Origin: a virus
DNA length: 38,839 bases
Virus record (IMG/VR): IMGVR_UViG_3300047491_000311
Span: 1 to 38,839 of that record
Direction: 5' to 3' (one strand)
This document shows, piece by piece, positions 1 to 38,839 of this stretch. A model generated the notes under the pieces. That model was not told where the DNA came from, searched no databases, and saw only the letters and a list, made by a program, of their open reading frames with translations. Each line of letters begins with the position of its first letter. The stretch's first letter is position 1. Made by a program: the position numbers and the translations under genes.

Positions 1-20
1 GTTTTTTTTCAGTGATCAAA

Positions 21-85
21 TTTTGAGCAGTACCATGTCATTTTGACACGGTGTAGATTCTACTCATACCGTCTGCTGCTCAAAA
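21..85. promoter_or_regulatory. Nested dyads with an operator-bearing promoter-like site
   Basis: A 10-bp perfect inverted repeat (TTTTGAGCAG at 21-30, CTGCTCAAAA at 76-85) encloses a second dyad (ACCATGTCA 32-40 against TGACACGGT 44-52, 8 of 9 paired). It also encloses TTGACA at 43-48 followed nine bases on by an 11-bp core of the phage palindrome (GTAGATTCTAC, 53-63). The -35 to palindrome distance matches that in the promoter at 265-293, but the expected -10 (about 66-71) is poor. It could be a degenerate promoter, a regulator-binding site or part of a packaging/cos site; the sequence does not decide. Confidence 0.45.
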
Positions 86-111
86 ATTAAGCACATGCCG
101 CTCGATGGTAG

Positions 112-267
112 CCGTTACGAGGTCAGTGTAACGCTTACCGTTACGAGGTCAGTGTAACGCCTACCGTTACGAGGTCAGTGTAACGCCTACCGTTACGAGG
201 TCAGTGTAACGCCTACCGTTACGAGGTCAGTGTAACGCCTACCGTTACGAAGTCAGTGTCACGCTTG
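112..267 (+). repeat. Six tandem 26-bp repeats (iteron or terminase-binding type)
   Basis: Copies start at 112, 138, 164, 190, 216 and 242. Copies 1-5 are nearly identical; the sixth has diverged and runs into the -35 box at 265-270. Each unit carries an inverted repeat, CGTTAC, nine bases, GTAACG; in the last copy the right arm is GTCACG. Units are head to tail without spacers, so this is not CRISPR. The position just upstream of the terminase genes fits a packaging-recognition array like lambda cosB R sites or a pac site. Replication iterons or an upstream regulator array remain possible. Confidence 0.85.
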
Positions 268-293
268 ACAAACAGTAGATTCTACTCTATGAT
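265..293 (+). promoter_or_regulatory. Sigma70-type promoter with the palindrome in its spacer
   Basis: TTGACA at 265-270, a 17-bp spacer and TATGAT at 288-293 form a near-consensus promoter. The perfect 13-bp palindrome AGTAGATTCTACT (274-286) fills most of the spacer, so a protein bound there should block RNA polymerase. The predicted start is near 300, giving about a 20-nt leader before the ATG at 321. It should drive the RHH gene and the terminase genes behind it. Autorepression by the RHH protein is inferred. Confidence 0.8.
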
Positions 294-320
294 GCATATG
301 AGTTATTGGAATACATACCC

Positions 321-500
321 ATGCAAAAAAAGAACAAGCCATTAAAGACCGTAAAATCTTACCAGATGGATATTGACTTAAACCGGCGTATGAAGGAATA
401 CGCAGACAAGCATCGTTACACCATGTGTTCGTGCGTAGAGGCGGCATTTATACTTTTCTTGGAAAAAAATGGGCAGATGCAAACCGACCAAAAACCGTGA
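321..500 (+). CDS. Small ribbon-helix-helix-like DNA-binding protein
   Basis: This 59-residue basic protein has a short N-terminal strand-like segment (about residues 8-18, around KTVKSYQMDIDL) followed by two predicted helices. The pattern resembles Arc/CopG/MetJ ribbon-helix-helix proteins, which bind palindromic operators as dimers. The ATG at 321 is preferred over the TTG at 306 because GGAA lies nine bases upstream of it. It is the first gene after the promoter at 265-293, whose spacer holds a 13-bp palindrome, so it is the best candidate for the protein that reads AGTAGATTCTACT across the genome. The target and the activator/repressor role are inference. It overlaps the next gene by 32 bp if that gene starts at 469. 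Confidence 0.62.
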   Translation: MQKKNKPLKTVKSYQMDIDLNRRMKEYADKHRYTMCSCVEAAFILFLEKNGQMQTDQKP

Positions 501-1023
501 CCATCCTCTGGTGAAAATGAAAGATGAGATACTAGGTGGCAATGGTGATAAGTCGTTAGAAGATGCAGCAAGCCCAATTATCACTTCTAAGCGTTGCCAG
601 CTTCCAGGCCAAAATGATTACGATGATATTGTAACGGCTGGCTCCTTCTCATTCGCAGAGGCGAAGCAACGGGAAGAAGTCAAGGCATTGATGGGTGAGA
701 AGGCCCTACAGTTGAAGATAGCCACCCAAACGGCTCAATTGGCCTACGACAAGGAAAAGATTGAAGTAGATGCCCGCAGAGGCGAATTGATCACAAAAGA
801 GGAAAGCAAGCAACGGATCGCCGTCCTGGTATCCGCTTTCAATGAGTTGCTACGGATGGTTATATGCGATGCTGGCGTGAAGTTTAACCCATTGGAACGG
901 GAATTATTGGTGGAGGAATTATCATCTAAGTCTAATGACGCTATGGGCTTACTCGCAGACGCAGTAGCCTCCCGTAAAAACATGGAACAAATATCCGTAA
1001 TTTTGCAAAGTGCGTTCCGGTAA
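469..1023 (+). CDS. Terminase small subunit (Nu1-like)
   Basis: About 184 residues. A long charged helical stretch (residues 60-115) contains an SFAEAKQREEVKAL-type segment and a GELITKEE segment. These resemble the central and C-terminal parts of lambda gpNu1-like packaging proteins, where a similar helix precedes a GELV/I motif. Such proteins bind the packaging site and recruit the large subunit. The N terminus lacks a clear winged helix, so recognition may differ from lambda. Start 469 has GGAA upstream but lies inside the previous gene; GTG 511 or ATG 517 are alternatives. The stop overlaps the large-terminase start (TAATG). The tandem repeats at 112-267 are its likely target. Confidence 0.6.
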   Translation: MGRCKPTKNRDHPLVKMKDEILGGNGDKSLEDAASPIITSKRCQLPGQNDYDDIVTAGSFSFAEAKQREEVKALMGEKALQLKIATQTAQLAYDKEKIEVDARRGELITKEESKQRIAVLVSAFNELLRMVICDAGVKFNPLERELLVEELSSKSNDAMGLLADAVASRKNMEQISVILQSAFR

Positions 1024-2987
1024 TGAGTTCCATTGTTTCTTTTGATTGTTTCGATGAGGATTCTGCCAAGGATGTATCATCCCTAATTCGTCCTCCTAGG
1101 CGTGCTAAAACCCGTATCGAATTCGCCCACAGTATGCGGCTCCCTGACGGTCCTTCGCAGGGTGACTTTTTCCGCCCTGAGACTGAACCAGCGCAGTTGC
1201 ACTTCATTAAGGCCTTAGACTCTAAGAACTGGCGTAGATTCGTCCTTATAGCCCCTTCGCAGCGTGGCAAGACAACAGTTAGTATCCTCATGCCTTGGCT
1301 TTATTCCATTGTAGAGGAATCTTTCGCAGTTGGTTATGTGATGCCTAACCTGGATAAATTGTCTCAAAACTGGGAAGGTAAACTCAAGCCTGCCATCATT
1401 GGTAGCGGGTTCGGTGCTTGGCTCCCTAAGTCGGGACCAGGATCAAAGGGTGGGCGTCCTGCTGCTCTTGCACTCCAGAATCCCGTCACTGGCAAACAGG
1501 TTATCACCTACTTCATGGCGGGAGGCACAGGCAGCCGTGAAACCGCCCTATCTTCTGTAAGTCCTGCTCGCCTTATGATTGATGAGGTTGATGACTTCCT
1601 AGATGCTGGCATGGTAGAACTGGCCTTGCGCCGTCTGGAGTCATGGGGCAAGAAGTCTTTGGCGTTCCTGGCATCCACCATTAACAGTCGTGGCGACCGT
1701 GAGGATCACCCTGTGTTGGACTTCTACAACAGAAGCGATGCCACACAGTCACGCATAGCCCATAAATGCCCATATTGTGAATGGTTCCAGGTTATCAAAT
1801 TTGAGCAATTGAACATGGAAAACTCCCGTATCGCATGCTCCCATTGCGGTGTTTTATGGTCTGATTCCGACAGGTTCAAAGCGTTGCAATTATCAGAGCT
1901 TTCTCATGGTCCTAACGGTATCGTGGATGGCAAAATCAACCAAATTTTAAAGCGTTGCGAGTATTTTTCACTCCTGACTACCTGTTTTGACTATAACATG
2001 GGTGATTTCAACGCTATTGCTCCTACTTACCTTGTGGCAAAGGATAAGGAAAAGCTAGGTGATTACTCTATGATGGAGAATTTCAGCCAAAAGGTATTAT
2101 GCGAACCATATACCGTGCCTATTGACCATGAAACCATCACAGACCGTTTGCTTACGATCCGTTCAACGATGGCGAAGTGTTCAAAGGGTATAGTCCCATT
2201 AGGTGCAGACCGTATTGTGGTTGGCGTTGATGTTCAAGGGGACCGTTGTTATTGGGTTGCTGTGGCTAGTGGTAGTGGTGATCGTAGGTGGATAGTAGAT
2301 TATGATGAATGGTTCTGGACTGCCAAGGATCCAGTTACCGGAAAGCCTATTGAGCCGCAGGATTCAGACCGCCATGCCATCCTTGATAAGATCATGTTCA
2401 AGGCTAGGGAGGGTTGGGAGAGTGAGTCAGACGAGAAACTGAAGATAAAGGCTGCTCTGATTGCCATTGATATAGGCTATAACCCTAATGGATCAATCGG
2501 TAGGTGGTGTTTTGGCAAGGCTGGGATCGTCCCTGTCCGTGGGGACCATGAGGATCGCGTAGTCTCTGAAACACTACAAGGCAAGCACACGACTAGGACA
2601 GGCAAGCTATCCTCAACGCTTGTTAGTGATCATGGATTCTACGAGATACGGCAGCAGGAGAATAGTCCAGGCCAGCCTAGCCACTGGTGGTTCGTAAAGT
2701 CGCAGACCATGAGAGAGCATGTAGCCGCCAGATTAAGGATTGCATTTGATTTGGAAGGTTCCATGATGTTACCGCATGGTATCGCAGAGAATGATTACCT
2801 TATCCAGCATCTTTCGGCATGGGCAATAGTCCGTGAGCAAGATTCCAAAATGGTAAGGTGGGTCCAGATACGCAAGCGTGATGACTATGCAGACGCTACG
2901 AATTATGCGATAGCGTTATTATCTCAAAAGCCTCGCCAAAGGCAGGCAAATGCCAATATAGGAAAGATAAATAATAAGCCTCTATGA
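1023..2987 (+). CDS. Terminase large subunit, GpA family
   Basis: 654 residues, the usual GpA-family length. It is the packaging motor ATPase and endonuclease. Visible are a Walker A motif (APSQRGKT, about residues 78-85), a Walker B motif (LMIDEVDD, about 184-191), two CxxC pairs near residues 250-290 (CPYC and CSHC), and acidic nuclease-region motifs (VVGVDVQGDR near 400, AIDIGY near 480). It overlaps the small subunit by TAATG and the next gene by ATGA, so it is probably translationally coupled to both. The GpA type normally goes with lambda-type cohesive ends, but no cos site can be proven here. Confidence 0.95.
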   Translation: MSSIVSFDCFDEDSAKDVSSLIRPPRRAKTRIEFAHSMRLPDGPSQGDFFRPETEPAQLHFIKALDSKNWRRFVLIAPSQRGKTTVSILMPWLYSIVEESFAVGYVMPNLDKLSQNWEGKLKPAIIGSGFGAWLPKSGPGSKGGRPAALALQNPVTGKQVITYFMAGGTGSRETALSSVSPARLMIDEVDDFLDAGMVELALRRLESWGKKSLAFLASTINSRGDREDHPVLDFYNRSDATQSRIAHKCPYCEWFQVIKFEQLNMENSRIACSHCGVLWSDSDRFKALQLSELSHGPNGIVDGKINQILKRCEYFSLLTTCFDYNMGDFNAIAPTYLVAKDKEKLGDYSMMENFSQKVLCEPYTVPIDHETITDRLLTIRSTMAKCSKGIVPLGADRIVVGVDVQGDRCYWVAVASGSGDRRWIVDYDEWFWTAKDPVTGKPIEPQDSDRHAILDKIMFKAREGWESESDEKLKIKAALIAIDIGYNPNGSIGRWCFGKAGIVPVRGDHEDRVVSETLQGKHTTRTGKLSSTLVSDHGFYEIRQQENSPGQPSHWWFVKSQTMREHVAARLRIAFDLEGSMMLPHGIAENDYLIQHLSAWAIVREQDSKMVRWVQIRKRDDYADATNYAIALLSQKPRQRQANANIGKINNKPL

Positions 2988-3253
2988 TAAATAAGCCACA
3001 AAACCGCATGCAACAGCAGGTATCTACCCGTAAGGAAGTGGAGATTGTAGAAGCCCCTCCGATTGCGCTGCCTGGCAAGGTGACGCCTTGTGTGTGTCCA
3101 CTATGCGGCAAGGCTCAATCTCCTATTGTTAGGCAACCATATCCAGACAAGGGGTACGCCAGGGTTTATTGTGGTGCTTGTGCTGGTATATTCCATTTCA
3201 TCTACGCAACTCCAGAGTTCCCAACCCCAAGAGTCAGGTTCCGGACGCAGTAG
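2984..3253 (+). CDS. Small zinc-ribbon protein
   Basis: 89 residues. The C-terminal half carries two cysteine pairs (CPLCG and CGAC) about 25 residues apart, a typical zinc ribbon. The N terminus is basic and Gln-rich. The ATG overlaps the terminase stop (ATGA). Small zinc-ribbon proteins are common beside phage terminases, but I cannot assign a function. Its stop codon TAG (3251-3253) lies inside the palindrome of the next promoter, so the transcription unit ends exactly where the next regulatory site begins. Confidence 0.75.
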   Translation: MINKPQNRMQQQVSTRKEVEIVEAPPIALPGKVTPCVCPLCGKAQSPIVRQPYPDKGYARVYCGACAGIFHFIYATPEFPTPRVRFRTQ

Positions 3254-3292
3254 ATTCTACTCATTGTATTATATTTGATAAGATGCTATAAT
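3249..3292 (+). promoter_or_regulatory. Late promoter with upstream palindrome, probably leaderless
   Basis: The perfect palindrome AGTAGATTCTACT (3249-3261) is followed by CA, a weak -35 (TTGTAT, 3264-3269), a 17-bp spacer and a perfect TATAAT (3287-3292). The expected start is about base 3299-3300, which is the GTG start codon of the connector gene, so the mRNA should have no leader. A weak -35 with a dyad centred near -45 is the layout of an activator-dependent promoter. The promoter at 9088-9131 has the same offsets to the base. Confidence 0.8.
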
Positions 3293-3299
3293 ACCTATT

Positions 3300-3551
3300 G
3301 TGCCTACACCATTAGCTACTCTACAATCTCAAATTGATGCGCTTGATGCCAGGATTATCGAGGCGGCAGGCGCAAATCAGATGAGCGATGCCAGTACCAG
3401 CGTATCGTTTTCATCTATAAATGATCTCATCGACGCACGAAATAAGCTCCAATCCTTATACGATAGGCTTAGTGGCATTAAACCTATGGCTGCGCGGGGC
3501 AGGGTTGTCGGCCTTCCTGGCGGTCCTGTCTCTCAAGGTCAATACTTCTAA
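3300..3551 (+). CDS. gpW-like head-tail connector
   Basis: 83 residues, helical, with an N-terminal helix (around LATLQSQIDALDARI), a middle loop, a second helix (around LIDARNKLQSLYDRL) and a C-terminal Gly-rich tail. Size, shape and position directly before the portal match lambda gpW-type connector proteins, which seal the portal after packaging. The GTG at 3300 is the predicted transcription start, so initiation is likely leaderless. The stop overlaps the portal start (TAATG). Confidence 0.6.
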   Translation: MPTPLATLQSQIDALDARIIEAAGANQMSDASTSVSFSSINDLIDARNKLQSLYDRLSGIKPMAARGRVVGLPGGPVSQGQYF

Positions 3552-5485
3552 TGGCTAGATTTAAGCGTCCACGGCAGTCATTTTCCCAGCGTGTTGCGTC
3601 AGAGATGAATAAAGGGCGCGGATTCTTCTCCGCTGTCTTCTCGTCTACTTGGAATAGCCTAGGTTCATGGATTAACACTTACGATGCCGTAGACCCTCGC
3701 AACCAGACGATGCGCGGTGTCATCGCTCGTCCTGCGTCTGCCGCAGACCTTGTAACCTCAATCCCGTATATCCGCAACCTATGCCGTAATTACGAGCGTA
3801 ATAACGCAACTGTCCGTGCCGCTACTGAGGGTCTGGTTGCAAATATCGTAGGCTCAGGCATTTATATCGAACCTGACACTGGCGACCCTGACACGGACGA
3901 GAAAATCCGCGCAGAGTGGTTGGATTATATCAGAGATTGCTTTATGAACGGCATGGGGCTTTATGAAGCGGAAACCCTAGCCTGCCGTGAAGTCATCGTT
4001 GCCGGTGAGGCACTTTGGCGTCCCATCATAGATATGGAGCGCGTGAAAGCAGGCCGTATCCCGCTATGCTTCCTGCCTCTTGAGCCTGAGTGGCTAGGCG
4101 ATAGTGGGCAAACCATCGTTGGCAATAATGAAGGGTATGTAGGTGGCATCACCCTGGATGATTATGCCCGTCCTGTGACCTACAACCTTACGACTCCTAG
4201 CGGCAAGACTGAACGAGTCCCCGCTAAGATGATGATTCATATATTTGAAAAGCGTCGGTCGCTTCAGATCCGTGGAGAGCCTTGGTTTGCCCCTATCCTC
4301 AACACTCTACACCAGGAAAAAGACCTAGTAGTTGCAGAGCTAGAGGCAGCCAAGAATACCGCAGGCTATGCGGCCGCAATTACCACTAATGGTGGCATAC
4401 CATACGATGTTGACGAGAAGGGTAGTCCTACCCGTGACATTAATATTGGATCGGTCTTAGAGCTTCAACCAGGCGAAAATATCCAGTTGCTATCGCATAC
4501 ACGACCAAGCCAACAGATCAAGCCATTCCGCGATATGCTGCGGGGAGATGAATCTGGTGCGCTCCGTATCGGTAGACGCTGGCTTGATCGTGATATAGGC
4601 AACGCAAATTATTCGTCTATGCGTGCCGATATGATGGACAATGACCGTCTACTTGGTCCTGTCCGTACTTGGTTTGGGAACCAGTCTGCCGGTATGGTGT
4701 ATAAGATGGTCCTTCCATACCTGGCTATCAAGGCTGGAGTCAAGCTGCCGCGCAATAACTACCGCCTTGTCCCTGACGGCCAGCCATATGTTGACCCGCT
4801 CAAGGACGCACAAGCAGCCGCTAGTAATATCGCTTTCGGCCTTTCAACCTACGAGATAGAGATTGGCAAGCGTGGCGGTGACTACAAGGCTATCTGGAAG
4901 AAACTAGCAGAAGAAAAGGCACTTGCAGAGAAGCTAGGCATAGTCCTTAATGACCCTAGTGGTGGCGTCTTTGGAGAGCAGACGGCAGAAGGTCAAGAAA
5001 ACATAGACGAGAACACTAGCGACCAATCCAAGAATAAAAACAAGCCAAGCAATAAGCCACCGCAAGGTGAGAGGCATATGACTAAATCAGAGTTCTTAGA
5101 GGTTATGACCAGGCTTGACTCTGAGAGGAAGCAAGTTGTCCAGCCGCAGCCTAGTGTAACTCTGGTGAATGAAACCAGAATGGACGCGAATACCGCAGCT
5201 ATCATGGGGAAGGCTATTGGCGAGGCTATCCCTAAACCGGAAGCTCCGATTGTGAATGTTGACCCCGCGCAAATCACTGTTGAGCAGCCAGAGATTAAGG
5301 TTGATGTTGCGGCACCTACTGTGAATGTTGCTGCTCCAGAAGTCCTTGTGGATGTAGCCGCACCTACAGTCAATGTCGCAGCCCCCCAGGTAAAGATTGA
5401 TAATGAAGTAAAGGTGCCTCGTGGCAAGGTTATCGCTAGGCCAAACAATGACGGAAGTGTAACCATGACTCCAGTTGAGGATTGA
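3551..5485 (+). CDS. Portal protein, lambda family
   Basis: 644 residues, longer than the roughly 530 of lambda gpB-type portals. The core (about residues 45-430) has the family features: a region around RNATVRAATEGLVANIVGSG (written here NNATVRAATEGLV), an EAGEALWR-like segment, a MMIHIFEKRR stretch and a GGDYKAIWKKLAEE segment near the end of the core. Beyond residue 470 is an extension rich in Asn, Lys and Pro, then short Val/Ala/Pro repeats (VNVAAP and VDVAAPT) near residues 575-620. The portal forms the dodecameric DNA gate at one capsid vertex. The repeats may face the head interior or act as a scaffold-like tail; this is inference. Confidence 0.93.
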   Translation: MARFKRPRQSFSQRVASEMNKGRGFFSAVFSSTWNSLGSWINTYDAVDPRNQTMRGVIARPASAADLVTSIPYIRNLCRNYERNNATVRAATEGLVANIVGSGIYIEPDTGDPDTDEKIRAEWLDYIRDCFMNGMGLYEAETLACREVIVAGEALWRPIIDMERVKAGRIPLCFLPLEPEWLGDSGQTIVGNNEGYVGGITLDDYARPVTYNLTTPSGKTERVPAKMMIHIFEKRRSLQIRGEPWFAPILNTLHQEKDLVVAELEAAKNTAGYAAAITTNGGIPYDVDEKGSPTRDINIGSVLELQPGENIQLLSHTRPSQQIKPFRDMLRGDESGALRIGRRWLDRDIGNANYSSMRADMMDNDRLLGPVRTWFGNQSAGMVYKMVLPYLAIKAGVKLPRNNYRLVPDGQPYVDPLKDAQAAASNIAFGLSTYEIEIGKRGGDYKAIWKKLAEEKALAEKLGIVLNDPSGGVFGEQTAEGQENIDENTSDQSKNKNKPSNKPPQGERHMTKSEFLEVMTRLDSERKQVVQPQPSVTLVNETRMDANTAAIMGKAIGEAIPKPEAPIVNVDPAQITVEQPEIKVDVAAPTVNVAAPEVLVDVAAPTVNVAAPQVKIDNEVKVPRGKVIARPNNDGSVTMTPVED

Positions 5486-5488
5486 TAG

Positions 5489-8400
5489 ATGCCAATACGC
5501 CTCGTCAATGCGAACTGCGCCACCTCAACATCTGCTGGAAACTGCAAGAAGATAGAGGCTGCGTACCTCGGTGCCTATATCGGCTCGGCACAACCGTCTG
5601 ATGACATAAACACTACGCGAACCTCTGGTAACTTCACAGTAACGGCAGGCGTTTCGCTCCAGGGTGTGATGGTTTGCGTTCGCCGCACAACGATTCCAAG
5701 CGGAACCTTCACCGTTAAGCTAATGGAGGGTGCAACTGAACGCGCCACAACATCATCACTCAACACCAGTACACTCCCCAACGGCACAGGATGGGTATAC
5801 TTCGCGTTTAACACTCCGTACACCGCAGCCGGTGCGACAAACTACCAGATTAGGCTAAACTGCAATACCTCCGCGCAGATCATGTGGATTCGCGGTACTG
5901 TTGCTGGAAGCTACAGTTATGCTGTTGTTGGCAATGGTGATGACGCAACCGGCTACACCAGTGGCGATACACTAGTTATCAAAAACGGCATCACCTTCAC
6001 GGTCGATCAGTCAATGACATTGGCTGCAACTGATGCCTTTTCGATCACTATTGGTGATGCTGGAACGCTGTCGATACCTAATCCAGCTTCACCGATTCTG
6101 CTTGACCTAGGTTCAGGGAGTATCCCACTACACACTAATACCAATTGGCTAATCGGCACGAGTGGAACGCCAATCACAAAAGGGTATGTCACTGTCAGAA
6201 GTTCAAATTCAAATCTTCTGGCGGCAAGCTATATCCTATACGAAACAATAGACAATAACTGTCCGTGCAATATCTCTTGGTACGGTAATGGTTGCACTAC
6301 CAACGCTCTAAAGGTGACTGCTACGACAGCCATAGGCCAGACGGTACTCCCGACTGAGGCTGTCCCGGCTACTTGGACCAATGGCGATACTGTTTGTTTG
6401 CTCGGCAAAACCGGCACAGCAAATGCGTCAGATAATGTTACATATACGATCACCAAAGGTACGAACCAGATCACCATTAACCCTGCATTGGGGCATGAGA
6501 TGGTCGTTGGTGGCGTTATCCTCAATAGGTCTGAAGCACTACGCGAGTCAGGTATCTTCATTGACGGCCCCACTGGCGGCGGTGCTGCGTATATATTCAC
6601 CAATGGTTTAAGCTCGACTGTAAAAACCCTCAAGCTAAGTGGTTGTTTCATTGGTGGGTACACTATTGGAGGCGTTACCGACCTTAACCTTTTGTGTGTT
6701 GCTGGCGATTGGGGTATGACGAATGTGTACTTCCGTTATTATGGCACCAATGTTGCGCTCAATTGGTCAGGTGGCGTGCGCGGTGGACACAATATCGAGA
6801 ATGTGACCTATGATGTTCAGTCAGCAAACGCTGGAGGTCTGTCCATCGCGCTCAAGAATGCGACGATTAACAAGTTGTATTCCAAGCAGAGTTCAAGAAC
6901 TGATAGTATCGGCATAACCGGGAACAGTGTCGCCATTACAAATAGCGTATTCACCGGGAAGTACGGCAGTTCCTACGGCCATTACTTCGCCGGTTCAAAC
7001 ATGACCATAACCGACTGCGTTATGGTTGGTACTGTGCGCCTAGGCGGTGGCCCAATTACCATGACCCGCTGCCAGCAGAGCTATGCGCTTGCTGACGCTG
7101 GGCTTGTGCTGGTTAACGCCTTCGTTGATGCCGTAGATTGCAGCTTTGGGGCAATCGGCCTAGCGAATACCGTCAAGGATGTGTCAGTCCTCTTGGACAG
7201 CTATGCCGATGCCTACTTTGATAGTTGCGACATGGGAACGCCAGAAGCCATCGCAACCCTCTGTGTTCCTGGCTCGTTCTTGCAATTCCATAATCTGAAC
7301 GGTGTAACTGGTCGGCATAAGACATGGAAAGCATATGGGCTTTTCGACACGGCAACCCCATATGTCAACCTCCTGCAAACCTCAATAACGACCGGCGTAC
7401 ATGAGCATGACTTCCAGTTGAATACTGGTTCTATTGCATCGTCCCAGTTTTTCCTTGCTGCGGTTGCACAAGTTCCAGCAGGGTACTATGCTGGTGCTCA
7501 TGCTGCGCCCAAGGTTGATATTTACGCAGACGGCAATCTCGTTACGCCTCTGGCTACACTATCTCTCGCTGACAATGATTCTACATTGCAGTCTGTAGCG
7601 CAGAACTTCACCACTACCACTAATGGCAACCTCCTGCATCTATTCGTTCGTACCAATACCAACGCAACTGGCAGCAACGGAACATGCACATGGTCCAGTC
7701 TCAATATCCGTTCCCGCATTTGGGGTAAGTTATTTTACGACTATCCGCTTGCTATAAGTGAAACACTGACTTACCCAATTGCTACAATTGCCGCTGTAGA
7801 GAATGACCCATTTATCACCGAAAGCACACAGGCAACCGTTGATGCCTACACTGGAATATCGTTTGATTCCAGCGGCAATCTTACTCTTTCTGAAAACCAT
7901 TCGCTCCAAGAAGTCTACGATTGGGTAAAGAGCTATTACACTAAGACCGCCCAGCAATTTAAGTCTGTTCCATTTTCTACATTAGATGGTGTAAACTTCT
8001 CAATGACTGGTGATGTTACTATCAGTGATGGTGTAACCCTCTCTGGTACTGGAGAAATTACACTAGCAGCCGGTAAAATGCTGGTACTTGGCAATGGAGC
8101 AAAGACTTCTGTTATTTTCAATACGGATCTAGGCAGGACTACATCGTTACTAATCCATCTTCCGTTGCCATCAATGGCCTTATGCGTGCAAGATGACGCA
8201 TTCTCTGATATAGAATGTCTAACTGGTCAGACTGGTGATTATCTTCTCACCATACCAGAAGGCACTACTGGAACATGGTCCTGGGCAATCAATAAGCAGG
8301 GTTATTCATTTGCTACCGGCAACTTCACTATGGTAAATGGTGGGTTGTTTGAATTCAGCCCATCATGCCCCCAGGTTTTGACGCCAGAAGGCAACCCAGC

Positions 8401-8869
8401 ATATCAAGGCACTACAAGTGCGCTTGTCCAGATATCGAAAGACTCGACCTATGCGTATATAGATATTGGCGATGGCACCCCTTCGCTACAGAATATATAC
8501 GATATGTGCGAGGATTGGCTGGCAACTGATGACGGCATAGATTGGATTATAAGCGGCGGCGACGGTACTGCTATATTCAACTCATTCGGTGGTGATTACC
8601 TGTTCCTTACCGATAACTGGCGTATCCGTCGCTGGCATGTTGGTGATGACGCAGCTACCGTACCGGCCTTCGTCCAATCAACGCAAGGAATCCCTGTAGA
8701 TGAGACTAATGGTACTGTCCAGTACCTAACCAGTGACAACCCTACCGCTATTGCCGCTGCGGTTATTGCAGCTATGAATAGCGCACCTCCTGCGGTGAAT
8801 ATCAAGAAAGTTAATGATATCACTGTAAAGGGTACTGGTACGAATACCGATCCTTGGAATCCAGCTTGA
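5489..8869 (+). CDS. Very large beta-rich (beta-helix-like) virion protein
   Basis: 1126 residues, rich in Thr, Ser, Gly and Asn, with few charged residues. Around residues 155-240 is a segment reminiscent of a G8/adhesin domain (GDTLVIKNGITFTV, then ITIGDAGTLSI). A long stretch with repeated short beta and turn units follows (residues 350-560, for example NVTYDV, LKNATINKL and NSVAITNSVFTG), as in right-handed parallel beta-helices. There are further beta domains at 730-1120. No catalytic motif is recognised. It lies between portal and protease/capsid, where lambda-like phages carry no fibre gene, so a head fibre or surface adhesin is plausible. A GAGG motif lies about ten bases before the ATG. 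Confidence 0.75.
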   Translation: MPIRLVNANCATSTSAGNCKKIEAAYLGAYIGSAQPSDDINTTRTSGNFTVTAGVSLQGVMVCVRRTTIPSGTFTVKLMEGATERATTSSLNTSTLPNGTGWVYFAFNTPYTAAGATNYQIRLNCNTSAQIMWIRGTVAGSYSYAVVGNGDDATGYTSGDTLVIKNGITFTVDQSMTLAATDAFSITIGDAGTLSIPNPASPILLDLGSGSIPLHTNTNWLIGTSGTPITKGYVTVRSSNSNLLAASYILYETIDNNCPCNISWYGNGCTTNALKVTATTAIGQTVLPTEAVPATWTNGDTVCLLGKTGTANASDNVTYTITKGTNQITINPALGHEMVVGGVILNRSEALRESGIFIDGPTGGGAAYIFTNGLSSTVKTLKLSGCFIGGYTIGGVTDLNLLCVAGDWGMTNVYFRYYGTNVALNWSGGVRGGHNIENVTYDVQSANAGGLSIALKNATINKLYSKQSSRTDSIGITGNSVAITNSVFTGKYGSSYGHYFAGSNMTITDCVMVGTVRLGGGPITMTRCQQSYALADAGLVLVNAFVDAVDCSFGAIGLANTVKDVSVLLDSYADAYFDSCDMGTPEAIATLCVPGSFLQFHNLNGVTGRHKTWKAYGLFDTATPYVNLLQTSITTGVHEHDFQLNTGSIASSQFFLAAVAQVPAGYYAGAHAAPKVDIYADGNLVTPLATLSLADNDSTLQSVAQNFTTTTNGNLLHLFVRTNTNATGSNGTCTWSSLNIRSRIWGKLFYDYPLAISETLTYPIATIAAVENDPFITESTQATVDAYTGISFDSSGNLTLSENHSLQEVYDWVKSYYTKTAQQFKSVPFSTLDGVNFSMTGDVTISDGVTLSGTGEITLAAGKMLVLGNGAKTSVIFNTDLGRTTSLLIHLPLPSMALCVQDDAFSDIECLTGQTGDYLLTIPEGTTGTWSWAINKQGYSFATGNFTMVNGGLFEFSPSCPQVLTPEGNPAYQGTTSALVQISKDSTYAYIDIGDGTPSLQNIYDMCEDWLATDDGIDWIISGGDGTAIFNSFGGDYLFLTDNWRIRRWHVGDDAATVPAFVQSTQGIPVDETNGTVQYLTSDNPTAIAAAVIAAMNSAPPAVNIKKVNDITVKGTGTNTDPWNPA

Positions 8870-9087
8870 GTGATTCATTATCCGCGTCTTGGTCTTCTTC
8901 CTGGGGTGCCTCTTGGGGTGCCTCTTGGGGTTTATCTGGAGGCGGCGGCGGCGGTAGCGGTGCTGGCAAGGCTTTAACCATACCTTATGGTGATAGATTA
9001 GTAGACTATAGTTCGTTTTATTATGAAGAACGCAATATCTCAGTTATGGATATGGTTAAATACGCCTTTGGTGCAGGATTGATTTAG
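8866..9087 (+). CDS. Small Ser/Trp tetrapeptide-repeat protein
   Basis: About 73 residues if it starts at TTG 8866, which overlaps the previous stop (TTGA). The N terminus repeats a four-residue unit of the form x-S-W-x (SASW, SSSW, GASW, GASW), encoded by near-identical 12-bp DNA repeats at about 8885-8935. A run of six glycines and a short C-terminal domain ending in VKYAFGAGLI follow. I do not recognise the family. A related tetrapeptide pattern occurs in the minus-strand gene at 33138-33845. The stop TAG (9085-9087) touches the palindrome of the next promoter. Confidence 0.6.
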   Translation: MSDSLSASWSSSWGASWGASWGLSGGGGGGSGAGKALTIPYGDRLVDYSSFYYEERNISVMDMVKYAFGAGLI

Positions 9088-9131
9088 AGTAGATTCTACT
9101 CATTGCACTATTTATACTTATCGGATATAAT
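9087..9131 (+). promoter_or_regulatory. Capsid promoter with upstream palindrome, probably leaderless
   Basis: A 15-bp palindrome (GAGTAGATTCTACTC, 9087-9101) precedes TTGCAC (9103-9108), a 17-bp spacer and a perfect TATAAT (9126-9131). The ATG at 9139 lies at the predicted transcription start. Distances are identical to the promoter at 3249-3292: palindrome start to -10 is 38 bases and to the start codon 51 bases. This should be the strong late promoter for the capsid and decoration genes, dependent on the palindrome-binding protein. Confidence 0.82.
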
Positions 9132-9138
9132 AACCCCC

Positions 9139-11121
9139 ATGCCTGATATAAAGCTACTAACTAGGTGCCGCGAGTTGGCTATAAGCCAAGAAGCCTCTAT
9201 TGATGATGGCAATATCAGAATGGTGGCTTCAACCAACGCACCTGTCCAAGTCCGTGTTTCTGTCGATGGCGAAGAACAGGTATGGAATGAGATTCTGGAA
9301 CACCAGGACGGCATGGTTGATACTTCTGCCGCAAGAGCTATTCTTATCAACCATCGTACTGATGCAATCGTAGGTGCTATAACCTCTATTTGTCTTGATG
9401 GTAATTCATCCATCATAGAGGCGAAGATCGACCAGGATGCCAAACTAGAAACCGGCGTCCGTGTCATCAATGCAGTACGCTCTGGCGCTCTAAAAGGCGT
9501 CAGTATTGGCTACGGGTATCGGTTTGATAATACCGATGATGTTTCCGTAGATTATGAGCGTCGAACCATCACAGTCCGTAAGTGGCGTCTATCTGAGGCG
9601 TCATTAGTTGCTACTCCTGCTGATACCTCGGCTGGAGTTCGTTCGTTATCCTATCCCGCTTCTATGAAAGGAAGCATCAAAATGGTTGAGCCCGTTGCCC
9701 CTGCCGTATCGGCGCAGGCCCCGGTGGTTGCACCGGCTGTAGAGCCTATCGCCCCCTCTATCCGTGCTGATGTAGCCGCAATGGCTGAGTCGCACAATCT
9801 CCGCAGTTCAGACTTCATTGGCCTTAGCCTTGAAGCTGCCAAAGCGAAGATGTTTGACCTTGTTGCCGCCCGCGATCTAGCCGCTGGCGCGAAGATCAAG
9901 GAGCCTGTTAGCTCGCATATCGAAGTTGGCGAGGAAGTAACCGATAAGGTTGCCAAGCGTGCTGTCGGCGCTCTGCTCTGGTCGGCTGGCATCCAGCATA
10001 CCAATGAGCGTATGGCTGGTCACGAATTTGCCGATGGTAGCAAGCTCGCTGATATGCAGCGTGGCAACGAGCTACGCGGCAAGACCATGACCGATATTAT
10101 CCGTGGAACCTGTGAGTCGCTAGGCGTCCGTGCTGGCAACCTAGACCGTCACGACCTCGCTCGTATCGCCCTTGGCCTACCCTCTGGCAAGCGTGATGCC
10201 GCGAATGTGCAGACCGGCTTCTTCTCGTCCTTCGTCTTCCTCAACCTTGCCAAGAAGGCCGTTAGCGTCGGCTACAGCATGGGCGGGAAGTCGATCAAGT
10301 ACCAGCCGCTTGTCAGCCGTAACTTCGTCCCCGATTACAAGCAGTTCGCCGTTGGTTCTCTTGGCATGGGCAACCTGTCCAAGACCGTTGAGAACGCTGC
10401 GTTCCCTGAGCTAGACAAGGCTGAAGGTGTCTACCTGGATCGCGTCAGCATGTGGGGCGGGACTGTCTCTCTCTCAGAGCAGGCTATCGTTTCCGATGAC
10501 ACTGGCCGTTTCTTTGACAATCTGCGTCAAGCCGGTGTGATCGCTCAGAAGACCATCGACAAGCGAGTGTTCCAGGTTCTTCTCCGTGGTATCAGCACCA
10601 GCGATTCAACTTCTACCTGGACTGACAACACCACTAGCTCTGCAACCATCGTCCACACGACCAATGACACCGCAGTTGCAGCCCGCGCCAATCTCAGCAA
10701 GGTTGAATCGGCTCTTATGAGCAAGCTGGGTCTTGACGGCAACCCGATGGGCAACATGGCGAGCTACCTAGTTGTGCCTTCCGACCTAGGTTATGTCGCC
10801 GCTGGTCTTATGGGAGTCGCCCCCGGCCAGCAGAACCAGACCCTACTACGCTACCAGGTGATTGCTACCCCGTGGCTCCAGTTCAGCGGTCTGACTGGTT
10901 ACAGCGCAACCAGCTACTACCTGGTTGCTGATCCAAGCGAGGCTTCTGGTCTAGTCCTCTCGACCATCAATGGTATTGAAGAACCAAAGGTTGAGCAGTA
11001 TGACCCAGGTGCCGTTGCAGCCTATAAGTGGAAGCTCTACATGCCGTTTGAAGTTGGCATGGGCGCTCATACCTACGGTGGTAAGACCATCATCGCAGGC
11101 ATCCAGCAAGGCGTAGCCTAA
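9139..11121 (+). CDS. Prohead protease-major capsid protein fusion
   Basis: 660 residues. Residues about 1-185 form an HK97-type prohead protease (peptidase family S78/U35), with the His motif LINHRTD near residue 72 and the Ser motif LKGVSIGY near 122. A Pro/Ala-rich linker (about 190-225) follows, then a capsid-like domain (about 230-660). One unbroken frame therefore supplies protease, a scaffold-like linker/delta segment and coat subunit; cleavage near the linker is expected. The ATG at 9139 is chosen over the upstream TTG 9103 because that TTG is the -35 box and 9139 sits at the predicted transcription start. No separate scaffold gene is seen. Confidence 0.88.
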   Translation: MPDIKLLTRCRELAISQEASIDDGNIRMVASTNAPVQVRVSVDGEEQVWNEILEHQDGMVDTSAARAILINHRTDAIVGAITSICLDGNSSIIEAKIDQDAKLETGVRVINAVRSGALKGVSIGYGYRFDNTDDVSVDYERRTITVRKWRLSEASLVATPADTSAGVRSLSYPASMKGSIKMVEPVAPAVSAQAPVVAPAVEPIAPSIRADVAAMAESHNLRSSDFIGLSLEAAKAKMFDLVAARDLAAGAKIKEPVSSHIEVGEEVTDKVAKRAVGALLWSAGIQHTNERMAGHEFADGSKLADMQRGNELRGKTMTDIIRGTCESLGVRAGNLDRHDLARIALGLPSGKRDAANVQTGFFSSFVFLNLAKKAVSVGYSMGGKSIKYQPLVSRNFVPDYKQFAVGSLGMGNLSKTVENAAFPELDKAEGVYLDRVSMWGGTVSLSEQAIVSDDTGRFFDNLRQAGVIAQKTIDKRVFQVLLRGISTSDSTSTWTDNTTSSATIVHTTNDTAVAARANLSKVESALMSKLGLDGNPMGNMASYLVVPSDLGYVAAGLMGVAPGQQNQTLLRYQVIATPWLQFSGLTGYSATSYYLVADPSEASGLVLSTINGIEEPKVEQYDPGAVAAYKWKLYMPFEVGMGAHTYGGKTIIAGIQQGVA

Positions 11122-11132
11122 GATATAAATAT

Positions 11133-11162
11133 CCCTGCCTAGGAATAAACTCTTAGGCAGGG
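11133..11162 (+). terminator. Strong intercistronic hairpin between capsid and decoration genes
   Basis: CCCTGCCTA (11133-11141) pairs perfectly with TAGGCAGGG (11154-11162), and two more inner pairs are possible. No U-tract follows (TATAAACC), so it is not a standard intrinsic terminator. It may stabilise the upstream mRNA end, act as an RNase site or partly terminate transcription. A similar hairpin lies on the other side of the decoration gene. Confidence 0.55.
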
Positions 11163-11194
11163 TATAAACCAAACACTACGAAAGAAAACAACCA

Positions 11195-11581
11195 ATGCCG
11201 ACCACTTCTGACTTCTCGGGTGTCCTGACCATCAAGGCCCCTGACGCTACCGCAGCCAACAACGCCGCTGGCAAGCAAGTTCTGGAAGCCACTTCCAGCT
11301 ACACCTTCCTGTCGCTAGGCCCAATCACTGTTGGCGGATCAACCGCTCAGAATGAACTGATTGCCGTTACCCCAATGTTCCCATTCAATCCCAAGGTCAT
11401 CAAGAATGTTGTGAAGACCGCTGGTACTGCTTGGGTAGCTGGGCAGGCTATCTACCTCATTACCGCCACTGGTGTCTTCATCACCACTTCTGGCACCGGC
11501 AAGGTTCTGTTCGGCATCGCTGCCGCAGACGCCACCTCGGCTGCCACTGTCGGTGATTTGCTCCCCTGCCAGCCTCGCTGA
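11195..11581 (+). CDS. Head decoration protein
   Basis: 128 residues, small, rich in Ala, Thr, Val and Gly, with an N-terminal segment like those of capsid-cementing proteins and a beta-rich body (ITVGGSTAQNELIAV, then GKVLFGIAAADATSAATVGDLLPCQP). Position directly after the capsid gene and composition fit a lambda gpD-like or DUF2190-like decoration protein that binds the outside of the expanded head. Codon choice is GC-richer than in nearby fibre genes, as in the capsid gene, fitting high expression. It is flanked by two strong hairpins. The upstream ribosome site is weak (AAAGAAAAC). Confidence 0.7.
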   Translation: MPTTSDFSGVLTIKAPDATAANNAAGKQVLEATSSYTFLSLGPITVGGSTAQNELIAVTPMFPFNPKVIKNVVKTAGTAWVAGQAIYLITATGVFITTSGTGKVLFGIAAADATSAATVGDLLPCQPR

Positions 11582-11600
11582 GTAGTTGGAGTTTAAAATA

Positions 11601-11640
11601 AGTGCTACCTCACCTAGCGCATGTTAGGTGAGGATGCACT
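11601..11640 (+). terminator. Strong hairpin after the decoration gene
   Basis: AGTGC (11601-11605) pairs with GCACT (11636-11640), and after a 2-by-2 internal loop CCTCACCTA (11608-11616) pairs with TAGGTGAGG (11625-11633). No T-tract follows, so an mRNA-stability, processing or partial-termination element is more likely than a full terminator. It could let the decoration gene be expressed more than the fibre genes downstream. Confidence 0.55.
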
Positions 11641-11654
11641 ATTGAGGGGACAAT

Positions 11655-12416
11655 ATGCGCTCAGGTAGTCCTATCCTATTTGATATTGCCTTGTTTGATA
11701 ACACTGGCGCAGGGCTTTCATACGCTAATAAGACTGCATTTGAGGCGGCAGGCTGGAGTCTGGCATTTATTGATATGTCAACCGGCCTAGCAGTCTCTCC
11801 GACCATAAGCTACTCAATTGCTCCTGTTGCTGGTGTTACTGGTCGGCATGTTGTCTCTGGTATAACCCTGACTTCTGCCGCATGGGTTGTCCGTGTGACT
11901 CCACCAGCAGCAACCTGGACATTTATGACGATGCCATCTGTCTTCTGGACAGGTGAGCAATACGACACTGATAATATCTATAGCCGTGTGAATTCAATTT
12001 ACGGTGTCACTTCTACGACCACAATCCCGTCCCGTACCTTGAATAACCTTGTAGAAGGCGACTCATACAGCACAACTATAGACATACCAACGAGTTACCT
12101 ATCTCGCATGGCATGGACTGACCTTTCCGGTACAACGCTTCACGGCACCATCTACCGGACTTCTGATGATGGAACAGGGACAGCAGCAGCAACACTTACT
12201 GAAGGTGCAGATCCCAAGGTATCTCATAATGCGGTATTGACTTCTTTCGATATTTCTTGGACAGCATATCCATCTGGAATGGCATTGACTACACCTGAGA
12301 GAACTGCTGGTTTTGCTGCATTCCGTGTGGAAGTTCAAGCTGCCAAGTCTGGTAAGACTCTAACAATCCTCTATAATTCTCCATTGACCGTATATCGCCA
12401 GGATGACGAGACATGA
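11655..12416 (+). CDS. Beta-rich structural protein, fibre/adaptor-like
   Basis: 253 residues, Thr/Ser-rich and low in charge, with no recognised catalytic motif. The N-terminal 90 residues (around FDIALFDNTGAGLSY) look like a beta-sandwich that could attach to the virion, and a second beta domain covers about 130-250. A GAGGGG ribosome site lies a few bases before the ATG. It overlaps the next gene by ATGA. Position between the decoration gene and collagen-like/fibre genes suggests a head- or tail-associated fibre subunit. The function is unproven. Confidence 0.6.
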   Translation: MRSGSPILFDIALFDNTGAGLSYANKTAFEAAGWSLAFIDMSTGLAVSPTISYSIAPVAGVTGRHVVSGITLTSAAWVVRVTPPAATWTFMTMPSVFWTGEQYDTDNIYSRVNSIYGVTSTTTIPSRTLNNLVEGDSYSTTIDIPTSYLSRMAWTDLSGTTLHGTIYRTSDDGTGTAAATLTEGADPKVSHNAVLTSFDISWTAYPSGMALTTPERTAGFAAFRVEVQAAKSGKTLTILYNSPLTVYRQDDET

Positions 12417-13129
12417 GCCTAGGTTTCTTTGGTTCTACTTCTCAAAGGCCAATAGTCACTTGGTTGCCTAATACATGGTCTGCTACTCAGACTTTTGCAG
12501 GAATTGTAACAGACAGTATACAAGCTGCAACATCAGCAGGCATTGTCCTTAAATCTCTGTCCGGTTCAACTGTTGTCACTCTTGGTCCTGGTTCTGGTCA
12601 ATCTGCTGCGTTTTCTGATGGTATCTCCTGCGCTAACGGGACCTTCGCTGGCACAGCCCCAGGCACTCCAACTTCCGGCCAAGTCCTAATCGGCGGCGGT
12701 GAGGTTAAGGCCGGGGCTGGGATAACCTGTACCACACTGACGGCATCTGGTCTGATCCGTTGCAATGCTTCTGGTAACAACGGTGTGTCTGTCGATGCGG
12801 GTGGCGGTGAAAGCCAAATATATTTCGGTAGGACAGCCGGGATTGCATCAATTGGAACCTTAAACGCATATGATTTCCAATTCGTTGTTAATGGATTACA
12901 GGCTTTACTGATCAACCAGTCTACAAGAGCCGCAACCTTCGCTTCGTCAGTTTCCTGCACCTCGCTGACGCCTTCTGGTGATATCTCACAAACTGGTGGT
13001 CAGTATCACTACCTCCGTGGCGATGCGTCAACCGATGGAAGCGTCCGTTTCAGCAGCCAATCATCTGGAACCATGCTTATCGAAAAGCGTGCATCTGGAG
13101 CTTGGACCAGCATAGGGAGTTTCGCATGA
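12413..13129 (+). CDS. Fibre-like protein with repeated beta segments
   Basis: 238 residues, Gly/Ser/Thr-rich, with repeated short segments around SCTSLTPSG, TCTTLTASG and SCANGTFAG. Such segments are typical of trimeric phage fibres that alternate coordinate-like strands. The C terminus contains SGTMLIEKRASGAW. There is no chaperone-type peptidase end. It overlaps its neighbours by ATGA on both sides, so it is part of one operon. A tail or head fibre is the best guess. Confidence 0.6.
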   Translation: MSLGFFGSTSQRPIVTWLPNTWSATQTFAGIVTDSIQAATSAGIVLKSLSGSTVVTLGPGSGQSAAFSDGISCANGTFAGTAPGTPTSGQVLIGGGEVKAGAGITCTTLTASGLIRCNASGNNGVSVDAGGGESQIYFGRTAGIASIGTLNAYDFQFVVNGLQALLINQSTRAATFASSVSCTSLTPSGDISQTGGQYHYLRGDASTDGSVRFSSQSSGTMLIEKRASGAWTSIGSFA

Positions 13130-13653
13130 CACTTATTCTACCTGTTGCTGATTATGATGATTGGCGTTGGTCTGGCAGCGCAGTAAACCCTCCTGGTGCC
13201 GCATCTCCAGCGGTTCTGACAGAAGTATCCACCAATGAGTGGCATTGGCAGTTTGTTAATAACAATGTGCTTGTCTGTACCGATCAGCAGATTCCTCACG
13301 ACTATGAGGAAGGCACTAACCTCCAGCCGCATATCCACTTCGCACCAACAACGACAGCAACATACACTGGAACCTGGACTATTGTAATCACTGATTGGTT
13401 GTCAGTCTCTACTGGTTCAGCCAAGCAGGCACAGACCACACTTACCGCAGCGTTTAATTCAAGCATGACAGCGCACCAATGCCAGAGTATCGACTTCTCG
13501 TCCGTCCTCACAGGGACAAACCGTAAGATTAGCTCATGCGCTACCGTATTCCTTTCACTTGCAATGAGCGCAGGAACAGCATTGTATCTGCTCGGCCTTG
13601 ACGCTCATTACAAGAAGAACTCTCTCGGTTCTAGACTTATAACTTCAAAGTAA
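13126..13653 (+). CDS. Beta-rich virion-associated protein, possible receptor-binding tip
   Basis: 175 residues starting at the ATG that overlaps the previous stop. Aromatic-rich N terminus (VADYDDWRWSG), a HIHF segment near residue 70 and a beta-rich body ending in LDAHYKKNSLGS. The composition and one-operon link with the preceding fibre gene suggest a fibre tip or head-domain protein. HIHFAP resembles the central pattern of some phage fibre-tip proteins, but I cannot assign a family. Confidence 0.5.
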   Translation: MTLILPVADYDDWRWSGSAVNPPGAASPAVLTEVSTNEWHWQFVNNNVLVCTDQQIPHDYEEGTNLQPHIHFAPTTTATYTGTWTIVITDWLSVSTGSAKQAQTTLTAAFNSSMTAHQCQSIDFSSVLTGTNRKISSCATVFLSLAMSAGTALYLLGLDAHYKKNSLGSRLITSK

Positions 13654-13661
13654 GAGATACC

Positions 13662-13982
13662 ATGACCGCAATCATAATCCCCATCACCGCAACCCAGCAA
13701 GAGATTCGCTGCGATGCGCTCATCTGCCGTAACAACCTCGACATTCCAGAGGATCGTCCGCTGGATAAGTATTCGGTCTACCTTGACCGCATCTCGGAGC
13801 CGCAAGACGCTGACGGCAAGCGTGTTGGTGAACGCCAGCGGCTTCCGACTCTGAAGATTCCTACAGCTGATGTTCTCGCCCATGAGATAACGCTAAACGG
13901 CCTGACCCTGACCGGGGCGCAGATTATGGGGTTCGTAAATGCGCTTGTGGATGATTATAAGGCTGATAGTCTCCCGGCATAG
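13662..13982 (+). CDS. Unknown small phage protein
   Basis: 106 residues, mixed alpha/beta, with no recognised motif. It begins MTAIIIPITATQQEIRCD and contains an acidic region around ISEPQDADGKRVGE. It sits between fibre-like and membrane-protein genes, with AGAGATACC before the ATG. No membrane segment is visible. Confidence 0.55.
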   Translation: MTAIIIPITATQQEIRCDALICRNNLDIPEDRPLDKYSVYLDRISEPQDADGKRVGERQRLPTLKIPTADVLAHEITLNGLTLTGAQIMGFVNALVDDYKADSLPA

Positions 13983-13992
13983 GAGTTATACC

Positions 13993-14154
13993 ATGACCGA
14001 CCAGACCAAACAGGCTTTAATCTTTATCCAACAGGCACTTAACGATTACGCTGCGACACTTGCTCCTAGCGTCCGTAGTATCTTTATCCGCGAGGCTTCC
14101 CAAGCTCTGCAACTCATTGATTCAGCAATACCTAAAGAAGACAATAAGCAATAA
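13993..14154 (+). CDS. Small helical protein of unknown function
   Basis: 53 residues, predicted mostly helical (around KQALIFIQQALNDYAATL). A good AGGAG (13981-13985) supports ATG 13993 over the longer reading from 13939. It has no signal peptide or clear membrane helix. It begins the group of small genes that includes the lysis-like membrane proteins. Confidence 0.55.
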   Translation: MTDQTKQALIFIQQALNDYAATLAPSVRSIFIREASQALQLIDSAIPKEDNKQ

Positions 14155-14160
14155 TCAACC

Positions 14161-14550
14161 ATGTTCCATGACTTCCGCCAACATAACAGGGAGCCAGCTA
14201 CATGGGCGCAGGTATTAAACCCTATCTGGTGGGCGTCTGATGTAGAACGCAACCATAATTGGACTTGGTATAAGTGGTTTTTCCGCAACCCATTCTGCAA
14301 TTTCTTTATGGTTATCGTAGGGATTGCGGATTACGATAGGGATTGTTTTTGGAGCGTAAGTCCTTGGACTTATGCGGATCGTGGATTTAATTATGGGTAC
14401 TCAATTCCTGTTCATTGCTGGAAGATACCTTTCCCATTTATCAGTTACAGGGGAACCTGGATTGAGTGGGCAATAGGTTGGAAGACTTCTGGAGGGTTCA
14501 CTATGACCCTTCGTAAATCTAACTCTTGCAACGCAAAGGATATTCCATGA
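14161..14550 (+). CDS. DUF7338-like aromatic-rich phage protein
   Basis: 129 residues, very rich in Trp, Phe and Tyr. The order of motifs (ATWAQVLNPIWW, WFFRNPFCNF, a VIVGIADYDRDCFW segment, then SYRGTWIEWAIGW) resembles the DUF7338 family found in many phages. Several hydrophobic stretches could touch the membrane. The biochemical role is unknown. It overlaps the next gene by ATGA and lies in the lysis-like cluster. Confidence 0.65.
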   Translation: MFHDFRQHNREPATWAQVLNPIWWASDVERNHNWTWYKWFFRNPFCNFFMVIVGIADYDRDCFWSVSPWTYADRGFNYGYSIPVHCWKIPFPFISYRGTWIEWAIGWKTSGGFTMTLRKSNSCNAKDIP

Positions 14551-14720
14551 ACACTCAGATAGAGATTGAATTGCTCAAGCAGGAGAATCTTCGTTTATGG
14601 AATGAGAATAATACGCTAAGACCACTTGTTTCAGATTTACGGCATAGACTCTCTATCGCTTTAAAGGGACTTCAAGACCTAGCATACGCTGAAACAGATA
14701 TCATAGAAAAAAAAGAATAA
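14547..14720 (+). CDS. Small coiled-coil protein
   Basis: 57 residues with heptad-like hydrophobic spacing through residues 3-45 (IEIELLKQENLRLWNENNTL). AAAGGA before the ATG and the ATGA overlap support the start. It has no transmembrane helix, so a spanin is unlikely by itself. It may be a cytoplasmic partner of the adjacent membrane proteins. Confidence 0.55.
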   Translation: MNTQIEIELLKQENLRLWNENNTLRPLVSDLRHRLSIALKGLQDLAYAETDIIEKKE

Positions 14721-14725
14721 AGACA

Positions 14726-15025
14726 ATGACTAGCCATAATGCTGCACCAGCAGTTACACAACCATTCACCCATCCATGCACCCAGCAAGACTTGCTGGAA
14801 AAGATCAATGAGAAATTGGATATTATAATTGAACGATTAGCCCGTGGTGATACTGCCATAGCATTGCATGACCATCGCATCAGTGAGCTAGAGAAGGCTG
14901 GGAAAGGGCAGGGTTATGGGATAACGGCTGTCAACGCCTTGATCTTTTGGGCGGTTCCGATAATTGGCGGCGGGATACTCTATAGCATCTTCAAGTCTGG
15001 TGGGATACCTGGAGCGCATCCATGA
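14726..15025 (+). CDS. XhlA/holin-like membrane protein
   Basis: 99 residues. A helical, coiled-coil-like region (LLEKINEKLDIIIERLARGD, then HDHRISELEKA) is followed by one transmembrane segment near the C terminus (about residues 70-90, ALIFWAVPIIGGGILYSIF). This order matches XhlA-type phage membrane proteins linked to holins. It overlaps the following lipoprotein-like gene by ATGA. A role in lysis is likely but no endolysin is recognised nearby. Confidence 0.6.
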   Translation: MTSHNAAPAVTQPFTHPCTQQDLLEKINEKLDIIIERLARGDTAIALHDHRISELEKAGKGQGYGITAVNALIFWAVPIIGGGILYSIFKSGGIPGAHP

Positions 15026-15444
15026 AGTATCTACTGCTTATACTTTCTTTGATTCTCATAGGGTGCGGTGAATCCCGCCCTCTTGAGCCGGTCCCCGCTC
15101 CAGCACCAGGGGTTGGGGACCAACTTAGGGAACTTGGGTCAATCTTCCTCTGGTGGGGAGGCATCGTCCTTGGCATTGGAGTCATCGCCCGAATCATTCT
15201 GGCATTGGCGGTTCCAGCAGCAATCGCAGCCTTTATCCCCGGCGTTGTCCCAGCCATCGCTACCATTATCGCAGAAGCCGGGGCAGTCTCTATTGCCTGC
15301 GGAGCCTCCTTTACCTGGCTTGCCGATTACCTCTGGATGGTGGTTATATCGTGTGTCCTTGCCGGTGGTGCATGGGCTTATCTGCATCGTCACAGCATTC
15401 GCAATTGGCTTAATAAGCATGTGGTTGATAAAAAGGAAAAGTAA
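15022..15444 (+). CDS. Membrane lipoprotein, possible holin or spanin component
   Basis: 140 residues. A lipoprotein signal peptide (MKYLLLILSLILIGCG, with lipobox L-I-G-C) is followed by a short Pro-rich segment and two or three transmembrane helices (around residues 43-62, 65-85 and 105-125), then a basic tail. GGAG precedes the ATG. A lipobox together with several membrane helices is unusual for a spanin. It could be a holin or an inner-membrane protein affecting superinfection. An alternative frame here is less plausible because it lacks these features. Confidence 0.6.
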   Translation: MKYLLLILSLILIGCGESRPLEPVPAPAPGVGDQLRELGSIFLWWGGIVLGIGVIARIILALAVPAAIAAFIPGVVPAIATIIAEAGAVSIACGASFTWLADYLWMVVISCVLAGGAWAYLHRHSIRNWLNKHVVDKKEK

Positions 15445-15488
15445 GTAGATAATACTTATTGCATACAACAAGAAACCAATAGCATAAA
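15444..15488 (+). promoter_or_regulatory. Possible promoter with degenerate palindrome
   Basis: AGTAGATAATACT (15444-15456) keeps the left half of the phage palindrome. TA and a -35-like TTGCAT (15459-15464) follow at the same spacing as in the two late promoters. The -10 candidates (GCATAA 15482 or CATAAA 15483) are weaker, and the ATG at 15492 is 48 bases from the palindrome start rather than 51. It may be a weaker member of the set, read before the neck and tail genes. Confidence 0.45.
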
Positions 15489-15491
15489 CAT

Positions 15492-15908
15492 ATGCCTCTT
15501 GTAGCAAGTATTCGCAACTCCCTTTCAAGCGTCGGCAGAAAATTTGCTGATGGTGTAGTGGAGTATCGTGTGCTTACTTCTGCTCCTAACGCTACTCCTA
15601 GGACTTTCAGCACTTGGACCGTTCTTCCTTACTCAAGGTGCATGGACTTCTCAGAAATGCAGGAGCAAGACTTAAATGGCATTTGGTGCCTAGTTGAGAA
15701 TTGTATCCTTCGTGTGCCTTATGAGGCGAATGTAAATCTGAGTGTTAGGCACCAGATACGGCAAGGCCCGACTGCTTCTGGAGTGTCCACCAGCAATATC
15801 GTATGGTCTGTCAAGGAACAGATACTATCTGGTGTTGGCTCAGTATCTTCCTATAAGCTCTACCGCAAGACTCCAATGCTTGCCGATTCCCGTAATGGTG
15901 GTGTCTAA
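15492..15908 (+). CDS. Probable neck/head-tail joining protein
   Basis: 138 residues, beta-rich after a helical N terminus. It is the first gene of the tail block and overlaps the next gene by TAATG. Its length and place between the membrane-protein cluster and a tail-terminator-like gene suggest a head-closure protein. No family is recognised from sequence alone. A degenerate operator promoter lies just upstream. Confidence 0.5.
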   Translation: MPLVASIRNSLSSVGRKFADGVVEYRVLTSAPNATPRTFSTWTVLPYSRCMDFSEMQEQDLNGIWCLVENCILRVPYEANVNLSVRHQIRQGPTASGVSTSNIVWSVKEQILSGVGSVSSYKLYRKTPMLADSRNGGV

Positions 15909-16360
15909 TGTACGCAAATGCGCCTCCAGAAGTTGAAGCTATAAAGTCTATGCTGCTTCTCTGCTCGACTTGGACAGGGTTAAGCGGGACCATCCATTAC
16001 CCGTCAGCAAGTGCCGGTAATTCTGCGTCACCAGATGCGCCTCCTTTTATCGTTATTGAACCTGTCAAGAATACGCCTAAAGTCATAGCCCCCGGCCTTG
16101 TTATGCCTGGTGGGACTATCCAGCTTATACTGGTTATGGTAGACTCTACCGGACAGGATATTGAAAAGAAGGCAAGAGCTATATGCGATGAGCTAGGTCT
16201 TGTACCTACCGGACTTCCTATAACTTCCACTGATGTTGGCATGTGTTCAGAACCAGATGCAGGGGCAAGAGCCTCGCAAGAATACTCAGACGAAAACACT
16301 CTTTCGCAAGCTAACGCTATACGCTCGATACCTATTATTATCACCTTTGGACTAACCTAA
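15908..16360 (+). CDS. Tail terminator/completion-like protein
   Basis: 150 residues with the pattern of phage tail-completion proteins: an N-terminal helix, an IVIEPVKNTPK strand, a strand with GTIQLILVMVD, then a helix (IEKKARAICDEL). This is consistent with lambda gpU/gpZ-type folds that end the tail tube. The gene lies directly before the tail-tube gene, as usual. The coding strand contains GGTAGACTCTACC at 16138-16150, which keeps the core of the phage palindrome. Confidence 0.55.
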   Translation: MYANAPPEVEAIKSMLLLCSTWTGLSGTIHYPSASAGNSASPDAPPFIVIEPVKNTPKVIAPGLVMPGGTIQLILVMVDSTGQDIEKKARAICDELGLVPTGLPITSTDVGMCSEPDAGARASQEYSDENTLSQANAIRSIPIIITFGLT

Positions 16361-16361
16361 C

Positions 16362-17279
16362 ATGGCTAATACATTCGTTGTTTCTGGTATGGGGTTTGCG
16401 AAACTCAATACCGTAACCATACCTGTAACTGATATCAGTTATTCCCCTAACCTTGGCGTTGAGCCTTTCCGTAGTGGTGGCGATATTAACGCTTCAATGG
16501 TACGCCGCGCCGGGAGCAGGCCAGTTTTCCGGTTTACTGCGCCTCTGGCATCAGTATGGGGCGTCTTAGGTTCTTTCCTGCCTGTCGCCGCTACCGCCTT
16601 TGAAATGTACCAGGCTCTCTTTACCTCTGGTCTGCGTGTCTCAACTGGTGCGACCATCTACAAACTTCATACAACCGGAACGGCTTACGCTGTCATCACT
16701 GGCATCTCACCCTCTGGCGGTACTGTTCCAATTATCAATGCTGAAGTAACCGTGTATCTCTGCTCTATTGATGGTCTGCTGGATCCTATCACTGTCACCA
16801 CTGGCTCTCTGCCTACTCTAGCGGCAACTCCCACACTGCATACCATTGGCCCGATGGTTGACAACACAACGGCTGTATGGGGCTTAAAGACTTGGCGTAT
16901 AGATACTGGTGTCGGTATGGAGCCTATTCAGTCTGATGGGTTCTTCTACCCATCATCCTACCGCACGAACCTCATACAAGCCTCTGCGACTGTATCACAT
17001 GCCGATGCTGCCACTCTCTATGCCGCACTAACAAGTGACGGTAAAGACTCAACAGGAGCAGGGTTTATCCTGTACGCCCGTGCTTATAATATGACCACAA
17101 AGGTTCTGGATACCACAGGGTACTCATTCACTTTCGCTAAGGCTTTTGCATCACTAGATCAAATCCGGCTTTCTGGAACGGATTTGGCAGAGCTAGGCGT
17201 AACCCTGACAAGTTACGCTGATCCTGGCAGCCTGGTGCATCCTATAACCGTAGCTACCTCTGCCACACTACCTACCTAA
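16362..17279 (+). CDS. Major tail tube protein
   Basis: 305 residues, Thr/Ser/Ala-rich and mainly beta, with an N terminus (VVSGMGFAKLNTVTIPVTDIS) and a repeat-like C-terminal half typical of tail tube proteins. Position fits: after the terminator-like gene, before the chaperone-like and tape-measure genes. It is longer than a minimal tube protein, and about residues 130-200 may be an added surface domain. Assignment rests on context and composition. Confidence 0.65.
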   Translation: MANTFVVSGMGFAKLNTVTIPVTDISYSPNLGVEPFRSGGDINASMVRRAGSRPVFRFTAPLASVWGVLGSFLPVAATAFEMYQALFTSGLRVSTGATIYKLHTTGTAYAVITGISPSGGTVPIINAEVTVYLCSIDGLLDPITVTTGSLPTLAATPTLHTIGPMVDNTTAVWGLKTWRIDTGVGMEPIQSDGFFYPSSYRTNLIQASATVSHADAATLYAALTSDGKDSTGAGFILYARAYNMTTKVLDTTGYSFTFAKAFASLDQIRLSGTDLAELGVTLTSYADPGSLVHPITVATSATLPT

Positions 17280-17870
17280 GTGTTATACTATAAGGCACAT
17301 ATAAGCAAAGGCGGAGAACTACCGGCTGAATTGGCCGGTTGGCGTTCCACTTCATTCGATTATTCGCTTAATGAGCAAGTAGACGGCGATACACGGGTTG
17401 TTGCCATTACTGAGCCTTTTATATTCGATAAGCCTTCTCATGGTTGGATTAAACTAGGCCAAGGCTGGGAGGTTGCGTCTAAGGGTCAGTTTAACCCTAT
17501 AAGCCATCTCAAAGTGTCTAGTAAATGGATGGGGCGTGTTGTAGAAGTTGACGGAGTACCTTGGTTCCTGCCTGTCGTTATTGGGAAGTCCAAGGAACGG
17601 CTTTTTAAGGTATTCTACGGGGGGAAAGACTTTAAGCCTGTCCTTTCTGATGAACAAGTAGAATTCCTCGCCCTAGCGAACGAAATAAGGGATTGCCACG
17701 ATTCTGGTATGATGCCGGAAGCCTCTGTGCAGGCTTTTTGGGCTGCCAGGCTACTTACCCTGACTTACTGCCTATCTACAACCAGTATCAGTCTATTAGA
17801 TATATTGTCGGAAGATTTAATTACAGAAGCTCTAAGCCTGGCAGGGGGATACCATGCCAGCATCGACTGA
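17280..17870 (+). CDS. Tail assembly chaperone-like protein
   Basis: 196 residues starting with GTG immediately after the tail-tube stop. The order tube, this gene, 17854 gene, tape measure matches siphovirus chaperone placement. The C-terminal 80 residues are helical (around EQVEFLALANEIRDCHDSG). No clear slippery site linking it to the next frame was found; the next gene starts at 17854 with its own GGGGGA ribosome site. The function is inferred from position. Confidence 0.5.
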   Translation: MLYYKAHISKGGELPAELAGWRSTSFDYSLNEQVDGDTRVVAITEPFIFDKPSHGWIKLGQGWEVASKGQFNPISHLKVSSKWMGRVVEVDGVPWFLPVVIGKSKERLFKVFYGGKDFKPVLSDEQVEFLALANEIRDCHDSGMMPEASVQAFWAARLLTLTYCLSTTSISLLDILSEDLITEALSLAGGYHASID

Positions 17871-18510
17871 TTTATATTATAATATAGACGGTCTTACTGG
17901 CTTCACCAAGAAGATACCGTATGATATGACGGTGTTGGACGCTAGGGACGCATCTGATGTTTTGAAACTGGCAGCCGCTAGAGCTATGGAATGGTTTATC
18001 AAAAACCGTCTTCCAGACCGCTTTACAGGGTTTGCATTCTCTCTAGGGTATTCCGCAAACCCTAATACATGGGCAAGGAAGAAACAATTTGCCAGAGATT
18101 ACAACCCGGAGGCAATCAAGCCTAATATAATGACAGGCCGCGCCAAAATGGAGATATTGAACGGTGCTAGAGTGCAGACCGTTGGCATAGGTGGGGCTAA
18201 GAGTGGTAATGTAAGAGCCAAACTCATATATCAAGGGAAGCCAAGCTATCTCAACGCCCAAACATCCGGTGTTACAAATAGGGTATTGGAAACCATATTG
18301 CCCAAAGAAGCCGCACAGATGGCCGATGTTTTCTTTAATGATGTTGCTGCTTCTATGAGTACAGTTGCATTGCGTAATGTTGTAAATCGCCAAGGTAATA
18401 AAATAACACGGAGAATAAGTGTTGCTCCTGAGATTTCCCAACAATTCGGAAGGACAACCAGGGCAACTTTAACAACCGCAAGGAATTCTGGAGTAAAAAA
18501 TGCCATCTAG
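17854..18510 (+). CDS. Unknown tail-region protein
   Basis: 218 residues, basic, with a central ARKKQFARDYNPE segment and a C terminus rich in Arg/Thr. A strong GGGGGA precedes the ATG, which overlaps the previous gene by 17 bp. It lies between chaperone-like and tape-measure genes, so a tail-assembly or minor tail role is expected. I do not recognise the family. Confidence 0.55.
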   Translation: MPASTDLYYNIDGLTGFTKKIPYDMTVLDARDASDVLKLAAARAMEWFIKNRLPDRFTGFAFSLGYSANPNTWARKKQFARDYNPEAIKPNIMTGRAKMEILNGARVQTVGIGGAKSGNVRAKLIYQGKPSYLNAQTSGVTNRVLETILPKEAAQMADVFFNDVAASMSTVALRNVVNRQGNKITRRISVAPEISQQFGRTTRATLTTARNSGVKNAI

Positions 18511-19609
18511 CACTTCTGGTATAGGGGGGCAAACACAAGCCGATCAAGTCCTTGAAAAGCAGAAGCAAGAACTTGCTGATGTACTCAAAGCTGAGACTGC
18601 CCTAAGAAAAGAGAAGTTGACAGCCGCCAAGGCTCGCCAAGTCAATATGTCTGTTGCTGATTACTCGGCACTTAGCGAGGCAGATAAGCAAGCCGCCCCT
18701 AAGCTATTCCAGGCTCAGTCAATAGAGGCGGCACGGATCGCTAAGAATTTTGAGAGTGAGCAGGCGTTACTTAAAGAGCAGGAAGCGGAAAAGAAGAAGG
18801 CACTAGCGGAATCCGCTGATAAATTACGCACATTTGCTGGTGTTGTTGGGGTTGCTGCTTTAGGCATTTCTACTATAAACTCTGCATTGAAAGAGATGCA
18901 GTCTCTTAGGTCTTCTGGAGCAGAAGAAATTGGTTCTTCCCGTATCTCATTAGCATCTTCACTTGCTGGCCTAGGGTACAGTCCTAAGCAGCAAGACGAG
19001 ATGATCAAGAAGGGTGAGACTCAGGGAGCTTTAGGTAAGTTTATCACCCCTCAACAAAGAGCCCAGCTATTTGCGGCGGCTGAAAAAACCAGGGCTGGAA
19101 CAATGGTCCCTGCGTCTGATTCGTTAAGGAATCAGATAGAATCTATTATAAATGATGTTGGTTCTGGCAAAGTACCATTTCAGGATGCACTATCAGCATT
19201 AGGCCAGCCGTTCCTCCCTCAGACTGCATTGGGCATTAGGCGTCAGGGTGCAAAGGCTATTGGGAGGAAAGGATTAGAAGCATTAGCCAATGAGGCTACA
19301 CTTGCTTCTGAAAGGGCGCAATCGCAGGCAGAAAATATTGAAATAGGAAGGATAGAACAGGCTTCTGATATATCTATTGAGTCTCAGGCTAGAGATGATA
19401 TGCTAGGAGGATTGACAAGGATTTTCGATAATCCATTAGGTAGGTTATTTGGCCGCTCATTGGTAGATATTGATAATTCCGTACAAGATACTCAATCCTT
19501 CAAATCATTTAGACAAATAAATGATTCTGTAAACCCTGTAACAGTGATTCTTAATGCAATTTCAAATAAATTAGACCCATTACCACCTAGCACAAACCCA
19601 ACGAGGTAG
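18500..19609 (+). CDS. Short tape-measure protein
   Basis: 369 residues, largely helical. An N-terminal coiled coil (about 14-110, rich in Lys, Glu, Ala and Gln) is followed by a hydrophobic segment (LRTFAGVVGVAALGISTINSAL trimmed here to FAGVVGVAALGIS, about 113-130), then Ala-rich helices. Tape-measure proteins set tail length at roughly 1.5 angstrom per residue, so a tail of about 55 nm would be predicted, short for a siphovirus. GGAG is spaced six bases from the ATG. It precedes the tail-tip genes as expected. Confidence 0.6.
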   Translation: MPSSTSGIGGQTQADQVLEKQKQELADVLKAETALRKEKLTAAKARQVNMSVADYSALSEADKQAAPKLFQAQSIEAARIAKNFESEQALLKEQEAEKKKALAESADKLRTFAGVVGVAALGISTINSALKEMQSLRSSGAEEIGSSRISLASSLAGLGYSPKQQDEMIKKGETQGALGKFITPQQRAQLFAAAEKTRAGTMVPASDSLRNQIESIINDVGSGKVPFQDALSALGQPFLPQTALGIRRQGAKAIGRKGLEALANEATLASERAQSQAENIEIGRIEQASDISIESQARDDMLGGLTRIFDNPLGRLFGRSLVDIDNSVQDTQSFKSFRQINDSVNPVTVILNAISNKLDPLPPSTNPTR

Positions 19610-19611
19610 AT

Positions 19612-20097
19612 ATGTCATCGCCAACAGTAGCAGTTATTACTTATACTGGCACTTTGATACCAGATCAGATAACCACTTCACCTTGGAATTGCGCTAGTAT
19701 AATATTCCCTGAGTATGGCGGCATACCTACCAAAGCGCAATTCAAGCATGAGGTATTGCAACCAGACTACCTAGACTCGGCAAGGTATCGGGTTGGAGGG
19801 GCGCATTTCCCTAGGTTTAGGATGAATACCATTATACCGGCTGTCGATTACCAAACCGCACAAAAGGTTGCCAGGGAAACAGAGCTATGCCAGGGTGATA
19901 AAATCGCCATTACAATTGGCAGTAACCCTTATATAACATGCCAAGTTGTAGGTGTTATATCAAACGCTAATGTTAAAAGGGTTCTTGGTGCTTCAGTCCA
20001 AGGATTGCAAGGTGATGATGCTCCATTGGACGGTAATGCCCAAGATGCTTTCGCTTGTGTTGACAGTGAATGGGTGTTACAGTATATCGCACCATGA
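19612..20097 (+). CDS. Distal tail-like protein
   Basis: 161 residues, mainly beta, with a conserved-looking ARYRVGGAHFPRFRMNTI segment. It lies between the tape measure and the large tail-tip gene and overlaps the latter by ATGA. GAGG precedes the ATG. Position fits a distal tail protein that joins tube and tip. No family-level motif is certain. Confidence 0.5.
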   Translation: MSSPTVAVITYTGTLIPDQITTSPWNCASIIFPEYGGIPTKAQFKHEVLQPDYLDSARYRVGGAHFPRFRMNTIIPAVDYQTAQKVARETELCQGDKIAITIGSNPYITCQVVGVISNANVKRVLGASVQGLQGDDAPLDGNAQDAFACVDSEWVLQYIAP

Positions 20098-22424
20098 TAA
20101 CACTCGCCAACACAACCAGGAATAGACCAACATTCAGAATCCTTCATATGGATGAAGGAACCTGGAATTCTCAGTCATGGACAGCGTTGCCAATTCCTGC
20201 CATTATAGATAGGACCACCGGCAATATCATGTCAGGGACCGTCAGGCAAGGCGGTTTTGAATTATCGTCAATTTCCAGATGGTGTTTGCCAGATGAAGAT
20301 AGGGCAGAGTTCTTCATGGATTATGGGGTGATCAATGGAGAAACCGTCCAGCCTGTCGATCTAAGCAATAAGGTTATACGGATACAAGTCCTTAATGATG
20401 AGTCTTTCCCTAACGGTGTCACCAGCATACCGGATAACTGGAAAACCGTATTCGTTGGGTCTGTTATCCATACAAAAGGCATGGAGTTCATAGGCAATAG
20501 GCGTGCTGGTCGCATCACTTATTATTGTGCTGGTGCGTTATGGCGCACTCGTATGTGGCCTTTAGACAGGCACACAAGCGATAACTCAGTACACGCTAAA
20601 GGTCATCCAGGCTATAATGTGCCGCTTCATGGGTATTTCCGTAAGGTCTTAGGGAATAAAGGCACTGGAGTATCTGCTGACCCATTTGGTGACTTAACTG
20701 GTACTCCAGATATTTCATCTTACTATCTGAAACACTCGATACCTATAGATGGGTCTGGTTCTCCAGATTTGAAATTCACTGATGAGGAAGTTATTAAACA
20801 TGCTCTTGTGTCTTCAAGAGCTAAGAATGAGATGAAGGTATTGGTTGATCTATCGACTGGTCTATTCGGCGGAACATTCTCATGGCCGGTTTCTCCAGGT
20901 GACACATGTTGGGATATACTTCGTAGAATCTGCAATCGCCAGCGTGGCAGAGGGTCAGTATATTGCGAATATGAGGATAGCGGTTCTGGTGGGTCTGAAG
21001 TCACCTTAACGCTCAAGGCCAGTCCATCGCATACCAATGATATTGTTTACAAGCAATTCGTACCAGGTGAAATGGACGGGACAACTTTAGTAACAATACC
21101 GGCTGCAACTATTGGGGAAGATGCTGTAAATGTTGACATAAATGGTGATCACCGCATAATTAGCAATTCTTTCTTATATGAGAATCGGCTTTCATCAGTT
21201 TATGATGTTGTCGTTGTCCAAGGTGAAAAGATCCAAGTATTATGTAATCTGAATTTCTTTGGCGGTTCACTTAGCAAGCGATGGTCAACAGATGACCAGA
21301 CCGCTTTTGATGCCATAACAAATACTTATGTTCGCCAGCGCACTTCTGGACGGTGGCGGCATGTCTACCGCAGATACGGTACTGTTGAGCAATATGATTT
21401 AACCGTCAAAAATGAGCCGGGAGCCGATTCTGTTAGTATTAACTACTACACAGACGCCACTGGTGAGATAAAAATAGGCAACCCTGCGGAAGAATACGGT
21501 TTGTCATCAAACATGACCTTCCGTATACTCCCTGACCTACCTATCTATGAAGGGTGGAATTATACAACAATCCCGGCTGAAAGGTTTGATGAAGGGTCGG
21601 ATTATCTGCCTCCAGACCGCACGAATCCTATTATCATGTACCAGGCCGATACAAATACCGGCGATGGTAAGATGACATGGTTCCCGCTCCACCAAGCAGG
21701 GTTCAACATACAGCCAGATGATTTTGGGTTGTTAATTATCAACCAGAATGAGGAATCAAACGGTTTCAGATACCTTGCTGGTTCTACTGCTCCGTCTTAT
21801 AGGAGTTTTGCATCTGATTATTCAAAACCAGATATTACCTTGGCCTCCGGTGTAGACCTTAATAAATTGAATACCATTCTCGGTGTAGAGATAGGGACTA
21901 GGGTTTCCATACAATATGATAATGGAGCCGACCCTAACAAAGCATCGAATTACGATATTCTTGGGAAGCGTCTAACACTGACCATTAGCGGCATTCACCT
22001 TTGGCTTGGCGCTCCAGGTGCCATATGGGAGCTTGATTATATCCAGGCTGAAACAGTCAATAAGTGGCGTGCCGGTCTTAAACTACCAGACGATAAGATT
22101 GCAGCTATTCTCAGGGACGATAGGAACGACCTTTCATTTATCGCAGCATTGACTTGGGAATACTTTGGTCATGTCCATAATCCCGGCACATGGGGATTGA
22201 AGGACTGTGGACTATTGGACGCATTTACCGATATAAATGGGTATCGTAGGTTCTACCCGACACTTGGTCAGATTGTTTCATCAGTTACTACTTCTGGTAA
22301 CTTAGGCTCCATTGAAAACAAAATCACTCTTGATACTCCTATTTCATCCATACACTACAACCATGCACAGTGCGAAACAACATGGCGCACAGATTTCATA
22401 TCATATGATGGGAATAATCAATGA
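20094..22424 (+). CDS. Tail tip/hub protein
   Basis: 776 residues, beginning MITLANTTRNRPTF at the ATG overlapping the previous stop. Mostly beta-rich. Residues about 1-190 contain a strand pattern with RAGRITYYCAGALWRTRMW, and a later KWRAGLKLPDDKI segment precedes a C-terminal part. Size and order (after tape measure and distal tail gene) match the hub proteins of siphovirus tail tips. No peptidase or lysozyme motif is visible. It ends with an ATGA overlap to the next gene. Confidence 0.6.
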   Translation: MITLANTTRNRPTFRILHMDEGTWNSQSWTALPIPAIIDRTTGNIMSGTVRQGGFELSSISRWCLPDEDRAEFFMDYGVINGETVQPVDLSNKVIRIQVLNDESFPNGVTSIPDNWKTVFVGSVIHTKGMEFIGNRRAGRITYYCAGALWRTRMWPLDRHTSDNSVHAKGHPGYNVPLHGYFRKVLGNKGTGVSADPFGDLTGTPDISSYYLKHSIPIDGSGSPDLKFTDEEVIKHALVSSRAKNEMKVLVDLSTGLFGGTFSWPVSPGDTCWDILRRICNRQRGRGSVYCEYEDSGSGGSEVTLTLKASPSHTNDIVYKQFVPGEMDGTTLVTIPAATIGEDAVNVDINGDHRIISNSFLYENRLSSVYDVVVVQGEKIQVLCNLNFFGGSLSKRWSTDDQTAFDAITNTYVRQRTSGRWRHVYRRYGTVEQYDLTVKNEPGADSVSINYYTDATGEIKIGNPAEEYGLSSNMTFRILPDLPIYEGWNYTTIPAERFDEGSDYLPPDRTNPIIMYQADTNTGDGKMTWFPLHQAGFNIQPDDFGLLIINQNEESNGFRYLAGSTAPSYRSFASDYSKPDITLASGVDLNKLNTILGVEIGTRVSIQYDNGADPNKASNYDILGKRLTLTISGIHLWLGAPGAIWELDYIQAETVNKWRAGLKLPDDKIAAILRDDRNDLSFIAALTWEYFGHVHNPGTWGLKDCGLLDAFTDINGYRRFYPTLGQIVSSVTTSGNLGSIENKITLDTPISSIHYNHAQCETTWRTDFISYDGNNQ

Positions 22425-22903
22425 GTGGTGAGGATATACTTAACATAAACCGTAAGATTAACGAGCTTAAATCACAGATCCAGCTACTAGAGAGCCGTAG
22501 TAGGCAAACATGGTCCTACCCTCCATCTGTTAATCTTAGCTCAATAACTTATCTAGGTATAATCCGTTCCGGTAATTTGATCGTTACAGTAGGTACTACA
22601 AACTTCTACGGACTTAAATATCCTTCCGCAAATGTGACGGCAGTACCTACGACAGTGGCACCTACTGGCAACGGCGCTTGTCCTGACGGTCTAACGGCAG
22701 CATATATTGAGAGTGAGACAGGGGTACAGACTGCTGTATGGATCGGTTGGAGGTTGCAACCTGGCGGTACTGGAATTGTTTATAACGATATGGTTGGAGT
22801 CTCAATCCCTGCTGGCGCATCCATCCTCTGCCGCACAAAAATAAGCATGCCAGTGACAGCCGGTGGAGTTGTTGATGTTTATGTCCCATACCGTGTTTTA
22901 TGA
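22421..22903 (+). CDS. Tail-tip accessory or fibre-anchor protein
   Basis: 160 residues. A short N-terminal coiled coil (about 3-27, INRKINELKSQIQLLESR) is followed by a beta-rich domain (30-160). This is the usual build of a small trimeric fibre or an anchor for one. It overlaps both neighbours by ATGA, so it belongs to the tail-tip operon. Function unproven. Confidence 0.55.
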   Translation: MSGEDILNINRKINELKSQIQLLESRSRQTWSYPPSVNLSSITYLGIIRSGNLIVTVGTTNFYGLKYPSANVTAVPTTVAPTGNGACPDGLTAAYIESETGVQTAVWIGWRLQPGGTGIVYNDMVGVSIPAGASILCRTKISMPVTAGGVVDVYVPYRVL

Positions 22904-24054
22904 CAGATTATAGCGTTTCATTCACAAGTACGCAGTCTGTTGTAGGACCAGATAGCGATGGTAGGCTAGACACTACTACGACATTAGTACCTAGTATGGT
23001 TGGCGATACGGAAGTCCTTTGCCATGATCCTATCGGCCTTCGCTGGCCTAAAACTTATAGAGCAGGGTCAAGGGGAGAAGCAATGGGGACTTCTTCTAGT
23101 ATTACAGGTTTCTCGCAGACATATCAACCAATAGGCGGTGGAGGATCACCTAGAGTTTACAGGTTAAAAACTACACCTACGGCAAGTTTGAAAGGTACTG
23201 CACCTAATAGGTACGGTAGGTGGACAGATGGAGACATGGAGACTTTAATTGCAACATATACTGCACCATCACTTGATGTATTCGGATGCCCTATAGCTAT
23301 ACCTTGCGGAACATTACCTACAAATGCTCAATGGGGATTCGTTGTCCAACCCACTCATATTTGCTCTGGTTTAGGGTATATTAGCTCTGATTATTCTACT
23401 AATATACACAGTAATGCAGTTTTATGTGTTGATAGGATACAGCAAACCAATGATACTTATACACAAAATATCAATGGCGGTCCTGTAGATAATAGGTGGA
23501 TACCTATGTCAAATAATGGTACTGGAGTATATAATCTTCTTATGAAGCAATCAGACGGAGGCATTTATTTATTTGATAGAATAGGGTCTTCTAATATACG
23601 ATCTATAAATTTAAGTGGAACATTTAATCTTTATATTAGTACAGCTAATAGCGCAATTGCTGACCCTGTAGTTAATTTACTTTTCCAATGCTCAACAATA
23701 GGAGGTATTATAACAGCCTCAAGTGTCTCAACCACAAAAACAGTGGAAATTGCTGGCGAGGGGACTAATGCTAATGTTTCTGCATTGAAATATACATGCA
23801 CTTATGACTTCTCTGGAGTCTCATTGCCTCCAGGTACAATATCATATTACCTTGCATTCAGTTATACGAATGGTAGTAAAATAAACCGTGCTGGTAGCTA
23901 CTGCAATGGTGCTAATATAAGCGCATCATCGTTACCAGCTTCTCCAGTCGCTATATCTAACTTAATATCAACACCTCCACCACCATGCTTCACTAGCGAT
24001 ATGCTGCCAGGTTCAGTTGCCATGCCAGGGATGCTATGGAGGGTGCCAGTATGA
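22900..24054 (+). CDS. Beta-rich tail fibre, candidate receptor-binding protein
   Basis: 384 residues, Ser/Thr/Asn/Gly-rich with many Tyr, and a Pro-rich C-terminal segment (TPPPPCFTSDMLP). It is the last large gene of the tail block. AT-rich codon use compared with capsid genes suggests recent exchange, as is common for host-range proteins. It overlaps the next gene by ATGA. No enzymatic motif is seen. Confidence 0.55.
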   Translation: MTDYSVSFTSTQSVVGPDSDGRLDTTTTLVPSMVGDTEVLCHDPIGLRWPKTYRAGSRGEAMGTSSSITGFSQTYQPIGGGGSPRVYRLKTTPTASLKGTAPNRYGRWTDGDMETLIATYTAPSLDVFGCPIAIPCGTLPTNAQWGFVVQPTHICSGLGYISSDYSTNIHSNAVLCVDRIQQTNDTYTQNINGGPVDNRWIPMSNNGTGVYNLLMKQSDGGIYLFDRIGSSNIRSINLSGTFNLYISTANSAIADPVVNLLFQCSTIGGIITASSVSTTKTVEIAGEGTNANVSALKYTCTYDFSGVSLPPGTISYYLAFSYTNGSKINRAGSYCNGANISASSLPASPVAISNLISTPPPPCFTSDMLPGSVAMPGMLWRVPV

Positions 24055-24512
24055 GATTCTGCGCTATCTATAGCGATGGTCCTAAGCTACGGGACTCATT
24101 TATTGGCGGTTATGATATTGGCATCTGTATAAATAAGGCGGCAAATAAGATACCTAGGCAGCTTTGGAACTGGTTGTGTGCTGGTGATCTTATCGAACAC
24201 CAAGACTTGTTTGCTGAAATAAGAACACCAATAACCGGCTACTGCTGCATGCCGTCACAGAAGACCAAACTAGACTCATTTAGAAATAAGTCTGTACTAA
24301 CATGGGATACGATAGGCGTACCAGAAGGCACGCAATGGTCGATAACCGCCTCGTTCTACCTGGCAAAATGGCTCAACTCTGATTGCATCCATGTGTATGG
24401 ACACAATCAGAGATTAAGAGGCAAGCGTTATACAAAAAATAGGAAGATTTCTGAAAACGCTGAGATTAAGACAGCGTTGGAGAATATCAACCTACCCGTC
24501 AGGTTCTACTGA
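24051..24512 (+). CDS. Putative MptE/DUF115-like or glycosyltransferase-fold protein
   Basis: 153 residues starting at the ATG overlapping the previous stop (24036 would be the longer start). The pattern SDGPKL, then GYDIGICINKAA, a LCAGDLI loop, and later GVPEGTQWSITASFYLAKWL followed by IHVYGHNQR resembles small proteins of the MptE/DUF115 type or sugar-transferase folds. The similarity is by pattern only. It follows the tail fibre, so altering a surface sugar is an attractive idea. Its end overlaps the convergent minus-strand gene by 7 bp. Confidence 0.4.
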   Translation: MRFCAIYSDGPKLRDSFIGGYDIGICINKAANKIPRQLWNWLCAGDLIEHQDLFAEIRTPITGYCCMPSQKTKLDSFRNKSVLTWDTIGVPEGTQWSITASFYLAKWLNSDCIHVYGHNQRLRGKRYTKNRKISENAEIKTALENINLPVRFY

Positions 24513-24769
24513 ACTTCCTTGACGGAAGCATCCAGGCACCTAATCAGAATTACCTTCTCAGCCTCATCCTGGCTGGCATAGAGAGTTGCATACTTCTGAT
24601 GCTTCTCCCAGCCGCCAATCGTCACAGTCTTCTTTAGTGTATCATCGAAATACTTGAACGGAAGGCCACCAGCCTGCCGCCAGGCACCAGTGACAGGATC
24701 TTTGTATAGGCAGGGCGTCTGCCAATACGGAGGTTGCTTCATGTTGTTGTTTACGATAACGAATGGCAT
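24506..24769 (-). CDS. Unknown small phage protein
   Basis: 87 residues with a Trp/Pro-rich middle (QPPYWQTPCLYKDPVTGAW). AGAAAGG lies four bases before the ATG, a good ribosome site. It is the last gene of the long minus-strand unit and converges with the plus-strand gene at 24051-24512. No obvious terminator lies between the two converging units. Confidence 0.55.
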   Translation of the reverse strand: MPFVIVNNNMKQPPYWQTPCLYKDPVTGAWRQAGGLPFKYFDDTLKKTVTIGGWEKHQKYATLYASQDEAEKVILIRCLDASVKEVQ

Positions 24770-24810
24770 AAAGCCTTTCTGTGTTTAGCGGAGCTTATCC
24801 CGCAGTTAAG

Positions 24811-25068
24811 CTATTTCTTGATCCTGTAACCACGCTTCCAAAGAACTTCTGCTATGTCTGATGCTAATACCTCTACGGCATGCTCTTTCAAGTCAGGTCT
24901 ACTGATATGGATAGTCTCGTGTATCACACTGTCTAGGTAGTCTTTTTCTCTGGTATTTGCAGGAGGAATTACTATAGACTTAGAGAAAATGGCAATCCCT
25001 TTATAATTCTCAATCAATACCTGTACCCTGCCAACAGATAAATTAACAGAGAAGTCTTTAACAGTCAC
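24811..25068 (-). CDS. Small HExxH metallopeptidase-like protein
   Basis: About 85 residues from GTG 25068, chosen because AAGGGA lies eight bases upstream; ATG 25098 or TTG 25104 are alternatives. It carries HETIH near residue 50, a zinc HExxH motif, followed by helices ending in AEVLWKRGYR. This matches a widespread small phage family with a similar HE(M/T)(L/I)H-D/E-E-LW pattern. A protease activity is assumed from the motif, not shown. A 17-residue open frame (25123-25070) ends two bases upstream of the GTG and may couple its translation. Confidence 0.6.
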   Translation of the reverse strand: MTVKDFSVNLSVGRVQVLIENYKGIAIFSKSIVIPPANTREKDYLDSVIHETIHISRPDLKEHAVEVLASDIAEVLWKRGYRIKK

Positions 25069-25179
25069 TTTAGAATCCCTTGAGTTTAAGGATGGCATCA
25101 GCAATAATACTAGACCTAACCATGTCTTCCTACTCTAACTTCTCTTGTAATGCCAGCATCAGAATATGCAGTATGTCCA

Positions 25180-25881
25180 TTATAGGCTAACCTTTCCCGT
25201 CCACCTTCCAGACTTATCAACCCACATAGGGACAGTGATCGGCATACCCTTGATGATGACTCCACACCCAAGGATTGGCCTAGTCTGCTGAAGCCTATTA
25301 TAAGCAAATGCAAGCGACTTATTATCAATGAGGCAACCGACAGTCATACCGAAAATACGCACAGTAGGAGTCTCTAGGTATTCTATATTCAGCTTCCCGT
25401 GATGATGCCCCTGGACAATACATACGCCACCTTGCCTTGGCAAAGCGGTTCCGATGTTGATGCCAAATGAATGACGGAAACATACAGCAACGCCAGGCTT
25501 GATTTCCTCTATGATTTCCTCATGCCAAGCCCAACCTGGAACTCCATAAATTTCCTCCAGCCTCTTTATCATTTTCTCGGGGATACCATGAGTCAAAGCC
25601 TTACGGTACAACAGGCTACCGTGATTGCTCTCGCATAACCGCATCTTAGGGAATGCCTTATGCAGAGGCTTGATAAACCCTATGGCAGCATCCAATTCAT
25701 CGCCAGCAGACCTTAGTGAAGGGTTCGCTTCATGGTAGGACATGGCATGCTGGTCTGTCTCATCACCTACGCAAATAACTGATTCTGTCTTAAAATGCTC
25801 CCTTACCGTGCAAAGGAACGGGATAGCGTCCTGGTGATGGTATGGCGCATGGCAATCACTAATAATGAGTGTAGGCTTCAT
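25180..25881 (-). CDS. Calcineurin-like metallophosphoesterase
   Basis: 233 residues. The metal-binding motifs appear in order: SDCH (D9, H11), GDETD (D40, D43), SNHG (N86, H87, with Ser replacing the usual Gly), a later RHSFG and a C-terminal GHHHG. These define the calcineurin-like phosphoesterase fold. In phages such enzymes may act on nucleic acid ends or on cyclic nucleotides or other signals. With the RNA ligase gene nearby, RNA or DNA end processing is a reasonable but unproven role. It abuts the DUF3310 gene with no gap. Confidence 0.85.
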   Translation of the reverse strand: MKPTLIISDCHAPYHHQDAIPFLCTVREHFKTESVICVGDETDQHAMSYHEANPSLRSAGDELDAAIGFIKPLHKAFPKMRLCESNHGSLLYRKALTHGIPEKMIKRLEEIYGVPGWAWHEEIIEEIKPGVAVCFRHSFGINIGTALPRQGGVCIVQGHHHGKLNIEYLETPTVRIFGMTVGCLIDNKSLAFAYNRLQQTRPILGCGVIIKGMPITVPMWVDKSGRWTGKVSL

Positions 25882-26118
25882 TTAATCCTTTGTTAATGGC
25901 ATATCGCATAGAGTATCGTAAAGCCATTGGGTATACATAAGAGTCTTATGAGCCTCTATATGTTGGGCGTCTTTCTTGCCAATGCGCCAAAGATACTTCA
26001 TAGCCTGGCCTCTGCAATAATAGCAAAAACCTTCCTTGCCTAAAGCGGAACGGATCGCATCTATGCACTCGATATTACCATCATGGTAATAGCTAGGATT
26101 ATGCGTTTCTTCTATCAT
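25882..26118 (-). CDS. DUF3310 protein
   Basis: 78 residues with the DUF3310 signature: an N-terminal His/Tyr segment, IECIDAIRSALGKEGF, then YCRGQAMKYLWRIGKKD. The family is common in phage early regions and sometimes fused to nucleotide kinases; its role is uncertain. The ATG overlaps the upstream HTH gene stop (ATGA), so both are probably translated together. Confidence 0.85.
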   Translation of the reverse strand: MIEETHNPSYYHDGNIECIDAIRSALGKEGFCYYCRGQAMKYLWRIGKKDAQHIEAHKTLMYTQWLYDTLCDMPLTKD

Positions 26119-26294
26119 CGTATACCCATAATCCGCTTAAAATCATCTACACGCCACCTACCGTATCTCTCATGCTTCGTAAGACGGCTCCTTAGCGCAG
26201 ATTTAATCGTGCTTAGGCTGATATTGAAGTAGTTGGAAAGCTGCAATGGTGTCATATAGGTATTATCTAATGACTTTTCGTCTTTAATATCCAT
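26115..26294 (-). CDS. Small helix-turn-helix protein
   Basis: 59 residues. The core, TPLQLSNYFNISLSTIKSAL, reads as a helix-turn-helix, followed by a basic segment (RLTKHERYGRWRVDDF) typical of excisionase- or MerR-like DNA-binding domains. It overlaps both neighbours (11 bp with the VRR-NUC gene, 4 bp with DUF3310). No target is known. A small transcription or replication accessory factor is plausible. Confidence 0.6.
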   Translation of the reverse strand: MDIKDEKSLDNTYMTPLQLSNYFNISLSTIKSALRSRLTKHERYGRWRVDDFKRIMGIR

Positions 26295-26568
26295 AAGCGT
26301 GCGCTACCTCATAAATTGTCGATACAGCATCTTCAGGACTATAAACGACATGAATATCCCCTAGCCAATTCGCATGCCATACCCTTTGAACTGGAGTAAG
26401 AGCGCCACCTGGTGATTTGACCTCTAAGAGTATATTGAGCATCTTATAGCCAACGAGAAGGTCAGGGACGCCTTTGCCGACACTTGAAAGCACCTGGACA
26501 GAAGCCCCGGCCTTACGAAGCGCCTCAACTACTGCTGGCTGTATGGTATCAACCTTTGCTGCTCTCAT
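26284..26568 (-). CDS. VRR-NUC domain nuclease
   Basis: 94 residues, the size of stand-alone VRR-NUC proteins. Motifs: an N-terminal helix, GVPDLLVGY (catalytic Asp), ILLEVKSPGG (Glu-x-Lys), then LTPVQRVWHANW (Gln and Trp helix). These enzymes belong to the PD-(D/E)XK superfamily and cut branched DNA, possibly as Holliday-junction resolvases. It sits with SSB and the RNA ligase, so a recombination/replication role fits. It overlaps the RNA ligase gene by 20 bp. Confidence 0.88.
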   Translation of the reverse strand: MRAAKVDTIQPAVVEALRKAGASVQVLSSVGKGVPDLLVGYKMLNILLEVKSPGGALTPVQRVWHANWLGDIHVVYSPEDAVSTIYEVAHAYGY

Positions 26569-27145
26569 TTAATCCCTTCTGTTGGTATTTATGAATCTTA
26601 TCGTTCTCGCAAAGTCTCTTGAACTTCGCGCTTTTCATATTCTTAAATGTGATGACTACACCTTCTGGTTTCATAAACCCAGGGTATAGGGTAGATCCAG
26701 ACTTAATTAAAAGGTTAACTGTTGAATCAATAATTCCAGAGACAGGCTCACCAGTATATAATACTGGAACAACACAAACATCCTGTATCTGAATATCGCT
26801 TCGCCAGTATTCAAAACTTGCAAATCTACGGTCTGGTAGGTCATAATTCCTTTGGATCCCTTTCCCGTGGAATTCGCCATAGTGGTATCCTGGGCCTAGG
26901 CTCCTGAGATTTGCAGAACGCTCGTAAACCCATTCCCCAAACCCGAAATTATCCTTACCTTTGATCGGAGGGGTGCCGTCCTCATTCGTCAGCCAACGCT
27001 CCCGGCTGCCCGCCAGGACAGGCTTATCGGGAGTGTCAGGGACATAGATGATACCATTGGTGCCATCTATTTTTTCTGTGATCCAGCAGATTTCACTGGA
27101 CAACCGTTGTATGCTAGGCCACTTGGCGAATTCTGGGTATGACAT
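26549..27145 (-). CDS. RNA ligase family protein
   Basis: 198 residues. Nucleotidyltransferase motifs: KIDGTN (K25, the AMP-accepting lysine), GSRER (about 46-50), YGEFHGKG (about 89-96), EGVVI (161-165) and a lysine-rich motif V (KSAKFKR, about 171-177). This matches the RNA_ligase (PF09414) family. It joins RNA ends or may repair host-cleaved tRNA; the substrate is unknown. The ATG overlaps the SSB stop (TAATG). The phage also carries a tRNA gene and a metallophosphoesterase, so an RNA-repair set is possible. Confidence 0.85.
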   Translation of the reverse strand: MSYPEFAKWPSIQRLSSEICWITEKIDGTNGIIYVPDTPDKPVLAGSRERWLTNEDGTPPIKGKDNFGFGEWVYERSANLRSLGPGYHYGEFHGKGIQRNYDLPDRRFASFEYWRSDIQIQDVCVVPVLYTGEPVSGIIDSTVNLLIKSGSTLYPGFMKPEGVVITFKNMKSAKFKRLCENDKIHKYQQKGLNESSKG

Positions 27146-27549
27146 TAGAAGGGAGGTTCCTCATTGTTGATGGTTGGTGCAACATCAGTTGGCTTGCGTA
27201 TATCAGCAGGCTTGCTTTCCACTGGTGCCGATTCCTGCTTCTCCATGCCTAGTAGCTGGACATTATCAGCGTCCAAGTTAAGGGACTGACCCTCAGTACC
27301 GTCCTTCTTCTTATATACAGACATATGCGGCTGTCCACGAACACTCACAGCACAACCCTTCTTGAGATACTGAGTGAAATTATCACTCTTAACCCAATAA
27401 TTGACATTCCACCAAGTGGTGGTTTCAATCTCCTTCCGCTTACGGCTAACCGCAACTGCGAAAGAGATAACATAGCGTTCACCAAATTGCTTTGAATCGG
27501 CGTTACGACCTAGATGGCCGGTAATAGTGGCATAAGCGTCATTCATCAT
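27145..27549 (-). CDS. Single-stranded DNA-binding protein
   Basis: 134 residues. An OB-fold like bacterial SSB covers residues 1-105 (ATITGHLGRNAD, then TTWWNVNYWVKSDNF, KKGCAVSVRGQ and SLNLDADNVQLLG), followed by a flexible Pro/Ala tail ending EEPPF, a variant of the DDIPF protein-interaction tip. AAGGAG six bases upstream supports the start; the second ATG at 27546 is possible. It is probably needed for replication and recombination with the RecE-like exonuclease. Confidence 0.95.
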   Translation of the reverse strand: MMNDAYATITGHLGRNADSKQFGERYVISFAVAVSRKRKEIETTTWWNVNYWVKSDNFTQYLKKGCAVSVRGQPHMSVYKKKDGTEGQSLNLDADNVQLLGMEKQESAPVESKPADIRKPTDVAPTINNEEPPF

Positions 27550-27579
27550 GGTATACTCCTTTAAGTATTGTTATAGTGG

Positions 27580-27993
27580 TTAGGTTGCTGTGGAGCGGTC
27601 CAATTGGCTGTTTGGCGCAACCACATCACCGTCCGTGAACTCACGGTACAGAATAGTGCCGTCGTATGGGTTAATGAGATTTAGCAGATACCGGCGCTCT
27701 AAGCAGCTACATGGCGATTCTTCCCCGAACGCCTTAGCCCTATTGCAATCACACTCCATGTTGCCTTCTTCCCAATACCAAATATGTGGTCCGTCATATC
27801 CATTAAAAATTGGCGCATCGACCTCCCGTTCAGTGATAGCACCATCACTGATACGCTTCAACCGCTCAACAACCACGACATAACAATCTATATCCCCGTG
27901 TGGGGAGCCATGCTGGTTGCTCGACAGATAAAAAAGGCAGCGCCCAACAAGGCGCGACAACCTAGCGTGGCAATGGTTGTTTTCGTTGATCAT
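27580..27993 (-). CDS. Unknown phage early protein with Cys cluster
   Basis: 137 residues. The ATG at 27993 is chosen because it overlaps the preceding stop (ATGA); the frame is open further upstream to 28068, but that would overlap the preceding gene by 79 bp. There is a Cys-rich stretch (MECDCNRAKAF, then CSCLERRYLL) that could bind metal, and an aromatic segment GPHIWYWEEGN. Function unknown. Confidence 0.6.
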   Translation of the reverse strand: MINENNHCHARLSRLVGRCLFYLSSNQHGSPHGDIDCYVVVVERLKRISDGAITEREVDAPIFNGYDGPHIWYWEEGNMECDCNRAKAFGEESPCSCLERRYLLNLINPYDGTILYREFTDGDVVAPNSQLDRSTAT

Positions 27994-28298
27994 GGTTTTG
28001 CTCCCGACGGCTGCGCTTTGGCGTTTGGCGGATATGTGTTCACAATGGATACGGAAATATCGCGGCATTGATGGATTATTGATCCTTCAAGGTCAAGGTA
28101 GAACTTGCCGCCAACATACGATACACCGCAAATCACGGCAGATTTCCACGGTCTAGGCTTATCCCCGCACCATCCGTCAGGCGTATAGACCATCATACCA
28201 ACACGCAGATGGTTGCCGTTGCAGTCTATTGCACTGTTTTGCATGTTCATTAGGTATGTAGGCACAGATGGCTCCATGAAGTCTAGGTGGCTAATCAT
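27990..28298 (-). CDS. Unknown phage early protein
   Basis: About 102 residues from ATG 28298; a longer frame to 28445 would run back through the previous gene and the junction repeat, so it is disfavoured. A beta-rich core (VGMMVYTPDGWCGDKP, then KFYLDLEGSIIHQC) resembles small SH3-like or RNA-binding domains. The start is uncertain because no good ribosome site is seen. A near-palindrome CTATTTTCTAGAATATAG lies just upstream (28306-28323). Confidence 0.45.
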   Translation of the reverse strand: MISHLDFMEPSVPTYLMNMQNSAIDCNGNHLRVGMMVYTPDGWCGDKPRPWKSAVICGVSYVGGKFYLDLEGSIIHQCRDISVSIVNTYPPNAKAQPSGAKP

Positions 28299-28305
28299 AA
28301 GCGTT

Positions 28306-28323
28306 CTATTTTCTAGAATATAG
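28306..28323. promoter_or_regulatory. 18-bp imperfect palindrome before the 28298 gene
   Basis: CTATTTTCTAGAATATAG pairs at 8 of 9 positions around TCTAGA. It lies in the gap behind a truncated gene head (28387-28313) and before the ATG at 28298. It could be an operator for a minus-strand promoter, but no strong -35/-10 pair is clear. Confidence 0.3.
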
Positions 28324-28387
28324 AATAGCAAATCGCAAAACAAGGTGACGCAGTGGATCCAACTGTCTTGTGGTTTTCGTCGCTCAT
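28313..28387 (-). pseudogene. Truncated gene head (24 codons) at a junction repeat
   Basis: Directly behind the stop of the 28384-28767 gene, ATG 28387 opens a 24-residue frame starting MSDENHKTVG. This resembles the first codons of that gene (MSDETDKTAAPV). The DNA around it (28367-28404) matches 28747-28784 at 35 of 38 positions. It ends at TAG within the palindrome region. It is best read as the relic 5' end of a lost paralogue. Confidence 0.5.
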
Positions 28388-28784
28388 GTGGTTTTCTTGT
28401 CGGCTGCCAGGTTATCACTGGCGTTTGGCAGCAGGCGCAGCGCACGGTATAGCCGCGACATATGCGCCTCTTTGCTTTCGTAGTCGGTGGCGCGGCAACA
28501 CTGATCTGCGACCTCTATAACATCAAGCATGGCAGGAAGGGCATTTATCACGGAAACAATCAAACGGGCCTCTGGCTTGTCTGCCCAAAATACAGACCCT
28601 ATTGAAGTTTTTGCGTTGGCGTCAACCTCTATCCCGTCTAAATAATCAGAGGTTCTCCATTCATTTAATATCCACGGGGCTGAATATGTTGATCCCTTCA
28701 GCAATTCCCGAAGATGCCCAACAAGTTGATGCACCGGAGCCGCCGTCTTGTCGGTTTCGTCGCTCATGTGGTTTCCTTGTCGGC
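28367..28784 (-). repeat. Pair of 38-bp junction repeats flanking one gene
   Basis: 28367-28404 and 28747-28784 differ at only 3 of 38 bases. Each copy spans the end of one gene (coding a tail like ADK-x-TT), the stop/start overlap and the first codons of the next (MSDE). The copies flank the gene at 28384-28767 in direct orientation, so recombination between them would delete or duplicate that gene. Confidence 0.7.
28384..28767 (-). CDS. Phage accessory protein, Ea22-like pattern
   Basis: 127 residues. The middle, EARLIVSVINALPAMLDVIEVADQCC, resembles the A-L-P-x-L-L segment of widespread phage accessory proteins of Ea22-like type. The ATG overlaps the upstream stop (ATGA). Both ends are built from junction-repeat sequence. 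Its head MSDETDKTAAPV recurs truncated at three other places. Its tail LPNASDNLAADKKTT resembles that of the 30596-31165 gene. Function unknown. Confidence 0.6.
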   Translation of the reverse strand: MSDETDKTAAPVHQLVGHLRELLKGSTYSAPWILNEWRTSDYLDGIEVDANAKTSIGSVFWADKPEARLIVSVINALPAMLDVIEVADQCCRATDYESKEAHMSRLYRALRLLPNASDNLAADKKTT

Positions 28785-29162
28785 GTTCATGTCAACATTG
28801 GTACTTGCGCCACTAGATGCAGGCCAAGCATCATGCAAACGGAAAGCGTTGCCCTTAGTGCCATCTGGACGCCTTACTTCCCCAACTACCTTAAGCGATA
28901 TTGAGGCACCAACCCAGGTCTTATCAATATTTTTCACCTCGCCAATCTTCTTCGCAATCGCACGCCCAACATTCTTGTTCAACACATACCCCTTAGCGAC
29001 TCCTTTAAAGAAGATTACAGCCTTTTTAACCTTCTCTTTCTTGCCAATGGTAGGCACTTCCTGCATCTCAATACGCTCAATCTCGACTGCTGGCAGGATC
29101 GTGTCCACCTTGAAATCATCACTAGCCAAAAATTGGCTAGTTGATATGTCGGAAAGGTTCAT
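28764..29162 (-). CDS. Conserved phage protein paired with the exonuclease
   Basis: 132 residues. The sequence order (LSDISTSQFLASDDF, a VEIERIEMQEV strand, KKAVIFFKGVAKGYVLNKNVGRAIAKKIG, then a W-x-G-x-x-I/V strand) matches a common phage protein often found beside recombination nucleases. It overlaps the exonuclease gene by ATGA on one side and the next gene by ATGA on the other. A DNA-binding or recombination-accessory role is likely but unproven. No RecT/Beta annealase is otherwise seen. Confidence 0.65.
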   Translation of the reverse strand: MNLSDISTSQFLASDDFKVDTILPAVEIERIEMQEVPTIGKKEKVKKAVIFFKGVAKGYVLNKNVGRAIAKKIGEVKNIDKTWVGASISLKVVGEVRRPDGTKGNAFRLHDAWPASSGASTNVDMNADKETT

Positions 29163-29899
29163 AGGTCAATACCTCCTTCGTCATTGATGGAAGCACCTTC
29201 TGATGCCCACTCTGGCACGCAAAGGTCTTGCACTCCATAGGTTGCTGGGGAATTTTCTTCCAAGATATTCAAAGCATTAGTGTATAATTTTTCACCAAGA
29301 GACACCCATTCTTCGTCTAGGAAGTAGAAACCAGATGAATATGGTGCCACCTTCTCAACTGCAAGGATAGCAGCCCCTTTGAGTGGTAGGTTATTACATA
29401 GTATCCCATTTAAATACCATGCAATTTGCCCATGATACTTATATTTTAAAATCTCATTAGAAAAACTACCAGGCGAGGCGTTTTGAGTAGACTTTAGGTC
29501 TACCAGCCAATCATTATCGTAAATTCCGTCAACAAGTGCCTTGCACCGATGCTTACCGATATTCCATGTGAAAGCACACTCTTGGTGCGAAATCAAATCC
29601 CTATGCAACCCCTTAGCCGCTTCCGCCATTGCCATTATATCAGCCTTTTCTACTTCTGTAATCGCACCGGCCTTTGTGGTGGTCTTACCGCCAACCACTT
29701 CCCACTCACTGATAAAAAGCTCTGGCTGCAACACAGCATGGTGGAAGGCACGACCAAACTTGTATGCTGGCTTATCTCCACCAGTAGAAGGTGCATTGAT
29801 ATGGGCTGCTGTTTTGCCCAGTCCTCGCTTGAGCTTGGACCAATTGATTCCAGGTAGATTGTCGTAATCTTCCCTGCTGATGTTGTTGAAGATTGTCAT
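29159..29899 (-). CDS. RecE-like PD-(D/E)XK exonuclease
   Basis: 246 residues. Motifs: FGRAFHHAVLQPE (about 48-60, with the conserved His), a Glu near 107 (SHQECAF), VDGIYD (D124), VDLKST (D134, K136) and QIAWY (Q158, Y162). This is the catalytic pattern of the RecE/exonuclease VIII C-terminal domain (PDDEXK_12/DUF3799). It would digest the 5' strand of duplex ends to allow recombination with the help of SSB. It is the nuclease domain alone, unlike the much longer E. coli RecE. Confidence 0.88.
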   Translation of the reverse strand: MTIFNNISREDYDNLPGINWSKLKRGLGKTAAHINAPSTGGDKPAYKFGRAFHHAVLQPELFISEWEVVGGKTTTKAGAITEVEKADIMAMAEAAKGLHRDLISHQECAFTWNIGKHRCKALVDGIYDNDWLVDLKSTQNASPGSFSNEILKYKYHGQIAWYLNGILCNNLPLKGAAILAVEKVAPYSSGFYFLDEEWVSLGEKLYTNALNILEENSPATYGVQDLCVPEWASEGASINDEGGIDL

Positions 29900-29948
29900 A
29901 TGTGTGGGTGTAGGTTAATGGTGGTGTGGTTGGTGAAAATCTTAAAAC

Positions 29949-30161
29949 CTATCCATGCGTTTCCTGTGTGTCACTCAGTACGCCTAATGCTCTATTAAGG
30001 ACAGTCCTAGCAATCTCAATCTGGTCATGGCTCTTTTTCGCTATGATCGCTCGGAAAACATCGTCTGGATTTGAGTTTTTATCCATGCCTAAAGTCTCAG
30101 CGGCAAGAGAGGCTAAATGTAAGTAGCATGTCGTTCTGGTGAATGGTTCGTTTGTAGGCAT
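29949..30161 (-). CDS. Unknown small helical protein
   Basis: 70 residues, helical (around TCYLHLASLAAETLG, then DQIEIARTVLNRAL). The start at ATG 30161 has only a weak ribosome site. It has no recognised motif and lies between the RecE-like gene and the 30182 gene. Confidence 0.5.
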   Translation of the reverse strand: MPTNEPFTRTTCYLHLASLAAETLGMDKNSNPDDVFRAIIAKKSHDQIEIARTVLNRALGVLSDTQETHG

Positions 30162-30181
30162 TCGTGTAGGTATTCTGGTGG

Positions 30182-30520
30182 TTAGGCCGATGGGGAGCCG
30201 TCTAAGACATTGTTAGATTCCTCTACCCATGCCAGCGTATCCAATTGAAGGATTGGGTCATCAACCGTATGCCCGTATTCGGCAATCCAGCATTCAGTCA
30301 ATTCGCTCATAACATAATCGCCGCCCTTATATCCGGTAAATGTTGCACCAAGCGCAGACTTAGCATGCTCAAGCATGTCCCCGATTCGCGCATACTCTTT
30401 AGGCTCAAATGCAAGTTGGTCGTAATATCCACGATATGACATTGGCTTACCAAATCCGTTTTTCACAACGGCATCAGATGGCAGATTGGAAAGCAATTCG
30501 ATTAAAGGCTTTAGTTCCAT
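30182..30520 (-). CDS. Conserved phage accessory protein
   Basis: 112 residues with a strongly patterned sequence: IELLSNLPSDAVVKNGFGKPMSYRGYY, LAFEP, MLEHAKSALGATFTGYKGGDYVM, then CWIAEYG. I recognise this as a widespread phage family without known function. CGGAGAAAGA before the ATG gives a ribosome site. It overlaps the relic frame at 30474-30599. Confidence 0.7.
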   Translation of the reverse strand: MELKPLIELLSNLPSDAVVKNGFGKPMSYRGYYDQLAFEPKEYARIGDMLEHAKSALGATFTGYKGGDYVMSELTECWIAEYGHTVDDPILQLDTLAWVEESNNVLDGSPSA

Positions 30521-30599
30521 TATTTCTTTCTCCGGTAAAGGTTATAAATCTAACAAGGATTTGCACCGGAGCCGATGCCGCGATGGTTTCGTTATTCAC
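30474..30599 (-). pseudogene. Truncated gene head (41 codons) in repeat R2
   Basis: GTG 30599 overlaps the stop of the 30596-31165 gene (GTGA), with AAGGAG upstream. The frame begins MNNETIAASAPV, resembles the head of the 28384-28767 gene, then loses similarity and runs into the 30520 gene. It is probably a relic, though translation is possible given the strong ribosome site. Confidence 0.45.
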
Positions 30600-31165
30600 T
30601 TGGAATCTCCTTGGGTATCGGCACAGTGATCACTGGCGTTTGGCAGACATGCCGTCCGTATATGGGCGATGAACGCAGACCATACATGGTTCCAGAACCA
30701 ATCAGCGCAGTCCTTCTGCTTGTACCGGATATGCTCATATGGGCAGTCCAGACCCGTTATCTTAGCGATATCATCGGCTGACTCGGCTGCCTCTACCTGA
30801 TCCAACAGATCGCGGGATTCTTCCCGGTTACAAAACCCATCGCGTCGATAGTCGATGATTAACCGCCGCAACTCGGCCTTGGTTGCATCCTCGTCGTATT
30901 CCTCCAGTGCGCGGCGATCGAATAACTTCTTCATGGTATAGGGACGATCCAGCCCGACCAGGAACAGATGTAGCGATTCCGGCCCTCGGCTGTTCCACCA
31001 ATAGCAGCCGTTCAACTCGGCATGCCATGCGCAGGACACCGCGACATAGCCGGTTGATGGTTGTAGTGTGATGATGGCCTCGCGTCCAATCCTGTATACC
31101 TCCAGACCGGTCATCAACTCGACGGTGTAGCGTTTTGTGTCGGGAAGTACGGCAGATTTAGGCAT
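30596..31165 (-). CDS. Unknown early protein between direct repeats
   Basis: 189 residues, mixed alpha/beta. The N-terminal half contains a W/C-rich segment (CAWHAELNGCYWWNSRGPESLHLFLVGLDRPYT) and the C-terminal half is helical and acidic, with a tail LPNASDHCADTQGDSK resembling that of the 28384-28767 gene. GAAGGATAAAC before the ATG is a reasonable ribosome site. No function is recognised. Its position between R1 and R2 suggests cassette-type exchange. Confidence 0.6.
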   Translation of the reverse strand: MPKSAVLPDTKRYTVELMTGLEVYRIGREAIITLQPSTGYVAVSCAWHAELNGCYWWNSRGPESLHLFLVGLDRPYTMKKLFDRRALEEYDEDATKAELRRLIIDYRRDGFCNREESRDLLDQVEAAESADDIAKITGLDCPYEHIRYKQKDCADWFWNHVWSAFIAHIRTACLPNASDHCADTQGDSK

Positions 31166-31204
31166 TGTTTATCCTTCGTGTTTTTCGGTCTGGCTAACAA
31201 TGAT

Positions 31205-31243
31205 TTACACCGGAGCCGATGCTGCGACGGTTTCTTTATTCAC
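31205..31243 (-). pseudogene. Truncated gene head (12 codons) in repeat R1
   Basis: A near-perfect ribosome site (AAGGAGG, six bases) precedes GTG 31243, which opens only MNKETVAASAPV before TAA. It matches the heads at 30599 and 28767. Just upstream is a piece resembling a gene tail (GCAGATACCAAGGAGG). It looks like a scar left when the gene between two junctions was lost. A short leader peptide is the alternative. Confidence 0.5.
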
Positions 31244-31273
31244 TTGGAACCTCCTTGGTATCTGCCAGGTGAT

Positions 31274-31510
31274 TTATACTATCTGATTCGCAATAAACAA
31301 AACCCTCGCCTTACGACCGCTTTTTGTCAACCTGTATTGCGTAGACTCAATGATCTTACCTTCTTCGATTAATTCCAATATCCTTGGCCGTACCGTATTC
31401 CCCGATATGCCAGTATGTATTTCTATTTCTTCCCTAGTTAACCCAGTCTCTTTATGTATGTTCATTTCTTGCATAATAGCCTGTCCAGCGTATTGAGAAA
31501 TTAGCTTCAT
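31274..31510 (-). CDS. Winged-helix transcription regulator
   Basis: 78 residues with a clear winged-helix pattern: helix, TREEIEIHTGISGNTVRPRILELIEEGKI (recognition helix), then a wing (ESTQYRLTKSGRKA). It resembles MarR/ArsR-like or phage-encoded winged helices. AGGGAACCC before the ATG provides the ribosome site. It could govern the early promoters, but its target is unknown. Confidence 0.75.
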   Translation of the reverse strand: MKLISQYAGQAIMQEMNIHKETGLTREEIEIHTGISGNTVRPRILELIEEGKIIESTQYRLTKSGRKARVLFIANQIV

Positions 31511-31524
31511 GGGTTCCCTTTGAT

Positions 31525-31794
31525 TTAGATAAAATCACTCTGGCGCAATCCTCTTGCACCTAAAGGATTTTTGTTTAATGTTTCTTCATCCACCAAATCT
31601 GAAATAACATCATCCATTGCTGACTCTACATATTCTTCTCTATCCGCTTCGTAGAAAGCGACTAATTCCTGGTCTTTATCTTCCTCTGCCGCCCTCATAG
31701 CTGCATACTTCTCCGGATACTCCATCTTCCATTCATCCATAAGCATACGCTTCGCCTCGCGCTCTAGCTTGGCAAAATCTAGGTTTACTCTCAT
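31525..31794 (-). CDS. Acidic helical protein, unknown
   Basis: 89 residues, very rich in Glu, Asp, Lys and Met. It contains AKRMLMDEWKMEYPEKYAAMRAAEEDKDQELVAF trimmed here to MLMDEWKMEYPEKYAAM. It is fully helical in appearance, with no motif of known function. Confidence 0.5.
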   Translation of the reverse strand: MRVNLDFAKLEREAKRMLMDEWKMEYPEKYAAMRAAEEDKDQELVAFYEADREEYVESAMDDVISDLVDEETLNKNPLGARGLRQSDFI

Positions 31795-31830
31795 ATGTGT
31801 CCTGGTATTTTAAAAATGTTCCATCTTTTA

Positions 31831-32025
31831 CTAGAGGAAACCGCAACTTTGATTGTCCTGTGTGTCACACAAAGATTGCAGAATAAGCAATCGCTGGATT
31901 TCTCCAGTAAAGGATAACGCTTTCTCTAGGGTGTTTGTAGACCCATCATAATTAGAGCATTCTTTCTCTAATATGAGTATGTCTTCCATCACCTTTCGCA
32001 TATTATAGCTAAACCGTGGGTGCAT
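31831..32025 (-). CDS. Unknown small protein
   Basis: 64 residues, helical, beginning MHPRFSYNMRKVMED. The ATG overlaps the preceding gene by 17 bp. The C-terminal LCDTQDNQSCGF end has a short stretch like the ALGVLSDTQETHG end of the 29949 gene. No function assigned. Confidence 0.45.
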   Translation of the reverse strand: MHPRFSYNMRKVMEDILILEKECSNYDGSTNTLEKALSFTGEIQRLLILQSLCDTQDNQSCGFL

Positions 32026-32635
32026 TCATAGCCCCTTTAAACACTGGGAGGAATTCACGGCAGCATATCACAGTAGCCTTAAAACGCAACCGGCCTTCCT
32101 TGTCGTTTATATTGTCTCCGCAAGCCGTCATAGCCTTAACCAGAGGCGGGCCAGTGAAAGACTCGTTAAGCCATTTATGCAGCTTTTCTCCGTTTAACAA
32201 TGTGGTTGTCATCATGCTAGAAGACATATTATTACGCCGCTTCTCAATTTCCAGCCTGTAGAGCAAAGGTGAAAATGCGGCTGCATAAATCAATTCTTTG
32301 CAGTAATTACGCCAGCAAGCCTTATCAAGAATCCAATGCTGGGCGCTCCCTGACTTTGATTCGTCAGAATCTTCATTGTTAAATAAGGCTAAAACATCCT
32401 TGAAAAAGACCTTGCCGCCTTTGGGAAGCTCTACCTTCAATTTTCCTACCGCAGCGGTTACTTTCTCGGCTCCATGCTGCTTAATAAGAGCCTTCCAGCT
32501 AGATACCTCCCCGTCCTCGCCTGTCCTGGCGATAAAGATACAATGGTTCTTATTGCGCCATTCGTACCAGTCAAAAACTGGTGTAATTGGCTTTGGCGTG
32601 TAAACTTGGGAAGGATCGTCTTCTAGCTCTTGCAT
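32009..32635 (-). CDS. Unknown mid-size early protein, possible replication factor
   Basis: 208 residues from ATG 32635, chosen because CAGGAA lies five bases upstream. The longer start at 32671 would lie inside the tRNA 3' end. Residues 15-70 contain FDWYEWRNKNHCIFIARTGEDGEVSSW; the rest is helical with a possible DNA-binding C terminus. It is the largest unassigned gene of the early block. A replication initiator/loader role is only a guess from position, since no helicase or primase is seen. Confidence 0.5.
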   Translation of the reverse strand: MQELEDDPSQVYTPKPITPVFDWYEWRNKNHCIFIARTGEDGEVSSWKALIKQHGAEKVTAAVGKLKVELPKGGKVFFKDVLALFNNEDSDESKSGSAQHWILDKACWRNYCKELIYAAAFSPLLYRLEIEKRRNNMSSSMMTTTLLNGEKLHKWLNESFTGPPLVKAMTACGDNINDKEGRLRFKATVICCREFLPVFKGAMNAPTV

Positions 32636-32660
32636 AATGATTCCTGTGGGCTTGGTTGTT

Positions 32661-32734
32661 TGGTGGGACATGATGGAATCGAACCATCGTTGCAGCTTTA
32701 TAAGAACCGCATCCTGCCATTAGATGAATGTCCC
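32661..32734 (-). tRNA. tRNA-Ile (anticodon UAU) with encoded CCA
   Basis: 74 nt. Acceptor stem GGGACAT pairs with ATGTCCC; the D arm is ATCT/GGAT. The anticodon stem CGGTT/AGCTG has two wobble pairs, the loop is CTTATAA with anticodon TAT at 32700-32702, the variable loop is CAAC, and the T arm GATGG/CCATC has loop TTCGATT. A73 and an encoded CCA follow. It reads AUA. AUA is rare in many GC-rich hosts but is used in phage genes (for instance the third codon of the gene at 5489). The 5' end lies 1 bp from the stop of the deaminase-like gene. Confidence 0.9.
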
Positions 32735-32735
32735 G

Positions 32736-33080
32736 TTATAGCCTCATCCTTTGAATTTTACCAAATTGGTCAAAATAATCAACCCAAGAACAACCAGCAC
32801 CAGAGAGATACGCTTGGCACAATTCGCATGGTTTGGAACATCCCCTAGACCCATCGCGCTTGTACCGCTGGACACTGATACCCCATGACCGCTTACGATC
32901 CAGCTTACCCCTGGCGAGCAATGCGGCACGGACCTCGGCATGCGCTCCCCTCTGGAAACCGCAGGCACGGAGCCTGCCAGACATTTCTCCCCAGCCCGTG
33001 ATGTTCTCGGCAATGGATATTGCTTTACCCAATTGCCAGACCGTGGCGATAAGACGGTAATGGCGGCGGATAGGCTTCAT
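32736..33080 (-). CDS. Cytidine-deaminase-superfamily-like protein
   Basis: 114 residues. HAE (47-49) and PCELC (84-88) are the zinc-binding and catalytic motifs of the cytidine/nucleic-acid deaminase superfamily (HxE ... PCxxC). The N terminus is basic and helical (KPIRRHYRLIATVWQLGKA). The length and spacing are shorter than typical dCMP deaminases, so it may be a nucleic-acid or unusual nucleotide deaminase. The stop codon ends 1 bp from the tRNA gene. Confidence 0.6.
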   Translation of the reverse strand: MKPIRRHYRLIATVWQLGKAISIAENITGWGEMSGRLRACGFQRGAHAEVRAALLARGKLDRKRSWGISVQRYKRDGSRGCSKPCELCQAYLSGAGCSWVDYFDQFGKIQRMRL

Positions 33081-33137
33081 TTGTTATGTCGCTGCGTGGA
33101 GGTATAATAAGCGTTTGGTGTATATATCGGTCTAATT

Positions 33138-33845
33138 CTAACTCGGTTTATAGGCCCACACGACTTCTTCATTCTCACCACTATGCAACCTATAGGTAGT
33201 GCCGTCAAACGATACAACGAATCCGCGTTCCCATAGTCTGTTTGATGGGGTGATATTAACCTTAAATTCGATATTGTAAAAACTCCCATGATAAGCCAGA
33301 ACTGATGACCACACGGAGGACCATACTGAGTTACCCACAGATGCACGCACGGAGTCCCACATGGAGTCCCACACGGATTCCCACACGGATTCCCCCACGG
33401 ATGACCCCACGGATGCCCGCACGGAGTCCCACACGGAGTCACCAACTGAGGCCCACACTAATGCCAACTCCCGCATAAGTTTCTTATCAAGTGCGGTTGG
33501 CTTAATAGCCTTTCCTCGTAGTGGATATGTGATTGGTTTTACGACCAGCGGTTTGACGATGCGCTTCCAATCTAGCTCATTGCACCATTTCTCCGCGCTG
33601 GCACGGTCATCCTCAGTGTTAATTTGGTCAACAGTGAAAACCCTAGTCAGAGGGTTATACTCATACTTGTTGTACTTGTCCTCCGCACCGTTCTTTATGA
33701 AGTGCTTAGCCAGCCAAGAGTGTGAATCCGCACCCTGGTTAGAATCTGCCTTGATTTCTCCTTTTAATATCTTCTGGCGTAGTTCCCAATCAGCGTAGAT
33801 ATAGGAACCATTGCCGTCAGACAAGAATGAGAAGAAATTACACAT
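33138..33845 (-). CDS. Early protein with SVW tetrapeptide repeats
   Basis: 235 residues. Residues about 130-180 repeat a four-residue unit centred on S-V-(W/R/G), such as DSVW, DSVR, ASVG, SSVG, ESVW. It is encoded by 12-bp DNA repeats at about 33305-33440 (ACGGAGTCCCAC-like on the plus strand). N- and C-terminal parts are non-repetitive and beta-rich (FVVSFDGTTYRLHSG). Such repeats occur in some phage proteins, with unknown role. A related x-S-W-x unit is present at 8866-9087, so the two may have a shared origin or function. Confidence 0.65.
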   Translation of the reverse strand: MCNFFSFLSDGNGSYIYADWELRQKILKGEIKADSNQGADSHSWLAKHFIKNGAEDKYNKYEYNPLTRVFTVDQINTEDDRASAEKWCNELDWKRIVKPLVVKPITYPLRGKAIKPTALDKKLMRELALVWASVGDSVWDSVRASVGSSVGESVWESVWDSMWDSVRASVGNSVWSSVWSSVLAYHGSFYNIEFKVNITPSNRLWERGFVVSFDGTTYRLHSGENEEVVWAYKPS

Positions 33846-33859
33846 GGTGTTACTCGTTG

Positions 33860-34039
33860 TTAGTTGTGTTTGCGTGCTTCGTCTAACAGGCGCAAAATGG
33901 TTTTAAGGTAGTACACCGGGAAGAACTGGAGGCTACTACGGTTCTGTTGAATGTTGTAGATCATCATGGCCCTACAAGCGGATTCAATCTTTTCGTCCTC
34001 GGTCTGAGCCTTGGCTGATGGGTTGCAGATTTTAGTCAT
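33860..34039 (-). CDS. Small unknown protein
   Basis: 59 residues from ATG 34039, whose frame overlaps the end of the preceding gene; the longer frame to 34336 lies inside that gene and is a shadow. It is helical (ESACRAMMIYNIQQNRSSLQFFPVYYLKTIL). No motif is recognised. Confidence 0.5.
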   Translation of the reverse strand: MTKICNPSAKAQTEDEKIESACRAMMIYNIQQNRSSLQFFPVYYLKTILRLLDEARKHN

Positions 34040-34700
34040 GGTTTCGCCACTTGTCGGCATCTTTGTCTTTGGTGTTAAATGCCAATGACAGCAATACATC
34101 ACGGAAGCGAATAGGTGTCGCGTTAGCATCGCGCTTTGATAAGGTAGGCTTATTCGCAGCCTTGCCCCTCCTGTCTGGACACCCAACTTGATGCGTTCCT
34201 CTAGGACGCGACCAATCAAGGTCGGCTGGCTTAGATTCTCCGATATAATACAGCCATGTTGCCTTATTAGCCTTATGTCCATAGGCAGACTGCCATACTT
34301 CGCAGACCCATGCCGATCCAGCATCACCGCCTTCATTCGGGCAATGGTTCCAACGGAACGGGTCTGGTCGCGTCAGTTGAAACTCAGACCATGCCATCGA
34401 TCCTTTGGGGTGTTCAAGGACTCCACCGTAATTCTTCAATGATTGCAACGCAGACGCGAAGCAGCCACCATCGTTTCCTGGGCGGTTGTGTTCTCCACCC
34501 CATCGCACATAATTTACAACTCCAAGGCGTCCCCATCACTGGCATGGCGGGTGCGCTATAACCGGATGCGGACCAGTATATTTCCTAGCGTCACGCTCGA
34601 TATCCCACGGATCAACGCTTGGCAGATTGAAATAACATCCGTCAGTCTCGACAAACAGGGCGGCAACCTTGATTTTACCAATAGGCATCAGCGTAGTCAC
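34032..34700 (-). pseudogene. Conserved phage protein interrupted by an in-frame TGA
   Basis: From GTG 34700 (overlapping the upstream stop, GTGA) or ATG 34688 the frame reads IKVAALFVETDGCYF, then PHPVIAHPPCQ, TGA (34536-34538), WGRL. It continues for about 165 more codons with NRPGNDGGCFASALQSLKNYGGVLEHPKGSMAW and YGHKANKATWLYYIG. I recognise a widespread phage family that reads PPCQRWGR at the stop, so CGA to TGA, one transition, is the likely change. Downstream codons are intact. Options are a recent nonsense mutation, readthrough, translation restart at GTG 34508, or a sequencing error. Confidence 0.72.
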
Positions 34701-35083
34701 TTGTCGGCCTCCTGGTCTTTGGTAATGGGCAGACAGGCCAGCGCCACACGAAGCGCATCCTCCCGCATCTGGCGATCAGATTGCGGTGTGTGACATTGAA
34801 GGTCGCCATTAAAAAGAATCACCTTGGCAATATCAGCAACCGCCTGCAATTTTTCAACAAGCTCTAGGGTAGCAGCTAAACGATCCTCCGCTTCTACAGC
34901 CCTAACCGCCTCAATGTTTGCCCTGGTCTGGTGCCGCAATCGCTCTGATTCGACATGCGAATAAGCATATGCGTGCGGTAGAGACTTGTCGATGATAGTC
35001 TGCAATTCATTCAGAGAAGATAATATATTGGTGCGGATTATTGAAACCCGCTCGCCAAAATCAGTTTCGTTTACACTACTCAT
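34697..35083 (-). CDS. Coiled-coil early protein
   Basis: 128 residues, mostly helical with long charged heptads (RHQTRANIEAVRAVEAEDRLAATLELVEKL). It ends LPITKDQEADK, a tail similar to those at the other gene junctions (ADK). Its stop overlaps the GTG of the interrupted gene. No function assigned. Confidence 0.55.
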   Translation of the reverse strand: MSSVNETDFGERVSIIRTNILSSLNELQTIIDKSLPHAYAYSHVESERLRHQTRANIEAVRAVEAEDRLAATLELVEKLQAVADIAKVILFNGDLQCHTPQSDRQMREDALRVALACLPITKDQEADK

Positions 35084-35116
35084 TAATTAGTCTCCTGTGA
35101 TTCGGTCTGTTTATTG

Positions 35117-35347
35117 TCATACGCTCAACCTAGCGTACATGACTGACGATATGGCAACATCAATGGCCTTCTTCTTTGATAGACCAGGCTTGTCGTGCAA
35201 TAGGTATGCCGCCAGGTTCCCCACTGTTATTTCAAATGGGGAGAGCCCGAATCGACCGCACTTGTCTCCTTCCTTAACTTCCTCTTTAGGAACCTCATTG
35301 CCAATTCGCACGGTATCGTCTGCCCCCTCTTGTGCGCTCTGTGCCAT
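35117..35347 (-). CDS. Unknown acidic protein, first gene of the long minus-strand unit
   Basis: 76 residues; the acidic N-terminal half (EVPKEEVKEGDK) precedes FGLSPFEITVGNLAAYLLHDKPGLSKKKAIDVAISSV. AAGGAG lies eleven bases before the ATG. It is the gene nearest to the minus-strand promoter at 35693-35721, with a roughly 340-nt leader between. Confidence 0.55.
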   Translation of the reverse strand: MAQSAQEGADDTVRIGNEVPKEEVKEGDKCGRFGLSPFEITVGNLAAYLLHDKPGLSKKKAIDVAISSVMYARLSV

Positions 35348-35417
35348 AGTAAGATATGCTCCTTAAACTCAAATGTATTGGGTAGGAAATGGACTCTCAT
35401 AGCCAAGGCAGAACTTT

Positions 35418-35450
35418 AAGGTCACTGGGGATTTCTGCCCCTAGTGCCTT
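35418..35450. other. Hairpin in the long minus-strand leader
   Basis: AAGG, CACT and GGGG (35418-35430) pair with CCCC, AGTG and CCTT (35438-35450) with two single-base bulges, giving a 12-bp stem. It lacks a long T-tract on either strand. It lies in the leader of the unit starting at 35347, so an attenuator or stability element is possible. Confidence 0.45.
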
Positions 35451-35584
35451 TAAAATGACCCTGGCGAGCAGTATAGCCTTCCGTATCGTTCGCATGCCAG
35501 CTATATGTCGTAGGTGTGCCAAACATCCTTATACGCAATAACAATGACTTACAGAGTGTTATGACAGGAAATGGCGATAATTAG

Positions 35585-35653
35585 TGTCATAAATGACATT
35601 TTTTGTCTCTTGTAACGAGCTTGAGAGTCTCAAAATAAGGTCATTATTGACCT
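35585..35653. promoter_or_regulatory. Three dyads: candidate operators or origin elements
   Basis: TGTCATAAATGACA (35585-35598), TTGAGAGTCTCAA (35621-35633) and AGGTCA-TTAT-TGACCT (35638-35653) lie within 70 bp of AT-rich DNA next to the divergent promoters. The second has the same 6-1-6 geometry and central GA-N-TC as the phage palindrome, but different outer bases. Confidence 0.5.
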
Positions 35654-35692
35654 ATCTTAGAAAATATTTTTTTCGGCGTTGTAAATTATTGA

Positions 35693-35721
35693 TATATAAA
35701 CTACTTAGAGAATTATGACAA
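35693..35721 (-). promoter_or_regulatory. Putative early minus-strand promoter
   Basis: On the minus strand TTGTCA (35721-35716), a 17-bp spacer and TATATA (35698-35693) point towards the gene at 35347. It lies back to back with the plus-strand promoter at 35741-35768. TGACAATTT occurs at 35717 and 35742, one copy in each -35 region, so one protein could control both. Confidence 0.5.
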
Positions 35722-35740
35722 TTTGATGACAAGATTTTTG

Positions 35741-35768
35741 TTGACAATTTTCCCTAGTTGGGTACAAT
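35741..35768 (+). promoter_or_regulatory. Near-consensus promoter for the noncoding region
   Basis: TTGACA (35741-35746), a 16-bp spacer and TACAAT (35763-35768), facing away from the minus-strand genes. The predicted start is near 35775. No protein-coding frame follows, so it probably makes a noncoding RNA. Confidence 0.7.
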
Positions 35769-35774
35769 AGCATT

Positions 35775-36172
35775 GAGTAAGATAGTTGGTACTTCCAAGA
35801 AACGGTTGCCTTGCTGCGGAAGATTAAAAAAGACCGACAGGTGGTCTGCGTTGGAATCTCCCGGCTGGGCCAAGCGTCCATAAGAGTGAAAATGGTTGGA
35901 ACAAAAATAGGATCGGCTGCTACGGCAGAAACCCGGTGTATGGAGGCAACGAAGTTCCCCACGAACCTAAAGAAGCTGAATGGCTAACGCTCCTAGGTCT
36001 GAACGACTTGTATGGACGCTCCGAAGTTCCACACGAACCAAGAAGAAGCTGACTAGGATGCAGCCGCTTAGTACACTGGCTTGAACGCTCCGGACGCATA
36101 ACCGCCCGCACCCTCGCACATTGCTCCCGTACGCAAGCCAAGGTCTATTATAAGTTTTTGAACTTTATAATT
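35775..36172 (+). ncRNA. Candidate structured noncoding RNA
   Basis: About 400 nt behind a near-consensus promoter, with no convincing frame. Visible stems: CTTCC/GGAAG (35792-35796 with 35818-35822), AGACC/GGTCT (35831-35835 with 35843-35847), TTGG/CCAA plus extension (35848-35876), and TGGCTTG/CAAGCCA (36077-36083 with 36134-36140). An AT-rich stem ends it (36148-36170). Two about 43-nt copies (35937-35979 and 36009-36052) each hold a GTTC/GAAC hairpin. It does not match any RNA family I recognise. It could also be an origin or transcribed packaging element. Confidence 0.5.
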
Positions 36173-36527
36173 GATAGTAAAAAGGCATAGTCGTAGTGCG
36201 TTTTAAATAGGCCAGGGGGTAAAAAAGACCCACCCCCCCCTTAATAAGTAATTATTAGGCTTAAACGAAATTGATAACATCGTCTTTCGGGTGTTTCAAA
36301 ATAAGACTCTGAGTTTATCACTGTTTATCTTAATGGTTAACAGTAACACGCTGATTTATACTACTATCAATAGATTGGGAAGATATAATTCTCTGTGGTA
36401 TATTTAAGACTCATGGGGATATTAGAAAATTTCCAAAAAAGTTCAGTTTAAATTACTAGGATAAAAAATATTTGGGTGGCAATTAAAAACCAATCCAGGT
36501 ATTATTGAATGACTTGGAAATACCGAA
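36173..36527. other. AT-rich gap without a recognised gene
   Basis: Very AT-rich with short runs of A and T. A GGGGGT...ACCCCC pairing is possible at about 36213-36239. No frame with a ribosome site and no clear promoter was found. It separates the RNA candidate from the GC-rich repeat and may melt easily, as in an origin. Confidence 0.4.
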
Positions 36528-36778
36528 AAGTGAACGACCGGCAGCGCCGACCAGCTACCGACCTACCGGCACGACCGCCCGACCGCCCGACCGCCCGACC
36601 GACCGGCGACAGACTGGCGACAGACCGCCCGACCGCCATCCTGCCGATAGCCGACCGCTGCCAGACCGATAGCCGACCGGCGACAGACCAGCAACCTACT
36701 GCCAGGCCGATAGCCTACCGACCGACCAGCTACCGACCAGCTACCGACCGCCGACCGCCAGCCTACTTCCGACCGATA
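36528..36778 (+). repeat. GC-rich, T-poor degenerate tandem repeat
   Basis: About 250 bp built from ACCG, GACC and GACA units, with three perfect 8-bp ACCGCCCG copies near 36575-36600. The plus strand is rich in C and nearly lacks T in its first half. The base composition differs sharply from the AT-rich DNA just before it. Period four (not three) and the lack of a ribosome site argue against coding, though one frame (36509-36856) stays open with Arg/Pro repeats. Confidence 0.75.
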
Positions 36779-36784
36779 GACAAC

Positions 36785-36819
36785 AAAAAACCCAAGACAG
36801 CAAGGGCCATCTTGGGTTT
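36785..36819 (-). terminator. Intrinsic terminator of the 38783-36860 gene block
   Basis: AAACCCAAGA (36788-36797) and TCTTGGGTTT (36810-36819) form a 10-bp stem with a 12-base loop. On the minus strand the stem is followed by TTTTTTGTTG, a good U-tract, so it ends the unit whose last gene stops at 36860. The plus strand lacks a good tract after it. Confidence 0.8.
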
Positions 36820-36859
36820 AAATTGTGATTTAAGTCTAGCGTTATCTAATCAATAAAAC

Positions 36860-37090
36860 CTAGATGCCATTCTGTTCTGCCAGTGCGGCAAGCGCACTCT
36901 TGCACCGCTTCATCGTGACATGAAGCCTCTTACGCTTTGCTACTGCGTCGTTGAGCGTGGATTTGATGATTTCTTCCGTTGTTTTGTCATTGTCTGCCAA
37001 TATATCGAGGGAAAAGGTCTGACCAATTATATACACATAGCGCGATGACCTAGTGACTTTCGGGCGTGAGTCAGTTATGATGGGAGACAT
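36860..37090 (-). CDS. Unknown small helical protein
   Basis: 76 residues. The C-terminal helix is basic (LNDAVAKRKRLHVTMKRCKSALAAL). It is the last gene before the terminator. No recognised function. Confidence 0.5.
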   Translation of the reverse strand: MSPIITDSRPKVTRSSRYVYIIGQTFSLDILADNDKTTEEIIKSTLNDAVAKRKRLHVTMKRCKSALAALAEQNGI

Positions 37091-37137
37091 ATAGTTCCTT
37101 GTTGGTAGGTTTGTTGCAGGCGGTATGCGTGGAGTTG

Positions 37138-37638
37138 TTATAACGGTTCCTTTTGTTTGCGGTATTCTGGATCAAGCGGCGGGATAGGCGTCATGTCTTG
37201 ACCAGGTTCCCACGACGGCGTATGCCAATATTCTTTACGGTCACGCACAAAACACTCTAGATGGTGTGCATGGTTAGGCTTGTTCACCCATTGACCACCT
37301 TCCCATGCAAACCAACGCCCCCGTGTGCGGGTTTTTGGCGCGGGGATTTGGTGCTTAATCTCGCGGGTTCCTTCCTTGTGCGTTTCTAGCTCAACATCAC
37401 GGAAACCATACTCACGGGCTCGGATGAACCAACGCGAGGTGTTTCCCTTGTCGTAGTTACGCATGCCTATGGCTGGTTGTTTGTTGATCCAGTCAGGGCA
37501 TAAAAGGCGTGATTGGGCATCGCTCGGCATCCAAGTGATGCGCACCATAAACGGTGCGCGATAGCTCGGATCTTCTAGGACTATTGCGAATGGTAGGTGC
37601 ATGGGGTCAATGATTACCTTGTATGCGGGTTCGGGCAT
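37138..37638 (-). CDS. Unknown early protein
   Basis: 166 residues, Trp/Pro/Arg-rich, with repeated aromatic segments (RGRWFAWEGGQWVNK, then EYWHTPSWEPGQDMTPIPPLDPEY). No motif is recognised. It lies downstream of a strong GC-rich hairpin (37677-37704). Confidence 0.55.
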   Translation of the reverse strand: MPEPAYKVIIDPMHLPFAIVLEDPSYRAPFMVRITWMPSDAQSRLLCPDWINKQPAIGMRNYDKGNTSRWFIRAREYGFRDVELETHKEGTREIKHQIPAPKTRTRGRWFAWEGGQWVNKPNHAHHLECFVRDRKEYWHTPSWEPGQDMTPIPPLDPEYRKQKEPL

Positions 37639-37676
37639 GGTTTAGCCTTTCATGGTTGGCGGTTGGTAACTTGTAA

Positions 37677-37704
37677 GCCCAGCCTCGCACGGTGCGGGCT
37701 GGGC
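37677..37704 (-). terminator. GC-rich hairpin between early genes
   Basis: GCCCAGCC (37677-37684) pairs with GGCTGGGC (37697-37704), and CGC/GCG pairs extend inward with one bulge. No U-tract follows on the minus strand, so a stability/processing element or attenuator is more likely than a full terminator. Confidence 0.5.
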
Positions 37705-37741
37705 GGTTGATCACCTTAGCGGATGGCTAGGAGTTTGGGTT

Positions 37742-38263
37742 TCATGGGTTAACCATTGATTCCAGGGTGCGGATTGCGTCATCCATGAGTTCAACTGGTT
37801 TGCAATGGACGGACCAGTATCCACAAGACTCAGCGCTCCCTTTCCAGTCCCATATAGCCAAGCAGACGCTTCTGCCATCTGGTAGGGTGATTTCGCCAGC
37901 GTAGGATGCTGCGACTTTGCTTGGATCGTCTTCGCAATTCGGTGGGCCGAGGACGGAGGCTACACGGGATACGCTTCCAAGTTTCGCCACACCCATGCGG
38001 TGGGAGCCGTTAGGGTGGGCAGTTGGTGTCCAAGTCGGGAGGGATGGCATGGTGGTTCCTTTCATTGTTTTCTGATTAACCAGTGATGCTACCAGATGCT
38101 CAAACCCCATCGGAACCGTGTCAACGCACGGCTCGTCTGTGTCACCTTTAGTGACTTCAATTGCAACGGTAGGGAAAGCGTTTGAGACTCGGCGGATAGC
38201 AGACAGACAGTCACGCGTCTGCCAGGCCCTCGGAAAGAGGATGGCTATGGATTGGGGGTTCAT
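37742..38263 (-). CDS. Unknown early protein, or two coupled products
   Basis: 173 residues in one frame. ATG 38050 lies inside it with AAAGGA a few bases upstream, so a 102-residue product (MPSLPTWTPTAHPNGS..., with VLGPPNCEDDPSKVAAS and CLAIWDWKGSAESCGY) may be made separately. That part resembles a common phage domain with a GPPN-x(5)-KV and an I-x-D-x-K core. The N-terminal 71 residues look like a separate small domain. I cannot tell a fusion from two overlapping genes. Confidence 0.55.
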   Translation of the reverse strand: MNPQSIAILFPRAWQTRDCLSAIRRVSNAFPTVAIEVTKGDTDEPCVDTVPMGFEHLVASLVNQKTMKGTTMPSLPTWTPTAHPNGSHRMGVAKLGSVSRVASVLGPPNCEDDPSKVAASYAGEITLPDGRSVCLAIWDWKGSAESCGYWSVHCKPVELMDDAIRTLESMVNP

Positions 38264-38351
38264 GTGTACACCTTAAAGTCAGGGTGGATGGGGCAGCTAG
38301 CGATTCGGACGAATCGTAGTGCGATAAGCATGACTCTACGTAATATCCTCA

Positions 38352-38783
38352 TTATTTGAACCAAATCCTTACAGTTGATCGCCGTAGATGACGCTTCGCC
38401 CAATTTAAAGCCCTATCCGTATGGCCTTCCAGCCATGCTTCACCATTCGCATCACGGCCATACCAATTCCTCAAAGCGGCTGCAAGAACGGCGCATGCTG
38501 CAAGGCGGTATTCGGTGGGGAAATATTGACCGATTATATATTCACAATTCCCGTTTTCAAATTTTAACCTTCCACTGAAAGCGCGGAAAGAGTCCAGAAG
38601 TACCTCAGACGGCATAGATGAAAATTCTACCACCCACAACATTTCCCTTGCCATCCTCCCATCCTTTACAATTTGCTTACAGTCTTCAATGAAACTTTCC
38701 CGGTTTCCGTAATCCTGGGAGTCTATGCCGCTGCGTTGACTTATAAACCTATGTAGGGCGTAGATGATGATCTGGCGTTCCAT
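38352..38783 (-). CDS. Conserved phage protein, first gene of this block
   Basis: 143 residues with the pattern FISQRSGIDSQDYGN, IVKDGRMAREMLW, FRAFSGRL, then GQYFPTEYRLAACAVLAAALRNW, which matches a widespread phage family of unknown function. AAAGGA seven bases before the ATG supports the start. The promoter is not seen within the window; it may lie across the junction if the genome is circular. Confidence 0.65.
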   Translation of the reverse strand: MERQIIIYALHRFISQRSGIDSQDYGNRESFIEDCKQIVKDGRMAREMLWVVEFSSMPSEVLLDSFRAFSGRLKFENGNCEYIIGQYFPTEYRLAACAVLAAALRNWYGRDANGEAWLEGHTDRALNWAKRHLRRSTVRIWFK

Positions 38784-38839
38784 GATTTAATCCTTTGCGC
38801 CATTGGCGCGGTTGTGTTGCCTATCTATATGCCATACCC

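Follow-up and report, generated by a model that had tools for sequence, protein, structure and literature searches.

Organisation of the phage record

The window analysed here is the whole of the IMG/VR record IMGVR_UViG_3300047491_000311 (38,839 bp, GC content 47.5%). Its plus strand carries the late genes from about position 320 to 24,500, while the early genes lie on the minus strand from about 24,500 to 38,783 and encode, among others, SSB, an exonuclease VIII-like protein, an RNA ligase and a metallo-phosphoesterase. The gene order TerS-TerL-W-portal-MCP/protease-decoration is common to the window and the nearest named phages, at an identity of merely 20-27%. The features under discussion are collected in Table 1. 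Family searches gave no match for the product of 469..1023, which is listed as putative terminase small subunit on account of its position. The array of 26-bp tandem repeats ends directly at the -35 element of the promoter at 265; the repeats may serve in packaging, as cosB-like sites, or form an additional operator array.

Table 1. Genes, promoters and repeated elements discussed in the text, in order of position
Feature	Position	Strand	Evidence and remarks
Candidate promoter TTGACA (43-48)-18-TACCGT (67-72)	43..72	+	palindrome in spacer
Palindrome copy TGTAGATTCTACT	52..64	+	one mismatch to AGTAGATTCTACT
Six 26-bp tandem repeats	112..264	+	sequence; dyad CGTTAC-N9-GTAACG in each
Promoter TTGACA-17-TATGAT of the 59-aa gene/terminase operon	265..293	+	11/12 consensus, sigma-70-type
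P0001, 59-aa putative ribbon-helix-helix (RHH) regulator	321..500	+	SvtR 2kel, E=0.011; PHROG hits
Putative terminase small subunit (TerS)	469..1023	+	immediately precedes TerL, an order shared with related phages; overlaps 59-aa gene
Terminase large subunit (TerL), lambda gpA type	1023..2987	+	PF20454 3e-24, PF05876 2e-17
89-aa CxxC...CxxC zinc-ribbon-like protein	2984..3253	+	cysteine pattern; weak Lar-like match 0.028
Promoter TTGTAT-17-TATAAT	3264..3292	+	GTG 3300 after 7 nt
gpW-like head-tail joining protein	3300..3551	+	NF047331 0.005, phrog_2545 0.0057; leaderless geometry
Portal protein, lambda-family	3551..5485	+	PF05136 1e-51
Promoter TTGCAC-17-TATAAT	9103..9131	+	ATG 9139 after 7 nt
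Protease-major capsid (MCP) fusion	9139..11121	+	phrog_4523 1.8e-54, PF25209 7e-22, PF04586 1e-7; leaderless geometry
Decoration protein	11195-11581		
Degenerate fifth palindrome copy AGTAGATAATACT	15444..15456	+	2 bp before TTGCAT, centre -42
Weak promoter TTGCAT-15-TAGCAT	15459..15485	+	ATG 15492 after 6 nt
138-aa protein heading connector/tail block	15492..15908	+	leaderless geometry

One palindrome in two promoter architectures

A sequence-only reading of the window had reported a 13-bp palindrome, AGTAGATTCTACT, and window-wide matching confirms its exact occurrence on the plus strand at 274-286, 3249-3261 and 9088-9100 as well as the presence of its core at 53-63. A fifth, degenerate copy at 15444, absent from that reading, carries the same YATTGCA flank as the upstream sites described below, and the joint 20-mer AGTAGATTCTACTCATTGCA, allowing up to three mismatches, matches only at 3249, 9088 and 15444, with 0 matches expected. 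For the exact 13-mer, 0.0007 copies are expected in the window and the probability of at least three copies is ~7e-11; no 6+1+6 palindrome with three copies arose when the window was simulated 200 times under a Markov model. At 16139 there is one more match to the core, GTAGACTCTAC; it lies inside a gene, is devoid of promoter-like surroundings and is probably due to chance (~0.04 expected), and weaker palindrome matches were dismissed because the promoter geometry is missing. We also dismissed the palindrome as an RNA hairpin, since the stability at 3240-3300 is not above that of shuffled sequences.

The copies fall into two opposite architectures, as had been claimed, and do so more sharply than stated there, namely a site within the promoter spacer combined with a consensus -35 element (n=2) and a site upstream of a non-consensus -35 element (n=3). 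Site 274-286 lies inside the -35/-10 spacer of the promoter at 265-293, which is the top-ranked promoter-like match within positions 1-19500 and drives the gene of the 59-residue protein, followed by the terminase genes in order. This placement of the palindrome is a repressing layout. The copy at 52 likewise lies in the spacer of a candidate promoter, and TTGACA stands exactly 3 bp before the palindrome at both 52 and 274, the former case having been overlooked previously. Promoter activity at 43..72 is uncertain because the -10 element (TACCGT) is weak and the region around site 52 folds into a three-way junction.

At the upstream sites 3249 and 9088, the spacings given by the earlier reading hold: measured start to start, the palindrome precedes the -35 element by 15 bp (TTGTAT at 3264, TTGCAC at 9103) and a perfect TATAAT by 38 bp (at 3287 and 9126). 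Its centre falls at -45 in both cases, and the third site, 15444, is placed similarly, at -42. In all three, a gap of 2 bp separates the palindrome from the non-consensus -35 element that follows, which has the form TTGYAY. Counting against activation, a perfect TATAAT with a TTG at 17 bp may fire unaided, and a repressor at -45 is also possible. Activators are known to abut the -35 element at positions like -45 and -42.

The probabilities attached to architecture and spacing, all of them formulated post hoc once the sites had been seen, are ~7e-8 for the joint chance of the two 3-bp coincidences between palindrome and TTGACA (of which the plus strand holds only 10), ~8e-6 for a TTG 2 bp past all three upstream sites and ~2e-7 for a TATAAT at fixed spacing in two of these. 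An origin of the repeats by chance, or by the recent duplication of a promoter cassette that has no regulator, is extremely unlikely: the stretches 3249-3293 and 9088-9132 are indeed 76% alike, but their alignment shows the identity to be concentrated in the palindrome, the TTG and the TATAAT, with differing spacers, while the copy statistics exclude chance and the promoter surroundings of the palindrome at 52 and 274 are entirely different.

What speaks most strongly for activation is the difference between the -35 elements, since non-consensus TTGYAY behind the upstream sites, as opposed to the consensus -35 at the spacer sites, is what use by an activator in the one case and by a repressor in the other would lead one to expect. 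In addition, the promoter at 15444, with a 15-bp spacer and TAGCAT as -10 element, would hardly be functional unaided. From geometry alone we infer that the upstream sites activate rather than repress. An unlikely, though serious, alternative is that P0001 acts as a repressor and nothing else wherever it binds, which would keep the terminase and head genes silent, e.g. during early infection or while the phage is carried or lysogenic. SvtR of SIRV1, the closest solved relative, is described as repressing its own gene and the structural gene gp30 (PMC5569661). Moreover, the promoters at 3249 and 9088, in which TATAAT is perfect and the spacer measures 17 bp, may fire unaided, and a dimer 2 bp from the -35 element could block sigma region 4. 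Against an all-repressor system stands a -35 element that is non-consensus at the three upstream sites and consensus at both spacer sites, and the promoter at 15444 is too poor to need repressing.

Predicted leaderless starts behind the upstream sites

The start codons at 3300, 9139 and 15492, whose geometry had been missed by the sequence-only reading, lie 7, 7 and 6 nt past the -10 element and have no Shine-Dalgarno sequence. With the -10 element only 6-7 nt away, transcription would be expected to begin at the start codon itself, and the transcripts of the gpW-like gene, the protease-capsid gene and the gene at 15492 look leaderless. Among the 58 gene starts, this geometry is found for 3/3 genes behind upstream sites as compared to 2/55 others (Fisher 3e-4). 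The two other gene starts with a TANNNT at 5-8 nt both look incidental: in one, TACCGT lies at 5 nt and promoter context is absent, and in the other the TANNNT belongs to the Shine-Dalgarno sequence. As most early genes feature a clear Shine-Dalgarno sequence, this difference is specific.

The gene preceding each upstream palindrome has a stop codon that touches the palindrome or extends into it (3251-3253, 9085-9087 and 15442-15444), and the cassette that begins with the palindrome reaches the start codon within 48-51 bp. Compared to related phages, the window carries extra genes in the gap between TerL and W (2984-3253), in the gap between portal and MCP (5489-9087) and past the decoration protein (11655-15444), and one upstream-type promoter is located at the end of each insert, from where the structural cluster is taken up again. 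For the first two inserts we relied on the gene order in related phages; the third is less firm because a family search with the 138-aa product of 15492..15908 gave no match.

The 59-residue protein and other candidate readers

The description of the protein encoded behind site 274 as RHH-like stands in part. The best solved-structure match of P0001 is SvtR (2kel, E=0.011), covering residues 3-50, i.e. 48 of the 59 residues, while a control with the reversed P0001 sequence returned unrelated fragments only (best 0.15). Matches to PHROG families include a transcriptional repressor (0.044) and an Arc-like repressor (0.14). On the other hand, the Pfam families RHH_1 (PF01402) and Arc (PF03869) gave no match to P0001 at E<=10 and neither appeared in hmmscan, and no alignment to an Arc+Mnt profile was obtained with hhalign. 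A single-sequence, single-chain model of low to modest confidence (pLDDT 68) predicts helices at residues 11-31 and 38-50, with the strand not formed, and Foldseek found no match to this low-confidence model. It is plausible, and in our view likely, that P0001 is an RHH protein. Considering the adjacency of its gene to site 274 together with the SvtR match, we infer that the most likely reader of the palindrome is P0001.

Relatives were sought in several ways, and no close one came up among the matches listed from the collections scanned. Used as single queries against viral contigs, P0001, TerL and the portal protein returned no relatives; the portal query gave no match in genome contigs, and P0001 produced only a chance match in phage records. 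A scan with an MCP alignment reached at least 80 distant loci at ~25% identity, and among the matches listed there was no P0001 relative and no such palindrome repeat. The 18-mer pattern scan yielded 5 matches, all chance. A pattern combining palindrome and promoter matched 3 times in viral contigs, with one tRNA-end-like sequence in all, and 5 times in genome contigs, these being unrelated chance matches in intergenic or coding DNA. Patterns for conserved portal and TerL peptides had 0 matches.

It is unlikely that the palindrome is read by a different protein, be it the 89-aa zinc-ribbon-like protein, the winged-helix product of 31274-31510 (HTH_11 match, 4.5e-5) or a host regulator. A 13-bp dyad would be equally typical of a helix-turn-helix dimer and the RHH assignment of P0001 is weak, but among the candidates only the P0001 gene occupies an autoregulatory position behind a site. 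The 89-aa protein, with its cysteine pattern, is the rival candidate for the late activator, as small zinc-ribbon late activators of the P2 Ogr type are known. P2 Ogr and P4 Delta are small phage-encoded zinc proteins that activate late genes from a dyad before the -35 element of the late promoter, and the window resembles them in encoding a small zinc-ribbon-like protein and in having a dyad upstream of the -35 element. It differs from them in that the Ogr site is located near -55 and reads TGT-N12-ACA, and in that the 89-aa protein was not matched by Ogr_Delta (PF04606).

Quite unlikely, in our estimate, is a third arrangement, in which P0001 would read the 26-bp dyad repeats in a ParR- or omega-like manner and the palindrome would belong to a separate system. 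The six repeats run right up to the -35 element of the P0001 promoter, and cooperative binding to arrays is common among RHH proteins (PMC5569661). None of the three late promoters has such an array, however, and a location beside the terminase genes suits packaging sites equally well.

A possible switch based on operator position

Building on the observed sites, spacings, promoter elements, start-codon geometry and gene identities, we arrive at a joint best explanation to which we would give somewhat less than an even chance: the palindrome would be a protein-binding operator common to a small phage regulon, and a regulator made by the phage, most likely P0001, would act through this one palindrome as an autorepressor at the spacer sites and as an activator at the upstream sites. 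More tentative still, a real possibility that falls short of being probable, is the specific proposal that the 59-residue product, as an RHH protein, both represses its own terminase operon and, acting as a class II activator, turns on leaderless capsid mRNAs, using the same perfect 13-bp palindrome for both. According to the best explanation, the strong promoter at 265 would make P0001 and then the terminase gene products in order. Accumulating P0001 would fill the spacer site at 274, block RNA polymerase and limit its own operon, and it would probably block the promoter at 43 likewise. At 3249, 9088 and 15444, P0001 would sit 2 bp before a poor -35 element, where it may contact and recruit the polymerase, and the leaderless mRNAs begun there would encode the gpW-like and portal proteins, the protease-capsid protein and the third structural block.

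If this is true, the phage possesses a minimal genetic switch consisting of one 59-residue protein and one operator word, in which position alone sets repression or activation. Such a switch would provide a one-protein, one-site changeover from terminase to capsid production and would tie an activator to the most abundant virion proteins and their leaderless translation. The promoter cassettes of ~50 bp would then be portable units that restart a structural cluster broken by inserted genes.

The parallel to the Arc repressor of phage P22 drawn by the sequence-only reading holds for the position of the operator in the spacer and for the TAGA/TCTA words, but not for their spacing. In the P22 record, Pant reads TTGACA-TGATAGAAGCACTCTAC-TATATT, and the operator annotated for Arc overlaps its spacer. 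In both phages an operator fills the -35/-10 spacer of a promoter, and the gene of a small RHH protein (putative in the window) follows directly. Measured start to start, the half-sites lie 9 bp apart in P22 as opposed to 5 bp here, so that an Arc-like dimer pair would not fit the palindrome in the same way. Furthermore, Arc is known only as a repressor and is not known to have upstream activating sites, and Arc and P0001 show no sequence match. The comparison with Arc supports the layout, not the family membership of P0001.

Dual function has a precedent in AvtR of AFV6, another RHH protein, which is both repressor and activator, and SvtR, besides repressing itself, binds the promoter of a structural gene (PMC5569661). 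Like P0001, if its putative RHH assignment is correct, SvtR and AvtR are self-repressing viral RHH regulators whose targets are structural genes or other genes of the virus. Unlike the window phage, with its bacterial sigma-70-type promoters and perfect 13-bp palindrome, they work on archaeal TATA/BRE promoters and longer imperfect operators, and they oligomerise along the DNA. A narrow literature query found no paper on RHH proteins as late activators of phages.

The C protein of phage Mu is a helix-turn-helix protein. Its sites are located just before the -35 element of late promoters in which this element is non-consensus (PMC4461284). The site and its sequence are different from ours, and a spacer-positioned autorepression site like the one at 274 is not described there. 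What the window has in common with the Mu C/Mor system is a set of several late promoters with the presumed activator site directly before a non-consensus -35 element: this Mu C-like layout, a dyad immediately followed by such an element, is found at three candidate late promoters.

Repeats, folding and minor features of the viral record

At the left end of the window, ahead of the terminase genes, an array of 26-bp tandem repeats runs right up to the -35 element of the promoter at 265, and the dyad CGTTAC-N9-GTAACG is found in every one of its six units. These repeats could possibly represent cosB-like terminase binding sites or else a second operator array. Further upstream, positions 12-94 are predicted to fold into a three-way junction around the copy of the 13-bp operator-like palindrome at 52-64 (DNA z-score -4.28; none of 200 shuffles was equally stable). 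As the terminus of the record falls in the non-coding gap separating the divergent early and late operons, the record end may be a cos site.

A perfect match to the palindrome core, GGTAGACTCTACC, also occurs at 16138-16150 within the gene 15908-16360. It was dismissed as a further operator site for want of suitably placed promoter elements on either strand, and is probably a chance occurrence.

Additional features of the window
Feature	Position	Strand	Remarks
26-bp tandem repeats	112-264		six units, CCGTTACGAGGTCAGTGTAACGCCTA
Spike- or fibre-like protein gene	5489-8869		1126 aa
12-bp low-complexity repeats	8896-8950		units TGGGGTGCCTCT; within small gene preceding capsid gene
Boundary repeats (families D3, D7, D11)	28365-28431, 28718-28801, 30550-30646, 31194-31258		around early-region gene boundaries
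12-bp low-complexity repeats	33304-33458	-	within ORF 33138-33845
Irregular ACCG/CCGACCGAC repeats	36547-36770		non-coding
Strong terminator-like hairpin	36788-36819	-	14 pairs

The spike- or fibre-like gene is inserted between the portal and capsid genes and thereby breaks the usual head gene order. In the early region, the boundary repeats point to duplication of the ends of small genes or to untranslated cassettes that are shared. The minus-strand 12-bp repeats code for a WSSV/WDSV-rich stretch of their ORF, and the irregular ACCG/CCGACCGAC repeats adjoin the terminator-like hairpin.
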